From NCBI RefSeq assembly GCF_000212415.1, contig NC_015500.1, positions 2,852,001-2,916,000 on the forward strand: a DNA stretch of 64,000 bases, written 5' to 3'. A program made the translations under genes and the position numbers. This stretch comes from Treponema brennaborense DSM 12168. Its GTDB lineage: Bacteria; Spirochaetota; Spirochaetia; Treponematales; Treponemataceae. Below are positions 1 through 64,000 of the stretch, one piece after another. The notes beneath the pieces were generated by a model that was not told the origin of the DNA, ran no database searches, and was given only the letters and a program-made list of their open reading frames with translations. The stretch's first letter is position 1; every line of letters starts with the position of its first letter.

Positions 1-231
1 GCGGTGCTCCCGCGCGGTAACGCTCAGAGAAGCCGTCAGTTTGTCCAGTTCGCCGCTTTCCGTTTTTTTACAGGGGATGCCGGCTTTTTCTGCGGCGGCC
101 AGTATCTTTTTGACGCGGGGTCCGGGCGCAGCGTAGAACAACTGCAGCGCGGCGGGCTGTTTTTCCTGCACCGCGGCGCGCCGAACGTATTCTTCAACGG
201 CGTGAAACCCCGTTACGATTTTATCTGCCAC
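1..231 (-). CDS. RlmB/TrmH-family rRNA 2'-O-methyltransferase, N-terminal part
   Basis: The reading frame starts with GTG at 231-229 and runs off the left edge, so only about 77 N-terminal residues are present. The peptide contains [10 protein letters not shown] and a stretch around [13 protein letters not shown], which is the pattern of the small substrate-binding domain (L30e-like) that precedes the SPOUT methyltransferase domain in RlmB/TrmH proteins. Such enzymes methylate a ribose in 23S rRNA or tRNA using SAM. The catalytic domain lies outside the window, so the exact target cannot be told. The start overlaps the last 11 bases of the upstream YchJ-type gene, which suggests translational coupling. 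The call rests on recalled family pattern; a stop-free frame reaching the edge is seen directly. Confidence 0.6.
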
Positions 232-721
232 AACACGCCTTGTATTTTTTACCGGAACCGCACGGACACGGCTCGTTGCGGCCGACTTTGCGGCCGTCGC
301 GCACGACGGTCGTCGTTTTCAGATTGCCGCTTGAATACAGCCACTTACCGTCGATTTTCTTGAAGACGCCGGTCTCGTGATGTACGTCGCGGAGCCCTTT
401 ACGGGTGTAGACGGCCTCGAATTCGACGACGCCTTCCGTGTCGGCGGCCGTGCCTTTTTCCGTCCGCAGGATTTTAAGCCCGTGCCATGTCGAGTCTTCG
501 CTCCAGGTGCGGGTTGCGTCGCGGTCGATTTCGTTGACGTCCTCGCCGTGCTCGCAGCTGTTGATGATAAAATCGATTTCATGTTTTTCATACGCGGAAT
601 AACGGGCGCGCATCAGTTCTTCGGCCGTCGCCGCAAGACGCGTTCCTTTTATGACCGGCTCGCAGCATTCACCGTACGTTTTGCCCGAACCGCAGGGGCA
701 TACTCTATCAGATGTTTTCAT
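221..721 (-). CDS. YchJ/UPF0225-family SEC-C metal-binding protein
   Basis: A 166-residue protein with SEC-C motifs at both ends: [13 protein letters not shown] near the N terminus and [13 protein letters not shown] at the C terminus. The middle holds an NTF2-like YchJ core, with [20 protein letters not shown] motifs bind zinc. The role of YchJ proteins is not established, so no reaction is assigned. The length matches the family (about 150-170). I chose the ATG at 721 rather than a TTG at 748, because the extra nine residues are not family-like and the SEC-C motif follows the ATG closely. It is followed by the overlapping start of the RlmB-type gene. Confidence 0.8.
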
Positions 722-797
722 ACGGAAAGTATACCAAATTCCACCCAAACAGTACAGCGGAAAAAGAGCGCAGTCATTTGCGGCCGCCCGGCAGCCG

Positions 798-1775
798 TCA
801 GCGTGCTTGCAGCATCCGTTCGATAAACGCGTTCGTCGCCGGATTCACGACCATTCGCGCCGGATCCGCCTCGAACCAGTCTACCGTTCTGCGGATTCCC
901 TGACTGAACGGAATCGAACAGATAAAAGACGGCACCAGCCGTTTTATCTTGGTATTATCGAAAATAACGCTCCACGCTTTGTCGCCCAACAATTCGCCTT
1001 CATAGCGCGGATCGGCGGCAGCAAGCCGGTCGCTCGTAACGTGAACGATTTGGGGCACCCGATTGACGGCGGCACCGATCGCCTGATAAATTTGGTCCCA
1101 CGAGAGCACTTCGTCGGACGTGATGTGAAACGCGTTGCCGGTCGCCCGGACGTTACCGAGCAGCCCGACGAAGCCCTTCGCAAAATCCTCGGCGTGCGTC
1201 AGCACCCACAGTGACGTTCCGTCACCGTGACTGATCACCGGCAGACCCTTTTTTATCCGGTCGACGGCGGTATATTCGCGACCGCCGCCAATCGGCAGCG
1301 GAATTAGCTTATCGTAGGTGTGAGACGGCCGCACGATCACGGCAGGAAAGCCTTCCTTCCGGTATGCGTCCGTCAGCAGCTGTTCGCAGGCAATTTTATT
1401 GCGCGAATATTCCCAATACGGATTCGCCAGCGGCGTAGATTCCGTGATAAAACAGTTGACCGCCGGTTTCTGATACGCGCTCGCACTGCTGATAAAAACG
1501 TACTGCGCAGTCTTTCCGCGGAACAGTTCGACATCACGCCGCACCTGATCCGGAGTGTACGCAATCCAATCGACTACCGCATCCCAACTGCGCCCGTTCA
1601 GCAGCCGCCGCACGGCGTTTTCATCGGTTATATCGCACGCAACGGATTCCGCACCGTCGATGCCGGCCGCTCCGTTTCTGGTGAGCAGCGTCAGGCGGAA
1701 TCCCCGTTCCACACACAACCGGCTCACGCTCGTACTGATATTTCCCGTTCCCCCGATAAAAAGCACCCGCAGCAT
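798..1775 (-). CDS. NAD-dependent epimerase/dehydratase, extended SDR family
   Basis: A 325-residue extended short-chain dehydrogenase/reductase. The N terminus has the Rossmann dinucleotide loop FIGGTGNIS (residues about 6-14). A catalytic YxxxK occurs as YSRNK near residue 142, in the usual place after a serine-rich strand (FISSASAY). These proteins act in the cytoplasm on nucleotide-sugars or related substrates; the substrate cannot be read from the sequence. A good ribosome-binding site (GGAGG) stands just before the ATG. The gene lies 25 bases downstream of the outer-membrane barrel gene on the same strand, so it may be the last gene of that operon, though no functional link is evident. 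Confidence 0.82.
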
Positions 1776-1800
1776 ACCGCCTCCGTCTGCATTCGCTTTT

Positions 1801-3012
1801 TTAGAAACCGATTCTGACGCCCAATCCTGCGCCGAGCCCCGTTCCCGTAAAACTCTTTATAAAGTCACTGCTCTGGCTTGAAACGTGCGCGGTAAGTTCC
1901 AACACCCGCAAGTTCAAACCGATGGTCACGCGCTGTATCCAAACCGAATCTTCATAATTCATGGAAAAAGCCGCCGCCAACAAATGCCCGCCCATTTTAC
2001 TCATCGGCAGGAAATAAACGCCGGCTTCCACGCCCGCGTTCAGGTACACCGGATTCTTGAACACGCAATCCGCATTGCCTTTTACGACGAACCAGTCACC
2101 GAACGGACGATAAGCCGCCTGTACACCGAAAATGATCGGCCGCTGCACCGTATACGGAGAACTCAGCGTTTCATATACGGGGTCGGTATGCGTGTATGTG
2201 CCGTCGTATTTAAGACCGCTGGATGAACCGTTCAAAAGCGGCTCCATTGCATATTCAGCCGTCGCCGTAAAACCCATTTTATAGATCATTGACGCGGGAA
2301 CCGCCGGAATATGACGCAGCGCAACGCCCAAATCAAGATTTTTCAGCAGCGGATATTCAACCTCCAGATCAAAATCGAGCCCCGCCCCGGCTAACTGTTC
2401 CGATACGTTCAGCGTTCTCGTATCCAGCGGAATAGCCGAATACACGCTGATGTCGGCCGAAGCGGAAATACTTGAATGACCGTCGTCCTTCGTACTTACC
2501 GAATACGCAGCTTCGGTATCGGGAACGTACAGCGCAGGCATAAACACCGTCGGCGTCACTTTTATTCCGAACTTTTTGACGAACGACTGAATCGAAAATC
2601 CCGCTTCCACGTATACCGCCGTACCTATATAGAGCTCGCCGGAAAATCCGTTCGGAGTCTGCGCGTTGCCGTTCGCAATAAAATCGAGCAGAGTCTGCGG
2701 AAGGTTGACCATTCCGTCACCGTCCACCGCAACGAACGTTCCGATCCGAGCCACTTTGCCGAGATTCAAATTCATGAACACGTTTACGTCTGCAGCCGCG
2801 TTGAGGTTCATTCCGTCTTTCAGTTCGTCGGACATTTTGTTCAAATCAACCAGCAAAACGTCCTTAAAAAAATCATTCACTGCAAACCAGTTGTTTGAAA
2901 CGCCCGCGGAAACGTCCGTTCCGATTTCAAAATACCGGTGCGGAGGATTCAATTCTGCAGACGCGGCGCCCATCACGGCGACAAGTAAAAAAACGCAACA
3001 GATTTTTTTCAT
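1801..3012 (-). CDS. Exported outer-membrane beta-barrel protein, function unknown
   Basis: A 403-residue protein with a clear signal peptide (MKKICCVFLLVAVMGAASA). The body is rich in alternating aromatic/hydrophobic residues and glycines and ends in GLGVRIGF, with a terminal Phe as in outer-membrane barrels. No enzymatic motif is visible. Proteins of this look are common in treponemes as paralogous surface or outer-membrane proteins, but I cannot name the family. The start at 3012 is supported by GGGAGG a few bases upstream; an earlier in-frame start at 3048 would hide the signal peptide. It begins one base after the stop codon of the large lipoprotein gene, so the two are almost certainly co-expressed. 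Confidence 0.65.
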   Translation of the reverse strand: MKKICCVFLLVAVMGAASAELNPPHRYFEIGTDVSAGVSNNWFAVNDFFKDVLLVDLNKMSDELKDGMNLNAAADVNVFMNLNLGKVARIGTFVAVDGDGMVNLPQTLLDFIANGNAQTPNGFSGELYIGTAVYVEAGFSIQSFVKKFGIKVTPTVFMPALYVPDTEAAYSVSTKDDGHSSISASADISVYSAIPLDTRTLNVSEQLAGAGLDFDLEVEYPLLKNLDLGVALRHIPAVPASMIYKMGFTATAEYAMEPLLNGSSSGLKYDGTYTHTDPVYETLSSPYTVQRPIIFGVQAAYRPFGDWFVVKGNADCVFKNPVYLNAGVEAGVYFLPMSKMGGHLLAAAFSMNYEDSVWIQRVTIGLNLRVLELTAHVSSQSSDFIKSFTGTGLGAGLGVRIGF

Positions 3013-3013
3013 A

Positions 3014-5296
3014 TTATTTTCCTCCCAGCTCGTACGTATAATCAACATCGGTAACTGCGGAAACGGACAATTTGACGGATATGCCGCCGTTTTTCTTTAA
3101 TTTGAACGCATTGGTATTCGGAATGAATATCTTTACCGTCGGAGCAAAAGGATACGAAGTTATAACGGATTTCAGCTCGTCTGCATTCAGGGAAACGGTC
3201 GCCGTATTCTCACCTGGCTTTAACACGAAGGATTTCTGAATTTTGATAGTCTTATCCGGAGCCGTATCTTCAACGTAAGCCTCCATTTCCATTCCGAGCT
3301 CGTTGACATATTTGACGGCAATGGTCATCTCTTTAAGCTGTTCAAGCAGTTTATCCACCTCGGACGAAAGAGTGCCGCCCTGCGACCGGCCGAAAAGGTC
3401 TTTGTCGGGGTCGATTCCGGCCAGATCCAGCACGTCAACCAGCACACCGTTTACCGTCGGGTCGGCAGGAGACGAATCTTCACCGTTTATATTTAACGCT
3501 ACCGGTATTTTAAGAAGCATTTCCGCTTTTACGGAAGTTGGTCCGGATTCCAAGTTCTCCGCTGTTATCGTAGCTTTACTCACGGTAAGATCGTAAGACA
3601 GGGAAGCCGTTTGCGGCTTCTCGTTTATAACGCCAACCAATTCCGAGCCGAAAGAAGCGGACGGAGAGGGAACCGGTCCCGACCAGGACGTTCCCGCCGG
3701 CAATGAAAGCGCCGAGCTGCTGGGCTCGATGAGTTTTGGCGAACCGTCCTTATTGGCTACTAAAGGCTTTGTTTGCTTATCACCGTTTTTATCAACGTAA
3801 GTCATCGATATTTTGCCGGTCATCTTCAACGTATCGGACAACTGCGGACTGCTCAAGTAAATATTCGCTATAAAACCGTCTTCCGCCAATTTAACCCCGG
3901 CGGGCAGTTTGTCGATAAACGAACTCAAATCCAGTGCGTCCTTTTCGGGGAACGTGCCGCTGAACTTACCCGAATCACCGAGATCTATTTTTGCGGACTC
4001 GAATTTCGCTAAAAGGCTGAAAGAACCGGACAACGAATACGTACTGCCAGGCGTAATGTTTGAAACCGTCAAGTTCGTTCCATCATAAACGTCTGCAGGG
4101 AACCCGATCTTTGCGGTAATATCCAAATTCCCGTTGGACCACGTACGGGGTTTCAACACGGGATCCTCCGTGTTTACGATAGAACGGGGATGGGGATTCG
4201 TTTCCTGCGCGGGGAACGTCGCGGATTTATTGGCAATACCCAAAGCGGTCGAATCGACTGTAACGGTTACGTCCATGCCTTTGGGCAAGCCGTTCGTAAG
4301 TTCTATCTGCAGTCCCAAGCCCGGATCGGATTTGAAAGCTATTTCGGAAATAAAATCCGTCACTTCCGCAGGCATTTCTTTCGTAATGGGAATACTGAGC
4401 TTCTCCTTATCAAACCCGATTGTCGCCGACTGCAGTTCCTCGATACTTACCGAACAGGAGATATCGGCTCCTATACCTTTGGCAGGCACGACCGTCCCCG
4501 CCGCTACCGTACCGGATATCGAAACGGAACCGCCGATACTGAAATCACCACCTGCCGTTACAGTCTTGTCCTTCAAATTGCAAATGAATTTGGCGGTATT
4601 GGTGGGATCAGGGACAAAATTAAGCGGTGTACCATCTCCGGGAAGTGTTATCGTTATTCCGGAAGCATCAACCGTTAAACCTTGAACGGTCGGAATGACC
4701 GTAAGCGTGATTGCCCCGTTTTCTATTTTCGCGCTCTTGAACGTCTCACCGCTGTTCAGCGGAACGGGTTTGGAATCAAGGTTGATGGTACCGGCGGCGC
4801 CGATAAGGCCGTTGACCATCACCGCCTCAGCGGTGCCGAGCGTCCGTCCCGCATAAGCGTCCGAATTCGGTACTTTAACGGTTTGGGAAAGCCCTGAAGT
4901 ATCCACGGTCAATTCGGGAACGGTAAAACTGATATCGCTCAAAGACGTATTCAAACCCGCCGTCAAGTCAATATCTTCCAGATATTTGCTGAAATCGACC
5001 GGAATGTCCATCAGCGGATAATACACCACAAAAGTAGCGGTGTCATCGGCATCTGTCGCAGTATAATCATACACTATTACCTTGGAGGCCGCAGAATCGG
5101 ATTCCAAAGGATTAGGTTCCAAAGCTTTTTTTATTTTATCTATAGATACGTACTCCGCAACTTCAACGCTGTGACCGCCCAAGGGCGCGTACAACGACGG
5201 GGAAGCTTTCACTTGCACTTTGGTAAACACCGAACCGCACGATACCGCAAGAATCGCCGCGCAACCGATTGCCGCTACTGTAAGCAGTTTTCTCAT
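3014..5296 (-). CDS. Large lipoprotein with repetitive beta-rich body
   Basis: A 760-residue protein starting MRKLLTVAAIGCAAILAVSC. The lipobox LAVSC predicts lipidation at Cys20. The rest is low in Cys, rich in Ser/Thr/Asp/Gly and made of repeating beta-strand-like segments (for example the series VTVDSTALG, ITLPGDGTP, VSLNADELK). It looks like an extracytoplasmic structural or adhesin-like protein of beta-sandwich repeats, but this is inference and no named domain is recognised. It lies immediately upstream of the beta-barrel gene, which suggests that the lipoprotein and the barrel work together at the outer membrane. Confidence 0.65.
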   Translation of the reverse strand: MRKLLTVAAIGCAAILAVSCGSVFTKVQVKASPSLYAPLGGHSVEVAEYVSIDKIKKALEPNPLESDSAASKVIVYDYTATDADDTATFVVYYPLMDIPVDFSKYLEDIDLTAGLNTSLSDISFTVPELTVDTSGLSQTVKVPNSDAYAGRTLGTAEAVMVNGLIGAAGTINLDSKPVPLNSGETFKSAKIENGAITLTVIPTVQGLTVDASGITITLPGDGTPLNFVPDPTNTAKFICNLKDKTVTAGGDFSIGGSVSISGTVAAGTVVPAKGIGADISCSVSIEELQSATIGFDKEKLSIPITKEMPAEVTDFISEIAFKSDPGLGLQIELTNGLPKGMDVTVTVDSTALGIANKSATFPAQETNPHPRSIVNTEDPVLKPRTWSNGNLDITAKIGFPADVYDGTNLTVSNITPGSTYSLSGSFSLLAKFESAKIDLGDSGKFSGTFPEKDALDLSSFIDKLPAGVKLAEDGFIANIYLSSPQLSDTLKMTGKISMTYVDKNGDKQTKPLVANKDGSPKLIEPSSSALSLPAGTSWSGPVPSPSASFGSELVGVINEKPQTASLSYDLTVSKATITAENLESGPTSVKAEMLLKIPVALNINGEDSSPADPTVNGVLVDVLDLAGIDPDKDLFGRSQGGTLSSEVDKLLEQLKEMTIAVKYVNELGMEMEAYVEDTAPDKTIKIQKSFVLKPGENTATVSLNADELKSVITSYPFAPTVKIFIPNTNAFKLKKNGGISVKLSVSAVTDVDYTYELGGK

Positions 5297-5453
5297 AATT
5301 CACTCCTCGCACACAATCCCGAGCGCATCTGTCAACGGCAGACAGCGACCGAATCTATTCCGCAATAAACGTCAGGAAAGCAGACGTTTTCTCCAATATC
5401 ATTATAACACATAATATACTAAATTCCATCACTTTCAGCAAAAAAACGAGGGA

Positions 5454-5482
5454 TTGTCATTTCTATCGGGATAGGCTATAGT
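5454..5482 (+). promoter_or_regulatory. Predicted sigma-70-type promoter of the ECF S component gene
   Basis: TTGTCA at 5454-5459 and TATAGT at 5477-5482 are separated by 17 bases. The expected transcription start falls within a base or two of the ATG at 5490, so the mRNA may be leaderless. Confidence 0.5.
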
Positions 5483-5489
5483 CGTACGC

Positions 5490-6122
5490 ATGGATACACA
5501 AAACCGAAACGCCAACTTGAATAGAAAAATCGCCGTGATCGGTGCGCTCGGCGCGCTGACCGTATTGTTCGGAATTACGCCGATAGGATTTATCAGACTG
5601 CCGTGGGGGCTCGCGCTGACGCTGCTCCATATTCCGACCATTTTGGGAACGCTCCTTGAAGGAGTTGCCGCGGGAACGGGAATCGGCGCCGTATTCGGTA
5701 TATTCAGCATGATACAGGCTGCGAGCAATCCGGTCGGATTCGACGCGCTGTTCGTAAATCCGCTTGTTTCCGTGCTGCCCCGCTTGCTGATCGCGCCGAC
5801 GGTCTTTCTGCTTTTCAAGGGACTGTCCAAAATAAAGGTATTTCCCAAAGCGGTTTCCGCAACGGCCGCAGCCGTCGCAGGAACGCTGCTTCACACGCTG
5901 TACGTAAGCTGCGCGCTGTACCTGTTCGCAGGCACCGGCGTTACCGAACTGATGGGCGGCGCGGGACTCGGTGCGTTCATACTGCTTCTGCTGCCGAACG
6001 CGGCAGTTGAAGCCGTTGCCGCCGGAATCATCGCCGGTGCGGTTACCGGTATCCAATACGCCGCGCAAGGCAAAAAATCCCGTCTGACACGGGAAATGCA
6101 GGATCTGCCGGAAGAGAAATGA
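5490..6122 (+). CDS. ECF transporter S-component-like membrane protein
   Basis: A 210-residue hydrophobic protein with about five to six membrane segments. It has the pattern of ECF S components, the substrate-binding membrane subunits of vitamin uptake transporters that share an energising module encoded elsewhere. The N terminus (RKIAVIGALGALTVLFG) and the segment IRLPWGLALTLLHIPTILGTLLEG are typical. The vitamin cannot be identified. No riboswitch is seen upstream. No clear ribosome-binding site precedes the ATG and the predicted promoter places the transcript start at the ATG. Its last codons overlap the start of trkA (ATGA), so the gene leads an operon with trkA and trkH. Confidence 0.72.
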   Translation: MDTQNRNANLNRKIAVIGALGALTVLFGITPIGFIRLPWGLALTLLHIPTILGTLLEGVAAGTGIGAVFGIFSMIQAASNPVGFDALFVNPLVSVLPRLLIAPTVFLLFKGLSKIKVFPKAVSATAAAVAGTLLHTLYVSCALYLFAGTGVTELMGGAGLGAFILLLLPNAAVEAVAAGIIAGAVTGIQYAAQGKKSRLTREMQDLPEEK

Positions 6123-7561
6123 GAATAGTCATCGTCGGCGCGGGGTTAACCGGCACCGAACTTGCCAAGCGGCTCATTGCGGAAAAAAACGACGTAGTTC
6201 TGATCGACAACGATGAAGAACTCGTCCGCCACGTGTCGAACCGCTTGGACTGCATGGTTGTCCAAGCGGACGGCAACAGTCTGGAAACGCTTGAAGACGC
6301 CGGCATTTCAAAAGCCGACGCGCTGGTCGTTCTGACCGAATCGGACGAAGTGAACATGATTACCTGTTCGCTCGTCGACGCCGTGTACCCCAACGTCATA
6401 AAAATCGCCCGCGTCCGCAATTACGAATATTACGTAAAAACCCGCAAAACGCTCACGCAGCACGCCGCCACTTTTTCCGGCGAACACCGCCCGCTGTACG
6501 GAATAGATTTTATGGTCTATCCCGACATGGAAGCGGCGAACGCCATAGTGCAGGCCGTAGAGCACGGCGCGTTTACCGAAGTCCTTACGTTCGACAACTC
6601 GGAATACGAAATTCTCCGCATAACCGTAGAACCGGGCAGCAGACTTGACGGACGCACCGTTCAGGAACTGCGGACGTTCATCGACAAACCGTTTCTGCTG
6701 GTATACGTGGAACAGGCCGAGCATACGGCGCTTCCCGACGGATCAACGGTCATACGTGCCGAAGACAGCCTCGGCATTCTGACCAAGCGGGAACACATGA
6801 AAGCCGTTTTGGAATTGTGCGGATCGAAAATAACCGAATTGAAGAAAATCGCGCTCGTCGGCGCGGGCCATATCGGCACCATTATTGCCGATAAACTGAT
6901 CGCCAAAAGCAAAACGGCGTGGCTGCCGCACGTTTTCCGGACGAAGCGGAAGATCACGCAAGAATTCGTCATTATCGATAAAGACGACATGCGCACGAAA
7001 GCGGCTGCCGAACGGTATCCGAACGCATCCGTGTTCAAAGCCGACATCACCGACGAAGGGTTCGTTGCCGAAGAAGATCTGTCGTCGTTCGATCTCATCA
7101 TCAGCGCAACTCATAATCACGAACTGAACATGGTCGTCTCCGCGTATATGAAATCGCTCGGTGTTGAAAAAACGGTGTCGCTCGTGTCCAGCAGCGGCTT
7201 TGCGGAAATTGCGCGCAATATCGGCGTAGACGTTGCCGTTCCCATAAAAGACACGGTGGTAGACACCATTTTGGGGCACCTGCGCGGCAAACGGGTTACC
7301 GGCGTGCACACGGTGTCAGAAGGCGAACTCGAAATCATCGAATACGATCTGCCGGAAACGTCGCACGTCATCGGCAAACAGCTCAAAGACGTTTCGGATT
7401 CCGGCTCGTTTCTCATTTTGCTGATAAAAAAATATTCAACCGAAAATTTCATCATTCCGGCGGGGAACACGTTCCTCGAAAAAGGCGACCGGCTGGTTCT
7501 GATAACGGCGATGAATGAAACGTCGCGAATCCTGGAACGCTTCGGCGGCAACGATGAATAA
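6119..7561 (+). CDS. trkA: Trk potassium uptake regulatory protein TrkA
   Basis: A 480-residue peripheral membrane protein made of two TrkA_N/TrkA_C halves. Each half has a nucleotide-binding Rossmann loop: VIVGAGLTGTELAK at the start and ALVGAGHIGTIIAD near residue 245. Each is followed by an acidic residue at the end of the second strand and a C-terminal RCK_C segment (for example TVQELRTFIDKPFLLVYV). TrkA binds NAD(H)/ATP on the cytoplasmic face and gates the TrkH potassium channel. Length and architecture are those of full-size TrkA. It overlaps the upstream ECF gene by four bases and lies 23 bases before trkH. Confidence 0.93.
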   Translation: MRIVIVGAGLTGTELAKRLIAEKNDVVLIDNDEELVRHVSNRLDCMVVQADGNSLETLEDAGISKADALVVLTESDEVNMITCSLVDAVYPNVIKIARVRNYEYYVKTRKTLTQHAATFSGEHRPLYGIDFMVYPDMEAANAIVQAVEHGAFTEVLTFDNSEYEILRITVEPGSRLDGRTVQELRTFIDKPFLLVYVEQAEHTALPDGSTVIRAEDSLGILTKREHMKAVLELCGSKITELKKIALVGAGHIGTIIADKLIAKSKTAWLPHVFRTKRKITQEFVIIDKDDMRTKAAAERYPNASVFKADITDEGFVAEEDLSSFDLIISATHNHELNMVVSAYMKSLGVEKTVSLVSSSGFAEIARNIGVDVAVPIKDTVVDTILGHLRGKRVTGVHTVSEGELEIIEYDLPETSHVIGKQLKDVSDSGSFLILLIKKYSTENFIIPAGNTFLEKGDRLVLITAMNETSRILERFGGNDE

Positions 7562-7584
7562 ACGGAACGGGGCGCGTTTTTAAC

Positions 7585-9030
7585 ATGCGGATATTTTCAT
7601 TTTTCAGGATGATTTTCCTTCTGCTGGCGATCATTTCGGTTACGTTCATACTGCCGATCGGAACGGCGGCGTATTACGGCGAAACGGAGGTCATACCGGC
7701 GTTCGCCTTTCCGGGCGCCGTCTGCATCGCGGCGGCGGCAGTCTTTTTCATAGCCGGGCGGAAGCAGCGGGTGTCGCTCACCGCGCGGGACGCGTTCATA
7801 GTCGTCGCGGCGTCTTGGGTGTTCGCGAGCATCCTCGGTGCGGTGCCGTTCGTGCTTTCGGGAACCATACCGCGGATCGCCGACGCCGTTTTTGAAAGCG
7901 TTTCGGGTTTTACGACGACCGGCGCGACGATTTTATCCGATATAGAAAGTCTGCCGGTATCCGTCAACTTATGGCGCTGCCAAATGCATTGGCTTGGCGG
8001 CATGGGAATCGTCGCCCTGACCGTTGCGCTGCTGCCGCTGCTCGGCGTCGGCGGTTTTCAATTGATAAAAGCCGAAACGACCGGTCCCGAAAAAGGCAAA
8101 GTAACGCCCAAAATCGCGACGACGGCAAAAATATTGTGGTTCATTTACGCCGGCTTTACGGTCATTCAGACGGTACTGCTGAAACTTGCCGGAATGACCT
8201 GGACGGACGCGCTTGCGCATACGTTTTCAACGTTGGGAACCGGCGGATTTTCAACCAAAAACCAAAGCATCGCCTATTACCAGTCGGCGTCCGTGGAATG
8301 GATATGTACGATATTCATGATCCTCGCCGGCGTCAACTTCAGCTTGTATTATTACGCCATTTTGGGCAAATTCGACGACATTCGGCACAACAGCGAATTG
8401 AAAGCGTATCTGGCCATCATCGGCGTTTCAACGGCGGCGATCACGCCGTTCATTCTTGCCGGCTCGGATTCGGTCGGCGATGCCGTGCGGACGGCTGCGT
8501 TTCAAGTTGCTTCTATTATATCCACTACCGGATACAGTTCCGCAGACTTCAATTTATGGCTGCCCGGCGCGCAGCTGGTCATCGTGCTGCTGATGTTCAT
8601 CGGCGGCTGTTCGGGCTCGACAGGCGGCGGCGTCAAAGTGGTACGCTGGGTCATTCTGTCCAAACAAATGTCCAACGAGGTCCGCAAAATGCTGCATCCG
8701 CACGGCGTGTTCAGCATCAGGCTTAACGGCAGGTCAGGCCGAAAAGACGTAGTGTTCAGCGTGGCGGCGTTTTTATTTCTCTATTTACTGCTCGTGTTTA
8801 TCACCGCGTACATTGCGGCGCTGGACGGAACGGACGTGCTCTCGGCAGTTACGGCGTCGCTGGCGATGGTCGGCAACATCGGCCCCGGACTCGGCAAAGT
8901 CGGGCCGGTGGCAAATTACGGCTTTTTTGCGGACGGCGTAAAATGGTGGTTTTCATTCGCCATGATTGCCGGTCGACTCGAATTGTACACGATGCTCATC
9001 TTTTTTATGCCTTCTTTTTGGAAAAAATAA
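7585..9030 (+). CDS. trkH: Trk potassium uptake channel subunit TrkH
   Basis: A 481-residue polytopic membrane protein of the TrkH/KtrB family, normally the potassium-conducting partner of TrkA. Selectivity-filter-like P-loop sequences are visible: SGFTTTGATIL (near residue 108), STLGTGGFSTKN (about 215), STTGYSSADF (about 310) and GNIGPGLGKVG (about 430). These are the four repeats expected of the family. It directly follows trkA. The next gene has its own promoter, so the operon probably ends here. Confidence 0.93.
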   Translation: MRIFSFFRMIFLLLAIISVTFILPIGTAAYYGETEVIPAFAFPGAVCIAAAAVFFIAGRKQRVSLTARDAFIVVAASWVFASILGAVPFVLSGTIPRIADAVFESVSGFTTTGATILSDIESLPVSVNLWRCQMHWLGGMGIVALTVALLPLLGVGGFQLIKAETTGPEKGKVTPKIATTAKILWFIYAGFTVIQTVLLKLAGMTWTDALAHTFSTLGTGGFSTKNQSIAYYQSASVEWICTIFMILAGVNFSLYYYAILGKFDDIRHNSELKAYLAIIGVSTAAITPFILAGSDSVGDAVRTAAFQVASIISTTGYSSADFNLWLPGAQLVIVLLMFIGGCSGSTGGGVKVVRWVILSKQMSNEVRKMLHPHGVFSIRLNGRSGRKDVVFSVAAFLFLYLLLVFITAYIAALDGTDVLSAVTASLAMVGNIGPGLGKVGPVANYGFFADGVKWWFSFAMIAGRLELYTMLIFFMPSFWKK

Positions 9031-9055
9031 CACCGGAAGCGCGCGTGTTGCGGTC

Positions 9056-9084
9056 TTGTTATCGGAATATAACTGCGCTATACT
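9056..9084 (+). promoter_or_regulatory. Predicted sigma-70-type promoter of the DUF975-like gene
   Basis: TTGTTA at 9056-9061 and TATACT at 9079-9084 with a 17-base spacer, followed by AGGAGG just before the ATG at 9105. Confidence 0.55.
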
Positions 9085-9104
9085 GTGATTAGGAGGAAAA
9101 CCCC

Positions 9105-10052
9105 ATGTTTAAACGCATATTTTATAAGAAACAGGCTCGATTGTCGCTGAAGGACCGTAAAAAACAGGCGGCGGCAATAAGCGTAATTCCCATCGTTACG
9201 ATCGGTGTGCTGTACGCCGTCTACATTGCGGTTCTGCTCTGCATCATGAAAAACAGTCTGCACTTTTCGGTATCCCCGCTGCTGCGCGTCATTGAAGTGA
9301 GCGCCGTCTGCTTGGTGCTGCTGCTCGCAATGACGCTCGTTTCGTTCGCCTATCTGCGAACTGTCAACGATATGCAGGATCAAAAACCGGTCGGTATAAA
9401 AACGATATTTTCCAAATTTTCACCGAAAGCCATTACGGCGATGCTTTGGGCAACGCTGTGGCAGCTGATTTGGATGATTCCCCTTATCATCGGCGCGATT
9501 GTCTTTTTTACCGCCTCATTCCGCGTAACGAAGGCGGAAACGGTCGGTTCCATGCTGTTCATGTTCAGCGGCGGCGTACTGTATTTGGCGGGATTTATCA
9601 TTTTGTATGCAAAAATGCTGTCGTACAGTATGATTTATTTCATTCTGGCGGACAATCCCGAACTGAGCGTCCGCAGAGCGCTGAGGCTGAGTATTGCGGT
9701 AACGAAAGGTTCACGTGAAAACATTCTGGTTATGGCGCTCAGTTTTTACGGCTGGCTACTTTTGGGATTTTTGACGCTCGGTATCGGATTTTTATGGATA
9801 GGACCGTATATGACGATGGCGATGCGGAACGCGTACTCTGCGCTCAAAAACAACGCGATCTCGGAAAACATTCTGAAAGCTTCTGATTTTACCGTTCACA
9901 AAAAGATTACGCCGCACGCAGCCGGCGGTTCCGCAGTAACCGGAAATTCTTCCGCAGTAACCGGAAATTCTTCCGCGGCAGCCGGCGGTTCCGAAACCGC
10001 AGAAACTACGGCCGCAGAACCCGCGAACGCGAACGCGGACGTCCAAGTCTAA
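9105..10052 (+). CDS. DUF975-like integral membrane protein with repetitive tail
   Basis: A 315-residue membrane protein with five to six hydrophobic segments. The last one ends in FLTLGIGFLWIGPYMTMAMRN, a pattern typical of DUF975 (TMEM-like) proteins, whose function is unknown. The C-terminal 50 residues are low-complexity Ala/Gly/Ser/Thr with a tandem repeat encoded by two copies of a 21-base unit around 9946-9987. The tail probably extends from the membrane as a flexible linker. The start is well supported by an AGGAGG site and a good promoter. There is no operon partner downstream; the next gene is convergent htpG. Confidence 0.6.
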   Translation: MFKRIFYKKQARLSLKDRKKQAAAISVIPIVTIGVLYAVYIAVLLCIMKNSLHFSVSPLLRVIEVSAVCLVLLLAMTLVSFAYLRTVNDMQDQKPVGIKTIFSKFSPKAITAMLWATLWQLIWMIPLIIGAIVFFTASFRVTKAETVGSMLFMFSGGVLYLAGFIILYAKMLSYSMIYFILADNPELSVRRALRLSIAVTKGSRENILVMALSFYGWLLLGFLTLGIGFLWIGPYMTMAMRNAYSALKNNAISENILKASDFTVHKKITPHAAGGSAVTGNSSAVTGNSSAAAGGSETAETTAAEPANANADVQV

Positions 10053-10100
10053 ATAAAGAAACCGGACGGGAACGTATGTTCGCGTCCGGCGGCAGCGTTA

Positions 10101-10155
10101 TACCCGGCGATTTGCACCCGACGCCGGCTCTGCACTACCCGGCGATTTGCACCCG
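10101..10155. repeat. Short direct repeat between convergent genes
   Basis: The 20-base string TACCCGGCGATTTGCACCCG occurs at 10101-10120 and again at 10136-10155. It lies in the spacer between the DUF975-like gene and htpG. No function is evident. Confidence 0.7.
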
Positions 10156-10209
10156 GCGGCTCGACGGCAAGCAGCGTCGGACTGCGAGCCGGTTCACCGC
10201 GGTGTATCC

Positions 10210-12198
10210 TTATTTACCGAGCAGATTATTCAGCCGTTTTACAAAGTCGGCCGGATCTTTGAGCGTTTCTCCGCTGACCAGCAGCGCCTGATCGAGCAGA
10301 ACGGTCGAAACGTCTTCTATATATGATTCGTCTTCGGAATCCCGAAGCGCGGAAACGATCGGATGGTCGCCGTTTACTTCCAGAATCGGTTTTACTTCGC
10401 CGAACGAATTCTGGCCCATCGCGCGCATCATGCGTTCCATCTGCAGCGAAGGATCGTTTTCATCCACGACGATACACGACGGTGAATCGGACAGACGCTT
10501 GGAAAGATGCACATCTTTTACCTTGTCGCCGAGTGCTTTTTTGATTTTTTCCACGACCGGTTTGAACTCTTTTTCTTTCTTTTCGGCCTCTTTTTTGTCG
10601 ACGCCGAGTTCTTCGTCGCTGCCGGCGCGGTTGACGGCTTTCAGTTCAAAGTCCTTGTATTTGCCGAACGACGGAATGACGATGTCGTCTATGTCGTCCG
10701 CCATAATGAGCACTTCAAGCCCTTTCGCTTTATATGCTTCCAGAAGCGGAGACGCGCGCAGGTTCTTTTCGTCGCTGCCGGTAATATAATAGATGGCCTT
10801 TTGGTCGGCGCTCATGCGCTGAACGTAATCGGCAAAACTCGTCCAATTGTCGTCGCCGGTACCTTCTTCGGCAGTAGATTTGAAGCGTACGATTTCCGCC
10901 AAGTCTTCGCGGTTGGCAAAATCGGAATACAGCCCTTCTTTGAGCGGACGGTTGAACTGTGAAACGAATTTCGCCCATTTTTCGAGCGCGGCTTTATCGT
11001 CTTCACCCAATTTGTCTTTGCCGCCGGCTTCTTTCGCAGCGGCGGCTGCTTTTCCCGCCGCTTCACCCATTTTCTTGAACTCACCGAGCAGTTTTTTGAC
11101 GGACTGCGTTTTAATGGTTTCCAGAATGCGGTTCTGCTGCAGGATTTCACGGCTGACGTTGAGCGGCAAATCTTCGGAATCGATAATACCGCGGACGAAG
11201 CGCAGATATGCGGGCAGCAGTTCGCGGTCGTCGTCCGTAATGAACACGCGTTTAACGTACAGTTTTACGCCGCTTTTGTAATCGGCCTGATACATGTCGA
11301 ACGGGGCGGTTTCGGGAACGTAGAACAGCGTGGTGTATTCCTGCGTGCCTTCCGCGTGCGTGTGCACGTACATCAGCGGATCGGAAGAATCGTGCGAAAT
11401 GGTTTTATAGAACGCATTGTAATCTTCCGCTTTGAGCTCGGATTTCGGTTTTTTCCACAACGCGCTCGCGCTGTTGATTTTATCGGTTTTCTGCTCGCTG
11501 CCGGTTACTTTGCCTTTGTCGTCGTACTTATTCTGCGTATAATGCAGATAAATCGGGAACGCGATGTGGTCGCTGTAACGCTTGATCAATTCTTCAACCT
11601 TCCAGCGGCTCGCGTATTCTTTGCTTTCGTCGTTGAGCGTCATGGCGATTGCCGAACCGTGCGCGGCCGCGTCGCTGAAGCCGTACAGTTTGGCTTCCGC
11701 ACTGTCCGCGGCGATCTCTTCCATATCATAGGAATTTGAACCGTCGCTCGACCAGTGAAAAATCGCCGTCGTACCCGCTTTGCGCGTGTATACGTCGATA
11801 TGGGAAGCGGCCATAAACGCCGAATAAAAACCGACGCCGAATTGTCCGATCAGCGAAGAATCTTTTTTTGCGTCGGCCGTCAGTTTTTCAATGAACGCTT
11901 TGGTTCCCGAACGGGCGATCGTACCCAAATTGGAAGTCAGATCGTCGCCGTCCATACCGATACCGGTATCTTTTACGACCAACAGTTTTTTTTCTTCATC
12001 GAACGAAATATCGATGCGCGGATCGAACGCGACCGATTTGTACGCGTCGTCGGACAGCGTCAAATACTTGAGCTTGTCGAGCGCGTCGGACGCGTTGGAA
12101 ACGATTTCCCGCAGGAAAATATCCTTATTTGAATACAATGAATGAATGATGAGCGTCAGAAGCTGATTCACTTCCGTCTGAAACTGATACGTTGCCAT
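10210..12198 (-). CDS. htpG: Molecular chaperone HtpG (Hsp90)
   Basis: A 662-residue cytosolic Hsp90. The N-terminal GHKL ATPase domain shows SNASDALDKLKYL, DTGIGMDGDDL and GQFGVGFYSAF. The middle domain contains GIIDSEDLPLNVSREILQQN, and a dimerisation domain follows. The ATG at 12198 is chosen because MATYQFQTEVNQLL is the canonical HtpG N terminus and AGGAGA precedes it; the longer open frame to 12327 has no support. An acidic/lysine-rich stretch and an Ala/Lys insert (around residues 420-445) are larger than in E. coli HtpG. It sits 91 bases after an exported-protein gene on the same strand. Confidence 0.96.
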   Translation of the reverse strand: MATYQFQTEVNQLLTLIIHSLYSNKDIFLREIVSNASDALDKLKYLTLSDDAYKSVAFDPRIDISFDEEKKLLVVKDTGIGMDGDDLTSNLGTIARSGTKAFIEKLTADAKKDSSLIGQFGVGFYSAFMAASHIDVYTRKAGTTAIFHWSSDGSNSYDMEEIAADSAEAKLYGFSDAAAHGSAIAMTLNDESKEYASRWKVEELIKRYSDHIAFPIYLHYTQNKYDDKGKVTGSEQKTDKINSASALWKKPKSELKAEDYNAFYKTISHDSSDPLMYVHTHAEGTQEYTTLFYVPETAPFDMYQADYKSGVKLYVKRVFITDDDRELLPAYLRFVRGIIDSEDLPLNVSREILQQNRILETIKTQSVKKLLGEFKKMGEAAGKAAAAAKEAGGKDKLGEDDKAALEKWAKFVSQFNRPLKEGLYSDFANREDLAEIVRFKSTAEEGTGDDNWTSFADYVQRMSADQKAIYYITGSDEKNLRASPLLEAYKAKGLEVLIMADDIDDIVIPSFGKYKDFELKAVNRAGSDEELGVDKKEAEKKEKEFKPVVEKIKKALGDKVKDVHLSKRLSDSPSCIVVDENDPSLQMERMMRAMGQNSFGEVKPILEVNGDHPIVSALRDSEDESYIEDVSTVLLDQALLVSGETLKDPADFVKRLNNLLGK

Positions 12199-12289
12199 TA
12201 CAGCATCTCCTCTTATAGGTAACAATAGGTAATTACTATAAATGTACTGATTTACGGAAAAATCGGCAAGTTTTTTCCTTACGCGGAAA

Positions 12290-13081
12290 TTACAGCCGTA
12301 TTTGAAACCGCAAACTCGTTTCGGCAACGCGCAGGGAACTGAGATTTTCCGAGTTAGCCGCGTATTCGATATTGTTGCGCGTCGTTATCATATACGTAAA
12401 CGACAAAATACCCGCCGAAACCGTCGTTGAAATCTCGTAATTCAGCTGAAACACGGACAAAGATGAAAAATCGAGGCGGCTGAACGGTGAAAACGACACG
12501 CCGTACTCCATGGTGATGAACCGGATCGGTCTGAACGAGATCTGCGCGCCCAAAAGCAGCGAATGGTATACGAGCTCTTCGCGGATCGTCTGCCGATCTT
12601 CACGGTCGTTCAGCGTGTACTGCAGCATCGAATATCCGGCAAAAAACGCAAGACCCGAACGGTAGGTAACCGGAAACGACTTGATCACGAACGTTTCCGA
12701 CTCCACGGATGTCCATTCCGAATCGAGATACGGCAGCGTGGTAATGGAAAAATCGGTCGGCACTTCGTTCTGCAAAAAACCGACGTTCAGCACTGTTTTC
12801 AGAAAAAAAAGGTCGCTCACCCACACCGTCAAAATCATGCCGCGGTACTGCATCTCCAGATACGAAGTTCCCGGCGAAAACAGCAGGCCGCCGCTGCCTT
12901 CGGCAACGCGCGCGACCGACTGTACGCCCTGACTCCGTTCGAGCGTCCAAGTAATGCCGGGAACCGCCGTTTCTCCGGAGAGAACCGGCTCGTCGGATTC
13001 GGATGCGATACAGACGGCCCGGACGCACAGCAGCAGAATCGCCGCCGCACAAAACCGGACGCGATGCGGCGTGCAGCTCAA
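12290..13081 (-). CDS. Exported hypothetical protein, possible outer-membrane barrel
   Basis: A 263-residue protein with an N-terminal hydrophobic signal-like segment (FCAAAILLLCVRAVCIAS). The body is of alternating beta-strand type, ending SLRFQIRL. There are no recognisable catalytic motifs. The strand pattern and charged terminal residues suggest a small barrel in the outer membrane, but the terminal residue is Leu rather than Phe/Tyr, so the call is tentative. The ATG overlaps the stop codon of the arginase gene (ATGA), which indicates co-translation with it, although no functional link is obvious. Confidence 0.5.
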   Translation of the reverse strand: MSCTPHRVRFCAAAILLLCVRAVCIASESDEPVLSGETAVPGITWTLERSQGVQSVARVAEGSGGLLFSPGTSYLEMQYRGMILTVWVSDLFFLKTVLNVGFLQNEVPTDFSITTLPYLDSEWTSVESETFVIKSFPVTYRSGLAFFAGYSMLQYTLNDREDRQTIREELVYHSLLLGAQISFRPIRFITMEYGVSFSPFSRLDFSSLSVFQLNYEISTTVSAGILSFTYMITTRNNIEYAANSENLSSLRVAETSLRFQIRL

Positions 13082-13986
13082 TAAATCGTATCTCCGAGAA
13101 GACGCGCAACCAGTTCAACCGCCATGCGGGCAGTCTGGCTGCGCACGTCAAGTACCGGATTGACTTCCACTATTTCGGCGGACCCGACCATACCGGTAGC
13201 GGCCATTTCTTCCATGAGCAGCAGCGCTTCACGGTAATTGAGTCCGCCGGGCAGCGGAATACCGACGCCGGGAGCGAACATGGGGTCGATAACGTCCATA
13301 TCGAAACTGACGTGCACGACGTCGACGCGCGATTTGAAAAACGACGTCACTTTTTGCAGAATCGCGGAAAAACCGAGCCGGTCTATGTCGCTCATCGTAA
13401 AGGCGGTAACCCCTGCCCGTTTCATCAGTTTTTTTTCTTCGGAATCGATATCACGCAGCCCGACGTAGCAGACGTTTTCCGGCAGAACTTTAACGCCGGG
13501 CCGATACAGTTCGGTCAGTTCGGGAATCCCGAATCCGCACGAAGCGGAAAGGCACATACCGTGAATGTTTCCCGACGGAGACGTTTCGCTCGTATTGAAA
13601 TCACCGTGAGCGTCCACGTACAGAACGCCGAGTTTCAGCTGTTTTTTTCGGTACGCACCGGACAGTCCGGCGATCGTGCCGAGCGCGATAGAGTGGTCGC
13701 CGCCCAAAACGAGCGGAAATTTACCGTCGAGCACCGCTTTTTCCGTTTCCGCGGCGAGCAGATTGCAAGCGGAAACGATTTGTTTCAGATATTTTGCGTC
13801 CGCACGTCCCGGATCTTCATATTCCTGCGGATTGATCGCAATCGGTGAAAAACTGGTAACGGCTTCGTGGTCGAGGTGCGAAAGGCGTTCTTTGAGTCCC
13901 GCCAGCCGGATTGCGGACGGCCCCATATCGGAACCGTGCCGGTTGCCGCCGAAATCGAGCGGCATTTCCAGAATATGTATTTTCAT
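13078..13986 (-). CDS. rocF: Arginase (ureohydrolase family)
   Basis: A 302-residue cytosolic binuclear manganese hydrolase that would split arginine into ornithine and urea. The metal-binding motifs are all present: GGDHS (near residue 105), DAHGDFN (about 130) and SFDMDVIDP (about 225). The following stretch, FAPGVGIPLPGGLNYREAL, is nearer to arginase than to agmatinase, but agmatinase or formiminoglutamase activity cannot be excluded. The start at 13986 (MKIHILEMPLDFGG) is chosen over a longer frame because that sequence is the usual first strand. The downstream exported-protein gene overlaps its stop codon. Confidence 0.85.
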   Translation of the reverse strand: MKIHILEMPLDFGGNRHGSDMGPSAIRLAGLKERLSHLDHEAVTSFSPIAINPQEYEDPGRADAKYLKQIVSACNLLAAETEKAVLDGKFPLVLGGDHSIALGTIAGLSGAYRKKQLKLGVLYVDAHGDFNTSETSPSGNIHGMCLSASCGFGIPELTELYRPGVKVLPENVCYVGLRDIDSEEKKLMKRAGVTAFTMSDIDRLGFSAILQKVTSFFKSRVDVVHVSFDMDVIDPMFAPGVGIPLPGGLNYREALLLMEEMAATGMVGSAEIVEVNPVLDVRSQTARMAVELVARLLGDTIY

Positions 13987-14026
13987 GCCGCTATTGTATC
14001 CGCTTTCACCGATATGCGCAAGAAAC

Positions 14027-15718
14027 TCACTGCACCCCGTCCGTCCGGTACGCTTCGTACGGGCGAATTCTGAGCGAAACGGATGCCTCAAATCCGGTCT
14101 GCGTGTTTCCCCGCACGTTGTCCTTATTCAGATAATGCGAAACGCCGCAGCCGGTCTGCACCGAAATTCCGGGGAACAGCGTTTTTTCTCCGGAAAGCAT
14201 TACCGCATGGCTGTATTCGGGCGTTCCCGTCGGCGTTGAAGCCTGCGCTTCTTCCACCGTGGTCGGATAATAGTGATCCTTTTCAAATACGTTCTTTCCG
14301 TTTTCACCGTGAACCGTAAAGCGGTAGCGCACGCCGGCTTTCCAGTCGCCGTATTCGCCGTACGACGCGCCGATCTGACAGGCAATCGTATCCGGCCCGA
14401 ACGGCGAGCCTATCCAGGAAAGAAGCGGCGATCCGCCGCGGTAAAATTCCGTCCGTTCGGAGACGAGCGACCACTCTTTGTCCCGCGAAACGTAAAACCA
14501 CGGCATCGTATACACGAACTCGCCGTTTACGGTAAGGTAGCCGCTTTTCAGCGGCACGATGCTTTCAACGCCGCCCTGAAACCCCAAACTGTTCGGCACG
14601 GCGAGCGCGGCGGGATCGTTTTCGATTTCAAATTTAAGTTGGAACTGATTCATCGCGAACAGTCCGTACAGCCGCGTATACGCGCACGGCCGCGCGTCGA
14701 CCGTAAACGCCAAATAACTGCCGACGCGGGAGTCGCCGGCGGGATGCGAACCGTTTCCCATATCCGCATTATACGCGTCGTAATCGCGCCAGGCTCCGAA
14801 CCCGTGAAATATCATCATCGGATTCAGATACCGCAGTTCAAGCGGCGCGTTCACCATAACGCCCTCCAGCATACTCACGCTGAACCAATCGGCGGGGCGT
14901 ACTTCAAAATGATGAAAGTAAAAATATTTATTCACCGCGTGCTGGGTTACGTATGAAGAAAATCTGAGCCGGGGAGAAAACAGGGAAATTTTCGCGTAGC
15001 TGACGTCGCGCATGTAGTCGGAAATGATGATCGATCCCATCGCCGTGCGACCGATGTTCAGGCTGCCCCGCCCGATTTGAAAATTGAGAAAGTGCCGCCC
15101 GTCGTGCTGAAACCCGACGCTGGCGTACGCGTCGTGCGGAAAGTTTCCGTCGAGCGTGTCCATACGCAGCGGTATGTTGGTAAAGTTAAAATGACGCAGC
15201 GCGGCGCCCTCGTAAATGCCGACGGAAGCCGACGTTTCGAGCGTCAGATAGTCGCCTGCGGAAACGACGAGCGGCAGCAAAAAGAACGGATCCCGATTTT
15301 TCCATTCGTATTGCCAGCCGATAGCGGCGTTCGATTTGACGTATCCGTCTATGGAGACCGCCGCTTCCGTTCCCAAAGAAATGAAACCGTCCCATGAAAT
15401 CCCGGATACCGGACGCGACAGTTCCTGCAAAACCAGCGCGTAGTCGTATCGTCCCACGGAACTGAGCGATTCGTACGGAATCGCGTCCAGATAGCGCCGC
15501 AGTTCACCGGCCGTCGCGGGTCCGTTTACCGCGAACGGCAGCCGGCCGCTGTCTAAAGCGAGCGCGGCGAGCGCGTCGTACACCGGACTGGAAGTTTTTA
15601 TCACGCGCTGCGCTCCCGCCGGAACACCGAACGGAACCGCAGCGGCGAATGCGGCGCACCATAAAAGCACGCCGCACGGTAAAACGGCGCGCAGTACGCG
15701 CGGCGCCGCTTTTTTCAT
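14027..15718 (-). CDS. Wzi/capsule-assembly-like outer-membrane protein
   Basis: A 563-residue exported protein with a signal peptide (MKKAAPRVLRAVLPCGVLLW) and a long beta-strand body. Segments such as GRGSLNIGRTAMGSIIISD and ELRYLNPMMIFHGFGAW resemble the capsule-assembly Wzi-like family, whose members are 18-stranded outer-membrane barrels. That assignment is by recall of the pattern and is moderately sure. The ATG at 15718 is preferred over 15751 because a -10-like TATAGT abuts the upstream ATG. It precedes the arginase gene by 40 bases on the same strand. No polysaccharide genes are adjacent, so a role in surface polymer attachment is only a family-level suggestion. Confidence 0.55.
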   Translation of the reverse strand: MKKAAPRVLRAVLPCGVLLWCAAFAAAVPFGVPAGAQRVIKTSSPVYDALAALALDSGRLPFAVNGPATAGELRRYLDAIPYESLSSVGRYDYALVLQELSRPVSGISWDGFISLGTEAAVSIDGYVKSNAAIGWQYEWKNRDPFFLLPLVVSAGDYLTLETSASVGIYEGAALRHFNFTNIPLRMDTLDGNFPHDAYASVGFQHDGRHFLNFQIGRGSLNIGRTAMGSIIISDYMRDVSYAKISLFSPRLRFSSYVTQHAVNKYFYFHHFEVRPADWFSVSMLEGVMVNAPLELRYLNPMMIFHGFGAWRDYDAYNADMGNGSHPAGDSRVGSYLAFTVDARPCAYTRLYGLFAMNQFQLKFEIENDPAALAVPNSLGFQGGVESIVPLKSGYLTVNGEFVYTMPWFYVSRDKEWSLVSERTEFYRGGSPLLSWIGSPFGPDTIACQIGASYGEYGDWKAGVRYRFTVHGENGKNVFEKDHYYPTTVEEAQASTPTGTPEYSHAVMLSGEKTLFPGISVQTGCGVSHYLNKDNVRGNTQTGFEASVSLRIRPYEAYRTDGVQ

Positions 15719-15796
15719 ACACGTATCCGTTTTCACTATGCGTTTTGTCATACTATAAATATAGCATTTTTTTCGCCGCAGTTACGGCATCAGCAT

Positions 15797-15834
15797 AAAA
15801 AAACGGACGCGACGGAAAAATCCGCCGCGTCCTT
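15797..15834 (-). terminator. Rho-independent terminator of the 5'-nucleotidase gene
   Basis: Read on the minus strand, a 12-base arm (GGACGCGGCGGA) pairs with TCCGTCGCGTCC across a four-base loop. Seven T residues follow. It lies 20 bases past the stop codon. Confidence 0.8.
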
Positions 15835-15854
15835 CAAGCACCGCGTACGGAGCG

Positions 15855-17414
15855 TTACGGTTCAACACCGCCGACGATCGTAATGCGGCCGTCGGTTGCC
15901 GGAGCGACCGGCTGCGGCAGCGTCTGCACGTAGTCGATGACGACGTCGCTGAGCAGCATGGACGTGTTGTACGTATCGATACTGCGCGTCAGAACGGTGT
16001 AGCCGTCTCCGCCGCCCGCCAGATAGTCGTTCGTGGCGACGCGATACGTCTTTGCAGGATCAATCGCTTTTCCGTTGATCGTTACGCCGCTGACGGTTCC
16101 GTTGCCGGAAGCGTCGTACGTAATCGTATAGCGGACTTCCTTAGACATCTGCGCGAACGCACCCGCGCCCTGCTTGATGGAACCGATAAAATTGAACAGA
16201 TCGACGACGTCCGAACCGTTCAGCGTCAGCACGTACACGTAATTTTCAAACGGCAGGACAGTCATGATGTTCTCTTTGGTAACGTCTCCCGCGGGAAGTT
16301 CCGCGCGGATGTTTCCGCCGTTGTGGAACGCAAAATCGGCCGCGACTCCCGTGGACGCCAGATACGCGACGGTTGCGTCGCAGGTCAGATCTCCGAGCGC
16401 GATTTCACGATAGCGGCTCAAACGGTTGCCGAATTCGAATTTTTCGGTCGTCGTCATCACCACTTTTTTCAGACTCGCGTTCGCTTCGTCAACGTACGGC
16501 TGCAGCATTGCGGCGACTTCCGCATCCGGGGGGAACGCGGAAGTCTTGATTTCCACCGGCTTCCAGTCGAATGAAACGACGTCTCCGTCTACGATTGAAA
16601 ACGTCCCTTCACCCATGAATTTACCCCATTCGTTTGCGGAAACGATCGGCGTGCCGTTCACGTACAACGGTTCTTCAAATTTGGTGTGGGAATGGCCGTC
16701 GATAATCAGGTCGAATTCGGGAATCGCTTCGGCAAGTTTGAGCGAAGTGTTCTGGCTTTCGGTTTCTTCTACAGAACCCAAGTGACCAAGCGCAATGATA
16801 ACGTCGGCCTTTTCCTTATTGATAAGCTCGGCGACCGCAGTGCGGGCAGCGGCGATCTCGTCTTCAAAGGTCAGACTTTTATCGGGAGACGCGATGACGA
16901 GCGTGCGCAGCGTCGTCAGTCCGACCACGCCGACGCGGAATCCGTCGAAATCCTTAACGATATAAGGAGCGGCGAGCGTTTTGCCGTTCGCTTTTTTGAC
17001 GTTGGCGGAAATCCATTCAAAATCGGAAAGAGCCATCTGCGCAGTCAATTTTGCGAGCGAGCCGTCGAATTCGTGGTTACCGAACGCGACCGCGTCGTAA
17101 CCGATCATATTGTACGCTTTGATGTCGGGTTCCGCGGCGAACATGTTTGAAAGCGCGCTGCCGGTGTTGATATCACCCGCGTCGAGCACCAATACGTTCT
17201 GCGCTTCGGCGCGAACCGATTTGACGAACGTCGCGCGTTCGGCGAGTCCCGCAATGCCGTCTTTTGACAGCGTCGTGCCGTGATGGTCGTTCGTATGCAG
17301 CACTACCAGCTGATACGTTTTGCCCGCTTCCCGTGCGACCGGTTTGGTTCCGGCACATCCTGCCAACAGCAGCAACGCGGCGGCTACCGCGACTGCACTC
17401 ATGAATCGTTTCAT
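15855..17414 (-). CDS. 5'-nucleotidase/UshA-family lipoprotein metallophosphatase
   Basis: A 519-residue lipoprotein (signal peptide ending LLLLAGC) with the two-domain UshA layout. The N-terminal calcineurin-like domain has all metal motifs: LHTNDHHG, LDAGDINTG, GNHEFDG, ALGHLGS and DGHSHT. The C-terminal 5'-nucleotidase domain has GNIRAELPAGDV and RVATNDYLAGGGDGY. It would hydrolyse nucleotides or nucleotide sugars outside the cytoplasm, probably to salvage nucleosides and phosphate. The start at 17414 is set by AGGAGGA upstream; the longer frame to 17441 lacks one. A strong terminator follows. It appears monocistronic. Confidence 0.9.
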   Translation of the reverse strand: MKRFMSAVAVAAALLLLAGCAGTKPVAREAGKTYQLVVLHTNDHHGTTLSKDGIAGLAERATFVKSVRAEAQNVLVLDAGDINTGSALSNMFAAEPDIKAYNMIGYDAVAFGNHEFDGSLAKLTAQMALSDFEWISANVKKANGKTLAAPYIVKDFDGFRVGVVGLTTLRTLVIASPDKSLTFEDEIAAARTAVAELINKEKADVIIALGHLGSVEETESQNTSLKLAEAIPEFDLIIDGHSHTKFEEPLYVNGTPIVSANEWGKFMGEGTFSIVDGDVVSFDWKPVEIKTSAFPPDAEVAAMLQPYVDEANASLKKVVMTTTEKFEFGNRLSRYREIALGDLTCDATVAYLASTGVAADFAFHNGGNIRAELPAGDVTKENIMTVLPFENYVYVLTLNGSDVVDLFNFIGSIKQGAGAFAQMSKEVRYTITYDASGNGTVSGVTINGKAIDPAKTYRVATNDYLAGGGDGYTVLTRSIDTYNTSMLLSDVVIDYVQTLPQPVAPATDGRITIVGGVEP

Positions 17415-17516
17415 ACATCCTCCTGTAAAAACTCTTGCCAAAAACTTTTGTTAAAAAGAGGCGGCGCCGCTGCGGACGCCCCTTTCACCTATGCTACGAA
17501 CGTTACAAAACGGACG

Positions 17517-17903
17517 TTACGAAACCGTCCACCGCTGCCAGACTTCGGGCTGAAGGCCGACGGTAACCGCACTGGCGCCGCCGCAGGTAGCCGGATCGGT
17601 GTTGCGCACGATCGGCGTCTTCAAAAGGAGCGGATTTTCAAGCAGTTTGCCGAATTTGTCGGCGTCTTCCAGATACGCGACGGACGCGTACTCTTTGCTT
17701 TTGCCGTCGATCAAAGCGTTTACCGCTTCGCCGCGGCCGCCGAGGGAACGCGCGAGCGCGGTTACGACCGATTCGAGTTCGCCTTTACTGATCGGTTTTT
17801 CACGCAGGTCTATTTGCTGAACGCGGATTGCGCGAGCCGAAAACCAGCGCGCCGCGTTTTTGGTGTCGAAGCTCTTTGCCGTACCGAATATCTGTATCGC
17901 CAT
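17517..17903 (-). CDS. ArsC/Spx-fold protein lacking the catalytic cysteine
   Basis: A 128-residue protein of the arsenate-reductase (ArsC/Spx/YffB) fold. MAIQIFGTAKSFDTKNAARWF is the first strand-helix unit and LLKTPIVRN matches the conserved LLRRPLV-like strand with its cis-proline. The usual CxxC/S at the start of helix 1 is replaced by the sequence AKSFD, so thiol-redox chemistry by this site is not possible. It is therefore not an arsenate reductase in the classical sense; a non-redox binding role is a guess. The start at 17903 gives the canonical N terminus; a longer frame extends into a dispersed repeat. Confidence 0.7.
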   Translation of the reverse strand: MAIQIFGTAKSFDTKNAARWFSARAIRVQQIDLREKPISKGELESVVTALARSLGGRGEAVNALIDGKSKEYASVAYLEDADKFGKLLENPLLLKTPIVRNTDPATCGGASAVTVGLQPEVWQRWTVS

Positions 17904-17956
17904 ACGCACAGTATAGCCGATAGCAGCGTTTGCCGCAATCAATTTTACGTAAAAGC

Positions 17957-18098
17957 CTAGCCCGGATCGAAGGGGGACTGCGCACGCAGTCTTGTGCCGT
18001 TCATGCAAAGCGCGCAGGCGCTTTGCATGAACGGCACAATGGAGGCGAAAGCCGGAACCCCGCAGAGCCGGTGAGCGGTAAAGTCCGCTCCGAATTCG
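17957..18098. repeat. Dispersed repeat copy A
   Basis: This block shares most of its sequence with 62389-62526, in the same orientation. Both begin CTAGCCCGGAT, continue with AAGGGGGACTGCG and ACGCAGTCTTGTGC, and end in a GCCGG-rich segment followed by CGGTGNGCGG. In this copy the middle forms a long hairpin around 17996-18038 (TTGTGCCGTTCATGCAAAGC against its inverse). It occupies the intergenic space upstream of two genes. The nature of the repeat is unknown. Confidence 0.75.
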
Positions 18099-18152
18099 GC
18101 GCTTGAATTCGACAATTGCACATTTTATGAAAAAATGTTATCTTTGGAAGCA

Positions 18153-19349
18153 ATGATGACACTTACGGCGCTCTGCGCGATCGGGGCCGAAAAAATACTC
18201 GGCAACGAAATCAAACAACTCGGATATACGTTAAAAGACACCGGCGCCGGAACGCCGGGGCGGGTCGCGTTCAATGCGGACGAAGACGCGCTGTTCCGCG
18301 CGAATTTGTGTTTGCGGACGGCGGATCGCGTCTATTTGCAGCTTGCGTCCTTTCGGGCCGAAGACTTCGGCGCGCTGTTCGACGGGGTATACGCCGTCAA
18401 CTGGCAGGATTTTTTCAAAAAGGACGTAAAAGTCGTCGTCGACAAGGTTCGCACGCGGGGCAGCAAGCTTTCATCGGAACACAGCGTGCAGGGAATCGTA
18501 CACAAGGCGATTTATACGAAACTGGGCGATTTGTGGCATATCAGGACGATGCCCGAAACGGGTGCGGAGTCGGACGTGCGCGTTTATATAGAAAACGACG
18601 CGGTGACCGTGCTGCTCGATCTTTCGGGCGTGCCGCTGCACCGCAGGGGCTACCGTACGGACGGAGGAACGGCGCCGATACGCGAAACGCTGGCCGCCGC
18701 ATTGCTGCAGCTGATGTGCTGGCGGCGCAAAACGCCGCTGCACGATGCGTTCTGCGGTTCGGGAACGATTGCGTGCGAGGCGATGCTGTACGCGTACAAC
18801 GTTGCGCCCGGATTCGGGCGGCGGTTCGCACTTGAAAACTTGAGCATATACGACGCGGCGCGCGCTGCCGAAATCAGGCGGCAGGAAGCGGCAAAGATTC
18901 GCCCCGACTGCGAGGCGCGGATTACCGGAACCGACGTCGACGGAGCGGCGGTGGAACGTTCACGGGCGAACGCGGAACACGCGGGCGTTACGGCGGGGCG
19001 GGCGCTGCAAATTGTCGGAAGCGACGCGCGGATCCGGCGGCCCGATTTTGAACAGGCCGATTTCAGGGAGCTGGCCGCTCCGTATGAAAGCGGTTTGCTG
19101 CTGGGAAATCCGCCGTACGGCGAACGGTTGGGCGACGCGGCGCAGGCGGAAGCGCTGTACCGCGACATGGCGATGCTGTTTCAGTCGTTTCCCGGCTGGA
19201 ATATGGGTTTCATTACGTCGCACGAACACTTTGAGGCGGCGATCGGCAAAAGGGCCGATGCGCGCAAAATGCTTAAAAGCGGCAATCTCGACACGTGTTT
19301 TTATATGTACACGGGTTTGAGCGGAGGGGCTCATGGCGATCGTAGTTGA
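18153..19349 (+). CDS. THUMP-domain class I RNA methyltransferase (RlmL/YpsC-like)
   Basis: A 398-residue enzyme. The N-terminal half resembles the ferredoxin-like plus THUMP RNA-binding module (GAEKILGNEIKQLGY and later KVRTRGSKLSSEHSVQG). The C-terminal half is a Rossmann methyltransferase with DAFCGSGTIACEA (motif I) and LLGNPPYGERLG (motif IV NPPY, used for amino-group methylation of a base). The length matches stand-alone 23S rRNA m2G methyltransferases of the RlmL N-terminal type or YpsC. The target base is not determined by the sequence. The ATG at 18153 or 18156 is preferred to 18135 because GGAAG lies just upstream. It overlaps the TetR gene by 17 bases. Confidence 0.85.
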   Translation: MMTLTALCAIGAEKILGNEIKQLGYTLKDTGAGTPGRVAFNADEDALFRANLCLRTADRVYLQLASFRAEDFGALFDGVYAVNWQDFFKKDVKVVVDKVRTRGSKLSSEHSVQGIVHKAIYTKLGDLWHIRTMPETGAESDVRVYIENDAVTVLLDLSGVPLHRRGYRTDGGTAPIRETLAAALLQLMCWRRKTPLHDAFCGSGTIACEAMLYAYNVAPGFGRRFALENLSIYDAARAAEIRRQEAAKIRPDCEARITGTDVDGAAVERSRANAEHAGVTAGRALQIVGSDARIRRPDFEQADFRELAAPYESGLLLGNPPYGERLGDAAQAEALYRDMAMLFQSFPGWNMGFITSHEHFEAAIGKRADARKMLKSGNLDTCFYMYTGLSGGAHGDRS

Positions 19350-19929
19350 ACATGAAAAGCGAAAGCGCGAGATTCTTGATAAGTCGCTCGACATTTTTAT
19401 GGAAGAAGGATACGAGGACGTTACGTTCCAGAAAATAGCGGATCGCTGCGGGATCACGCGCACGACGCTGTATATTTATTTCAAAAACAAGCGCGAAATT
19501 TTTTTGTGGAGCATCAAACAGCTGACCGGTGAAATTGAAACGTCTTTGCTGCTCATCGTGCGCGACGCCGATATTCCTATCAAACAGCGGCTTTCCACCG
19601 TACTGAACACGATTTTGGATAAATGCGCGGAAAACCGGCGGCTTTTTACGGTTACGCTGTCGTATCTGCTGCAGCTCAAAAAATCGGGGAAAGATCCGGG
19701 AGTGCGCGTGCGGCGGCGGATTCTGCGACTGCGGCATCTGCTTTCGACGATCGTGATCGAAGGCATCAATTCCGGCGATTTCAAGGAAATGAACGTGCGC
19801 GACGCGAACGAAATGCTGTACGGGATTATCGAGTCGGCCATTTTCAGGCTGGCGGTGCTCGACCAGCAGAACGTGGACGAGCTGCGCGGTGCGTTCGATT
19901 TGGCGATTCAGGGGATTTCGGCACGATAG
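19333..19929 (+). CDS. TetR/AcrR-family transcriptional regulator
   Basis: A 198-residue regulator. The N-terminal DNA-binding domain (residues about 8-55) shows the TetR helix-turn-helix, with FQKIADRCGITRTTLYIYFKNKREIFLW. The remaining helical part is the ligand-binding and dimerisation domain; no ligand can be inferred. The start overlaps the end of the RNA methyltransferase gene in another frame, so the two are translated together. No efflux pump or obvious target gene is adjacent; the neighbouring HAD gene is convergent. Confidence 0.88.
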   Translation: MAIVVEHEKRKREILDKSLDIFMEEGYEDVTFQKIADRCGITRTTLYIYFKNKREIFLWSIKQLTGEIETSLLLIVRDADIPIKQRLSTVLNTILDKCAENRRLFTVTLSYLLQLKKSGKDPGVRVRRRILRLRHLLSTIVIEGINSGDFKEMNVRDANEMLYGIIESAIFRLAVLDQQNVDELRGAFDLAIQGISAR

Positions 19930-20223
19930 CGGAGACGGATTTGAAACGCCAAGACGCCGATTCGCACGGTGAGGGCGAACTGAAGCCGGAAAGTAATCGC
20001 GCACGGGTAACGGTGCACGGGTAACGGCGCGGGTGCAGCCTCACCGGCGGGTCCGGCGGCGGGCAAGGGCGCACAGTAACGGAAAAGGGACAGACGATAC
20101 CGAGCGATGAAGCATTGCCCGAGCGACGGAACGCAGGCGGTTTAGGGTTAACTCCGGGCGGATGCGTTCCGTTATGGTACGGTTCCGAAGCGATTCTTTC
20201 TTTTTGGAAAATCGCACCCGTTT
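19930..20223. other. Gene-free spacer between convergent genes, GC-rich
   Basis: No coding frame of convincing quality. It contains short direct repeats of GCACGGGTAACGG around 20000-20026. The GC-rich backbone composition gives way to the more AT-rich HAD gene near its right end. Confidence 0.5.
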
Positions 20224-21384
20224 TTAATCTGCAATACGAGATTTCAGAGTGTACGCTTTATCCGATAAAGGCGTCATTTTTTCCAAAATGGATTTATAGA
20301 AGTTTTTCACATCCGAATCTGTAAGGATTGCATACACTTGACTGTTTTCGACAGCTATATCTACAAGCCAGTCCAGTTCGCCCGCACTCCACTCGTTATA
20401 TCCACGTAATGCATCAACTATGACATGTGTTTTGGCAAAACTGTTGCTATTTTCCAACGCAATGATCAGATCCCTTTTCGCTTTTTGTTCGGCATTCGTC
20501 GATTCGTCGTTTTTGATGAATTCCGTTTTGTCCTTATAATGTATGGACTCCAAAACTTCATTATACGCCGTTCTGTCGATTATGGCTTTTATCAGTTTAT
20601 CCAGTTCACTGTTTTCCGTATAATCGGCAGGCGCGAAATATTTTATTCTGTTGTCATGCATCATTTTAAACACTTTGGATTTGTTGTTCGTTTCGGAATT
20701 ATAAACACCGATCGAATGACCCTGATTGGAATTGATGAGCTTCATGCACGGGATATCAGTATCACTGTCCCCGATGTAAATCATATTACGAAAAGGAACC
20801 CGTATCTTTTCAGGTTCAAAATAATCATTGACACCGGAGTCGTTCACATCCAGTACACCTTTTTCGATTCTGAACAGAAATTGCGTCTTGCTTGTATAAT
20901 TAATGACCTGAGCAGGCCAAAGAGCAACGCCATCTTCATCATAGTAAAAAGAACTTGCATATATTTTTTCGAATTTATCGGCAACGCGAGTACCTTCTAT
21001 CATTTCTTTTAACCCGGATGAGATGATGTAATGTTCAATTATTACCCCTTTCGCTTCTCCGTACTCTTTTATTCGGTCAAACCAGTTTTCAACACCGGGA
21101 AACAGCATTACTTGCGCCCCATATTCTTTCAACACTTTCTTGTTAAAAACCAAGTTGCCGCGCACTTTTTTCATCATCGTATACATATATGCAAGGTTTT
21201 GATCCATTTCGTTAGCATCCGCCAATCCGTTCGATTCCGTCCAGAATGAAGTTACGTCGCACCCGACGGATTGAATAAAACCTTGCGCCTGCATATCATT
21301 CGGCGACAGCGTTTTATCAAAATCATAACAAATTGCTACAACAGGTTTTGTTTCTTTAGACTTTCTGATATATTCCGTGTTCAC
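20224..21384 (-). CDS. HAD-superfamily phosphatase
   Basis: A 386-residue protein. Residues about 17-250 form a HAD hydrolase: CYDFDKTLSPND holds the nucleophile Asp and acid/base Asp (motif I), IISSGLKEMIEG is motif II, and YIGDSDTDIPCMKL is motif IV with the Mg-binding aspartates. A helical C-terminal extension of about 100 residues follows (for example KTHVIVDALRGYNEWSAGELDWL), whose role I do not recognise. The substrate is unknown. It is more AT-rich than the genes to its left and lies just outside island 1, so it may be part of an older acquisition. It appears monocistronic. Confidence 0.78.
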   Translation of the reverse strand: MNTEYIRKSKETKPVVAICYDFDKTLSPNDMQAQGFIQSVGCDVTSFWTESNGLADANEMDQNLAYMYTMMKKVRGNLVFNKKVLKEYGAQVMLFPGVENWFDRIKEYGEAKGVIIEHYIISSGLKEMIEGTRVADKFEKIYASSFYYDEDGVALWPAQVINYTSKTQFLFRIEKGVLDVNDSGVNDYFEPEKIRVPFRNMIYIGDSDTDIPCMKLINSNQGHSIGVYNSETNNKSKVFKMMHDNRIKYFAPADYTENSELDKLIKAIIDRTAYNEVLESIHYKDKTEFIKNDESTNAEQKAKRDLIIALENSNSFAKTHVIVDALRGYNEWSAGELDWLVDIAVENSQVYAILTDSDVKNFYKSILEKMTPLSDKAYTLKSRIAD

Positions 21385-21470
21385 CTTCGGTAACTCCTGT
21401 GCGCTGCAAGTTTGGTTATCAAATCGTAGTATTTATATATAAGAGTGTTTTATGATATTATAACACGATT

Positions 21471-21498
21471 CAAGTAAAATACAGCTATATTTTACTTG
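21471..21498. terminator. Perfect hairpin upstream of the HAD gene
   Basis: CAAGTAAAATA and TATTTTACTTG form an 11-base stem with a six-base loop. It is AT-rich and has no clear T-run, so it may be a weak bidirectional terminator or a regulatory site rather than a strong terminator. Confidence 0.4.
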
Positions 21499-21565
21499 CA
21501 GTCTCTCATACAAGGGCAAAGTTTGGAAGGTTTTTTTCCGTCAGTTCAACGCCCAGAAACCGTGA

Positions 21566-21706
21566 GCTTATGGAACAGTTGTGTTCAGGTATGGAACGCA
21601 TTTTAAAGGCGTTTTGTATCTAAAAGATGACCCTCACGAAAACGATTTGGACAAAACTAATGGAATCCGATTGCTGCAATTGAGAGACTTTCCGTTATCA
21701 TATTAA
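21566..21706 (+). pseudogene. Remnant of an unidentified gene (46 codons)
   Basis: From 21566 to the TAA at 21704 there is a coherent peptide without a start codon, containing VVFRYGTHFKGVLYLKDD and ending RLLQLRDFPLSY. A TGA lies directly before it. The composition looks protein-like rather than random, so I read it as the 3' remnant of a gene destroyed near the edge of island 1. The family is not recognised. Confidence 0.3.
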
Positions 21707-21819
21707 AAAAAATAAAGCCAGAACATGAATTACCTTTTATTATAAATTAAAGGAATTTCACGCCAAGCTTTACCTCTATTGAAATCAGACTATCTTAGTT
21801 CTCTAAAAAACTAACTTTT

Positions 21820-21861
21820 TAGCAGGGACAGGACTTGAACCTGTGACCTCCGGGTTATGAG
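21820..21861 (-). repeat. Displaced 3' half of tRNA-fMet (island 1 distal attachment site)
   Basis: Read on the minus strand this is the 3' part of an initiator tRNA, from the anticodon loop to the acceptor end. Fifteen bases (21847-21861, CCTCCGGGTTATGAG on the plus strand) are identical to 42752-42766 inside the intact tRNA-fMet gene. The T-arm differs but is still self-complementary (ACAGG/CCTGT here, GTTGG/CCAAC in the intact gene). This is the pattern left when an element inserts into a tRNA gene and supplies its own 3' half. Confidence 0.8.
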
Positions 21862-22261
21862 GGGACTTAGGGGAGTTCTTTCCTGCTTCAAATTACTTTA
21901 GATTGTCTTATTATTCCTATATTTTACACTATTTTCCGCTATTTGCAATCAAAAAAGCTCAGATTTTCTCAGAAAAAAGCATTTTTTACTTAATATTTTT
22001 CCTCAATAGCAGAGGGCGGAACTGTAGTATCTTTCCGTTCAAAATTCTGATTTTTGGGGAAGAATTTTTTCAGAATAGTGAAACTAACGATGATTATTTT
22101 TAACAAAAATGTCCGTCGGGTTTTTGTCCGAAAAACCTAACGGCCGTTGCTCAAATTTGCAGATAATTTAAGTAAAATTGTAGTTATTCTCCATATTTTA
22201 AGCTATTAAACAATTCCTTCATGAATTCTATTAAACTTTGTTGATAATATATATACGAAGT
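21862..22261. other. Gene-free left end of island 1
   Basis: AT-rich, with no credible reading frame. It contains the probable terminator of hamB described separately and otherwise nothing I recognise. Confidence 0.5.
22100..22143 (-). terminator. Probable terminator of the hsd-ham operon
   Basis: On the minus strand CCGTTAGGTTTTT pairs imperfectly with AAAAACCCGACGG around a short loop. The T-rich run ACATTTTTGTTA follows. It lies about 120 bases past the hamB stop codon. Confidence 0.5.
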
Positions 22262-25200
22262 TTAATTATTTTCTTTATGAATTAAGACACAATAATGATT
22301 GTAAAAATATGATGGATAAGTTTGTAATAAAAGAGAAATTTCTGCATCTTTTAATACTAATTTATGAAATAGTTCTGAACGGTTATCAGGGTTTCCTAAA
22401 ATACTATTTATTTTTTGACAAATTGTTCGATCACAAAAACCTTCTTCATAGAGTAATATGGCACCAGTTTCTGGTAATCCATATTTTATAATTTTTTGAA
22501 AATTATGTAATTTAGTACAGATTTCCTTGTATTCGTCTTCTTCTAAATAAAGTGATAATAATTCAGTAATACAGTTAATTAAAATAGGTACATCATATCC
22601 AAACCCATTTTCAAAAATATTAATGACATGTTCTATTGTAAGTGTATCACGTTTATTAACTTTTAGTTTTGGAAGATACGAGAATATTTCGAAATATGGT
22701 TTGCCTTCAATCCATAATAACAAAGCATTTAGCAGGCTTGCTTTATCTTCATAAAATTGGAAATATGAGTTTTTATTGGCTCCTATTATTAAAGGCCAAA
22801 TTGATGTGATAAAATCCGTAATGGAAGATGTTTGAATTAATGAATTATGATTATCTGATAACCAAGATGAAATTATTTTTGATTCATCAATTCCAGATAA
22901 AGATTTTGCAAAAATTGGTAAAGTAGATATATCTTCAATTTGGGAAAGAATTTTTGCTTTGATAAGTGAAAACAATCGGATAATTACTTCCTTAGTTTCA
23001 TCATCTGCCAATGAATATGCCAAAGTATTCTTTGCAACTAATTCTACATTAGTATCTGATAAATCATCTCCAAGAACCATTAAAAAATTTTCAATTGATT
23101 TAATTAAATGTAATTTTTCATTCATCTGTGAAACTAAATCATTAACAGAAATATTTTTTAAATCGAAGTGTTTTATAAGTTGAGAAGCAATATCTTGATA
23201 TTCCTCTGGAGCAGATTCATAATATTGATTAACAAAAGAGTCAACATTAGTTGAATGAAGAATGCTTGTCCCATATCGATTTTTATATTGAAGGATATCC
23301 AAAATTTTACTTAAACAATCTTCAGATTGATTTGGATCTAATAATTTAGTTGTTTTTTTCCATTGCTTATCTTTATATGGAATATCACGGTATTTATATA
23401 TGTCTGGATCAGTAAAAATAATACAGCCTTCTGTTAGTTTACCTGCACGACCAACTCTTCCAATTAAATTGTTGAAGTCTCGAACACTTATTTCTCCGCC
23501 AACTTGGTATGTATTATTAACAAACATATATCTTATGGGAAGATTAACTCCTTGTGCTAAAGTTGATGTACAAACTACAAATTTAATTAGACTTTTTCTC
23601 ATTCCAAACTCAATTGCCGCTCTAATACCTTTAGGAATATCTGCATGATGTGGAAAAATACCTTTTGTACATGATTTTGTAATTAATGATTCAGAACCTA
23701 AATTTTCATTGCATAAAGAACCAATTTTATTAATTTCATCTAGATTCCCTAATGAAGATATATTGAATTCTTCTGGAGATAAATCCATAGCAGAAATTGT
23801 ATCTCTCATAATTTTAGTTACTGATTTTTTTTGGCCACAAAAAACAGCAACACTTCCTTCCGTAACCATCTTAAAAGCCATATATAAACTAATATTTGTA
23901 GGCGAAATATTTCGTAATAATGGATTTTGAGTACTATGTAAAGCAGGAAGAACTCTAGGAACAAAGTATTTTTCTTTTAGTGTTACAGAATCAATAAATC
24001 TAATAGAAGGACTCATTGAGAAATCGATAAAACCAATATTCTTTTTTGTTGGAACATAACTGTTTGTAATTGTTATGGAATCAGGCATTAACCAACTTGC
24101 TATTTCGGATGCATTATGAATTACTGCTGAAATTAATACTTTTTGTGAAGATTCTGGTAAAAGAACTTTTAATTCAGTTATCAAAAGCTCATATGTTATA
24201 CCTCTTGAGCCATTATCAAATTGATGTCCTTCGTCAAAAATTATTAAACCAATAGTATTTGCAATTGACTTGTCCAAAGATAATAAATAATACAGTTTTT
24301 CAGGAGTAACAACTAAAATATGCTTTTTACTATCAGAAAAAAACAATGATTGTTCAGAATTTTCAAATGCGTCATTAAGTTGATTTATATCTATCAGTTT
24401 ATCATTAGAAAAAGAATAACGTAGTTCATCTGTTATTTCGGAACATAAAGCTTTGAAAGGTGCTACTATAACAGCTATTGAAGCTCTTTCTGAATAGAAA
24501 CCAGATCTAATTATTATTTCAATCGATTTTGTTTTTCCAGAACTAGTGGGCATTTGAACAACAGCAGATTTACCCTGAAACACACCATTTTCCCCTAATA
24601 ATTTTTGAGATGGCCATAATTCTTTTATAAATAATCCATTGTTTATTATTGGTAACCAAACAGAACTTTGAAGATTTGAGTAAAGAGGTAGAAGTTTTAA
24701 ACAAGAATTTTTAATTTTTTCAATGATAATTGAAGTAATCAGTTCACTAAAAAATAACTCTCTTGAATTACCGTCAATATATGCATTTTTTCTGAATGAA
24801 TTTGCTATATTAATACATAATTCTTCTTCTGTAGATTTATTAAAATAACGGTGAAAATAAAAAGAAAGAATAAGAACATGACTATTATATATACCACAAT
24901 CCCAATCAGGAATGTTTTGATAATCATTTTTTAATAGCCAATATAGAAAACGGTCGAGGTTTGAACAGTTAAATTCATACTCGTAATTTTCGTGTATCTT
25001 ATTTATAAGAACTTGAGAACTTCCTGGTAGATCACAAAGATAATATGCTGCCGCCCCGACCAAAAGTTCATAAATTGGATTTTTATCTAAATTTGAATTT
25101 GCATATGATTCCAAAAATTCGGCTGAGTATAATAAGTCTGATTGAAGTTCTTTTTTCTGAGGGTTCTCATAATCTGTATTAATTAATCTTGCATAATCTC

Positions 25201-25348
25201 CTAATAATCCAATAGAAATAGAAAAAAGCTTTTCAGGTTTCTGGGATGTTCTTAATTGCCTATCATCTTCAGGAACATGGAATTCTATCATTTTTGCAAT
25301 AGATTGAGAAATACTAAGTAAGTTTTTTGAATTTGTCTTAGGCTTCAT
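22262..25348 (-). CDS. hamB: Hachiman antiphage system helicase HamB
   Basis: A 1028-residue superfamily 2 DNA helicase. The Walker A loop TSSGKTKS is near residue 268, a DEGH box (FDEGHQFDNG) near 371, the motif STLAQGVNLP near 595 and motif VI GRVGRAGK near 631. A long helical C-terminal region follows. This Ski2-like layout, with a gene overlapping a DUF1837 protein, is that of HamB in Hachiman. In known systems HamB surveys DNA and restrains the HamA nuclease until phage replication or damage disturbs it, after which cellular DNA is degraded. The start codon overlaps the hamA stop by 11 bases. The identification rests on synteny plus motifs. Confidence 0.88.
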   Translation of the reverse strand: MKPKTNSKNLLSISQSIAKMIEFHVPEDDRQLRTSQKPEKLFSISIGLLGDYARLINTDYENPQKKELQSDLLYSAEFLESYANSNLDKNPIYELLVGAAAYYLCDLPGSSQVLINKIHENYEYEFNCSNLDRFLYWLLKNDYQNIPDWDCGIYNSHVLILSFYFHRYFNKSTEEELCINIANSFRKNAYIDGNSRELFFSELITSIIIEKIKNSCLKLLPLYSNLQSSVWLPIINNGLFIKELWPSQKLLGENGVFQGKSAVVQMPTSSGKTKSIEIIIRSGFYSERASIAVIVAPFKALCSEITDELRYSFSNDKLIDINQLNDAFENSEQSLFFSDSKKHILVVTPEKLYYLLSLDKSIANTIGLIIFDEGHQFDNGSRGITYELLITELKVLLPESSQKVLISAVIHNASEIASWLMPDSITITNSYVPTKKNIGFIDFSMSPSIRFIDSVTLKEKYFVPRVLPALHSTQNPLLRNISPTNISLYMAFKMVTEGSVAVFCGQKKSVTKIMRDTISAMDLSPEEFNISSLGNLDEINKIGSLCNENLGSESLITKSCTKGIFPHHADIPKGIRAAIEFGMRKSLIKFVVCTSTLAQGVNLPIRYMFVNNTYQVGGEISVRDFNNLIGRVGRAGKLTEGCIIFTDPDIYKYRDIPYKDKQWKKTTKLLDPNQSEDCLSKILDILQYKNRYGTSILHSTNVDSFVNQYYESAPEEYQDIASQLIKHFDLKNISVNDLVSQMNEKLHLIKSIENFLMVLGDDLSDTNVELVAKNTLAYSLADDETKEVIIRLFSLIKAKILSQIEDISTLPIFAKSLSGIDESKIISSWLSDNHNSLIQTSSITDFITSIWPLIIGANKNSYFQFYEDKASLLNALLLWIEGKPYFEIFSYLPKLKVNKRDTLTIEHVINIFENGFGYDVPILINCITELLSLYLEEDEYKEICTKLHNFQKIIKYGLPETGAILLYEEGFCDRTICQKINSILGNPDNRSELFHKLVLKDAEISLLLQTYPSYFYNHYCVLIHKENN

Positions 25349-26144
25349 CTGCAGCTCTCTTATATAAACTATTAATTAAAGTCTTCATTTCTTTTACACT
25401 TATCACTATTAATCTTAGAATATCATTGTTAGAATGTTCGGTACAATCTACTGAAATAATCCTGGTTGGTAGAAAAATATTTTCATCAAAAAGAGCGGCT
25501 GCACCATATTCTTGTATATAAGGAATATCTGCTGGATCTTGAAAACGTTCTATTTTATTTGCTTCATTAAATTGTTTTAAATCAATAAACCTTTGTTTTA
25601 TTGCATTTAAGGATTCGGCTTTTCGTTTTTCATCTTTTTGTGAACCGTTTACTGCATCTTGAAGACGGTCATAATTGCCCTTAGTCTCACTATAACCTGC
25701 TTTTACTTCAAAAATGCATAGCTCATCATCTGCAGAAAAAGAATTAGTAGAAGCGAACTTAAATCCAAGAACATCACTTCCTTTGGAAGATTCATTTTGA
25801 ATATCTTTTCTATTATAACGAGTTCTAGGAATCCAGTAATTTTCTAAGAATTCAAGAAAATCTGAAATTAAAATTTCACCAAAATCTCCTGACCTAATTG
25901 ATGGCCCCGGTGCATTAGATGGATCAGGAAATTTAATTTGATTTAAATAATCTTTTCTAGATTGATTCTTTGGTTTTAGTAAATCAATTTCAGCATCATC
26001 ACAATATTGATTTCTAAAATGAGTAGCCCATTCAGACATAATGGCATCATTATTTAGATCACAATTTAAAGAATAAATTTCAATTGTTTTTCCATCGACA
26101 GACAATAATGATGTTTCTTTTTTTAACCAATTAAAATAATTCAT
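25338..26144 (-). CDS. hamA: Hachiman antiphage system nuclease HamA (DUF1837)
   Basis: A 268-residue protein of the DUF1837 type. The nuclease core of the PD-(D/E)xK fold is readable: SGDFGEIL (Glu90), KGSDVLGFK (Asp124) and CIFEVKAGY (Glu146 and Lys148). These are the residues expected to bind metal and cut DNA. HamA is the effector of Hachiman and forms a complex with HamB. It lies 47 bases after hsdS and overlaps hamB, so type I restriction-modification and Hachiman appear to be expressed as one five-gene unit. All active-site positions are intact, so the system is probably functional. Confidence 0.9.
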   Translation of the reverse strand: MNYFNWLKKETSLLSVDGKTIEIYSLNCDLNNDAIMSEWATHFRNQYCDDAEIDLLKPKNQSRKDYLNQIKFPDPSNAPGPSIRSGDFGEILISDFLEFLENYWIPRTRYNRKDIQNESSKGSDVLGFKFASTNSFSADDELCIFEVKAGYSETKGNYDRLQDAVNGSQKDEKRKAESLNAIKQRFIDLKQFNEANKIERFQDPADIPYIQEYGAAALFDENIFLPTRIISVDCTEHSNNDILRLIVISVKEMKTLINSLYKRAADEA

Positions 26145-26191
26145 TTTTTAATCTCAGTTTTATTAAAATCAAATATTGATTTTTCAATATA

Positions 26192-28132
26192 TTAACTCAA
26201 TAATTTATTTCCATTATCTTTCAACCACTGTTTAGCATCCTTATACCATGGGCAGTATTCTGCAACAATGGCCCAGAATTTAGTGCTGTGGTTTAATTCC
26301 TTGCGGTGGGCGAGTTCATGAATAATTACATAGTCTCGAACATTTTCCGGCATCTTCATTAAAAGATAATTGAAACTTAAATTGCCTGTTTTTGTACAAC
26401 TGCCCCAGCGGGTTTTCTGGTGGCGGATTGTGATGCGGTTATAGGTTACACCCATAAGACTAGCGTATTTTGTTACAATAGCAGGAAGATCTTCTTTTGC
26501 TTTTGCTGTAAGTTCTGTGATTTCTGGACTTACAGATTTTGAACCTGTTGATTTTTGTGTTCCTAGAAGTGAACTTATAAATGCTAATGCTTCTTCCTGT
26601 TTGGGACGACCAGCTTTTTTCTTTGTGCCATAAACTGCCATGCTGTCGATTATTGGAAGAATTGTATTGAGTTTTTCTACAATTCGTTGCTGTTCTTCGA
26701 TTGGTGGAAGAGGAAATGGAGTATCAACAATCTTTGTTCTTGAAATATTTGGTTGTGCTCCACCTGCTGATTGTTTTACAAAATCTGGCTTATTTGCTTT
26801 TAAGAAATAAAATAGATAGTAATTATATATTCCCCCAAATGGAGTACAGGCACAACATGCTTGATTTGTAGTTAAATCAAAACCTGCAATTGCTACTTTA
26901 CCAATAGTTGCTCCATACATTGCAATAAGAACGTCATTCATTTTGTTCATTCGTAATGAACATTTTTCGAACGCCATTTCAGTTATATATTCCTCGGCGC
27001 TTGTTATGATGCTATCATTCAATTCTCCTGTTTTTATCCAAGGAATAGTTCCATTTTTATAATATTCTGACTTTCCTCTATCAGGTGTTGCCCCAGCTCC
27101 CCAGTCACCAATTAAACCAAGCTTTGTCCATCTCCAGTTTTCTGGAATATCAAAAGGTATTTCATCTTCTGTAATTTCTGCGAGTGCACGACTAGACGCA
27201 CCTGCTTTGGTCGTGTCCTTTCTAATTTTCCCTTCTTTAATGAGTTTTGCTTTTTCTTCAGCAATCTTTTTAAGGAGTTCATCTACACTGGAATCAGTTT
27301 CCAGCTGTCTTGTCAGCTTTCCCTGCATTGCTGCCTGAAGAACAGATTTTTTCATTTCTTCAGGGAATTTTTGGCAAAGCGCAATCAATTCGTCTTCTTC
27401 TTTGCTGTATTCATCAATAAGAGGAAGTATATGATTTAGTTTTTCTACGATGCGTTGTTGTTCTTCGATTGGCGGTAAAGGAAGAATTATTCTTGAATAA
27501 TGTGCATATCCAAAATTAGGTTGCATTCCAGCTAATTGTTCTTTTAACTGTTCTTTAAATAATGGACTTTGACAAAGATAATATAGGAAATTATTATCAG
27601 CTAAATCACCGAAAAATCTTAATCGTAGAGTAGATGTATTCAACATCACAGTATCTTCTTTATCATAAATTGCGACCTTTCCCCAACTGCCACCTGAACA
27701 AGCTGTAAGGATATCTCCTTTTTTTGGAGTTAAATGCAAGTATTTCTTTTTGTATTCTTCTGTTGAAACAAATAGTTGCTTTTTATTTAAATCAATTGAA
27801 CCTTGAAGAATATTTGTAACGGATAAAAGTTGTGTACCTTCTTTTGTATATTGAAACTTTCGAATTCCAGCGCCTTCTTGTATAATTGAAACATCAGAAA
27901 GTTTCATTAATTTCCAACTGTTTGGAAGTTCATATGGATAATCTTCATCTGAATAATATGGTTCTGTTTCTTTTTTATTATAGAATAATCCTTCTGAAAC
28001 GTATTCTTGTTTCTTCGTCTTTAATTCATTAAGCAAATCAGATGCACTTGAATCCGTTACTTTTTGTTCACTTAATTTACCTTGAAAAGCTGCTTGTAAA
28101 ATCGCTTTTTTTAAATCTTCTGCAAGTTTCAT
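26192..28132 (-). CDS. hsdS: Type I restriction specificity subunit HsdS fused to a YgjP/DUF45-like zinc peptidase
   Basis: A 646-residue fusion. The first 500 residues are a two-TRD HsdS. Each TRD is followed by the conserved PLPPIEEQQRIVEKL helix (near residues 215 and 485), and the spacer AILQAAFQGKL/SVLQAAMQGKL occurs before each TRD. HsdS recognises the bipartite DNA site for HsdM and HsdR. The last 120 residues are a separate domain with RHQKTRWGSCTKTGNLSFNY and the zinc motif HELAH near residue 604, typical of YgjP/DUF45 metallopeptidases. These are often encoded next to type I systems; here a linker rich in Lys/Pro/Ala joins them. The ATG overlaps the hsdM stop (TAATG). The peptidase role is unknown. 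Confidence 0.88.
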   Translation of the reverse strand: MKLAEDLKKAILQAAFQGKLSEQKVTDSSASDLLNELKTKKQEYVSEGLFYNKKETEPYYSDEDYPYELPNSWKLMKLSDVSIIQEGAGIRKFQYTKEGTQLLSVTNILQGSIDLNKKQLFVSTEEYKKKYLHLTPKKGDILTACSGGSWGKVAIYDKEDTVMLNTSTLRLRFFGDLADNNFLYYLCQSPLFKEQLKEQLAGMQPNFGYAHYSRIILPLPPIEEQQRIVEKLNHILPLIDEYSKEEDELIALCQKFPEEMKKSVLQAAMQGKLTRQLETDSSVDELLKKIAEEKAKLIKEGKIRKDTTKAGASSRALAEITEDEIPFDIPENWRWTKLGLIGDWGAGATPDRGKSEYYKNGTIPWIKTGELNDSIITSAEEYITEMAFEKCSLRMNKMNDVLIAMYGATIGKVAIAGFDLTTNQACCACTPFGGIYNYYLFYFLKANKPDFVKQSAGGAQPNISRTKIVDTPFPLPPIEEQQRIVEKLNTILPIIDSMAVYGTKKKAGRPKQEEALAFISSLLGTQKSTGSKSVSPEITELTAKAKEDLPAIVTKYASLMGVTYNRITIRHQKTRWGSCTKTGNLSFNYLLMKMPENVRDYVIIHELAHRKELNHSTKFWAIVAEYCPWYKDAKQWLKDNGNKLLS

Positions 28133-29661
28133 TATTTCACCTCAAGAAGATTCATAATAAGAGCGAGTTTTTCATCAAGCTTTGCTTCAAGACTTTCGCG
28201 ACGTTCTTTGTAGTTTTTAATTGTTTCTTCTGGAGTAAGAACTACATCTTCTTCTTCGGGGTAGCCGCACAAATCAAGATCAAATCCGCGTTCTTCAATT
28301 TCTGCAAAAGTATATTTTTTTGCCTTAAAGGTCTGTGTTGATGTTTCACTTTCTTTTTCATCAGCAATTTCAACTCGATTGTTCCACCATTCATCAACGC
28401 ATTTCATATCTTCGCGTTTAATTGGATTTGTCTTGTTAAAATGTTTTACCCCTTCCGGCATATCCATACGATAGAACCAGATTTCTTCTGTTTTTCCTGT
28501 CTTATCAAAGAAAAGAAGGTTTGTATTTATCGAGGTATAAGGAGCAAAAACACTGGAAGGCAGACGGATAATCGTATGAAGATTACATTCTGTCATAAGT
28601 TTTTTCTTGAGATTTACTTTAGAGTTATCACTATTGAATAAAAGCCCATCAGGAAGAACAAGGCCACAGCGTCCATCTTTTTCAAGACAATAAATAATAC
28701 GTGCAACAAATAAATCAGCAGATTCGCTGGATGCTAAATCATCAGGGAAATTCTGAAGGTCAGATTTATTGAATTCTCCACCAAATGGAGGATTCATAAG
28801 AATACAGTTGTATTTGTCTTTTGGTTGAAGGTTTAGGACATTAAGGGCAAGTCCGTCTCCATGAACTATATCTGGATTATCAATATCATGAAGAAGCATG
28901 TTTGTTGTAGCAAGCATGTAAGGAAGCTGTTTCCATTCAATTCCATAAATAGAATTCTGAATTGTTGTAATATCTTTTGGACTTTTTGCCTGAGCCATTA
29001 AATGAGATATTGCTTCTGCAAGGAATCCTCCTGTTCCACAAGCAAAATCTGCCACGCGTTCCCCAATTTTTGGATCTACATGGTCACAAATGAACTTTGT
29101 AATTGCACGAGGAGTATAGAATTCTCCAGTGGCTTTACCGCCATTCTGAAGTCCTTTTAGAAGAGTTTCGTAAAAGTCATTGAAATCGTGTTTGATTCCA
29201 GCATCGTCAAAATCAATATCTGCAATTTCATTTACAAGTTGGCGAAGTTTTACACCATCCTTCATATAATTCTGACTTTCGCCCATAAATTCACGAACAA
29301 TTAAGGCCTTGGGATCATCACTTGTAAACAAATGTTCTTTGTCATTTACAGAAACAGGCTTACCTTGAAGAAATGGAAAAAGAGTGTTATTTACAAACTG
29401 AATCAGTTTGTCGCCAGTTAGCCTATTTGCAAGATCTTTTGAACCATCCTCTTTACGAAGGTCAGCCCAGTCACGAAATCTAAAACCTTCTGGTATTACA
29501 GGAACATAACCTTTTTTAAGTTCCCATTCTTCTTCTTTGGCATCAAAAACTTTTAAGAAAAGTATCCAGATTAACTGGCTCATATATTGTGCAGTGCCAC
29601 TAACACCGGCATCTCCAAACATTATTTTTGTAGTAGATTTTACTAATGCATCACCGTTCAT
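28132..29661 (-). CDS. hsdM: Type I restriction-modification DNA methyltransferase HsdM
   Basis: A 509-residue N6-adenine methyltransferase. An N-terminal helical HsdM_N domain is followed by motif I (VADFACGTGGFLAEA, near residue 207), which binds SAM, and motif IV (MNPPFGGEF, near 290), which flips and methylates adenine. The C terminus is a coiled-coil-like segment (ETIKNYKERRESLEAKL) that contacts HsdS. The length and order of motifs are those of an intact HsdM. It lies 16 bases downstream of hsdR and overlaps hsdS, so the subunits are made together. Confidence 0.95.
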   Translation of the reverse strand: MNGDALVKSTTKIMFGDAGVSGTAQYMSQLIWILFLKVFDAKEEEWELKKGYVPVIPEGFRFRDWADLRKEDGSKDLANRLTGDKLIQFVNNTLFPFLQGKPVSVNDKEHLFTSDDPKALIVREFMGESQNYMKDGVKLRQLVNEIADIDFDDAGIKHDFNDFYETLLKGLQNGGKATGEFYTPRAITKFICDHVDPKIGERVADFACGTGGFLAEAISHLMAQAKSPKDITTIQNSIYGIEWKQLPYMLATTNMLLHDIDNPDIVHGDGLALNVLNLQPKDKYNCILMNPPFGGEFNKSDLQNFPDDLASSESADLFVARIIYCLEKDGRCGLVLPDGLLFNSDNSKVNLKKKLMTECNLHTIIRLPSSVFAPYTSINTNLLFFDKTGKTEEIWFYRMDMPEGVKHFNKTNPIKREDMKCVDEWWNNRVEIADEKESETSTQTFKAKKYTFAEIEERGFDLDLCGYPEEEDVVLTPEETIKNYKERRESLEAKLDEKLALIMNLLEVK

Positions 29662-29677
29662 TTATTTCCCACCAAAA

Positions 29678-32074
29678 TTATTTATAAAGTTCTTTTTCTA
29701 TCTCAAGAATAATTGTTTCGTATGCTGCTTCGCCACCAAGAGTTTTTACTGCAGTTTTGTAACTGTAGCCATTCTGCTGAAAATATGGCATCCCGAAAAT
29801 ATCGATTGTCTTAAGATTTGAAAAATCAGTTTCTTTATACAAATCAATTACAAGATTCATGATTTTCTGCTGCTCTGGATTCAAATGTTTATTAAGTTCT
29901 CTTGCTCGATTAACTCTATCTTGCTTAGAAATTGCTTTTCCATATCCAAAATGGCAGACAAGATCATATAAATCTACTTCATGTCCAACAATATCTCTCA
30001 GTTTTGTAACAACTTTTTCACTTATCAATAAATCCATCAACATTCCATCTTTGACTTCAGCTACATCAAGTTTTGACCATGTGTTATAAAAATCTTCAAA
30101 AGTCGGGAATAAGTCTTCCACATTTTTTCTTACACAGCTTTCAACAGATTCTTCTCTTACAAGATTCATATTGTCATCAAGATATCTGATAGATGTATCT
30201 ACGAGTTCAACATCAACACCTTTAATTCTGAAAACTTCTCGTTTTTTCTTATTTTTTGTAGTAAGTGGAACAGCCGTTCCTCCTGGTACGACATCAACAA
30301 TACCATCAAAATCTGGATCGTCAAACTTCAAGTAATTCTTTCTGAAATCCATAATAACAAAGTGTGTTTTTGTTCGTTCTTCGGTTTCGTTTTCAAATTG
30401 GTATTTCTCAACTATACGAGTACCACGTCCAATTGTCTGCTTAAACTCAGTCATTGAGCCAATTGTTTTATCAAGAACAATAAGACCTACTGTTTTTGTA
30501 TCAACACCAGTTGAAAGAAGTTTACTTGTAACAGCGATTACAGGATATTTTTGACTTGTTGAAGAAAAGTTTTTTATTTGATCTTTTCCGGCCTGGTCAT
30601 TTGCTGTAATTCTCATTACGTAGCGCTGATTACTTTGTTTCATTAAGTCAGCATTTTCATTTGCAAGATAATCTCGCATAGCACCTGCATGTTCTTCTGT
30701 TTCACAGAATACTATTGTTTTTGTAAATCTATCATGTTCTTTTAAGAATTCGGAAATCTTTGTTGCTACAAGTTTTCTACGTTCATCAATAATTAACTTA
30801 CGGTCAAACTCTGGCATTAGATAAACTCGGTCTTCAAGAGGTTTTCCATGTATATCTTTTTCACCTTTCTTAGGTTTATATCCATCTCTATCAATATCAA
30901 GTTCATGTGCCATTACAACATACGGAGAAAGAAATCCGTCTGCAATTCCTTGCTTAAGAGAATATACATAAACAGGATCACCAAAGTATTCAAGATTGGA
31001 ACCAGAATTTGTTTGTTTAGGAGTTGCAGTTAAACCAATTTGTGTAGCACTGCCAAAATACTCAAGCATTTCATGCCAGCTTTTTTCTTCATTCAATGAA
31101 CCTCTATGACATTCATCTACTACAATAAGATCGAAGAAATCTGGTGGGAGTAGTTTATAATAATCTTTATCCGCAGTTGGTTCTTCATCAGGATTTTTAT
31201 CATCTTCATCTTCTGAACGACCAGATTTAAGTTGCTGATAAAGAGAAATAAAAACTTCGTAACTTGAAAGTTTTTTTACATCTTCTTCTGTTCTAAGATT
31301 TATATGCTCACCGATACGAACCATATTGTTCATTTTATGAAAGGCTGTGAAATCATCAAAAGTTTGAGCTGCGAGAGATGTTCGATCCACAAGGAAAAGG
31401 ATTTTTTTCTTTTTGCCAGCTTCATAAAGACGATAAATTATCTGCATTGCAACAAATGTTTTACCTGTTCCAGTTGCCATTACAAGTAGAAGTCTCTGTT
31501 GTCCTTTTGCAATTCTATCAATACAACGGTTAATTGCATTACGCTGATAATATCGTGGTTTTCTTCCATCTGCTCCCTGATAATAAGGAACTGTAATTAA
31601 GGAATTCTGTTCATCACTAATATTGTTGTTTTTCTTATATCTTTCCCAAAGTTCATCTGAAGTTGGGAATTCATTCATTGGGAATTCTCTGTTTGTTCCC
31701 ATATCCATATCTTCTTCATGGAAACATTTTCCATTACTAGCATAGGCAAAAGGGACATCCAAGAGTTTTGCATATTCAATAGCTTGGCTAACACCATCAT
31801 GAACATCATGGTCTATTCCTTTTGCTTCAACAAGAGCTAGAGGAAGATTGTATTTATAAAGTAAAAGATAATCGACTTTTTTTCGTTCTCCACGAGTAAC
31901 AGTACCATCTGAATCAACAAGAATCTGGCCATCTGTAAAGGCTGTCTTTCCATATTCCATCACAATTTGGTCACCTTCTGCAGACCATTTTTTTGTTAAT
32001 TCTGGAGTAATGTATTTTAGTTTTGTATTTTCTTCGTTTCGTGTTTGTTCATCGATATCATTAATTGGGGTCAT
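29678..32074 (-). CDS. hsdR: Type I restriction endonuclease subunit HsdR
   Basis: A 798-residue subunit of the EcoEI-like branch. The N-terminal nuclease region includes DYLLLYKYNLPLALVEAKG, which holds the ExK of the PD-(D/E)xK site. The SF2 translocase follows with Walker A MATGTGKTFVA (about residue 205), DECHRGS (about 320), TATPKQTN (about 345) and motif VI QTIGRGTRI (about 550). The C terminus matches the EcoEI R domain. It would cut DNA that lacks methylation after ATP-driven translocation. No strong ribosome-binding site precedes the ATG at 32074. It heads the hsdR-hsdM-hsdS-hamA-hamB unit. Confidence 0.93.
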   Translation of the reverse strand: MTPINDIDEQTRNEENTKLKYITPELTKKWSAEGDQIVMEYGKTAFTDGQILVDSDGTVTRGERKKVDYLLLYKYNLPLALVEAKGIDHDVHDGVSQAIEYAKLLDVPFAYASNGKCFHEEDMDMGTNREFPMNEFPTSDELWERYKKNNNISDEQNSLITVPYYQGADGRKPRYYQRNAINRCIDRIAKGQQRLLLVMATGTGKTFVAMQIIYRLYEAGKKKKILFLVDRTSLAAQTFDDFTAFHKMNNMVRIGEHINLRTEEDVKKLSSYEVFISLYQQLKSGRSEDEDDKNPDEEPTADKDYYKLLPPDFFDLIVVDECHRGSLNEEKSWHEMLEYFGSATQIGLTATPKQTNSGSNLEYFGDPVYVYSLKQGIADGFLSPYVVMAHELDIDRDGYKPKKGEKDIHGKPLEDRVYLMPEFDRKLIIDERRKLVATKISEFLKEHDRFTKTIVFCETEEHAGAMRDYLANENADLMKQSNQRYVMRITANDQAGKDQIKNFSSTSQKYPVIAVTSKLLSTGVDTKTVGLIVLDKTIGSMTEFKQTIGRGTRIVEKYQFENETEERTKTHFVIMDFRKNYLKFDDPDFDGIVDVVPGGTAVPLTTKNKKKREVFRIKGVDVELVDTSIRYLDDNMNLVREESVESCVRKNVEDLFPTFEDFYNTWSKLDVAEVKDGMLMDLLISEKVVTKLRDIVGHEVDLYDLVCHFGYGKAISKQDRVNRARELNKHLNPEQQKIMNLVIDLYKETDFSNLKTIDIFGMPYFQQNGYSYKTAVKTLGGEAAYETIILEIEKELYK

Positions 32075-32478
32075 GGTACGAGTATATCATATAACTCGAT
32101 ATTTTTATAGATAAATAAAGCAAGGAATCCAAGCCTAGCTTGTAACGGCGAAATGTTTGCTGGGATGCAACGGCAGGGCGTTGCTCGTGGAAGTGAGAAA
32201 AACTCGCTGAATAAGACTACACTTTGTCTGAAAGCCATTTTGTTCAAATAGTACAGGCTTTTATGACTGGGGTCGCAATGTTGCGAGTTTTTCGAGAGGC
32301 GGCGAAACGCCTCTAAAAGAGAGAGAAACCGACGATACGGTTTGGGGCCCCGGATTGAAAATGTTATACCACGTAGTCGGTATGACATTTTCAGTGTGGG
32401 GTACACCCAGTTTGGCATGCCAAATTGTGGTGTAATACGGATTCCAAAGGGAATCCGCAACGTTGCGAAGCTGTACTT
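32075..32478. other. Structured gene-free region upstream of hsdR
   Basis: A 129-codon frame crosses it, but its composition is not protein-like and I reject it. The stretch holds several hairpins: AGAGGCG/CGCCTCT near 32293-32315, the palindrome TTTGGCATGCCAAA near 32410, CGGATTCC/GGAATCCG near 32438-32458 and CGCAACGTTGCG near 32457. A shared repeat hairpin is listed separately. The promoter of the defence operon presumably lies at its left end. Confidence 0.55.
32347..32406 (+). repeat. Repeat hairpin shared by both islands, copy 1
   Basis: Imperfect inverted repeat whose right arm contains ATTTTCAGTGTGGGGTACAC. A run of 21 identical bases (32386-32406) recurs at 44714-44734 in island 2, where it also forms the right arm of a hairpin. 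The arms differ between copies but pairing is kept. Confidence 0.7.
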
Positions 32479-32724
32479 TTAACCGAACATAGAACTAAAA
32501 TCCTCATCATCGGCATCTACTATATCAATAATAGAACCATCACAGCTTGGGAATTTACAATAAACAAGATGACTATCATCTTTCTTGAAGACTCGCATTT
32601 CATCTCCCTGAAAAACTTTGCCACAATGAATACATCTAATCCAAGAATCAAGCTTAAAATCATATTCTTTCAATGCAGAACGTAATACCTTTGTTCTGAT
32701 TTTTTCATCTGTTATTAAATCCAT
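32479..32724 (-). CDS. Small zinc-ribbon protein of unknown function
   Basis: An 81-residue protein with a putative zinc-binding site: CIHCGKVF (two Cys, CxxC) and VYCKFPSCDG (Cys-x5-Cys). The acidic C terminus reads DADDEDFSSMF. It lies nine bases downstream of the relaxase gene on the same strand, so it may be an accessory of the mobilization module. The family is not recognised. Confidence 0.6.
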   Translation of the reverse strand: MDLITDEKIRTKVLRSALKEYDFKLDSWIRCIHCGKVFQGDEMRVFKKDDSHLVYCKFPSCDGSIIDIVDADDEDFSSMFG

Positions 32725-32733
32725 AAAGACATC

Positions 32734-34452
32734 CTATATTTCCCATTCATAATCATCATTAATTTTTTTCTGATGAATGGTGTGCTGCATCTGTATCTGA
32801 TTCATTTCCTGAATCTGATAATCCAGTTCTGCGTTATAGAATTTTTTATTGTAGTCAGAAAACTTTTCACATTTATTTCTGTCCATTACATCAGCAAGAT
32901 GCCTGAAGTCCTTTGAAGTTTTATTCCAAAAATCCTTGAACACTTCCTTGTACCAGTTCAATTCTGTTGTAATTGCTGTAACAATTTTTTTTACATTTCC
33001 AACGAATTTATTGAACCTGGAAGTGAAGTCTTCAAAACGATTGATCTTAAATGCTCTGATTTCAGAATCAATTGTCATGCTATTTCTTTCAACTTCATCA
33101 CAAATCTGATTATAAGCAACAACTTTTTGTGTAGAAATCTTGAACAAACTTTTATTGCGTTCTAAGTCATTCTGCTCCAATTCAAGATTCTTAGATGCCT
33201 TTTTATTTTCATCCTGAATAGTTTGAGCATCCTGTAAAGTTTTATCAGCATTTTTGAATTTCTGATCAATTTCTTTTTTTTGCTCATCAAGTTCTTTTTG
33301 TTTTTTCAAAAGAGGAGCTTCTCCGAGTTCAACAACTTTTTCACGTTCAGCAAGTTCAAGTTCTTTTTTCTCGTTTCTTTTACGTTGAAATTTATTGTTT
33401 GTTTCTTTTATTTCAACCATGAGTTCTCGAGACTGTAAATCGCTTTCTTTTCGTTCAAGTTCGGACTGTTTTGTATGCTGTTCTTTTTCTTTTTTGGAAA
33501 GCTTGCTTTCCTTGATAAACAAATCCAAAGATTTTTCAGTATTTGTCTGAATATCTTTTTCCAACTGTTCAGATTTCTCATTAAAGGATTCAATATTTTT
33601 ATCCAAATCAAATCTTTCCTTTTCAAGCTGCTGTTCTTTCTTTGAAAGTCTCTTCTCTTTCTTTTCATTTTCTTTCATCTGCTGATATACAGGTTTTTGT
33701 TTATGTGAATGCTTTTCACCAGGAGTTCTGTCTATAGTGATTCCACGTTCTTCTGCAAAATCTTGTAAATCATGCCGAACCGATTCTTCAAATTGTTGCT
33801 GTGCAGTACCTTTACCTTTTGCAGTAACAAATCCCATTTCAGCTAATGCTCCACTCATTGAACTTTGCAATTCCATTCCAGTCTTAAGAGATTTACCAAG
33901 GTGAGCCACATAAACATAATCGAAATGGATATGAACTGGACTGTAAATCTTTTGATGAGTTTCTTCATCGATTGAAAATTCATCGTTGTGGAGATAAATC
34001 CCGATTGGAACAATATTAGGATATTTTTCAGTCAAGTAATTACAAAAATCTTTTAAGACTTTAGAAGCTTCTTCATCATCCGGTCTATTGTCCCTGTTTC
34101 CGAGTTGAATGATCATCTCGTAAGCAGGTTTACGACTTCCATCAGCTTTTACATTTTTGTGTTTTCCCTGACGCTTGTCGTTAAGAATTGTTTTCAGATA
34201 ATTTTCAATTCGACGATCTTTTCGCTTCTGCTTAGCATTGTAATTTTTTACTGCCTCTCCAAAAATCTGCTCATAACACTTTTCTAAAGTACCACAATCA
34301 AGAATTGTTTCATGCTGTCTTGAAAGGTCGATATGTTTTTCTGAACATACGATTTTTGGATCGCGCATATTGTGTAAACGTTGAATTATAGGTCTACAAT
34401 GGCACATTGCCTTGTAGCCCATGAAGTCTAAAGTAAAATCTTCATTTTTCAT
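32734..34452 (-). CDS. MobV-family relaxase (plasmid recombination/mobilization enzyme)
   Basis: A 572-residue protein. The N-terminal 200 residues are a Pre/Mob relaxase domain: an early helix with KQKRKDRRIENYL, then IYLHNDEFS and SPVHIHFDYVYV, which give the HxDE...HxH metal-binding triad of MobV proteins. The middle and C-terminal parts (about residues 230-430) are strongly charged coiled coil. It would nick an oriT on the element and pilot the strand through another element's secretion system. I could not locate the oriT; it is probably in the spacer upstream of this gene or near the Xis gene. The neighbours are ParB-like and DnaC-like genes. Confidence 0.85.
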   Translation of the reverse strand: MKNEDFTLDFMGYKAMCHCRPIIQRLHNMRDPKIVCSEKHIDLSRQHETILDCGTLEKCYEQIFGEAVKNYNAKQKRKDRRIENYLKTILNDKRQGKHKNVKADGSRKPAYEMIIQLGNRDNRPDDEEASKVLKDFCNYLTEKYPNIVPIGIYLHNDEFSIDEETHQKIYSPVHIHFDYVYVAHLGKSLKTGMELQSSMSGALAEMGFVTAKGKGTAQQQFEESVRHDLQDFAEERGITIDRTPGEKHSHKQKPVYQQMKENEKKEKRLSKKEQQLEKERFDLDKNIESFNEKSEQLEKDIQTNTEKSLDLFIKESKLSKKEKEQHTKQSELERKESDLQSRELMVEIKETNNKFQRKRNEKKELELAEREKVVELGEAPLLKKQKELDEQKKEIDQKFKNADKTLQDAQTIQDENKKASKNLELEQNDLERNKSLFKISTQKVVAYNQICDEVERNSMTIDSEIRAFKINRFEDFTSRFNKFVGNVKKIVTAITTELNWYKEVFKDFWNKTSKDFRHLADVMDRNKCEKFSDYNKKFYNAELDYQIQEMNQIQMQHTIHQKKINDDYEWEI

Positions 34453-34464
34453 GAGCTACTCCTT

Positions 34465-35208
34465 TTATAATTCCGCAAGAATTTCTTCTGCGGATTTACC
34501 CTTTGAAAGTTCATCTAAAGCAAACTTTACACCTTTAAAAAACTCAGACTTATTTATAGAAAGTTTTTCATTGTTTTTGTTTTCTTTTGGATGTTCTGCT
34601 TTTTTTACTTCCGAATATGCCTGATTGATTGTGAGTTCTCCAGAAGAAACTTTATCTAAAGTTTCTTCGTCAGCTTTTTTTGAAAGTTCACGCATTTTCT
34701 GAACCTGACGTTCAGACTTTTTCAGTTGTTCGGCAAGTTTTGCATCAGTAAAATCTTCTGTAGATTTACCTTCTGATTTTGCTTCTTGCTTCATTTCTTC
34801 AAGTTTTTTGAACATGGTAAAAACTTCTGCATCGGTAAGATTTCTGCGATCAAGTTGTAAATGAAGTTCATACTTCATAGCTTCGTTCTTATCTGCAAAA
34901 ACTTTATAAACAACAGGAACATATTTTATTCCAATCTGATTTGCTGCTATGAACCTGGAATTTCCGTCCAAGATGGAACCATCCTTCGTCGCAATAATTG
35001 GCTGGGATTTATCGAATCCACGCTCTTTCATATCCTGCGCAATGCGTTCTACCTTTTCAGGCTCCTGCATAAATAACTCCTTGAAATCTTTATCAAACTT
35101 AAGTTTTGAGATTTCAACTATTTGTATTCTTTCAGAATCAAACTTGTTCTGAAAATTCTGTTTAGCAGTTTCGAATGAAGTGCTAATTTTTTTATTAAAA
35201 AATTTCAT
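34465..35208 (-). CDS. ParB-like nuclease-domain protein 1
   Basis: A 247-residue protein. The N-terminal ParB-like domain shows ISKLKFDKDFKELF, then KSQPIIATKDGSILDGNSRF, the pattern of ParB/Srx folds (GHxR replaced by GNSR). A helical DNA-binding centre follows, with LAEQLKKSERQVQKMREL. It resembles a plasmid partition or replication-control protein; no ParA is encoded in the element. It is paralogous to the ParB-like gene at 40425-41237, with the same order of segments. It lies between the DnaC-like and relaxase genes. Confidence 0.78.
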   Translation of the reverse strand: MKFFNKKISTSFETAKQNFQNKFDSERIQIVEISKLKFDKDFKELFMQEPEKVERIAQDMKERGFDKSQPIIATKDGSILDGNSRFIAANQIGIKYVPVVYKVFADKNEAMKYELHLQLDRRNLTDAEVFTMFKKLEEMKQEAKSEGKSTEDFTDAKLAEQLKKSERQVQKMRELSKKADEETLDKVSSGELTINQAYSEVKKAEHPKENKNNEKLSINKSEFFKGVKFALDELSKGKSAEEILAEL

Positions 35209-35282
35209 ATAATATTTCTCCTATAAAATCTCGCATCATCTTGGTCGGCCGGAACCAAAATGATTCTGCTTATTAATTGTGA

Positions 35283-35990
35283 TTACAGATTTACATCTCT
35301 AATGGATGTTCTGTAACTTTCACCTTCGAATTCCAAACTTATACAGGTTTCTCGAAGGCGATCTAAGACAGCTTCCCCAAGCTTCTTTAATAGATCTGCT
35401 TTTGAAAGATTCGAGATCAGAACCGTTGGAAGCATGTTCTCATAACGACGGCGAAGAATGTAGTTCAGAAGAGCATTTTCCTTCTCCTGCTGTATCGAAC
35501 GCCCAATCTCATCAATAACCAGCATCTTTGTACTGGAATATGATTCCATTAATTCCTCGCGGTTTGTCTTAGCGTGAAAATCCTGAGCTGATTCATACTT
35601 GAAGATAAATTCTTCTATAGATATGAACTTACCACCACAATTGCGAATTATCGCTGAACCAAGGTGTGTTTTACCAAGACCTTTCGAACCAAGCAGAATA
35701 AGTACTTTGTCATTCTTTTTTAGATTCGCAAATTTTTTGATAGTTTCAAGATTTATAGAATCTTTCTCTTTCTTGGGAATGTAAGTGTCAAAATCTACAT
35801 GCCAGTACCGTCGAGGAACTCCGCTTGATTCAACTCTTTTTTGCGTCTGATAAGCAGCTTCTTTTTCGGCCTGCTCTGCAAGTTCTTTTTCACGTTGCTT
35901 TACCCATGCATCTATTTCTGGATCTGGTTCTAGAGTGCCAAAAAATGAAATAGGATTTAATTTATTAATTTTGTTCACAAAAATCTCCAT
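35283..35990 (-). CDS. DnaC/IstB-like ATPase (replicative helicase loader)
   Basis: A 235-residue AAA+ ATPase. Walker A is LLGSKGLGKTHLG (near residue 100), Walker B is MLVIDEIGRS (about 150), and the sensor region VLISNLSKADL follows. The N-terminal 70 residues are charged and may bind a partner helicase. DnaC-type proteins load DnaB on origins; in mobile elements they support replication of the excised circle. Its ATG overlaps the stop of the HTH gene before it by one base, which joins it to the replication-like module. Confidence 0.85.
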   Translation of the reverse strand: MEIFVNKINKLNPISFFGTLEPDPEIDAWVKQREKELAEQAEKEAAYQTQKRVESSGVPRRYWHVDFDTYIPKKEKDSINLETIKKFANLKKNDKVLILLGSKGLGKTHLGSAIIRNCGGKFISIEEFIFKYESAQDFHAKTNREELMESYSSTKMLVIDEIGRSIQQEKENALLNYILRRRYENMLPTVLISNLSKADLLKKLGEAVLDRLRETCISLEFEGESYRTSIRDVNL

Positions 35991-36700
35991 CAGAATGGCA
36001 AGTCAGCAAGCATTTCCTCGGTCACTTTATCAGCTCCGCTTTCTTTTATAGAACTAACTTTAGCTTTGTATTTGGCCTGTACTTTACTGAGCCATTTTTT
36101 TAATGAATCAAAGTCTGATTTTGGATGTGCATTAACTCTTCGTTTCCAGTTTGAATAATCTACAATGCCTGTTTCAAACTTTTGTTTCCCAAACTCATTA
36201 ATAAGGCTTTGATATTCCTCTGGACTTAAAAGAACATTAGATATGTCTTTTAAATCTATTACATCTTTAATATTCAACTCTTTATTATTAACTGCGCCAT
36301 TTTTGACAGGAGGGGTATTGCCATTATTGGCTATACCTTGCTGCCGTTTTTGGCGATACCAGTTCATATATTCAGCCAGAATAGGTTTTGTTGTATCAAC
36401 TTTTATCTGTCTTTCATCTACTTCTTCTGAGCCTTTTCTTTTTACAATCTTAATTGTGATATAACCTTTCTTTCTTAGGTCATTAACCCATCTCGAAGCA
36501 GTTCGTTCTCCAATATGAAAACGTTCCATCAGATGCTTGTTAGAAAACCAACAAAAGCCTTTTTCCAGGGAATTAGATGCTATTTCACCGAATAACAGTT
36601 TTTCACCATCTGGAATATTTAAGTCATCAATGATGAAATCTGGCACAATAATAAAGCGTATCTGTTTCTTTCCATTACCGCCTTCTATTTCCATCTGCAT
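35990..36700 (-). CDS. Helix-turn-helix replication-initiator-like protein
   Basis: A 236-residue protein. The N-terminal part has a winged-helix pattern (LLFGEIASNSLEKGFCWFSN followed by MERFHIGERTASRWVNDLRKK), as in the HTH_36/DnaD-like replication proteins of mobile elements. The C terminus (SNWKRRVNAHPKSDFDSLKKWLSKV) recalls a DnaD-like tail. With the DnaC-like gene overlapping its stop, a role in replication of the excised element is likely. It overlaps the small gene upstream by 26 bases. Confidence 0.65.
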   Translation of the reverse strand: MQMEIEGGNGKKQIRFIIVPDFIIDDLNIPDGEKLLFGEIASNSLEKGFCWFSNKHLMERFHIGERTASRWVNDLRKKGYITIKIVKRKGSEEVDERQIKVDTTKPILAEYMNWYRQKRQQGIANNGNTPPVKNGAVNNKELNIKDVIDLKDISNVLLSPEEYQSLINEFGKQKFETGIVDYSNWKRRVNAHPKSDFDSLKKWLSKVQAKYKAKVSSIKESGADKVTEEMLADLPF

Positions 36701-36881
36701 CTTCCTTTAAGTGGTGGTCAGATGATTTCGAAAGTGAATCAATGTTTCTGCGACGATGAGTCGTAAGCTCGTAGCTTGTAGGGCGTCCGTCGTGAAATGT
36801 AAAAGAAACTTCAACAGTTCCGAATCGTACATTCTCGCGATTAATGTCTTGAAGTAACTGGATCAATACATCTTCGCTCAT
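36675..36881 (-). CDS. Small hypothetical protein of the element
   Basis: A 68-residue protein beginning MSEDVLIQLLQDINRENVRF and containing VEVSFTFHDGRPTSYELTT. No family is recognised. It overlaps the excisionase-like gene by four bases and the replication-type gene by 26, so it is translationally linked to both, which is the main evidence that it is real. A short beta-rich centre suggests a small folded domain. Confidence 0.45.
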   Translation of the reverse strand: MSEDVLIQLLQDINRENVRFGTVEVSFTFHDGRPTSYELTTHRRRNIDSLSKSSDHHLKEDADGNRRR

Positions 36882-37102
36882 TTTGCACCTCCCTGAGATG
36901 TAACGCGATTTGCCTCAATGTAGCGTTCAAGGTCTCGTCGATGTACGAGCACACGTTTATGTATTACCGTGCGCGGTAATTCTGAATAAGAGATGAGAGA
37001 ATCCAAAGTGGACAACCCAATTCCTAATATCTGGGCTGTCTCCTGGCGAGTAAAGAGAGTTTTTTCAGGAAACTCTGTAATACAATAACTAGAGGTTTTC
37101 AT
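36878..37102 (-). CDS. Excisionase-like HTH protein
   Basis: A 74-residue protein with the MerR/HTH_17 pattern LFTRQETAQILGIGLSTLDSLI and a wing ending in VLVHRRDLERYIEAN, typical of Xis proteins and small element regulators. It is the first gene of the replication-mobilization run. Xis would steer the integrase to excision, while related proteins act as transcription factors; both are possible. Confidence 0.72.
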   Translation of the reverse strand: MKTSSYCITEFPEKTLFTRQETAQILGIGLSTLDSLISYSELPRTVIHKRVLVHRRDLERYIEANRVTSQGGAK

Positions 37103-37119
37103 AATTCCTCCGTTGTCAT

Positions 37120-37143
37120 CTTGCTATCTGGCGTGATAGCAAG
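37120..37143. promoter_or_regulatory. Inverted repeat upstream of the xis-like gene
   Basis: CTTGCTATC and GATAGCAAG form a nine-base perfect inverted repeat with a six-base spacer. It stands 18 bases before the ATG of the Xis-like gene. It is a candidate operator. Confidence 0.5.
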
Positions 37144-37256
37144 AATCTGAAGTAGATTAACGGTACCATGTGATATACAATCACATTCGCGATAATCTGA
37201 ATCTAACGGAGAATTTGGAAAAATAATAAAGGTTTTGAGAAGGTTTTATAGAATTT

Positions 37257-38417
37257 CTATTTTCTTGATATTTTTAGCTCATTGAGTTTTGGAATAATTG
37301 TATTGTTAGAAAGATTTTTATATCCGTTATAAGTTACGGAGTAAGATTCTTTATCATTTAAATCTTTATTCTTTTTCAAACCAAATAGTTCCATGAAATA
37401 AGTATTTATCTGATTAAAATGTTTCACTAATTCAAGATTCTTATCATGAATAAATGAACCTGGATAATAGACTCCCCAAGAATCTTTTTTTGTAGCTTGG
37501 AGAATATTGTTTTCATATTTCAAAATTCGTGTTTTCAGAAGAATGTAGCAATAGTCTTGAAATTCAGGGCAATTATTTTTTATTGCAACGAAATTTGAGT
37601 CCTGTAATAAATCTAAAAATTGTTTTTTTATATCAAATTCGCAATCTTCAAAAAAATAGCATTTAAGTTTTAAATATTCCTCTTTTGTAAGTTTTACAAA
37701 ATACAGTTTCTGTAAGGTAATAAAATAATCAATTGATTGTATTACCGTTAACTTAAAAAATTCCGGTTTGTCTTTTATTTCGTTTTCAATCTGTTCAAAT
37801 TCATTTATATGGCAAATTGGGGTATCAATAAAGTCTATGACATTCATAGGCTTTGTATCAGCAATTAATTCACCAAGTGAATTCTTCGCTTTGGGAAGCA
37901 CTCGTAATGCACTCCATAAACCTCCATAGAGAAGAAATGAAATGCTTGTATTTGCATAAAGAAGACTTTCGGTTTTATGGAAAAGCACATTTCTTTTAAA
38001 TATTTTAACCACATATTTATACTCTTTTACAAAATCATTCATGACTTCATTGAAAATTGTCTGGAAGTTTTCTTGTATATTATGTGGAAGGGATAAGATT
38101 TTTTCTGAAGGAATTAAGCAATCAATAGAAACATATTCTTTCAGTTTTTTAGGACTAGCAAATGCTTTAAAAAATGCTATTTTTCCTTTGATTGTTGGAA
38201 TGACTATCCATTTATAAACAATCATACATCGAAGATATACATCTACTAATTGAAAAGATTTCCATTTAATATCGTTCTCAAGATTATCATCTAATATGGA
38301 TTCTTCAATGGATTGTTTATAATCAGAAAATGATAACATTTCATTTTTGATATAATCTCCAGAATTTTGTTCAGCATAAATCAACTGATCATCCTGTCTC
38401 TTTCTCAGCCAAATCAT
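37257..38417 (-). CDS. Unknown 386-residue cargo protein
   Basis: A soluble, largely helical protein with many aromatic and charged residues and no recognised motif. Visible pieces include MIWLRKRQDDQLIYAEQNSG at the start and SWGVYYPGSFIHDKNLELVKHF near residue 320. It is AT-rich like the rest of island 1. It stands alone between the xis-like gene and the AlbA_2 protein, with its own gaps on both sides. Such orphan genes in islands of this kind are often defence factors, but nothing in the sequence proves this. Confidence 0.5.
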   Translation of the reverse strand: MIWLRKRQDDQLIYAEQNSGDYIKNEMLSFSDYKQSIEESILDDNLENDIKWKSFQLVDVYLRCMIVYKWIVIPTIKGKIAFFKAFASPKKLKEYVSIDCLIPSEKILSLPHNIQENFQTIFNEVMNDFVKEYKYVVKIFKRNVLFHKTESLLYANTSISFLLYGGLWSALRVLPKAKNSLGELIADTKPMNVIDFIDTPICHINEFEQIENEIKDKPEFFKLTVIQSIDYFITLQKLYFVKLTKEEYLKLKCYFFEDCEFDIKKQFLDLLQDSNFVAIKNNCPEFQDYCYILLKTRILKYENNILQATKKDSWGVYYPGSFIHDKNLELVKHFNQINTYFMELFGLKKNKDLNDKESYSVTYNGYKNLSNNTIIPKLNELKISRK

Positions 38418-38650
38418 TCAGAAACCTCCATACCCCATATTATACACTGCAAAAGTGTCAAACAACGACATTATATAAATTAAATAACATCCGTCATAAT
38501 TCAGCAAGTTTTTTCTGAAATCTACTGAACGCAACTTTGCGTTTAAAAGATTTCCTTAACTTATCTTCTTTCAATTACTTTAAAAGAAGTTTGATGCTAA
38601 ATAAAAAAGGCTTTCAAAACTGACAAAGAAGAATTGAAATCCTTTGAAAT

Positions 38651-40315
38651 CTAATCTTTTAGTTTATAATTTGCATACTTTCCTTTTTGGTTAGGAACAA
38701 GTTTACCTTCTGCAAGTAACTTCCTAATTTGCAAATAAGCCTGATCGCTTGAAAGCTTTAGTAAATCCATTACATTCTCTTTTGTGATTATTCCATCCTG
38801 TTGCTTTGCAAGTTTAATTATAAGTTCAGGATAGCGAACTGCATCTATATCAGTTTGTCGAACATATTTTGCACTTTCGTTATTCTGTTTATAAACTTTC
38901 GCACTCAGAATATAAGAACGATTGGTTCCATTCCTGGTTGCTTCTACAAGCCCAGCTTCTACCAGGTTTTCAATTGTAGAGATGGTGCGGGCTTTATTAA
39001 GATGAACAACTTCGCTTAGTCTTTCTATCGTCACTCTGCGTTCATTGCGGATTGTAGAGAGAATCAATAATGCGTTTATTGAAAGAGGGCGGTCTCTTCT
39101 ATTCTGTTCATCAGCAATCATTTTTGTAAACTGCATATCCGGATTAGCTCGTGGTACAAAAAGCTTAACAATTGATGATGTGCTTTCTGAATAATCAGGC
39201 CAAGGGCGACCATAAAGAATAGAGCCTTCGAAAATTCTATCGATTCCGCGACCAGTTTTTTCAACCATACCAGTACGTTTTAATACATCCGATAAACAAG
39301 GGTTTCTACCATGGGGTTCAACAGAAATAAGGTTTTCTGCATTTACTCCTTCGATAAATCCGCCCTGACTTGAAATCGTCATTCCTTCATTATCAATAAG
39401 AACACGAACTTGACCAAGCTGAGTATAATCTCGATGACCAAAAGCATTTAATAAACCTTCACGGAAAGCGGCAAGAGTGAACTCTGGAACAGGAATTCTG
39501 AAAAGACCATACTCCATTTCTTTCTCTGGATTCCAGGCTGTAAAGTATGTGGAAAATCTTTCAAAAACTTTGCCTACTGGTTCGTTTGAAGTTTCGTTTA
39601 TTTTTACATTGGTTCCAGATAAAACTTGAAATGATGCTCTATAAGTTGGCATCAAACGTTTTAAGCTTTCTGTTTTTCCAAGGAAAAGTAATCCTGTTAC
39701 AGTTGGTATTGTTTTTCCATTTTCTTCTACAACAAAGTGAAGAGCTTTGTAAAAGTTTTCCTTATTCAATTCAAGCAAGGACTTATCACTTCCAGGGTTA
39801 TTTTTAATAATACTTCTTAGATGCTCGAATTCTAGAATATCTAAATCTTCTTCTGTTGATCCTTCTACTGGCTGTGCAGAAAAATCAAGTAGACTTAATT
39901 CTGATAATCGGCTTGGAATTTCGTATGGGAACAAAGGAACTGCTTCTGGAGAACCATCAAATTTTAATCTGCGTCGTAAGGTTTTTCCGCTGGAAGTTGC
40001 GGTAACTGTTCTTGCTTTTGGAACTTCTATTTGTAGAACATCTGTCTTTTCTTCAGTTAAAACTTCAGCTCTTGTTGAAATTGACGGAACCGTGCTGTTT
40101 GCAATTAAAGCCATTACACCAATAGCATCTTTATGCTGCTTTGTAAGTCCGGTTATTTCACCATCATCTTCAACTCCAACATAAATTATACCGCCTTCGG
40201 CATTTGCCATTCCAACTACAGCTTCAATTAATTCAGAGTCTGGTAATCCATTTTTTTCCTTTGTATCTGATTTAAACTCAGTAAAAAGGTCTTCTTTTAC
40301 AGGTATTGTTCTCAT
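38651..40315 (-). CDS. AlbA_2-domain ATP-binding transcriptional regulator
   Basis: A 554-residue protein. The N terminus has the AlbA_2/Schlafen-AlbA-like pattern: EFKSDTKEKNGLPD, then AEGGIIYVGVEDDGEITGL. The middle includes a GHKL-like ATP-binding half (AFREGLLNAFGHRDYTQLG). The C terminus holds winged-helix elements (RRVTIERLSEVVHLNKARTI). Proteins of this type bind nucleic acid and regulate operons. The start at 40315 is chosen because AAAAGGG precedes it; an upstream in-frame ATG lacks one. It lies beside a region with repeated CGAGTTA boxes, which suggests autoregulation. A protein of the same family is in island 2. Confidence 0.75.
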   Translation of the reverse strand: MRTIPVKEDLFTEFKSDTKEKNGLPDSELIEAVVGMANAEGGIIYVGVEDDGEITGLTKQHKDAIGVMALIANSTVPSISTRAEVLTEEKTDVLQIEVPKARTVTATSSGKTLRRRLKFDGSPEAVPLFPYEIPSRLSELSLLDFSAQPVEGSTEEDLDILEFEHLRSIIKNNPGSDKSLLELNKENFYKALHFVVEENGKTIPTVTGLLFLGKTESLKRLMPTYRASFQVLSGTNVKINETSNEPVGKVFERFSTYFTAWNPEKEMEYGLFRIPVPEFTLAAFREGLLNAFGHRDYTQLGQVRVLIDNEGMTISSQGGFIEGVNAENLISVEPHGRNPCLSDVLKRTGMVEKTGRGIDRIFEGSILYGRPWPDYSESTSSIVKLFVPRANPDMQFTKMIADEQNRRDRPLSINALLILSTIRNERRVTIERLSEVVHLNKARTISTIENLVEAGLVEATRNGTNRSYILSAKVYKQNNESAKYVRQTDIDAVRYPELIIKLAKQQDGIITKENVMDLLKLSSDQAYLQIRKLLAEGKLVPNQKGKYANYKLKD

Positions 40316-40334
40316 AATATTCCCTTTTAATTCG

Positions 40335-40422
40335 ATTATAATATATTTTAACACGGTTTGTCGAGTTAAAATATAAATCTAACTCGGTTTACCGAGTTAA
40401 ACCGAGTTAGATCCCGAGTTAG
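40335..40422 (-). promoter_or_regulatory. Promoter with repeated CGAGTTA boxes
   Basis: On the minus strand a promoter reads TCGACA (40359-40364), an 18-base spacer and TATAAT (40335-40340). CGAGTTA boxes lie at 40362-40368, 40393-40399, 40403-40409 and 40415-40421. One perfect inverted repeat, TAACTCGGTTTACCGAGTTA, occupies 40380-40399. One box overlaps the -35. This is the arrangement of an operator for a regulator that controls its own gene. Confidence 0.65.
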
Positions 40423-40424
40423 AA

Positions 40425-41237
40425 TTACACAATTCCAAACCTCTGTGAAATACGAACTGCATCTTCCTCTGAAAGATTAAGTTCTCCAAGTTCAAGTTTC
40501 GCAATCCGCTTGTCTTTAAGAATCTGACCTTTCTTCCGACCTTTTTCTAGTTCTGATAGAACGAAAAGAACTCCGAGCTTGAAAGAGTCAGAATTGATAC
40601 CTTTACCAGTGTTGGATACGGTTTCGGTTGGTACTACAACTTCTCCGGCTTTCTTGCGAGCTTCCACCGCCTTAATCATTTCATGTGCCTTATTTATTGA
40701 GACAGAACCGTTCTGAATCTTTTCCAGAAGCGAAGCATCAGCTTTCTTTGCAATCTCTCTCATCTTACAAATCTGACGTGCAGATTTATTAAGTTGTCGA
40801 CCAATTGCTTCATCAGAAGATCCTTGCGCATTAGGATTTGATTTTCTAATTTCATCGAGTTTCAAAAATGCAGCAAAATATTCGCCATCTGTTAGTCGGC
40901 GGGAATTAAGCTGCATTTTATATTCGTATTCAATTGTTTCATCTCGCGATTCAAATTTCTTGATAATTACAGGTACTTTCTCAAGTCCAGCTTTTTTTGC
41001 TGCCTTGAATCTCGAATGTCCATCAACAATGATATAAGTATCAGTTACAATAATAGGGCGAGATTTATCAAAGCCATTCACCCTCATATCGTTAGCAATT
41101 TCGGTTACCTTGTCATTCTCTTGCTGGAAAACATTCTTGAAGTCTCTGTCAAACCGAAGTTGTGAAACTTCCACCATCTTAATCTTTGCATTGTCTTTAT
41201 CGTTTGCCTTTTTTGTAGAATTTCCAAATAATTTCAT
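40425..41237 (-). CDS. ParB-like nuclease-domain protein 2
   Basis: A 270-residue protein paralogous to the one at 34465-35208. VSQLRFDRDFKNVFQQENDK, then RPIIVTDTYIIVDGHSRFKA is the ParB-like domain, with the GHSR sequence intact here. A helical HTH segment follows (IGRQLNKSARQICKMREI). The C terminus has a Lys-rich tail. It lies 18 bases downstream of the integrase gene. With no ParA in the island, a role in replication or copy control is as likely as partition. Having two such proteins on one small element is unusual. Confidence 0.78.
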   Translation of the reverse strand: MKLFGNSTKKANDKDNAKIKMVEVSQLRFDRDFKNVFQQENDKVTEIANDMRVNGFDKSRPIIVTDTYIIVDGHSRFKAAKKAGLEKVPVIIKKFESRDETIEYEYKMQLNSRRLTDGEYFAAFLKLDEIRKSNPNAQGSSDEAIGRQLNKSARQICKMREIAKKADASLLEKIQNGSVSINKAHEMIKAVEARKKAGEVVVPTETVSNTGKGINSDSFKLGVLFVLSELEKGRKKGQILKDKRIAKLELGELNLSEEDAVRISQRFGIV

Positions 41238-41255
41238 ATCTTTTTCTCCCTTTTT

Positions 41256-42593
41256 CTAAGCACTAGCTTTATTCAACTCTTCAAGTTTCTGATTCAGCAT
41301 GTTGATTGTTTCTTCATCTTCATTCTGTTCGATAAAGACTTTCTTCATAACACTGCGAGCTAGATTAACAACTTTTTCATCTTCAAGATGTGCCGCGTAG
41401 TGATTAAGCATTGCTTCTGTCTTATGACCAGAGAGAGCCATAATATATCGCTTGTCCTGAACATAATCCAACATTCTTGAACAGAAGAAATGCCGCCATG
41501 AATGAAAACAGATATCTTCAGGATTTTCAAATCCAATATCTTTCAATGCACGTTTCAAATATTTATTGAACTGTTTACTGTCCATTGGCTTGTCTGGAAC
41601 TGTGCTGTAGAAGATAAATCCATTATCATGAGGATTAAATTCTGCAAGCATTTTGAGCTTCAAATAAAGCTGGTGAGAAATAGGAATTGGAACAGAACGT
41701 TCTTCTCCATTTTTACAGCATTTAAGACCGTCATATTTTGACCAACTGCGGCGAACATAAATCTCATCTTCGCCAAGATCATCAACAGTAAGAGCTTGGA
41801 TTTCTCCGGCTCTCATTCCTGTGTGCATGGCAAGTTCATTTGCGATTTTTGCTTCGTCGTTATCCCAATCAAGTTCCATCAGTTTTGTTGCAGTTTCCAT
41901 ATCAAGAATCTTTCGTTTTTTACTGATATTTGAACATTTAATGATTCCATCAAAACAATTGTTCTGAGTGAGTTCATTGTAATATGCCCATTTGAGTGGA
42001 ATTGTGATCGTTTCGATAATTGAGTTTACTGTTTTTGGAGCAAGTTTTTGTGCTTCATCACTTGAGAAAAATGCATCAACATCTTTTCTTGTAATTTCTG
42101 CAACACATTTTCCTGCAAGACGAGGAATCCAATAAAGGCGAGTTCTGCTTAAAAGGGTAGCGCAATACTGACGATGGATAGACTGCTTCTTTCCAAGCTT
42201 CTCTCTGACATATGGAGACTTATCATAATCCCAGAAGTTTTCAAGAAAATCTTCAATCGGAATACTGCCTTTAGAAGTTTTTGGAACAGCAGAGTAGAGA
42301 TAATTTCTTTCTGTGAGAATTTTGATGATGGTGTTAATATCATCACTGTCAAAATCAGCACTACGCAAATCATTGAACAATCTGATTTTATCGATGCTCT
42401 GAACTTTGCTGTCTTTTGAATTAACACGAACAGGAATATTGCCTGTAACAATCCATTGCATAACAGTACGTTCTGCTTCTGTACGGTTTCTGCAACCAGT
42501 TGATTTGTTGTTGGAGAGGGTTCCATCTGCAAGACGGATTTGAGCGTAATAAATCCCAGTATGGGCTTTAAAAATTAAATAGGGCTTAGCCAT
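41256..42593 (-). CDS. Tyrosine recombinase (integrase) of island 1
   Basis: A 445-residue tyrosine integrase. The catalytic pattern is complete: Arg in HTGMRAGEIQAL, a central basic residue region (SKYDGLKCCKNGEERSVPI), HSWRHFF (His-x-x-Arg), SGHKTEAML, and the nucleophile Tyr in LNHYAAHL. The N-terminal 100 residues are an arm-binding domain. It is the gene nearest the tRNA, as expected for an enzyme that inserts there. I prefer the ATG at 42593 because GAGG precedes it at good spacing; a GTG at 42599 is possible. It is related to the broken integrase of island 2. Confidence 0.92.
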   Translation of the reverse strand: MAKPYLIFKAHTGIYYAQIRLADGTLSNNKSTGCRNRTEAERTVMQWIVTGNIPVRVNSKDSKVQSIDKIRLFNDLRSADFDSDDINTIIKILTERNYLYSAVPKTSKGSIPIEDFLENFWDYDKSPYVREKLGKKQSIHRQYCATLLSRTRLYWIPRLAGKCVAEITRKDVDAFFSSDEAQKLAPKTVNSIIETITIPLKWAYYNELTQNNCFDGIIKCSNISKKRKILDMETATKLMELDWDNDEAKIANELAMHTGMRAGEIQALTVDDLGEDEIYVRRSWSKYDGLKCCKNGEERSVPIPISHQLYLKLKMLAEFNPHDNGFIFYSTVPDKPMDSKQFNKYLKRALKDIGFENPEDICFHSWRHFFCSRMLDYVQDKRYIMALSGHKTEAMLNHYAAHLEDEKVVNLARSVMKKVFIEQNEDEETINMLNQKLEELNKASA

Positions 42594-42599
42594 ATTCAC

Positions 42600-42724
42600 C
42601 TCACTAAGACTGTAACAACTTTACTTAAAGTTGTTACTTAAATTAGTAATTTGAATCACGCTAAGCCCTACTTCATTGGGTTTAGTAGTGTGTTAAACCC
42701 TTATAACATAAGAGATTAACTATT
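42600..42724. promoter_or_regulatory. Inverted repeats between integrase and tRNA-fMet (arm-type or operator sites)
   Basis: GTAACAACTTT (42612-42622) and AAAGTTGTTAC (42627-42637) form a perfect 11-base inverted repeat with a four-base loop. GGGTTTA and TAAACCC form another pair around 42678-42701. They lie where arm-binding sites for the integrase or its promoter operator are expected. Confidence 0.5.
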
Positions 42725-42797
42725 TAGCAGGGGTTGGACTTGAACCAACGGCCTCCGGGTTATGAGCCCGACGAGCTGCCATCTGCTCTACCCTGCG
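42725..42797 (-). tRNA. Initiator tRNA-fMet (anticodon CAT)
   Basis: Full cloverleaf on the minus strand, 73 bases. The acceptor stem is six pairs (GCAGGG/CCCTGC) with a C1 by U72 mismatch. The D stem is GAGC/GCTC, the anticodon loop is CTCATAA, and the anticodon stem has three consecutive G-C pairs (GGG/CCC). The last two traits mark the initiator. The T stem is GTTGG/CCAAC with TTCAAGT as the loop. CCA is not encoded. This gene is the insertion target of island 1. Its 3' half was probably supplied by the island. Confidence 0.95.
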
Positions 42798-42812
42798 TCG
42801 TAACGTTCAAGT

Positions 42813-42841
42813 ATATTAACATTCGTTTCATAAAATGTCAA
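42813..42841 (-). promoter_or_regulatory. Promoter of tRNA-fMet
   Basis: On the minus strand TTGACA (42836-42841) and TAATAT (42813-42818) are separated by 17 bases. The tRNA starts 15 bases after the -10. Confidence 0.8.
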
Positions 42842-42948
42842 GCGGTTTAGTGAAATAAATATACCAAAAAGTGAAACGAAAGCGATAATATCCGTATGAG
42901 CGCAAATCTGCCATCAGACGGCCTTCGCCCGATTTCGGACACTCCGGT

Positions 42949-42976
42949 TGACATATCCGTCCGTTTTGTATATACT
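42949..42976 (+). promoter_or_regulatory. Promoter of tRNA-Ala
   Basis: TTGACA at 42949-42954 and TATACT at 42971-42976 with a 16-base spacer. The tRNA begins 11 bases later. Confidence 0.8.
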
Positions 42977-42987
42977 GAAACAGCTTT

Positions 42988-43044
<57 letters not shown>

Positions 43045-43060
<16 letters not shown>

Positions 43061-43228
43061 AAAAAGACCGAACATTCCGTTCGGTCTTTTTTTTCCGTTT
43101 TCAGCGTTCCGAAAACGAAACGTATCATATGATACCGTCCGACAGGGCGGTTTTATTTTTTTAGGGGACTTGAACCGGAGCGGCACTGCCGCGCAGGCGG
43201 GGCAAAGCCCAAGTCCCCTCATCTCCAA
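43045..43228. repeat. Tail-terminator repeat, left part of the array
   Basis: One full 166-base unit (43045-43210) starts inside tRNA-Ala, followed by the first 18 bases of a second unit (43211-43228), where island 2 begins. The same unit continues at 55125-55735. Each unit contains the tRNA tail, a terminator hairpin, CGTTTTC/GAAAACG, the palindrome GTATCATATGATAC, and AGGGGACTTG paired with CAAGTCCCCT at the end. Confidence 0.85.
43066..43094 (+). terminator. Rho-independent terminator of tRNA-Ala
   Basis: GACCGAAC and GTTCGGTC form an eight-base stem with a five-base loop, followed by eight T residues, five bases after the tRNA discriminator. Confidence 0.9.
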
Positions 43229-43259
43229 TCTTTTAAACACTTATATAATAAAAGTTTAG

Positions 43260-43286
43260 GGGTTCTTACATAGTTTGTAAGAACCC
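43260..43286. promoter_or_regulatory. Hairpin at the left end of island 2
   Basis: GGGTTCTTAC and GTAAGAACCC form a perfect ten-base stem with a seven-base loop, 32 bases inside the island. It could be a terminator protecting the island from tRNA transcription or an integrase arm site. Confidence 0.5.
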
Positions 43287-43342
43287 TCTTAGTTTTCGAT
43301 GGTGATACTATGGTAATAACCTAGACGATACCAACCGGACAG

Positions 43343-44737
43343 GTGCGAATGAAATGCATCAAATCTTCAAAAAAATTACCTTTTAGGTTATATCTACGTA
43401 AACCTCGTAATGGCTCAAAAGAGTTACCCATTTACTATGTGCAGTTTAGAAGTGTGAACTCCAAACGATACTGGACTTCTGGTAAAAGCACAGGAAAAAC
43501 AGATAAGACAGAAGCAACTATTATTGCATATAAATGGCTAGCTTCAGAACAAATACCAGACAGAATAAATGCTCAAGTTTCAACTAATCATAGTTTGCAA
43601 CTACAAACAGTTCTAAATGCATTACGAAATGCACAATTCAATCAAAATGAACTTACTCAAATTATTCATACTCTAGAAACTGTATATGATATAAAAGGCG
43701 GAGTTGTTCCAAATACAGCAGCAGCAGTTTTAGTAAATGAGTATATGGTAGACTTTTGGGATAAAGACAAATCAGCTTACTTAAGAGAGAAAGGAATGTC
43801 TGGAAAGCCGGTCTATAATAATCACGCTTAATACTATGCGAAATATTGTTAAAAACTTCTGGTTACCCAAGTATGGAAATCATGAAATAGGTAGTTTTAC
43901 AAAGCAAGAGTTACAAAAATGGTTATGGGACATTAAAGTAACAGATTATGATAAAGGACAAAAGAAACCAAAAGTAGGAAAGCTATCTCACGTCTACGTA
44001 AACAGAATTCTAAGAGCAGGATTACAACCGCTTAAATATGCTTATCAAAATCAACTGATTAAAAACGATTGTTTTACAGGTTTTAATTTTCTATCGGACA
44101 ATCCAAAAAAGAAACAGATATTGACTCTTGAGCAGGCTGAAAAACTCTTAATACCCCATGTCTTAATCCAACTGCAAAACTTGCAAATCAACTTGCTATG
44201 CTAACTGGTTTACGTATAGGAGAAATACTAGCTTTTACTCCTAAAGACTTAGGCGTAAATAAAATATACGTGCAACATAGCTTTGCTGTTAGAGACGGTC
44301 TTAAGTGTCCTAAAAATGGAGAAACTCGAATTGTTCCAGCACCGTCAGAGTTACTGGAACAACTAAGAAAACAAGGACAAACTAATCCTTATGGTCAAGG
44401 TGAAAACGATTTTATCTTTTGGAGTACTACAAATCCAAATAAACCTTTTGACAATAAAACCAGGGGATAGCAACTAAGATTACAGCTAAAAAGTTTACGT
44501 ATGGAAAATGTTGAATCTATATCTTTTCATTCTTGGGGACACTTTTTTTCCACATATATCGAACCCAAATTGACTCATTCAGAACTTCAAAAAGTTACAG
44601 GTCATCCAGATGAAAAAATGCTTGAACATTATACCGATCATGAAACAGAAATTGCTCTTGAGCATGTTGGTTCGGGACCCCATACAGAAAATGATACTTG
44701 CGTTAGCTTGTGTCATTTTCAGTGTGGGGTACACTAA
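43343..44737 (+). pseudogene. Degenerate tyrosine integrase of island 2
   Basis: The product aligns along its whole length with the island 1 integrase pattern, but the gene is broken. A frameshift near 43815-43830 separates the arm domain from the core-binding domain. Another near 44160-44200 separates LTLEQAEKLL from PTAKLANQLAMLTGLRIGEIL. A TAG at 44468 interrupts the catalytic domain. After it, HSWGHFF has Gly in place of the Arg of HxxR. LTGLRIGEI (Arg), GHPDEKML and the Tyr in LEHYTDH remain. The end merges with the repeat hairpin at 44677. No functional protein is possible from it, so island 2 has lost its own excision enzyme. Confidence 0.9.
44677..44734 (+). repeat. Repeat hairpin shared by both islands, copy 2
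   Basis: ACCCCATACAGAAAATGATAC-type left arm and a right arm ending ATTTTCAGTGTGGGGTACAC pair with few mismatches around an 11-base loop. The 21 bases 44714-44734 are identical to 32386-32406. It lies between the dead integrase and the first defence gene. Confidence 0.7.
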
Positions 44738-44871
44738 AAATATACAACATTTTATAGGGTAATCTTCGCCTACTGGCGACTCTTTTGGGCTGCTTGCAAC
44801 ATTGCGAGAGTCTAGAAACAAATGAATTAGTGAAGTATAGTATAGTAATCTTTTAAAATAGGATTATATAA

Positions 44872-47800
44872 ATGGCATCAAAATTTATTACAAATACAAA
44901 TGGCGAAAAATCACTTTCTGAACGTATACAGGGACTTACAAAAAGTAGTTCAAAACTTGATTTCCTTGTGGGATATTTCTTCTTCTCTGGTTTTTGTGAA
45001 ATATATAAAGAAATTGCAGATAAGCCGTTACGTATTTTAATTGGAATGGATGCCGAAGTTGATTTAAATAATTGTATTTACGAATACACAACTGAATTAG
45101 GAAATAAGAAAAATACTGATTCAAAACTTACAATTAGAAATAAGTATTTTGAAAGCTTAAAAAAGGCAATTAACAAAGCAGACAATCTAGATACAAAAGA
45201 AGTGGAAGACTCTTACAGGCTGTTTGTTGAAAAACTAGATAACGGTACTTTGGAAGTAAAAAAAACAAAAGACCCAAATCATGCAAAAATGTATTTGTTT
45301 TACATTCCGGCAGAAAAAACAACATCTGGTGAGGATGAAAGCAAACTGATTATAGGCTCAAGTAATTTTTCTTTGCAAGGATTAAAAGCCCGTAATGAAG
45401 TAAATGTTTTTTTACAAGAAGAAGCAGATTTTACAGATGCAAAAAAAATATTTGAAACACTTTGGAATGAAGCTATTCCATTAGTTAATGTAGATAATAA
45501 AGATGAGTTTAAAGAAAATGTTTTATCCCACACTTGGCTTGAAGCACTCCCAACTCCATACTTAATGTACATCAGAGTTTTGTATGAATATTTCAAAGTT
45601 AGCAAAGATTATATAAAAACACCAAAAGAGCTTACTTCAGACGGCATGACAGAATTTTTTGATGTATCGTATCAAGTTGATGCTATTCGTGACGGTGTAG
45701 CAAAAATTAAAAAACACTCTGGGGTTATTGTTGCAGACGTTGTAGGTTTAGGTAAATCAATTATTGCGTCTGCCATTGCTGCAAACTTAGACTGTAAAAC
45801 TGTAATTGTTTGCCCACCTCATTTAAGAACACAATGGGAAGATTATGCTTCAGATTTTAAGCTACGAGGATGCAAAGTTTACACTGCAGGAAAACTTGAA
45901 GAAGCTGTAATGCAAAATAAAAACGCTCAAGACCTTGTTGTAATAATTGATGAAGCTCACCGTTACCGAAATGAAAACACAGTTGATTATGGATTTTTAC
46001 ACCAATTATGTGCAGGTAACAAAGTAATTTTACTTTCTGCAACTCCATTTAATAACTGCCCCGAAGATATTTTTTCCTTAATAAAACTGTTCCAAATTCC
46101 AGCTCATCCTACAATTCAAACTGTAAATGATTTAGGAAATCAAATGGAACAACTTGTTATAGAATACAAAAAATTAAAAAAAGACCATCGCAATAAAAAA
46201 GCTAATGAAGCTCAGTTTAACAAAGAATCAAATGCATTAGCAGAAAAAATACGCGAAATTCTTGACCCTGTAATTATACGCCGAACTAGAGTTGACCTAG
46301 AAAAGCTTGATAAATACAAAAGTGATTTAGACTCACAAAATATTAAATTTTCTGACGTTCAGCCACCTAGCTCGCAAAATTATGAACTTGGCGAGCTATC
46401 ACCTTTGTACATAAAAACCTTAAATAATTTAACTGGTGCAATGGAAGATACGAGCGACGATGAAGATGACGAAAATGAAGAATCTAAGATAACTTTTAAA
46501 CAAAAAAACAATTCTCAATTTGGATTTTACGGTGCACGTTACAAACCATTAACGTATCTAAAAAAAGACACAAAAGATAAAAACAAGATTGATAAAAAGC
46601 TTATCAACAAATATAAAGTTTATTTTGATGATGTAGAAAACTTTGCTTCTGGTCAACGTAATATGGCAGAGTTTATGAAACAGTTGCTTGTACGCCGTTT
46701 TGAAAGTTCAAAGTATAGTTTTATAAAAACGCTTGAGAATATCAATAAATCTATGCTTACTCTAAAACGTTGGTATACAGAACTCCATAGAATTCCTATG
46801 ATAAAAAAAGTTAAATTACCTGACATTGATGAAATTCTAGAATTACTAGATGACACTACAGATAGCCTTTTTAGCGAAGATGATATTTTGCAATCAACCC
46901 TTTCTAAAGAAAATGAAAAGGGTGTTTGGTACATTGATTCAGAAGACCTTTCTCCTGATTTTGAAAAAGAGCTTAATTCAGATATAGCTCTTATTACAAG
47001 TTTTATAAACGACTGGAAAGCTACAAAAGAAGATCCAAAACTTAATAGCATTATTAAAACAATTCAATCATCTGTAAAAAAAGAACATAATCGTAAAATC
47101 ATCATCTTTACAGAGTTTTCAGATACTGCCGATTATTTGCAGGAAATGTTTGCAAAAGAAAAAATCCGCTCAATGATGTATTCCTCTAAAGTTGCAAGTA
47201 AAAGCGGCAGAGAAACTATCCGTTACAGTTTTGATGCTGGCTGTCCAGCAAATTTGCAAGTAGACGATTACGATGTACTTATTGCAACAGATGCAATTTC
47301 TGAAGGATTCAGTTTGCATAGAGCAGGCACAATTTACAATTATGACATTCCTTATAACCCAACACGTGTAATTCAAAGAGTTGGACGAATTAACCGTGTA
47401 AACAAAAAAATGTTTGATAAACTTTATATCTATAACTTTTTCCCTACTGCAACAGGTGAAGAAATAAGCCATACTGCAGAAATTTCTACATTTAAAATGA
47501 AGCTGTTTCAAGCAATTCTTGGAGCAGACACAAAGATTCTTACCACTGATGAAACAATTGACGGTTATTTAGGAGCAAAGTTTGCAGAAGCAGAAAATGA
47601 AGCAAACTCTATTTCTTGGGACGTTCCATTTAGAAACGAACTAAATACTTTAGAAAAAGAAAAAAGTCCTTTACTCGAAATGGCAAAAGAATTACCACAA
47701 AGGTGTCGTCTTGCCCGTAAAAACGTGAACTGCACAAATGCAAAAGAAGATTTATTAAATAAAGAACTTTTTGAAGATATAAAAGAAAAAGGTGTTTTAC

Positions 47801-48285
47801 TTTTTTCTAAAAAAGGTGATTCTTACAGATTCTGCTTTACTTCTCTTGACAGCTCTACAGTTTTAACATCTCCAGAGCAAGCATTAACGCTATTTAGGGC
47901 AACAGAAAAAGACGAAGGTACAAAAGTAACAGATGCCTTCTATTCACTTTACGAAAGAGCAAAAGTCGAAAGCGGGCACGTAAAAACGACAAGACAAAAA
48001 AGTAAAACTATACAAGAGGCTCTAATTAAGATTAATAGTTTGCTACGTACTGTAACAAATGAAAATCAAAAAGAATACTTGGAAGCCATCCGAAATGTGA
48101 TTAGTTGGGACAGTATTCCGTCTTTTTACATGAAGAAAATTGCAAAGATGAAAGAAGCTGGAGAAGAAACTATAACAAACTTAAAAACAATTATATCAGA
48201 TAAATATCTTGAAACAATTTTAGAAAAAGACAACAGAATAGATTCTGAACCAGAAACAATACTTTTATCAGAAGAGTTACAATAA
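44872..48285 (+). CDS. PLD-nuclease/SNF2-helicase fusion protein
   Basis: A 1137-residue protein. The N-terminal domain has a single phospholipase-D type site: HAKMYLFY (near residue 136) with GSSNFSLQG about 25 residues later, the HxK and GSSN of PLD nucleases. SNF2/DEAD helicase motifs follow: VADVVGLGKSII (Walker A, about 291), VIIDEAHRYRN (DEAH, about 360), LLSATPFNN (about 390), and the C-terminal lobe with LIATDAISEGFSLHRA and QRVGRINRVNK (about 800-840). A charged acidic insert lies near 520. It probably translocates on DNA and cuts, as the restriction subunit of the system encoded here. The next gene begins 11 bases after its stop. Confidence 0.85.
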   Translation: MASKFITNTNGEKSLSERIQGLTKSSSKLDFLVGYFFFSGFCEIYKEIADKPLRILIGMDAEVDLNNCIYEYTTELGNKKNTDSKLTIRNKYFESLKKAINKADNLDTKEVEDSYRLFVEKLDNGTLEVKKTKDPNHAKMYLFYIPAEKTTSGEDESKLIIGSSNFSLQGLKARNEVNVFLQEEADFTDAKKIFETLWNEAIPLVNVDNKDEFKENVLSHTWLEALPTPYLMYIRVLYEYFKVSKDYIKTPKELTSDGMTEFFDVSYQVDAIRDGVAKIKKHSGVIVADVVGLGKSIIASAIAANLDCKTVIVCPPHLRTQWEDYASDFKLRGCKVYTAGKLEEAVMQNKNAQDLVVIIDEAHRYRNENTVDYGFLHQLCAGNKVILLSATPFNNCPEDIFSLIKLFQIPAHPTIQTVNDLGNQMEQLVIEYKKLKKDHRNKKANEAQFNKESNALAEKIREILDPVIIRRTRVDLEKLDKYKSDLDSQNIKFSDVQPPSSQNYELGELSPLYIKTLNNLTGAMEDTSDDEDDENEESKITFKQKNNSQFGFYGARYKPLTYLKKDTKDKNKIDKKLINKYKVYFDDVENFASGQRNMAEFMKQLLVRRFESSKYSFIKTLENINKSMLTLKRWYTELHRIPMIKKVKLPDIDEILELLDDTTDSLFSEDDILQSTLSKENEKGVWYIDSEDLSPDFEKELNSDIALITSFINDWKATKEDPKLNSIIKTIQSSVKKEHNRKIIIFTEFSDTADYLQEMFAKEKIRSMMYSSKVASKSGRETIRYSFDAGCPANLQVDDYDVLIATDAISEGFSLHRAGTIYNYDIPYNPTRVIQRVGRINRVNKKMFDKLYIYNFFPTATGEEISHTAEISTFKMKLFQAILGADTKILTTDETIDGYLGAKFAEAENEANSISWDVPFRNELNTLEKEKSPLLEMAKELPQRCRLARKNVNCTNAKEDLLNKELFEDIKEKGVLLFSKKGDSYRFCFTSLDSSTVLTSPEQALTLFRATEKDEGTKVTDAFYSLYERAKVESGHVKTTRQKSKTIQEALIKINSLLRTVTNENQKEYLEAIRNVISWDSIPSFYMKKIAKMKEAGEETITNLKTIISDKYLETILEKDNRIDSEPETILLSEELQ

Positions 48286-48296
48286 AAGGATAACAA

Positions 48297-49706
48297 ATGG
48301 CAGAGTCACAAAATATTGAATATAAAGAATCTTGGCGCGATGAATATCTTAAATGGATTTGTGGTTTTGCAAATGCGCAGGGAGGCAAAATCTATATTGG
48401 TATTGATGATAATGGAAAAATAATAGGTGTAAAAGATTCAAAAAAGCTTATAGAAGATATTCCGAATAAAATTCGTGACACGCTTGGAATTGTTGCCGAC
48501 GTAAATCTGGTAAAAAAAGAAAGCAAAGAATACATTGAAATTTCAGTTTTACAAAGTGCATATCCTGTAAATTACAAAGGTGAATATCACTATAGAAGCG
48601 GAAGCACAAAACAGCTTTTACAGGGAACAGCGCTTACTCAATTTTTGCTTTCAAAAACGGGAACAAAATGGGAATCTGTCACAGTAGATAATGTTAAGAT
48701 AGAAGACCTTGATAAAGAAAGTTTTGATATTTTTAAGCGTGAAGCATTAAAAAGCCAACGCATGACAAAAGCAGACCTTGCAATGACGAATGAAGAGCTT
48801 TTAGATAGCCTTCATCTTTTACAAAATGGAAAACTTACACGAGCTGCCGTTTTACTTTTTTACAGAGAACCAGAGCGGTGGTACAAAGGTTGTTATGTAA
48901 AGGTTGGATACTTTGGACTTGGTTCAGATTTACAATATCAAGATGAAATACACGGTTCTTTGATGATTTTAGCAGACAGAACAGTAGAACTAATTTACTT
49001 AAAATACCTAAAAGCATTTATTACTTACGACGATTTAATTAGAGTTGAAACATATCCAATTCCAAAAGATGCAATGCGTGAAGCTGTTTACAATGCACTC
49101 ATTCATTCAAATTATGCTGCTGGTTCACCAATTCAAATACGTATACATGAAGACCAAATTTATATTAGCAATGACTGCGTATTCCCTACTGGATGGACAG
49201 AAAAAACTTTACTAGGACATCACCGTTCAGAACTGTATAATCCGGACATTGCAAAAACTTTTTTTAGAGCAGGCTACGTAGAATCTTGGGGACGTGGTAT
49301 TCAAAAAATTTGTGAATTATGCAAAGAAGCCGATGTGCCTGAACCTGAATACATTGTTCATCCATACGACATAATGCTCTGTTTTAAAACAAAAGTAGGC
49401 AGAAAGATTATAGAAACAGATGAGAAACTACCTGTAAATGAGCCGCTAAATGAACTTCAAACTACCCAGAAAACTACCCAGAAAACTACCCAGAAAATTA
49501 CCGATAGTCAGATTAGTATTCTTAATGAAATAATGAATAATCCTCAAATAGGAAGAAAAGAATTAGCACAAAGAATAAGTAGTATTTCTGAGGATGGTGT
49601 AAAATACAACCTTAAAGCACTTCAACAGAAAAAAATAATTAAACGAGAAGGTCCTGACAAGGGCGGTTATTGGAAAATAATACAGCAAGAAGACAGAGGA
49701 GAATAA
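48297..49706 (+). CDS. AlbA_2-domain ATP-binding protein of the island 2 system
   Basis: A 469-residue protein. The N terminus reads ESQNIEYKESWRDEYLKWIC, then NAQGGKIYIGIDDNGKIIGV, which is the AlbA_2 (Schlafen-like AlbA) domain. The middle has a GHKL-like ATP-binding pattern (AVYNALIHSNYAAGSPIQIR, then WGRGIQKICELCKEAD). The C terminus is a winged helix (GRKELAQRISSISEDGVKYN), reached through a linker with the tandem repeat TTQKTTQKTTQK. It is placed between the helicase and methyltransferase genes with gaps of 11 and one base, so it is part of the same operon. A regulator or nucleic-acid sensor of the system is likely; its precise role is unknown. Confidence 0.75.
   Translation: MAESQNIEYKESWRDEYLKWICGFANAQGGKIYIGIDDNGKIIGVKDSKKLIEDIPNKIRDTLGIVADVNLVKKESKEYIEISVLQSAYPVNYKGEYHYRSGSTKQLLQGTALTQFLLSKTGTKWESVTVDNVKIEDLDKESFDIFKREALKSQRMTKADLAMTNEELLDSLHLLQNGKLTRAAVLLFYREPERWYKGCYVKVGYFGLGSDLQYQDEIHGSLMILADRTVELIYLKYLKAFITYDDLIRVETYPIPKDAMREAVYNALIHSNYAAGSPIQIRIHEDQIYISNDCVFPTGWTEKTLLGHHRSELYNPDIAKTFFRAGYVESWGRGIQKICELCKEADVPEPEYIVHPYDIMLCFKTKVGRKIIETDEKLPVNEPLNELQTTQKTTQKTTQKITDSQISILNEIMNNPQIGRKELAQRISSISEDGVKYNLKALQQKKIIKREGPDKGGYWKIIQQEDRGE
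49458..49502 (+). repeat. In-frame 12-base tandem repeat in the AlbA_2 gene
   Basis: ACTACCCAGAAA occurs three times in a row, followed by a variant ending AAATTACC, coding for TTQK units. Changes in number would not shift the frame. Confidence 0.7.
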
Positions 49707-49707
49707 C

Positions 49708-52700
49708 ATGCAAACATTTGACGTAACAAAAAAATACAACAAGGAAGACTTTACAAACTTTTTAAGCGATTTTTTACCAGACGATTTTGTTCCAAACGAA
49801 GAAGAACTGTACGCAGATTTTAAGAACATAAAAACAGGTTTTAGACTTGGTGAATGTAAAAGCCTTGATTTAACAATATTTGAGTTTTCTGTATTAAGTG
49901 TTAATGACCCACGCGTAACTTTAACACGTGAAGTTTGTGCTCTAATGAAAAAATATGAATCATACCCAAACGTACTAGCTGTTTTTTATAACACAGAAAA
50001 TTCTCAATGGCGATTTTCATTAATCACTACAGATTACGAGACAGATAAAGAAGGAAACAATAAACCACTATACTCAAACCCAAAGCGTTTTTCTTTTGCT
50101 TTAGGCGAAGGCTGTAAACGTCATACACCAGAGTCTATGCTTTTTGAAAAAGGCACAGTAAAAGCAACAAAAGACAAGGCTGCACTTGATGATTTAAAAA
50201 GTAGATTTGCAATAGAAGTTGTTACAAAAGAATTCTACTCTGAACTTTTTGCTTGGTACGAATGGGCGTGTTCTGTTGCAACATATCCTGTTGGAAAAGG
50301 CGACAAAGTAGAGCAAGTGGCAAAAAATAACGAAACAAATATTATCCGCTTAATTACAAGACTAATGTTTGTTTGGTTTATAAAGCAAAAGTCTCTTATT
50401 CCAGAGTGGGTTTTTAATGAAAGTGAACTTAAAAATGTTTTAGCCGATTTTGACAAAGAGAGCCTAAAAAAAGGCAACTATTACAATGCAGTTTTGCAAA
50501 ATCTTTTCTTTGCTACATTGAATAAAGCAATTAATGAACGTGAGTTTACCGATAACGATAACGCAGCTAAACACTACGGCATAAAAACACTCTACCGTGA
50601 TGACACTGAAAAATCATTCTTTAAAGTTGACCATAAGAAGATTGTAGAAATTTTTAAGAGTGTCCCATTTTTAAATGGTGGACTTTTTGAATGTCTAGAT
50701 AAACTGGAAGACAAACAAATATATAATGATGGTTTTAGCCGTGAAAAAAATAGACGAGCATTTTTACCGAATGCATTGTTTTTTAGGGAAGAAAAAGACG
50801 GTCACGAAGGTATTGTTCATATTTTAAACCGATATAATTTTACGGTAGAAGAAAACTCTCCTGTTGATATACAAGTTGCCCTTGACCCTGAACTTTTAGG
50901 CAAAGTATTTGAAAATCTTTTAGGAACTTACAATCCAGAAACAAAAGAAACCGCACGTAAAGATTCTGGTTCTTTTTACACACCGCGAGAAATTGTAAAC
51001 TATATGGTAAAAATCAGTCTTGAAAAATACCTACAGCAAAAAATATCGTCCTTAAAACAAGAGGAAGCAGAATTACTTTTTTCAAGCGACGAAACAAATG
51101 CACCTTTTGACGATTCTGAAAAACTAACAAACTGCCTGATGAATGTAAAAGTGTTTGACCCCGCATGCGGTTCTGGAGCTTTTCCTATGGGAATTTTACA
51201 GGCTCTTGTTCTTGCTATAAAAAAACTTAACAGCGATAAATATAAAACAAACAAAGATTTATATAATTTAAAACTGCACTTAATAGAAAATTGCATTTAT
51301 GGCAGCGATATTCAAAGTATTGCGATTCAAATTGCCAAGTTACGCTTTTTTATTTCCCTGATTTGTGAACAAGACAAAACAGAAGACGCAAATAATAATT
51401 ACGGATTTGACCCTCTGCCAAACCTAGAAACAAAATTTGTAAGCGCAAACAGTTTAATTGGCATAAAAAAAGCAGAAAATCAAGGAAACCTTTTTGAAAA
51501 CCCTGAAATACAAATCATTAAAGGAAAACTTACTATTATACGGCAAAATCATTTTAAAGCAAAAACTTTGCAAGAAAAAAAGAGTTTGCGTGAAGATGAC
51601 AAAGCCTTGCGCGAACAATTAATACAGATTTTGCAGGAAGATAAATTTTTTGCACCAGAAGATGCAAGACAAATTGCTAGCTGGAATCCGTATAATCAAA
51701 ATGATGTAAGCTCCTTTTTTGATACAGAATGGATGTTCGGAATAAAAGACGGCTTTGATATTGTGATTGGAAATCCGCCGTATGTACAGCTGCAAAAAGA
51801 CGGCGGCAAACTAGCTACGATGTACGAAAACTGCGGATTTAAATCTTTTGCAAAAACCGGTGATATTTACTGCCTGTTCTACGAAAAGGCACATCAGCTT
51901 TTAGGACAAAACGGGTACTTGTGTTTTATAACCAGCAACAAATGGATGCGTGCTGGCTACGGTGAAAAACTGCGTGCCTTTTTTGCTTCAAACGTTAACC
52001 CGGAAGTTTTAATAGACTTTGCCGGCGTAAAAATTTTTGAAAGCGCAACGGTAGACACAAACATTATGCTCTATTGTAAAGCTAAAAATAAAGGTAAAAC
52101 TCTAAGCTGTGTTACAAAAGGCTTAACACAAGACGGCAGAGATAAATTGAGCGATTTTGTTCAGCAGAATTCATCAGTTTGCAAATTTGATAATTCTGAC
52201 AGCTGGGTAATTCTTTCTCCTATAGAACAGAGTATAAAAAGTAAAATTGAAAAAGTTGGTGTACCACTTAAAGATTGGGATATAAATATTTATCGTGGTG
52301 TGCTTACAGGATTTAATGATGCTTTTATAATTTCCACTGAAAAACGAAATGAAATATTGGCTAATTGCGAAACAGTGGAAGAGAAGACTCGTACTGCTGA
52401 TTTAATACGACCGATTTTGCGCGGCAGGGATATTAAGCGATATTCTTATGATTGGAAAGATTTATGGTTGATTTATATTCCTTGGCATTTCCCTCTTCAA
52501 TCTGATAAATCAATCCAAGGTGCATCAAAGAATGCCGAGCAAGAATTTCAAAGGCAATATCCAGCTGTTTATAATCATTTATTACAGTATAAAAAAGAAT
52601 TACTTTCAAGAAATAAAGCAGAAACAGGAATCCGTTACGAATGGTATGCAATGCAGCGTTGGGGTGCAAATTATTCGGAGGAATTTAATAAGCCAAAAAT

Positions 52701-53082
52701 TGTGTATCCAAACATGACAAAGTTTTTACCATTTGTTTGGGATTCTAAGCAATTTTTGACTAACCAAAAGTGTTTTATTATTACTGGAAACAACACAGCT
52801 TTTTTAACTGCTTTTTTGAATTCATCTTTATTCAAGTATTGTTTTAGAGATTCATTTCCAGAATTACTTGGTGGAACACGTGAACTAAGTAAAATTTTCT
52901 TTGATAAAATTCCGGTAATCAAAGTGGATAAAGAAACAGAGACAAAGTTTAAAGCCCTTGTTAATGACATTCAGTCAGATTATACAAAATCAAAAGCAAT
53001 AGAAATTGATAATATCATTTTTAACTTATACAATCTAACTGATGAAGAAAAATGTGTAATTGGTTACATAGAAGTAAATTAG
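49708..53082 (+). CDS. Eco57I-type N6-adenine DNA methyltransferase with invertible specificity domain
   Basis: A 1124-residue enzyme, one base after the AlbA_2 gene. An N-terminal region of about 400 residues of uncertain function (LTIFEFSVLSVNDPRVTLTR) precedes the methyltransferase core. Motif I is FDPACGSGAFPMGIL (about residue 484) and motif IV is IVIGNPPYVQLQ (about 688), which indicates adenine methylation. The C-terminal part from about 810 is a TaqI-like target-recognition region: IRPILRGRDIKRYSYDW (about 905) is the conserved link between two halves. The segment 52142-52251 is repeated, inverted, at 53853-53962, next to an alternative C terminus and a serine recombinase. The active form should therefore be exchangeable by inversion. 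It resembles PglX of BREX in size, but no BREX partners are present. Confidence 0.88.
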   Translation: MQTFDVTKKYNKEDFTNFLSDFLPDDFVPNEEELYADFKNIKTGFRLGECKSLDLTIFEFSVLSVNDPRVTLTREVCALMKKYESYPNVLAVFYNTENSQWRFSLITTDYETDKEGNNKPLYSNPKRFSFALGEGCKRHTPESMLFEKGTVKATKDKAALDDLKSRFAIEVVTKEFYSELFAWYEWACSVATYPVGKGDKVEQVAKNNETNIIRLITRLMFVWFIKQKSLIPEWVFNESELKNVLADFDKESLKKGNYYNAVLQNLFFATLNKAINEREFTDNDNAAKHYGIKTLYRDDTEKSFFKVDHKKIVEIFKSVPFLNGGLFECLDKLEDKQIYNDGFSREKNRRAFLPNALFFREEKDGHEGIVHILNRYNFTVEENSPVDIQVALDPELLGKVFENLLGTYNPETKETARKDSGSFYTPREIVNYMVKISLEKYLQQKISSLKQEEAELLFSSDETNAPFDDSEKLTNCLMNVKVFDPACGSGAFPMGILQALVLAIKKLNSDKYKTNKDLYNLKLHLIENCIYGSDIQSIAIQIAKLRFFISLICEQDKTEDANNNYGFDPLPNLETKFVSANSLIGIKKAENQGNLFENPEIQIIKGKLTIIRQNHFKAKTLQEKKSLREDDKALREQLIQILQEDKFFAPEDARQIASWNPYNQNDVSSFFDTEWMFGIKDGFDIVIGNPPYVQLQKDGGKLATMYENCGFKSFAKTGDIYCLFYEKAHQLLGQNGYLCFITSNKWMRAGYGEKLRAFFASNVNPEVLIDFAGVKIFESATVDTNIMLYCKAKNKGKTLSCVTKGLTQDGRDKLSDFVQQNSSVCKFDNSDSWVILSPIEQSIKSKIEKVGVPLKDWDINIYRGVLTGFNDAFIISTEKRNEILANCETVEEKTRTADLIRPILRGRDIKRYSYDWKDLWLIYIPWHFPLQSDKSIQGASKNAEQEFQRQYPAVYNHLLQYKKELLSRNKAETGIRYEWYAMQRWGANYSEEFNKPKIVYPNMTKFLPFVWDSKQFLTNQKCFIITGNNTAFLTAFLNSSLFKYCFRDSFPELLGGTRELSKIFFDKIPVIKVDKETETKFKALVNDIQSDYTKSKAIEIDNIIFNLYNLTDEEKCVIGYIEVN
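52142..52251 (+). repeat. Left arm of the 110-base inverted repeat
   Basis: Inside the methyltransferase gene, encoding LSDFVQQNSSVCKFDNSD and the following IEQSIKSKIE. It is identical over 110 bases to the inverse of 53853-53962. Sequence diverges at once on the inner side. Confidence 0.95.
52403..52439 (+). repeat. Inner 37-base inverted repeat, left arm
   Basis: TAATACGACCGATTTTGCGC and the next 17 bases are identical to the inverse of 53665-53701. It encodes the conserved IRPILRGRDIKR between the two variable halves of the specificity domain. Confidence 0.9.
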
Positions 53083-53957
53083 CTATTTTCTACAAAGTCT
53101 ATTTCTTCTTCTGTAAGATTATATATATTGTAAACTAATTTATTAATCTCATTTTCATTTTGCGATTCTTTATATTTAGTAAATAATGCATCAGAAATTG
53201 TATTAGGAACAGGCAATTGTTCAATAAACATAGGTTTATATTCAAAATAGCCACCATTTCTTGTTACTCCAAGATTTCTGATATAGTAATCTGCAAGCTT
53301 TGAATTAAGTATACACAATAAACTCTCACTTGCAGAAACAATCATTGTTGCAGGAGCATTTATCATCATTCCCTTTGGTGCAAAGGAATATGTTGCAGAT
53401 AAGTTAAGATTCCCCCAAACAATTTTTGGCTTATTAAATTCGTCCCAATAACTTATGCTGTCTTGTGTTTCAAACCATTTGTTATTTGTCTTTTTACGGG
53501 CAGTAATTTGTTCGCCTCTTATAATGTACTTTTTGCCAGTCTGTTCAAGACGTTCCATTCCAAAAGTTAGTAAGTATTTTTTTACCGCAGGATATTTTTC
53601 AATATCGTAATGCTTAGATGGAAATGTTGCGATTAAATAAAGTTCCGCCCACTCATACCCATAACGCTTAATATCCCTGCCGCGCAAAATCGGTCGTATT
53701 AGCTCCTCAGTTCGTTTGTTTTCGTCAGCGGTTTTACAGGCGGCTAAAATCTCGTTACGCGTCTCTTTGCTGATAATAAATGCGTCATTGTAGCCGGTTT
53801 TAATGCCGTAATTTATGCTTATATCCCAGTCCTTGAGAGGCGTGCCAACAGCTTCAATTTTACTTTTTATACTCTGTTCTATAGGAGAAAGAATTACCCA
53901 GCTGTCAGAATTATCAAATTTGCAAACTGATGAATTCTGCTGAACAAAATCGCTCAA
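53079..53957 (-). CDS. Silent alternative C-terminal specificity cassette of the methyltransferase
   Basis: A 292-residue open frame on the opposite strand. It starts with the same LSDFVQQNSSVCKFDNSD as the active gene and keeps the same order: conserved segment, variable half (DISINYGIKTGYNDAFIIS), IRPILRGRDIKRYGYEW, second variable half, and an end similar in style (IYNLTEEEIDFVENS versus LYNLTDEEKCVIGYIEVN). It has only a TTG as a start, no methyltransferase core, and lies directly after the recombinase stop, so it is probably not translated as such. Its stop codon overlaps that of the active gene tail to tail. It is a reserve of a different DNA specificity that inversion would attach to the catalytic core. 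Confidence 0.88.
   Translation of the reverse strand: MSDFVQQNSSVCKFDNSDSWVILSPIEQSIKSKIEAVGTPLKDWDISINYGIKTGYNDAFIISKETRNEILAACKTADENKRTEELIRPILRGRDIKRYGYEWAELYLIATFPSKHYDIEKYPAVKKYLLTFGMERLEQTGKKYIIRGEQITARKKTNNKWFETQDSISYWDEFNKPKIVWGNLNLSATYSFAPKGMMINAPATMIVSASESLLCILNSKLADYYIRNLGVTRNGGYFEYKPMFIEQLPVPNTISDALFTKYKESQNENEINKLVYNIYNLTEEEIDFVENS
53665..53701 (-). repeat. Inner 37-base inverted repeat, right arm
   Basis: Inverse copy of 52403-52439 inside the silent cassette. Confidence 0.9.
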
Positions 53958-53962
53958 TTTAT
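53853..53962 (-). repeat. Right arm of the 110-base inverted repeat
   Basis: Inverse copy of 52142-52251. It begins in the last codon of the recombinase gene and runs into the silent cassette. Confidence 0.95.
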
Positions 53963-54588
53963 ATACACATTTTTTTGTATTTTTGAATCAAACTACTTTT
54001 TCCCACAAAATGAGCAAGAGTGTTCCTGTCAACTTCAAAATATTTGGCAATTTTTCTTTGTGATATACGGCAGAACAACAGTTCGCATATTAGTTCGTCT
54101 TTTTGATATAGCTTATGCCGTTTTGGAGATGTTTTTCTTCCTTTAGGTCTTCCTAAAATAGTGCCACTTGCTTTTTTCAATTTTAACGCTTCTTTCGTTC
54201 TTTGACTAATTAGATTACGCTCAATTTCTGCACTTAATCCAAACGCAAACGCCAATACCTTGCTTTGAATATCGTCGCCAAGTCGATAGTTGTCTTTTAT
54301 TGTCCACACTTTGCATTCTTTATTCATACAAATATTCAATATTTCCATAATCATAAAAAGATTTCGTCCTAGACGACTAAGTTCTGCACAAATTATTAAA
54401 TCACCTTTTTTAACTTGCTGTAAAAGAAGCCCTAGTTTTCGTTTGTCGTAATTTTTTGTTCCGCTGATTGTTTCTTCTATCCAGCCGTCAACGTTAAGCT
54501 TTTCTTTTTTACAAAAATTGTTAATTTCAAACCGCTGGTTTTCAACTGTCTGTTTGTCGGTGCTAACCCGAATATATCCGTATGTCAT
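53959..54588 (-). CDS. Serine site-specific recombinase, probable DNA invertase
   Basis: A 209-residue small serine recombinase. YIRVSTDKQTVENQ carries the catalytic Ser (about residue 9), AELSRLGRNLFMIMEIL the conserved Arg pair, and AEIERNLISQRTKEAL the long E helix. The C-terminal DNA-binding helix-turn-helix is CRISQRKIAKYFEVDRNTLA. The size and layout are those of Hin/Gin/Pin invertases and small resolvases. It lies against the inverted repeat: its stop codon at 53959 sits inside the right arm. This placement is the main evidence that it inverts the specificity segment. No Fis-type enhancer was identified. Resolvase activity is an alternative. Confidence 0.88.
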   Translation of the reverse strand: MTYGYIRVSTDKQTVENQRFEINNFCKKEKLNVDGWIEETISGTKNYDKRKLGLLLQQVKKGDLIICAELSRLGRNLFMIMEILNICMNKECKVWTIKDNYRLGDDIQSKVLAFAFGLSAEIERNLISQRTKEALKLKKASGTILGRPKGRKTSPKRHKLYQKDELICELLFCRISQRKIAKYFEVDRNTLAHFVGKSSLIQKYKKMCI

Positions 54589-55100
54589 TTTATAACCTCG
54601 TTACAGAGTATTAAAGAGGAAATCAAATGGAACAGCAACCAACTACGAATTCTATTGCATTTAACAAATGCCTATATTCTTACAGAACAATTATTAATAC
54701 AATCAAATCTCAGCCAAAGAGCAAAAGTATAGACTAATTTAGACATGTATTGTTTATTTTAGGAATTAGTTAAAAATTTAATTCATTTTCTATCAACTTC
54801 ATGTGGCGTGTACCATAGGATAGGAAGGATTCATAGGAAATGATTATTAAACTTTATCAGAATTTATTCTGATAAAGTAACAGGGAATTGTCAGCTTTAG
54901 CTGACAAGGGGTGTAACCCTCGTGTTAGTCTAACGGCATTGGTAAGTACTACTGGTAGTAAAAACATACAGTTTCAATATTCTCTTATATAACTCAATAA
55001 TACACTGTATTTTTGTATCTCTATATGATATATTAAATAAGCGATTCTATATAACTTGCTATAACACAATAAAATATATTATAACAATACTATAATTCAA
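54589..55100. other. Gene-free right end of island 2
   Basis: Very AT-rich with no credible reading frame. It holds two hairpins, TTATCAG/CTGATAA near 54858-54880 and GTCAGC/GCTGAC near 54889-54904. The promoter of the recombinase gene probably lies near its left end. Confidence 0.55.
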
Positions 55101-55140
55101 TGGCATGCAAGAGGTAAGGGGTTCAAGTCCCCTCATCTCC
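55101..55140 (+). repeat. tRNA-Ala 3' fragment, right attachment site of island 2
   Basis: Forty bases identical to 43021-43060, the 3' half of tRNA-Ala from the anticodon loop to the acceptor end. The 5' half is missing, so no tRNA is made. It begins exactly where the AT-rich island ends. Confidence 0.9.
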
Positions 55141-55735
55141 AAAAAGACCGAACATTCCGTTCGGTCTTTTTTTTCGTTTTCAGCGTTCCGAAAACGAAAC
55201 GTATCATATGATACCGTCCGACAGGGCGGTTTTATTTTTTTAGGGGACTTGAACCGAAGCGGCACTGCCGCGCAGGCGGGGCAAAGCCCAAGTCCCCTCA
55301 TCTCCAAAAAGACCGAACATTCCGTTCGGTCTTTTTTTTCCGTTTTCAGCGTTCCGAAAACGAAACGTATCATATGATACCGTCCGACAGGGCGGTTTTA
55401 TTTTTTTAGGGGACTTGAACCGAAGCGGCACTGCCGCGCAGGCGGGGCAAAGCCCAAGTCCCCTCATCTCCAAAAAGACCGAACATTCCGTTCGGTCTTT
55501 TTTTTCGTTTTCAGCGTTCCGAAAACGAAACGTATCATATGATACCGTCCGACAGGGCGGTTTTATTTTTTTAGGGGACTTGAACCGGAGCGGCACTGCC
55601 GCGCAGGCGGGGCAAAGCCCAAGTCCCCTCATCTCCAAAAAGACCGAACATTCCGTTCGGTCTTTTTTTCGTTCTCAGCGTTCCGAAAACGAAACGTATC
55701 ATATGATACCGTCCGACAGGGCGGTTTTATTTTTT
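55125..55735. repeat. Tandem array of about 165-base tail-terminator units
   Basis: Units start at 55125, 55290, 55456 and 55621, with periods of 165, 166 and 165 bases, and the last unit is cut at about 115 bases where the thioesterase gene ends. Each unit starts with AAGTCCCCTCATCTCC (the tRNA tail), has GACCGAAC/GTTCGGTC plus T-run (a terminator), then CGTTTTC/GAAAACG, the palindrome GTATCATATGATAC, CCGTCC/GGGCGG plus T-rich tail, and AGGGGACTTG, which pairs with the next tail. Copies are nearly identical (GAACCGAAG versus GAACCGGAG, small length changes in the T-run). Frames across it are spurious. Confidence 0.9.
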
Positions 55736-56488
55736 CTACGCAAAATACAGTTCGCTTTCAAAGCAGGTGCCGCCGTCCGTCTTTCCGACGACGATAAGCT
55801 TATGCGCGGATTCTTCTGCTTTGCCGAACAGGCGGAGCGTATCTCCTTTTCGGGCTTCATGCGAATAATTAATACGGAAATCGGTGAGCGTTTTTTGCTG
55901 ATATTCGGCGGGAAGGCAATCGATGATATACGCACCGTAACGCGCGTTGTTCATGTGTCCGTTCGCGTCGATATCGGTATAACGGATCGTCCGTTCGTCC
56001 AGCAGCTGCATATCTTCGGGAACCGCGATCTTTGTACAATCAAGACCGCAGAACTCAGTTTTAAGCGTCGGTTCGTCGCGCAGCGTGAACTGGGACGGCT
56101 TCATGATTCTGCGAAGTTCGGGATTTACGACGAGCCAAGTACTGTACCCCGACACGAGCGACTGCCCGGAAACACCGGTAATTTCATAGCGGCGGGCAAG
56201 CTGCAAACCGACGGGCGCTTCTTCCCAAGTTTTTATCGTGATAATATCGTTCGATTTCGGCATGGAATGGATTTTAAACGATACGCGCGACACCAGAATC
56301 GCCACGCCGTGGTCATTCAAATATTCGTACGTAAAACCGCGCTGATGATAATCTTCAATAGCGGAATCGGCCGTTACCAAAAGCAGCTCCGAAAGATTGA
56401 GCTGATGCAATTCATCGCACTGACAAAAGTTCAGTTTCGTTTCCCGATAAAAAAAAGTATCCTCATGCCACTGCTTAAAACATATCAT
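55736..56488 (-). CDS. Acyl-ACP thioesterase
   Basis: A 250-residue double hotdog protein of the FatA/FatB-like bacterial family, which hydrolyses acyl-ACP and ends fatty-acid elongation in the cytoplasm. The N-terminal half has CQCDELHQLNLSELLLVTADS. The C-terminal half carries the catalytic-type motif YTDIDANGHMNNARYG (Asp-x-Asn-x-His). The length is normal for the family. It is backbone-like in base use. Its stop codon lies directly against the last unit of the tandem array, so the array borders a functional gene. Confidence 0.85.
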   Translation of the reverse strand: MICFKQWHEDTFFYRETKLNFCQCDELHQLNLSELLLVTADSAIEDYHQRGFTYEYLNDHGVAILVSRVSFKIHSMPKSNDIITIKTWEEAPVGLQLARRYEITGVSGQSLVSGYSTWLVVNPELRRIMKPSQFTLRDEPTLKTEFCGLDCTKIAVPEDMQLLDERTIRYTDIDANGHMNNARYGAYIIDCLPAEYQQKTLTDFRINYSHEARKGDTLRLFGKAEESAHKLIVVGKTDGGTCFESELYFA

Positions 56489-56563
56489 GTATTACTTCCT
56501 GCGGATTGATTCAAAACGCCGATGAAGAACGCGTCCTTTTCCGGCAGCTCCGCCGTAACTATA

Positions 56564-57424
56564 TCACATCAGACCGTCGCTGCCAACAACCGGCCGCAGC
56601 GCATATACGATCCGAACGGTCGTATTCACCGGATACGGATACGAACTTTCCGTGAGCGGAAACACGCGCTCGATCAACGCCGCAGCGGCATCGTCCAACA
56701 ACGCGCTGCCGGATCCCGCTTCGATACGGTAAGAATCGAGCGTTCCGTACGGGCCGATCGATATGCGAACCGTAACGCGGCCTTCAACCGCACGCCGCCG
56801 GGCGCGCTCCGGATACGTTAAATTGTCCAGGATTTTCCGGTCGAGCAACGCAAGCACCGCCGGTTCCGTTGCGGCGGCACCCGGCGCGTTACCGGGTGTA
56901 TCGCCGTTAACGTGCGCCGGTTCAAGGCGTCCCGGTTCAAGGAGTTCTGTTACGGCGGCAGCTGCCGGTTCATGGCCACCGCCGCCGGACACGATTTCCG
57001 GCGCGTCATCGGATATGCTGCCGGACACGATTTCCGGTGCGTCATCGGATATGCCGCCGGATGCGGCGGACTGCAGTGAAAAGTTCCGGACGGCGGACAG
57101 CTCAGGTTTGGAGGCTGCTTCCGGTTTACTGGCTGCCGATTTGGCGGACAACTCAGGTTTGGAGGCCGGTTCCGGTTTACTGGCTGCCGGTTTGACGGAC
57201 AGCTCAGGTTTGGAGGCCGGTTCCGCTCTCAGTTCCGCGGCGCCGTTCAGAACGATGCGTATCGGCAAAAATCGGCGCGCCGCATCCGCGTCGGAAGTAT
57301 CGGCACCGCCGCATATCTGCAGCACGGCACTCACCCCGCACGGAACGGCAGTCCAAAAAATCGCCGCGGAAACGGCAGCCGCCCCGCAGCGACGCAGCCT
57401 CCGCCGTTTTTCCGCATCGCGCAT
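56564..57424 (-). CDS. tonB: TonB-like energy transducer
   Basis: A 286-residue protein. A short N-terminal cytoplasmic part and one membrane helix (CGAAAVSAAIFWTAVPCGV) are followed by a long periplasmic stretch of degenerate repeats (SKPELSAKSAASKPEAA, 17 residues, and DDAPEIVSG, 11 residues). The C-terminal 90 residues form a TonB domain (RRAVEGRVTVRISIGPYG...RIVYAL). It would carry energy from the inner membrane to the receptor encoded just upstream. The Lys/Pro-rich spacer of classical TonB is here Ser/Lys/Pro/Glu/Ala-rich. The start at 57424 is uncertain; a longer frame overlaps the receptor gene by 70 bases. Confidence 0.75.
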   Translation of the reverse strand: MRDAEKRRRLRRCGAAAVSAAIFWTAVPCGVSAVLQICGGADTSDADAARRFLPIRIVLNGAAELRAEPASKPELSVKPAASKPEPASKPELSAKSAASKPEAASKPELSAVRNFSLQSAASGGISDDAPEIVSGSISDDAPEIVSGGGGHEPAAAAVTELLEPGRLEPAHVNGDTPGNAPGAAATEPAVLALLDRKILDNLTYPERARRRAVEGRVTVRISIGPYGTLDSYRIEAGSGSALLDDAAAALIERVFPLTESSYPYPVNTTVRIVYALRPVVGSDGLM

Positions 57425-57441
57425 CAAACCGTACCGCGGCT

Positions 57442-59457
57442 TTAATACCGGAACGAAGCGCGTATACTGAACGTGCGCCCCGTTCCCGGATAATACGCCG
57501 CGCCGCTCCACGCAGAAGGAGCCGTAGCGAACGTCGCGTACTTTACGTTGAACAGATTTTCAACCGAAGCGGAAACCGTCAGCATATTGTCCAGCTGCGG
57601 CGGCGTGTACCGCAGTGAAAGGCCGACGAGCGCGTACGGATCGAGCTTTGCGTACGCGTTCGCAGTGTCGCCGCTCATATACCGGCTTCCGATAACCGAA
57701 ACGTCGGACGATGCGACGATTCCCTGAGGCAGATTGAACGCAGCCTGACAATACGCGTTCACAGCCGCCTGCAGCGGTATCCGATTGTTTTCAGCCGCAC
57801 CGGCGGCGAAAACCGCATACACGTATCCGACGTTTCCGTTCAAACTGAACCATGAAACGGGAGACGACTTCACGGAAAGAGAGCCGCCGATTCTGCGCGT
57901 CGCGTCCAGATTTTCATTCCGATACGTCGCCGCGTTGTAGCTTATTTCGTTTTCGAGATACGTTACGTAGGCAACGGCGGCGGTTTCGATTTTATCACCG
58001 AACGCATATTTTGCACCCGCTTCCGCGTTCCAGCCGTTTTCCGGCTTCAAATCCGCGTTAAAACCGGCACCAGACGCAAGCGACGTTTTTTCATCGATAA
58101 AAGGCAGCCGGAACATCGTGCCGTATTTTGCGTATACGGACGCCGTTTCGGTAAAATTATAGCTCGCCGCAATATCGTACGCCCAGGCGTAATACGTATC
58201 ATCGGCGCTGAACGAAGCCGATTTTTTTTCGGCAGATATGTTCGCCGCGGTAAAACGCACGCCCGCGTTCAGCACGACCGGAACGGTAAAAGAGAACGAC
58301 GCGCTCGCGTACGGCGCGTACGAAAACTGATTGATTTCGTATTCGTTCGTCAACGTTTTACGTGCCGACTCTCCGTATTTTTGCCCGGTATACAGTACGC
58401 CGCTGAAATCGAATCCGGCGCGGGCCGCGAGCGATCCTGCCAAAAACAAATCCGTATACACGGCCTGCGCGGCCGCTTCTATTTGATGAAAGAAATACGT
58501 CCTGTACCCGTAATTGTCGAACTGCCGGTTTTTATACGTCCAGGCGACGGGCAGGGAAACGGTCAATTTATCACCGGGAACGAATTCGCCCGTCAGCGCA
58601 GCGCCGGTGTTCCATTCCGAACCTTTATCCTTGCTCGTAACGGACGCCGCGTTCGCCTGCGTGGGATCGGCGTTAAATTCGGCTTCGGTCAAACTGCCGG
58701 GCAGTTCAAAATCGGTCGTAAAATATGACGCGGACGGTCTGAACGTCAGTTTGCCGGCAGCCGAGACGTATCCGTTGAGTCCGGCGTTCAGGGACGACAG
58801 CGCCGAATGTTCGCGCCACCCGCTGCTTCGGTAATAATCAACGAACGCACGGACGCCGCCTTTTTCGGAACCGAATCCGCCGGAAGCCTGCAAAGTCGTT
58901 TCGTTATTGCTGCCGTAAGAAACGGACGCGTCGCCGGTTACGCCGGTTTCGGGCTTTTTGGTAACGATGTTCACGACGCCGCCGACCGCACCGGAACCGT
59001 ACCGCGCGCCGGCCGCTCCGTCGATAACTTCAATGCGTTCCACGGCGGAAAGCGGCACCGCGCTCCAATTCTGCGGAGACATATCGGGATTATTCTGCCG
59101 TTTGCCGTCAACAAGGACAACGACCTGACCGAACGGATTGTCACCGGAAGCGCCTCTCATGCGGATTGACGCCGTGCTTTTACCGTAATATCCTTCGGTA
59201 AACGTAACGCCGGGCACCGTCGCCAGCACTTCCATCACGGACGTTTTGCCGGAAGCGGCAATATCATCGGCAGTAATAACGGTAACGGCCGCAGGAACAG
59301 AATACACGTTTTGTTCGTCGGGAGCGGCGGAAACCGTATAGGTTCTCACGCTATCACCCCGCAAGTCCGGCTCCGAATCCGTCATCGAATCGGCAAAAGC
59401 GAACGTACCCACTGCAGCGACACACACGGCCGCCGCACACACACGGGAAAACTGCAT
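57442..59457 (-). CDS. btuB: TonB-dependent outer-membrane receptor, probable cobalamin transporter
   Basis: A 671-residue barrel receptor with a signal peptide (MQFSRVCAAAVCVAAVGTFAFA). The plug domain shows VPAAVTVITADDIAASG and VNIVTKKPETG, and the C terminus ends TFSIRASFRY with a terminal Tyr. It lies under a cobalamin riboswitch, and metH lies next to the riboswitch, so vitamin B12 or a corrinoid is the expected ligand. The symbol is assigned from that context; a different ligand cannot be excluded. A TonB-like gene follows. The start at 59457 is supported by GAGGAGG; the frame to 59550 runs into the riboswitch. Confidence 0.85.
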   Translation of the reverse strand: MQFSRVCAAAVCVAAVGTFAFADSMTDSEPDLRGDSVRTYTVSAAPDEQNVYSVPAAVTVITADDIAASGKTSVMEVLATVPGVTFTEGYYGKSTASIRMRGASGDNPFGQVVVLVDGKRQNNPDMSPQNWSAVPLSAVERIEVIDGAAGARYGSGAVGGVVNIVTKKPETGVTGDASVSYGSNNETTLQASGGFGSEKGGVRAFVDYYRSSGWREHSALSSLNAGLNGYVSAAGKLTFRPSASYFTTDFELPGSLTEAEFNADPTQANAASVTSKDKGSEWNTGAALTGEFVPGDKLTVSLPVAWTYKNRQFDNYGYRTYFFHQIEAAAQAVYTDLFLAGSLAARAGFDFSGVLYTGQKYGESARKTLTNEYEINQFSYAPYASASFSFTVPVVLNAGVRFTAANISAEKKSASFSADDTYYAWAYDIAASYNFTETASVYAKYGTMFRLPFIDEKTSLASGAGFNADLKPENGWNAEAGAKYAFGDKIETAAVAYVTYLENEISYNAATYRNENLDATRRIGGSLSVKSSPVSWFSLNGNVGYVYAVFAAGAAENNRIPLQAAVNAYCQAAFNLPQGIVASSDVSVIGSRYMSGDTANAYAKLDPYALVGLSLRYTPPQLDNMLTVSASVENLFNVKYATFATAPSAWSGAAYYPGTGRTFSIRASFRY

Positions 59458-59496
59458 ACAAACCTCCTCGGGAATGTAAGAAAAAAAATAAGATGC

Positions 59497-59680
59497 GACG
59501 GGCGTCTCCTGGCTTACGGCTCCGTTCCGCGCCTTCTCACCTTCCGGCAATGGCGTACGTGCGGAACGGCGTACCTCCCCGCATCCCGTTCGGGAAGCGG
59601 AAACGGTACGAATCGTTTACAGTGGCGGGACCGCTCCGGTATTGCACCGGATTCCGTGACCGTCAGCCGACAGCATAACA
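59497..59680 (-). promoter_or_regulatory. Cobalamin riboswitch
   Basis: On the minus strand the conserved elements of the B12 riboswitch occur in order: GGTGCAATACCGGAGCGGTC, then CCCGCCACTGTAA (the B12-box region), and AAGCCAGGAGAC near its 3' end. It ends about 40 bases before the receptor start. Binding of adenosylcobalamin would be expected to block expression of the receptor when B12 is plentiful. Boundaries are approximate. Confidence 0.95.
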
Positions 59681-59706
59681 AAGAAATCTGTTTTAAGCAA
59701 ATGATT

Positions 59707-62295
59707 TTACGAAAACACACTTTGCGCGTATTTTACGGTTTCAAGCGCGTCTTTGCCGTAAAAGTCGGCTCCGATCATATCGGCGTATTCCGGCGTTAAA
59801 ACGGCGCCGCCGACGCACACTTTGCACCAGGGAGCCCGGGCGCGCAGCAGCGTGATCGTGGCTTCCATTGCGGGAACGGTCGTCGTCATGAGCGCGCTCA
59901 GTCCCGCGAGCCGAACGCGTTTTTCCGCGCAGATTTCGGCAATCCGTTCGGGCGACACGTCTTTGCCCAAGTCGACGACGGTAAAACCGTAATTTTCAAG
60001 CAGCACTTTTACGATGTTTTTGCCGATATCGTGGATATCGCCCTTAACGGTCGCGAGTACGACGGTGCCTTTGCTTTCATCGGTTTTGCCCGCGGCGGCG
60101 AGCGTTTCTTTTATAACCGAAAACGCGGCTTTTGCGGCTTCCGCGCTCATCAAAAGCTGCGGAAGATACACTTTTTTAGCTTCAAATCCTTTGCCCACGA
60201 CGTCGAGTGCGGGAATCAGGTGATTGTTGATAATATCAAGCGCTTCCGTCGTGCCGAGCAGCGTACGGGTACGCGCGGCGGCATCTTCTTTTAAGCCGCG
60301 GATAACCGCGTATTCGAGCGTTTGCGGCGGCGCGCTTTGAACGGAGCCGCTGCCCGCTGCCGTCGCCGGAGCGCTTTGAGCCGCTGCCGTCGCCGGGACA
60401 CGGTGAACAGCGGCGGCAGACTGAGCGCCACCTGCCGAGAGCGGCGGCGGGGCCGCACCGTACGATTCGGCGAACGCGATGTAATCGCTACAGTGCGGAT
60501 CGTAACCGGAAAGCGCGCAAAAACACGCGTACGCTTTCATCATTTCCGCCGAGTTCGGATTCATGATCGCGGCGCTCAGCCCGTTCTGCATCGCCATCGT
60601 AAAAAAGGAAGCGGTAATGAGTTCGCGCTGCGGCAGTCCGAACGATACGTTCGACACGCCCAAAATCGAACGGCCGCCGAATTCGTCGCGGACGGCGCGC
60701 AGCGTCTCAAGCGTTACCGCAGCGGCACCGGGGTCGGAACTGACCGCCATCGCCAGCGGGTCTATGACGATATCCTTGCGCGCAATACCGTATTCGGCGG
60801 CGGCGGCGTATATCTTCCGAACGATACGGAGGCGACCTTCCGCCGTTTCCGGAATGCCGTCTTCGTCCAGCATGAGCGCAACGACCGCACCGCCGTATTT
60901 TTTGACTAGCGGGAACACCGCGTCCATCACTTCGCGCTTGCCGTTTACCGAATTGACCAGCGCTTTGCCGTTGTAAACGCGAAGCGCCGCTTCCATAGCC
61001 GCGGGATCGGAGGTGTCGAGCTGAAGCGGCAGATCCGTAACGCTTTGCAATTCGGTAACGACCGTTACCAACAGTTCCGTTTCGTCTATTTCAGGCAGTC
61101 CGACGTTCACGTCGAGCACGTGCGCGCCTTTTTCTTCCTGCGCGAGACCTTCGCGGATAATGTACTGAATATCGTGCTCACGGAGCGCCTGCTTGAACCG
61201 CTTTTTTCCGGTCGGATTGATACGTTCGCCCACGAGTATCGGTTTTTTGCCGAACGCGACGGTTTTCGTATAAGAAGAAATCAGCGTAACGCCCGTGTCG
61301 CGCCGCACCGGACACGGTTTACCCGCGCACGCGTTTACCAAACGGCAGATATGTTCGCTCGTCGTACCGCAGCAGCCGCCGACGAGCGCCGCGCCGCGAT
61401 CGACGAAGCCCGCCGTTACCCGCGCGAATTCGGCGGGCGTTACGTCGTACACGGTACGGCCATTTTCACTGCGGGGAAGCCCCGCGTTCGGGTTCACCGC
61501 AAGCGGAATACTCGCGGCGGCGGAAAGCCGATCAAGAATCGGCTGCATCTGGTGCGGTCCCAAACTGCAGTTCATGCCGAACGCGTCGACGCCGAGCCCT
61601 TCGAGAACGGCGGTCATGGTTTCGGGGTCGGCGCCGGTCAGGAGCTTGGCCGATTCGTCGTACACGGTCGTTACGATTATCGGCAGCCGGACGTTCAGGG
61701 CGGCGCACGTTTCCTTTGCCGCAACGACCGCCGCCTTCGCTTCGTAGCAGTCGTTCATCGTTTCAATCAGAATCAGATCGACGGCTTCACGCCGCGCCGA
61801 CGAGAGGGCGGCTCGGATCGTGTCCGAAAACAGTTCGACCGCGCCGCTGAACGGAAGGTCGCCGAGCGGTTCAAGCAGTTTGCCCGCGGGTCCTACGTCG
61901 AGCGCGATAAAATGCGGAAGTTCCGCAGGATTTACAGATGCGGGCGCGAGCGAGGCGGCGCGCAGCGTTTCGAGTTCCGCTTCCGGAATCGGTTCGTTTT
62001 CAATGCGGCGGCGCGCTTCGGCGGCGTTTTCAAGCGCGGCGAGGACGACGGATTCGAGTTCTCCGGGCGCGCTGAATTTGAGCCGGTTCGCACCGAACGT
62101 GTTCGTTTTTACGATATTGCAGCCAGCGCGGTAATAGCCGTAGTGCAGCGCGACGATTTTTTCACGCTCGCTCAGATTCCAGGTTTCGGGCAGTTCGCCG
62201 GGTTTCAGTCCCTGCGCCTGCAGCACGGAACCCGTGCCGCCGTCAAAAAACAACACCTGTTTTCCCAAAAGGTTCCGTATATCTGTCCGTTTCAT
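59707..62295 (-). CDS. metH: Cobalamin-dependent methionine synthase lacking the reactivation domain
   Basis: An 862-residue enzyme that transfers the methyl group from methyltetrahydrofolate to homocysteine. The homocysteine domain begins FFDGGTGSVLQ and has the zinc-binding Cys of MNCSLGPH and GGCCGTT. The pterin domain shows VGERINPTGKKRF and LDVNVGLPEIDE. The B12 domain has ATVKGDIHDIGKNIV (the histidine that binds cobalt). The enzyme stops at the end of this domain; E. coli MetH has a further C-terminal region of about 330 residues for reductive reactivation. An Ala/Ser-rich linker lies near residue 665. The start at 62295 is set by AAGGAG. Confidence 0.94.
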   Translation of the reverse strand: MKRTDIRNLLGKQVLFFDGGTGSVLQAQGLKPGELPETWNLSEREKIVALHYGYYRAGCNIVKTNTFGANRLKFSAPGELESVVLAALENAAEARRRIENEPIPEAELETLRAASLAPASVNPAELPHFIALDVGPAGKLLEPLGDLPFSGAVELFSDTIRAALSSARREAVDLILIETMNDCYEAKAAVVAAKETCAALNVRLPIIVTTVYDESAKLLTGADPETMTAVLEGLGVDAFGMNCSLGPHQMQPILDRLSAAASIPLAVNPNAGLPRSENGRTVYDVTPAEFARVTAGFVDRGAALVGGCCGTTSEHICRLVNACAGKPCPVRRDTGVTLISSYTKTVAFGKKPILVGERINPTGKKRFKQALREHDIQYIIREGLAQEEKGAHVLDVNVGLPEIDETELLVTVVTELQSVTDLPLQLDTSDPAAMEAALRVYNGKALVNSVNGKREVMDAVFPLVKKYGGAVVALMLDEDGIPETAEGRLRIVRKIYAAAAEYGIARKDIVIDPLAMAVSSDPGAAAVTLETLRAVRDEFGGRSILGVSNVSFGLPQRELITASFFTMAMQNGLSAAIMNPNSAEMMKAYACFCALSGYDPHCSDYIAFAESYGAAPPPLSAGGAQSAAAVHRVPATAAAQSAPATAAGSGSVQSAPPQTLEYAVIRGLKEDAAARTRTLLGTTEALDIINNHLIPALDVVGKGFEAKKVYLPQLLMSAEAAKAAFSVIKETLAAAGKTDESKGTVVLATVKGDIHDIGKNIVKVLLENYGFTVVDLGKDVSPERIAEICAEKRVRLAGLSALMTTTVPAMEATITLLRARAPWCKVCVGGAVLTPEYADMIGADFYGKDALETVKYAQSVFS

Positions 62296-62388
62296 TGCGG
62301 CAGGCTCCTTGCAAAACGATTTTTCACCAAGATACACTATTGCGCGGGACGCTGCAAGGCGAAAAGGCGCGTCTTGTGCCGAGGCGGC

Positions 62389-62526
62389 TAGCCCGGATTG
62401 AAGGGGGACTGCGTACGCAGTCTTGTGCAGGGAGCGTGCTGCGCGAACGGCGCGGCCGCGGAGTGCACAACGAAGGCGAATGCCGGAGCCCCGCAAAGCC
62501 GGTGTGCGGTGCGGTGCGCTCCGCAT
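62389..62526. repeat. Dispersed repeat copy B
   Basis: Shares CTAGCCCGGAT, AAGGGGGACTGCG, ACGCAGTCTTGTGC and the GCCGG...CCCCGCA...GCCGGTG block with 17957-18098, in the same orientation. The middle part differs (GAGCGTGCTGCGCGAACGGC). It lies between the HTH gene and metH. Confidence 0.75.
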
Positions 62527-62539
62527 AAAAAGGAAAAAA

Positions 62540-62896
62540 TTATTTTTCTACCGCCAATTTATGAATCATTTCTATGATGGTCTGCCGTACGTATACGGGC
62601 AGCCGTTCCAAATCATCGTATACGCTGCAATATTTTACGTACTGCCGGTTTTTTCTGATTTGTTCAGGGAAAACCGACAAGTCGAGGTCTACGCCGATAT
62701 CGGAATCGTCAAGAAAATACTCAAGGGGTTTATGCAGTACCTTCGCGATGCGGACTGCAAGATCAGCAGAGGGCATGTTATCTCTTGAAATTCCCGCGCT
62801 GATGCTTGAAACGGTAAAATTTGCCATTTGTGCCAAACTGTCGCGTGAAATTCCCTGATATTTCAATTCATCGTCGACTTTTTTCCAAAAACTCAT
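62540..62896 (-). CDS. Small HTH (XRE-type) regulator
   Basis: A 118-residue protein. The N-terminal 65 residues show an XRE-like helix-turn-helix (ISRDSLAQMANFTVSSISAG, with LAVRIAKVLHKPLEYFLD following). The C-terminal half, DLDLSVFPEQIRKNRQ and the rest, is a helical region of unknown role. The start at 62896 fits the domain; the longer frame to 62932 has no clear support. It is divergent from a lipoprotein gene, with a repeated site in the space between them, so it probably regulates both. Confidence 0.75.
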   Translation of the reverse strand: MSFWKKVDDELKYQGISRDSLAQMANFTVSSISAGISRDNMPSADLAVRIAKVLHKPLEYFLDDSDIGVDLDLSVFPEQIRKNRQYVKYCSVYDDLERLPVYVRQTIIEMIHKLAVEK

Positions 62897-62929
62897 AGCT
62901 ATTTTTACTACTATTGTAAAAAAGAGTTG

Positions 62930-62990
62930 CAAATTCGCTACTATTGCAGTATGTTGATACTATAGTAGCATTGCACTGCAAAAGTAGGAG
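62930..62990. promoter_or_regulatory. Divergent promoter region with a putative operator
   Basis: GCTACTAT (62938-62945) and ATAGTAGC (62963-62970) form an eight-base inverted repeat. The string CTACTATTG occurs twice in direct orientation in this stretch. It is the natural site for the HTH regulator to act on both genes. Confidence 0.5.
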
Positions 62991-63000
62991 GAGAGTCGGC

Positions 63001-63405
63001 GTGAAAAACTCTAAAAGAAAAGCTTTTTTTTTGCTTGCCGTCATTGTCTTATGCACGGCGGTAATTTTTACCGGATGTCCGAATGCAGGAGACGACGGCA
63101 GTAACGCAGGGAACAACGGTTCAAATGCGGGCACAGGTACTGTTGAAGTTCGCTCGCATTCACTTCGGGTACTGAAACTCATGGAAGCAGGCACAGAGAT
63201 CTGCGTGGCTTCATCCATAGCAGAAGGTTACAGTTACAATCATTTGGATGAGGACGACTGTACTTTTAAAGACGTACCTGTCGGATATTATTATGTTAAG
63301 GGAACCGGCGATTTCTGCAACGGATCTGTTTTCCGTTCCGAAATATACCCCGTTACGGCAGGAAAGACGACTGTAATCAAAATAACCGACGATATGTTGG
63401 AATAA
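63001..63405 (+). CDS. Small lipoprotein
   Basis: A 134-residue protein with a signal peptide and lipobox (AVIVLCTAVIFTGC). An Asn/Gly-rich linker (GDDGSNAGNNGSNAGTG) is followed by a domain with beta-strand pattern, FKDVPVGYYYVKGTG and VTAGKTTVIKITDDM. The end resembles a small carboxypeptidase-regulatory or beta-sandwich domain, but this is only a hint. It uses GTG at 63001, preceded by AGGAGG; the longer frame from 62944 lacks a ribosome-binding site. It is the neighbour of the HTH regulator. Confidence 0.7.
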   Translation: MKNSKRKAFFLLAVIVLCTAVIFTGCPNAGDDGSNAGNNGSNAGTGTVEVRSHSLRVLKLMEAGTEICVASSIAEGYSYNHLDEDDCTFKDVPVGYYYVKGTGDFCNGSVFRSEIYPVTAGKTTVIKITDDMLE

Positions 63406-63424
63406 CGGCGTCCGCAGCAAATAA

Positions 63425-64000
63425 ATGGTACTTTCCGTTTGCGTTCCCTGTTTTAACGAACAAGACGTGTTGCAGGAGTTTTATTCCCGCGTTATAGGAG
63501 TGCTCCAAACCGTCGGGACGGATTCCGAGCCCGTATTCTACGAACTTATCTTTGCAGACGACGGGTCTACAGACGGAACTTTTACGGCGATTAAAAAAAT
63601 ATCCGCTGAGAATCCGTACGTCCGATACGTCTCGTTTACCAGAAATTTCGGCAAAGAAGCAGCACTGTACGCGCTTCTGCAAAGAGCGCAAGGGGATTTT
63701 ATCTGCATACTTGACGCTGATCTGCAAGATCCGCCGGAATTGATACCGAAAATGCTTGCGGCAATACAAAACGGCGGCGACTGCTGTGCAGCCAGAAGAA
63801 CCGGTTTTCCTAAGAACTCCATACGGAATTTTTGCACGATTCTGTTTTACAGATTCTTTAATCTCTTTTCCGATATAAAACTTGAATGCGGCGAACGTGA
63901 TTACAGGGTTATGAGCCGCCGGATGGTGGATACGGTTTTATCAATGCCGGAACGATTCAGATTCTCAAAGGGAATTTATGCCTGGACGGGGTTTACTGCC
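63425..64000 (+). CDS. GT2-family glycosyltransferase (DPMS/GtrB-like), partial
   Basis: The frame runs off the right edge with 192 codons present. It starts MVLSVCVPCFNEQDVL, the first strand of GT-A fold enzymes. It continues with IFADDGSTDGT (nucleotide-sugar binding), RNFGKEAALYALL and LDADLQDPPELIP (the DxD-like metal motif), and RDYRVMSRRMV. This is the pattern of polyprenyl-phosphate glycosyltransferases such as DPM synthase and GtrB, which attach a sugar to undecaprenyl phosphate. The membrane part that tells subtypes apart lies outside the window. It starts 19 bases after the lipoprotein stop. Confidence 0.88.
   Translation, partial: MVLSVCVPCFNEQDVLQEFYSRVIGVLQTVGTDSEPVFYELIFADDGSTDGTFTAIKKISAENPYVRYVSFTRNFGKEAALYALLQRAQGDFICILDADLQDPPELIPKMLAAIQNGGDCCAARRTGFPKNSIRNFCTILFYRFFNLFSDIKLECGERDYRVMSRRMVDTVLSMPERFRFSKGIYAWTGFTA

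What the first reader, a model, noticed from the sequence alone, without database searches (positions are those of the whole stretch)
49708..54588. Inversion-switched specificity of a defence methyltransferase
The methyltransferase gene and a silent cassette on the other strand share a perfect 110-base inverted repeat (52142-52251 and 53853-53962). The two alternative C termini diverge right after it but keep the same order of conserved segments. A serine recombinase lies directly against the right arm. Inversion would swap the last 275 or so residues of the methyltransferase and so its DNA target. Shufflons of HsdS are known for type I systems and inversions in PglX of BREX have been described. 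Here the switch sits in a non-BREX, PLD-helicase system, in what appears to be a spirochaete. I do not know of a description of this combination.
Basis: partly seen in the sequence, partly recalled or inferred. Interest (0 to 1): 0.93.

Follow-up and report, generated by a model that had tools for sequence, protein, structure and literature searches.

The report
Inversion switch for a methyltransferase's target
A bacterial DNA-marking enzyme carries a spare, back-to-front copy of its DNA-reading half beside a recombinase that can flip it into place, so the cell can change which DNA sequence it marks; the same switch occurs in many other bacteria, and two Lactococcus plasmids show it in both positions.

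Summary
A perfect 110-bp inverted repeat (52142-52251/53853-53962; longest in 100 simulations 20 bp) joins an Eco57I/TaqI_C-type N6-adenine methyltransferase to an opposite-strand silent C-terminal cassette. An Mpi-family serine invertase overlaps the right arm. Inversion in silico gives an intact 1105-residue enzyme with another specificity domain.

The reading is supported beyond anatomy. (1) Two Lactococcus plasmids with the same system and an invertase of the same protein accession are reciprocally inverted: active half-domain of one = silent half-domain of the other (97.9% nt), breaking in the core this window carries. (2) The silent cassette is under purifying selection and 77% identical to an active domain in another treponeme. 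(3) The site's codons are frozen at synonymous positions. (4) The invertase's DNA-binding domain, not its catalytic domain, changes with breakpoint class. (5) Similar loci occur in at least seven phyla.

It is not BREX or DISARM by the tests run. Closest published case: Pin17FIII of Prevotella intermedia, whose unexplained motifs this would explain. Novelty: new variant of a known kind; from memory, type II R-M systems were already named as targets of programmed inversion (Milman et al. 2023, not readable here). Inversion in this strain itself was not shown.

The parts
44872..48285 (+). PLD-like nuclease / SNF2 helicase (1137 aa), the probable effector
   Evidence: Pfam PLDc_2, RE_NgoFVII, SNF2-rel_dom, Helicase_C above cut-off; a helicase lies beside the MTase in nearly all related loci
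48297..49706 (+). Schlafen/AlbA_2 + HATPase_c_4 + HTH protein, accessory
   Evidence: usually absent between helicase and MTase in relatives
49708..53082 (+). N6-adenine DNA methyltransferase, Eco57I/TaqI_C type, current orientation (1124 aa)
   Evidence: Pfam Eco57I, N6_Mtase, TaqI_C; motifs DPACGSGAF and invariant NPPY; model Z 32.9 to CamA over 391-1110
52142..52251 (+). left inverted-repeat arm, at the junction of catalytic and specificity domains
   Evidence: 110 nt exact; HsdM-only structures align only to model residues 837-839
52149..52165 (+). proposed recombination-site core GAGCGATTTTGTTCAGC (left copy)
   Evidence: only two exact copies in the genome; synonymous hyper-conservation; breakpoint in Lactococcus plasmids
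52668..52703 (+). second shared block, mid-specificity-domain (E/D-F-NKPKI), active copy
   Evidence: 36 nt, 92% inverted repeat with 53419-53454
53079..53957 (-). silent specificity-domain cassette (292 codons, no own upstream MTase part)
   Evidence: TaqI_C; 77% aa identical to the active domain of L012; dN/dS well below 1
53419..53454 (-). second shared block, silent copy
53853..53962 (-). right inverted-repeat arm
53939..53955 (-). proposed recombination-site core (right copy)
53959..54588 (-). Mpi-family serine DNA invertase (209 aa), flush against the right arm
   Evidence: NF009949 323 bits, cut-off 272; PF00239; invariant R7, S9, D63, R72, R75 in the alignment; only such gene in the genome at E<=1e-5
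43020..43181 (+). left direct repeat (3' end of tRNA-Ala plus downstream): probable boundary of the 12-kb island holding the system
   Evidence: 99% match to 55100-55260
55100..55735 (+). right direct repeats of the island, four tandem copies

Best explanation
The locus is a two-state (possibly multi-state) specificity switch of a restriction-like defence system. The invertase at 53959-54588 binds two short copies of a site (core GAGCGATTTTGTT) embedded in the coding sequence at the junction between the catalytic and DNA-recognition domains of the methyltransferase. It inverts the 1.7-kb segment between them. That fuses the constant part (residues 1-814: N-terminal domain, helical part and N6-methyltransferase) in frame to the alternative recognition domain and parks the previous one as the silent cassette. 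The enzyme would then methylate a different motif, and the PLD/SNF2 helicase would restrict DNA lacking that motif. Shown by sequence: the anatomy, the in-frame outcome, selection on both alleles, DNA-level constraint on the site, and reciprocally inverted natural alleles in Lactococcus. Inferred: that this particular invertase does it, that it happens in this strain, that the motifs differ, and that the helicase is the nuclease effector. Exchange of only the second half of the recognition domain at a second block (residues about 993-1001) probably adds further combinations.
For: Perfect 110-bp repeat and intact inverted ORF. Mpi-family invertase above cut-off, the only one in the genome, and only two exact site copies in 3.06 Mb. 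Structure: recognition-bearing MTases (CamA, BseCI, MmeI, BrxX) align to about 1110, HsdM proteins only to 837-839, so the breakpoint is the domain boundary. Purifying selection on silent cassettes: NG86 dN 0.165/dS 1.97 against L012 active, dN 0.129/dS 2.84 against L037 silent. Site codons frozen in 24 MTases: Ser815 AGC 23/23, entropy 0, against mean 1.79 and minimum 1.27 at 17 other conserved Ser columns; Leu814 entropy 0.54 against mean 2.20 at 62 Leu columns. Where arms are short, the shared stretch is just this site: 18 nt in L012, 20 nt in L065, 22 nt in pJM1F. Class B loci have the same GAGSGATTTTGTT core in another reading frame. Invertase catalytic domains are 87% alike between breakpoint classes, DNA-binding domains 30% (71% within a class). 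Lactococcus pJM1F vs pUCCL629A: collinear flanks (94.7% MTase side, 100% invertase side at DNA level; both invertases annotated WP_021164920.1), inner halves reciprocally inverted (97.9% and 85.4% inverted, against 65% and 62.5% collinear).
Against: No read-level evidence from this strain; one assembled orientation only. The 110-bp perfect arms exceed what a serine invertase needs, so homologous recombination could contribute. Some related loci have degraded silent cassettes (L041, L043, L040), so some switches may be locked. The clear natural inversion pair is from a distant relative (about 35% MTase identity to P0003, 57% invertase identity), and its second half-domains are unrelated, so more than one event separates the two plasmids.
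Confidence: 0.88

Rival explanations
1. The arms recombine by general homologous recombination or gene conversion; the invertase is a neighbour with another target or none.
For: Arms are identical over 110 nt here and 137-141 nt in four Bacteroidales genomes, longer than a serine-recombinase site.
Against: Only 18-22 nt are shared in L012, L065 and pJM1F; synonymous freezing is confined to the site; the genome holds no other exact copy of the site; the invertase DNA-binding domain changes with breakpoint class; Mpi-type invertases recur beside this arrangement in many phyla.
Confidence: 0.1
2. The silent cassette is a leftover duplication and the switch is locked in this genome.
For: One orientation in the assembly; degraded cassettes in L041, L043, L040.
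Against: Intact 292-codon frame under purifying selection, perfect arms, intact invertase with conserved catalytic residues; the same domain is active in L012.
Confidence: 0.08
3. The switch exists but its main output is gene regulation by changed methylation (a phasevarion) rather than restriction specificity.
For: Switching MTases elsewhere alter transcription (review PMC11868660); the nearest solved structure is CamA, which by general knowledge is an orphan epigenetic MTase.
Against: A PLD/SNF2 helicase lies beside the MTase in nearly all related loci; the window also holds Hachiman and type I R-M genes; the system sits on a 12-kb island at a tRNA gene.
Confidence: 0.2

Closest known systems
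Pin17FIII locus of Prevotella intermedia 17F (PMC5608340)
   Same: SNF2 helicase, 1117-aa MTase, and a 305-aa 'ORF9595' on the complement strand 24 bp downstream, as here. The MTase cloned alone gives m6A at GGYGAB; ORF9595 alone gives nothing; the native genome also shows GGNYAG and CCNYAG.
   Different: An invertase was not reported.
HsdS inversion systems of type I R-M (e.g. Streptococcus pneumoniae, PMC4948785)
   Same: Invertible specificity modules with silent copies; combinations of half-domains.
   Different: There a separate S subunit is switched, by a tyrosine recombinase in the cited system; here a single-chain MTase carries its specificity domain and a serine invertase is adjacent.
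Mpi master invertase of Bacteroides fragilis (general knowledge; NCBIfam NF009949)
   Same: Same recombinase family, above the curated cut-off.
   Different: Mpi inverts many promoters genome-wide; here the site lies within coding sequence and has only two exact copies in the genome.
Type II R-M programmed inversions, Milman, Yelin and Kishony 2023 (from memory; paper not held)
   Same: Type II R-M genes named as a new target class of gene-altering inversions; this locus probably falls in that class.
   Different: Whether that work covers this helicase-linked family, its invertase classes or its sites could not be checked.
BREX PglX / 'Type-2 BR' systems (PMC12839542)
   Same: Related MTase fold; Type-2 BR pairs an HKD-SNF2 helicase with an N6-MTase.
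   Different: No PglZ, BrxC or DUF499/DUF3780 found among the ORFs scanned in this region; PglX and DrmD models score far below cut-off.

Membership tests
Mpi-family serine DNA invertase | Match to NF009949 above curated cut-off | tested here: met
   323 bits vs 272
Mpi-family serine DNA invertase | Conserved catalytic Ser and Arg residues | tested here: met
   R7, S9, D63, R72, R75 invariant in 13 sequences
Mpi-family serine DNA invertase | Catalyses inversion at its site | not testable with these tools
   Needs an assay; natural inverted alleles exist next to an invertase of the same family in Lactococcus
Gene-altering programmed inversion (specificity switch) | Inverted repeat joining an expressed gene to an intact silent alternative, in frame after inversion | tested here: met
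Gene-altering programmed inversion (specificity switch) | Both orientations occur in nature among close relatives | tested here: met
   pJM1F vs pUCCL629A, for the system family, not this strain
Gene-altering programmed inversion (specificity switch) | Both orientations within one population of this strain | not testable with these tools
   No reads available
Eco57I/TaqI_C (gamma-class) N6-adenine methyltransferase | Catalytic motif NPPY and Pfam Eco57I plus TaqI_C | tested here: met
Type IIG restriction enzyme (nuclease and MTase in one chain) | Active nuclease domain in the same chain | tested here: inconclusive
   N-terminal domain 1-167 predicted with pLDDT 90.5, but best fold match only Z 5.8 (a putative restriction-endonuclease domain); no invariant catalytic set by eye in the alignment
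BREX | PglX above cut-off together with PglZ and BrxC | tested here: not met
   PglX 83 bits vs cut-off 500; no PglZ or BrxC among the window ORFs scanned
DISARM | DrmD/DrmMI above cut-off with DrmA/DrmB | tested here: not met
   DrmD 145.8 bits vs cut-off 610; no DrmA/DrmB gene among the ORFs scanned
Type-2 BR system (PMC12839542) | DUF499 ATPase and DUF3780 beside HKD-helicase and MTase | tested here: not met
   Neither family found in the ORFs scanned around the system

The most novel reading that the evidence does not exclude
A widespread modular recombination system has evolved around one methyltransferase family. Invertases with a shared catalytic domain but exchanged DNA-binding domains target different conserved coding motifs of the same gene: the NPPY catalytic motif, the catalytic/recognition junction, or a late motif in the recognition domain. 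Crossovers at the junction and at a mid-domain block shuffle half-recognition-domains combinatorially, giving up to four motifs per locus. In P. intermedia the published GGYGAB, GGNYAG and CCNYAG would be three of the four combinations {GG,CC} x {YGAB,NYAG}.
Probability: 0.45. Interest if true: 0.82.

Novelty: new variant of a known kind. Interest (0 to 1): 0.72.

Why it matters
It extends specificity switching by inversion from separate HsdS subunits to a single-chain, helicase-coupled N6-methyltransferase family found in at least seven phyla. It offers a testable explanation for orphan methylation motifs in published methylomes. It gives a system, including small Lactococcus plasmids, in which invertase site choice, switching rate and phage defence can be measured. 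Genome annotation now splits these loci into an MTase and an 'orphan specificity protein', hiding the switch.

Tried and rejected
Assembly artefact: rejected, because similar repeats with different sequence and length occur in many independent assemblies. BREX or DISARM membership: scores far below cut-off. The whole 110 bp as the recombination site: rejected in favour of the outer ~20 nt, since L012, L065 and pJM1F share only 18-22 nt. Contig breaks at the arms: suggestive of mixed orientations, but a repeat longer than the assembly k-mer breaks contigs too, and a contig that stops inside the arm cannot show where identity ends, so not counted as proof. YN00 dN/dS failed and NG86 was saturated for some pairs; LWL85 was used as a second estimate. 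N-terminal domain as nuclease: no convincing fold match. Nucleotide search of plasmids with the window itself gave no close copies. One whole-genome search failed on an input rule. The literature searches did not find a description of this system; the papers most likely to contain it were not held. The half-domain mosaic count uses lenient thresholds and half 1 is more conserved overall (median identity 0.49 vs 0.28), so only the pairs above 0.8 versus below 0.33 are relied on.
Full report
WHERE IT IS. The window is positions 2852001-2916000 of a 3,055,580-bp single-contig genome. Its relatives in the same family are recorded as Treponema (same contigs as L068, L073, L097). The size fits, from memory, Treponema brennaborense DSM 12168. 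The system lies in a low-GC region (about 33% against 50-57% outside). It sits on what looks like a 12-kb element at tRNA-Ala: the 3' end of that tRNA and its downstream sequence (about 161 nt, 99%) recur at 55100-55260, with further tandem copies.

WHAT IS THERE. Order: PLD/SNF2 helicase (44872-48285), AlbA/HATPase protein (48297-49706), N6-adenine methyltransferase (49708-53082), then on the other strand a 292-codon cassette (53079-53957) and a serine recombinase (53959-54588). The MTase matches Eco57I, N6_Mtase and TaqI_C; the cassette matches TaqI_C only. The recombinase passes the curated cut-off for 'master DNA invertase Mpi family'. The arms are identical over 110 nt, against at most 20 nt in 100 simulations. 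Inversion inside the arms gives a 1105-residue open MTase.

WHAT IS SWAPPED. A model of the MTase (pLDDT 82.9) matches CamA (Z 32.9, residues 391-1110), BseCI, MmeI and BrxX through the recognition domain. HsdM proteins, which lack a recognition domain, align only to residues 837-839. The breakpoint (residues 812-848) is therefore the catalytic/recognition boundary, and the inverted part is the recognition domain.

THE SILENT CASSETTE IS A WORKING ALLELE. It is 77% identical to the active domain of L012 and 79% to the silent one of L037. Substitutions are mostly synonymous (NG86 dN 0.165/dS 1.97; dN 0.129/dS 2.84; dS is near saturation, so the ratio is approximate but far below 1). Across loci the same domain types appear active in one genome and silent in another. 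One example is the silent cassette of L051, 71% identical to the active domain of L049. Another is L041, whose active segment matches L045's silent one at 90.7% nt.

THE SITE. The class-A loci share a stretch close to TGAGC(G/C)(A/T)TTTTGT at the outer end of the arm nearest the invertase. In L012, L065 and the Lactococcus plasmid pJM1F the arms share only 18, 20 and 22 nt there. In 24 MTases the codons of LS-x-FVQQ are frozen: AGC in 23/23 for a six-codon amino acid, TTG in 21/24; other conserved Ser and Leu columns are far more varied. Class-B loci (L039, L040, L042) carry GAGGGATTTTGTT in a different frame, encoding FKEGFCW instead of LSDFVQQ, so it is the DNA, not the peptide, that is conserved. 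The genome has exactly two exact copies of the core and one invertase of this family.

BREAKPOINT CLASSES. Within Treponemataceae the invertase sits next to a cassette that begins at the junction (A), late in the recognition domain (B), or at the NPPY motif (C: L045, L051, L053). L045 has two cassettes and two invertases. The catalytic domains of A, B and C invertases are 87% alike, their DNA-binding domains 30%, against 71% within a class. A fourth, more distant group (D) is about 49% identical to the window's invertase overall.

SPREAD. In 80 best GTDB matches and 24 IMG/VR matches the arrangement occurs in Bacteroidota, Elusimicrobiota, a proteobacterium, Balneola and Fibrobacter, besides Treponema. 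The Lactococcus plasmids and a clostridial genome (L098/L179) add Bacillota. A helicase of the same family lies beside the MTase in nearly all. In several genomes the MTase contig and the invertase contig end in the same arm (137-141 identical nt in four genomes; 14-99 nt into the arm in others). That is what mixed orientations would cause, though long repeats alone could do the same.

DIRECT NATURAL INVERSION. Lactococcus plasmids pJM1F and pUCCL629A carry helicase (PLD/SNF2 in pJM1F), MTase, opposite-strand cassette and invertases with the same protein accession, WP_021164920.1. Their frames are collinear (94.7% on the MTase side, 100% on the invertase side). The inner first half-domains are reciprocally inverted: pJM1F active = pUCCL629A silent, 97.9% (65% to its active); pJM1F silent = pUCCL629A active, 85.4% (62.5% to its silent). 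In pJM1F the two arms share exactly GAGCGATTATGTACGACAAAAT before diverging, nearly the same core as here. The second half-domains are unrelated, so other exchanges have also happened.

A SECOND BLOCK. A conserved E/D-D-F-x-K-P-K-I segment mid-domain is also shared between active and silent copies (window 52668-52703/53419-53454; 24-35 nt exact in L066, L075, L099 and L125/L185). Half 1 and half 2 assort largely independently. For example L050's silent copy is 90% identical to L037's active half 1 and 28% to its half 2, while its half 2 matches L037's silent copy at 86% nt. I infer exchange of half 2 at this block, by invertase or homologous recombination.

LINK TO PUBLISHED METHYLOMES. Pin17FIII in P. 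intermedia 17F has the same layout. The MTase gave GGYGAB in E. coli, the 305-aa opposite-strand gene gave nothing, and the native genome also showed GGNYAG and CCNYAG, unexplained (PMC5608340). If GG/CC and YGAB/NYAG are the contributions of the two halves, these are three of four combinations. This is inference; the sequence could not be compared here.

VERDICT. What remains unproven is inversion in this strain, the identity of the two motifs, and the helicase's role. It works like an HsdS inversion switch and is not a member of BREX or DISARM by the tests run. From memory, type II R-M genes have been reported as targets of programmed inversion, so I call it a new variant of a known kind.

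Noticed in passing
window 43020-43181 and 55100-55735: About 161-nt direct repeats that include the tRNA-Ala(GGC) 3' end bound a 12-kb element holding the whole system; the right end carries four tandem copies.
   Followed up: partly
window 43343-44470: Three short ORFs, the last with a weak phage-integrase match, look like a broken integrase inside the element.
   Followed up: no
window 20224-32074: Further defence genes: PDC-S34, Hachiman (HamA/HamB) and a type I R-M system whose HsdS is unusually long (646 aa).
   Followed up: partly
window 38651-40354: A second AlbA_2/HATPase_c_4 protein, of the same domain make-up as 48297-49706.
   Followed up: no
L045 11556-15190: Two silent cassettes and two invertases of different classes stacked behind one MTase, so one inversion (class C) would carry the other switch with it.
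   Followed up: partly
L195 (Prevotella nigrescens NZ_CP082843.1) 1274-9404: MTase followed by two Eco57I-type silent cassettes, an ATP-binding gene and an Mpi invertase.
   Followed up: no
L057, L066, L072, L075, L099, L137: In these loci the invertase points away from the silent cassette instead of towards it; site sequences differ, several near GACGATTTT.
   Followed up: partly
PMC5608340, P. intermedia 17F and Rikenella microfusus: Unassigned m6A motifs that may come from inverted forms of the same kind of locus.
   Followed up: partly
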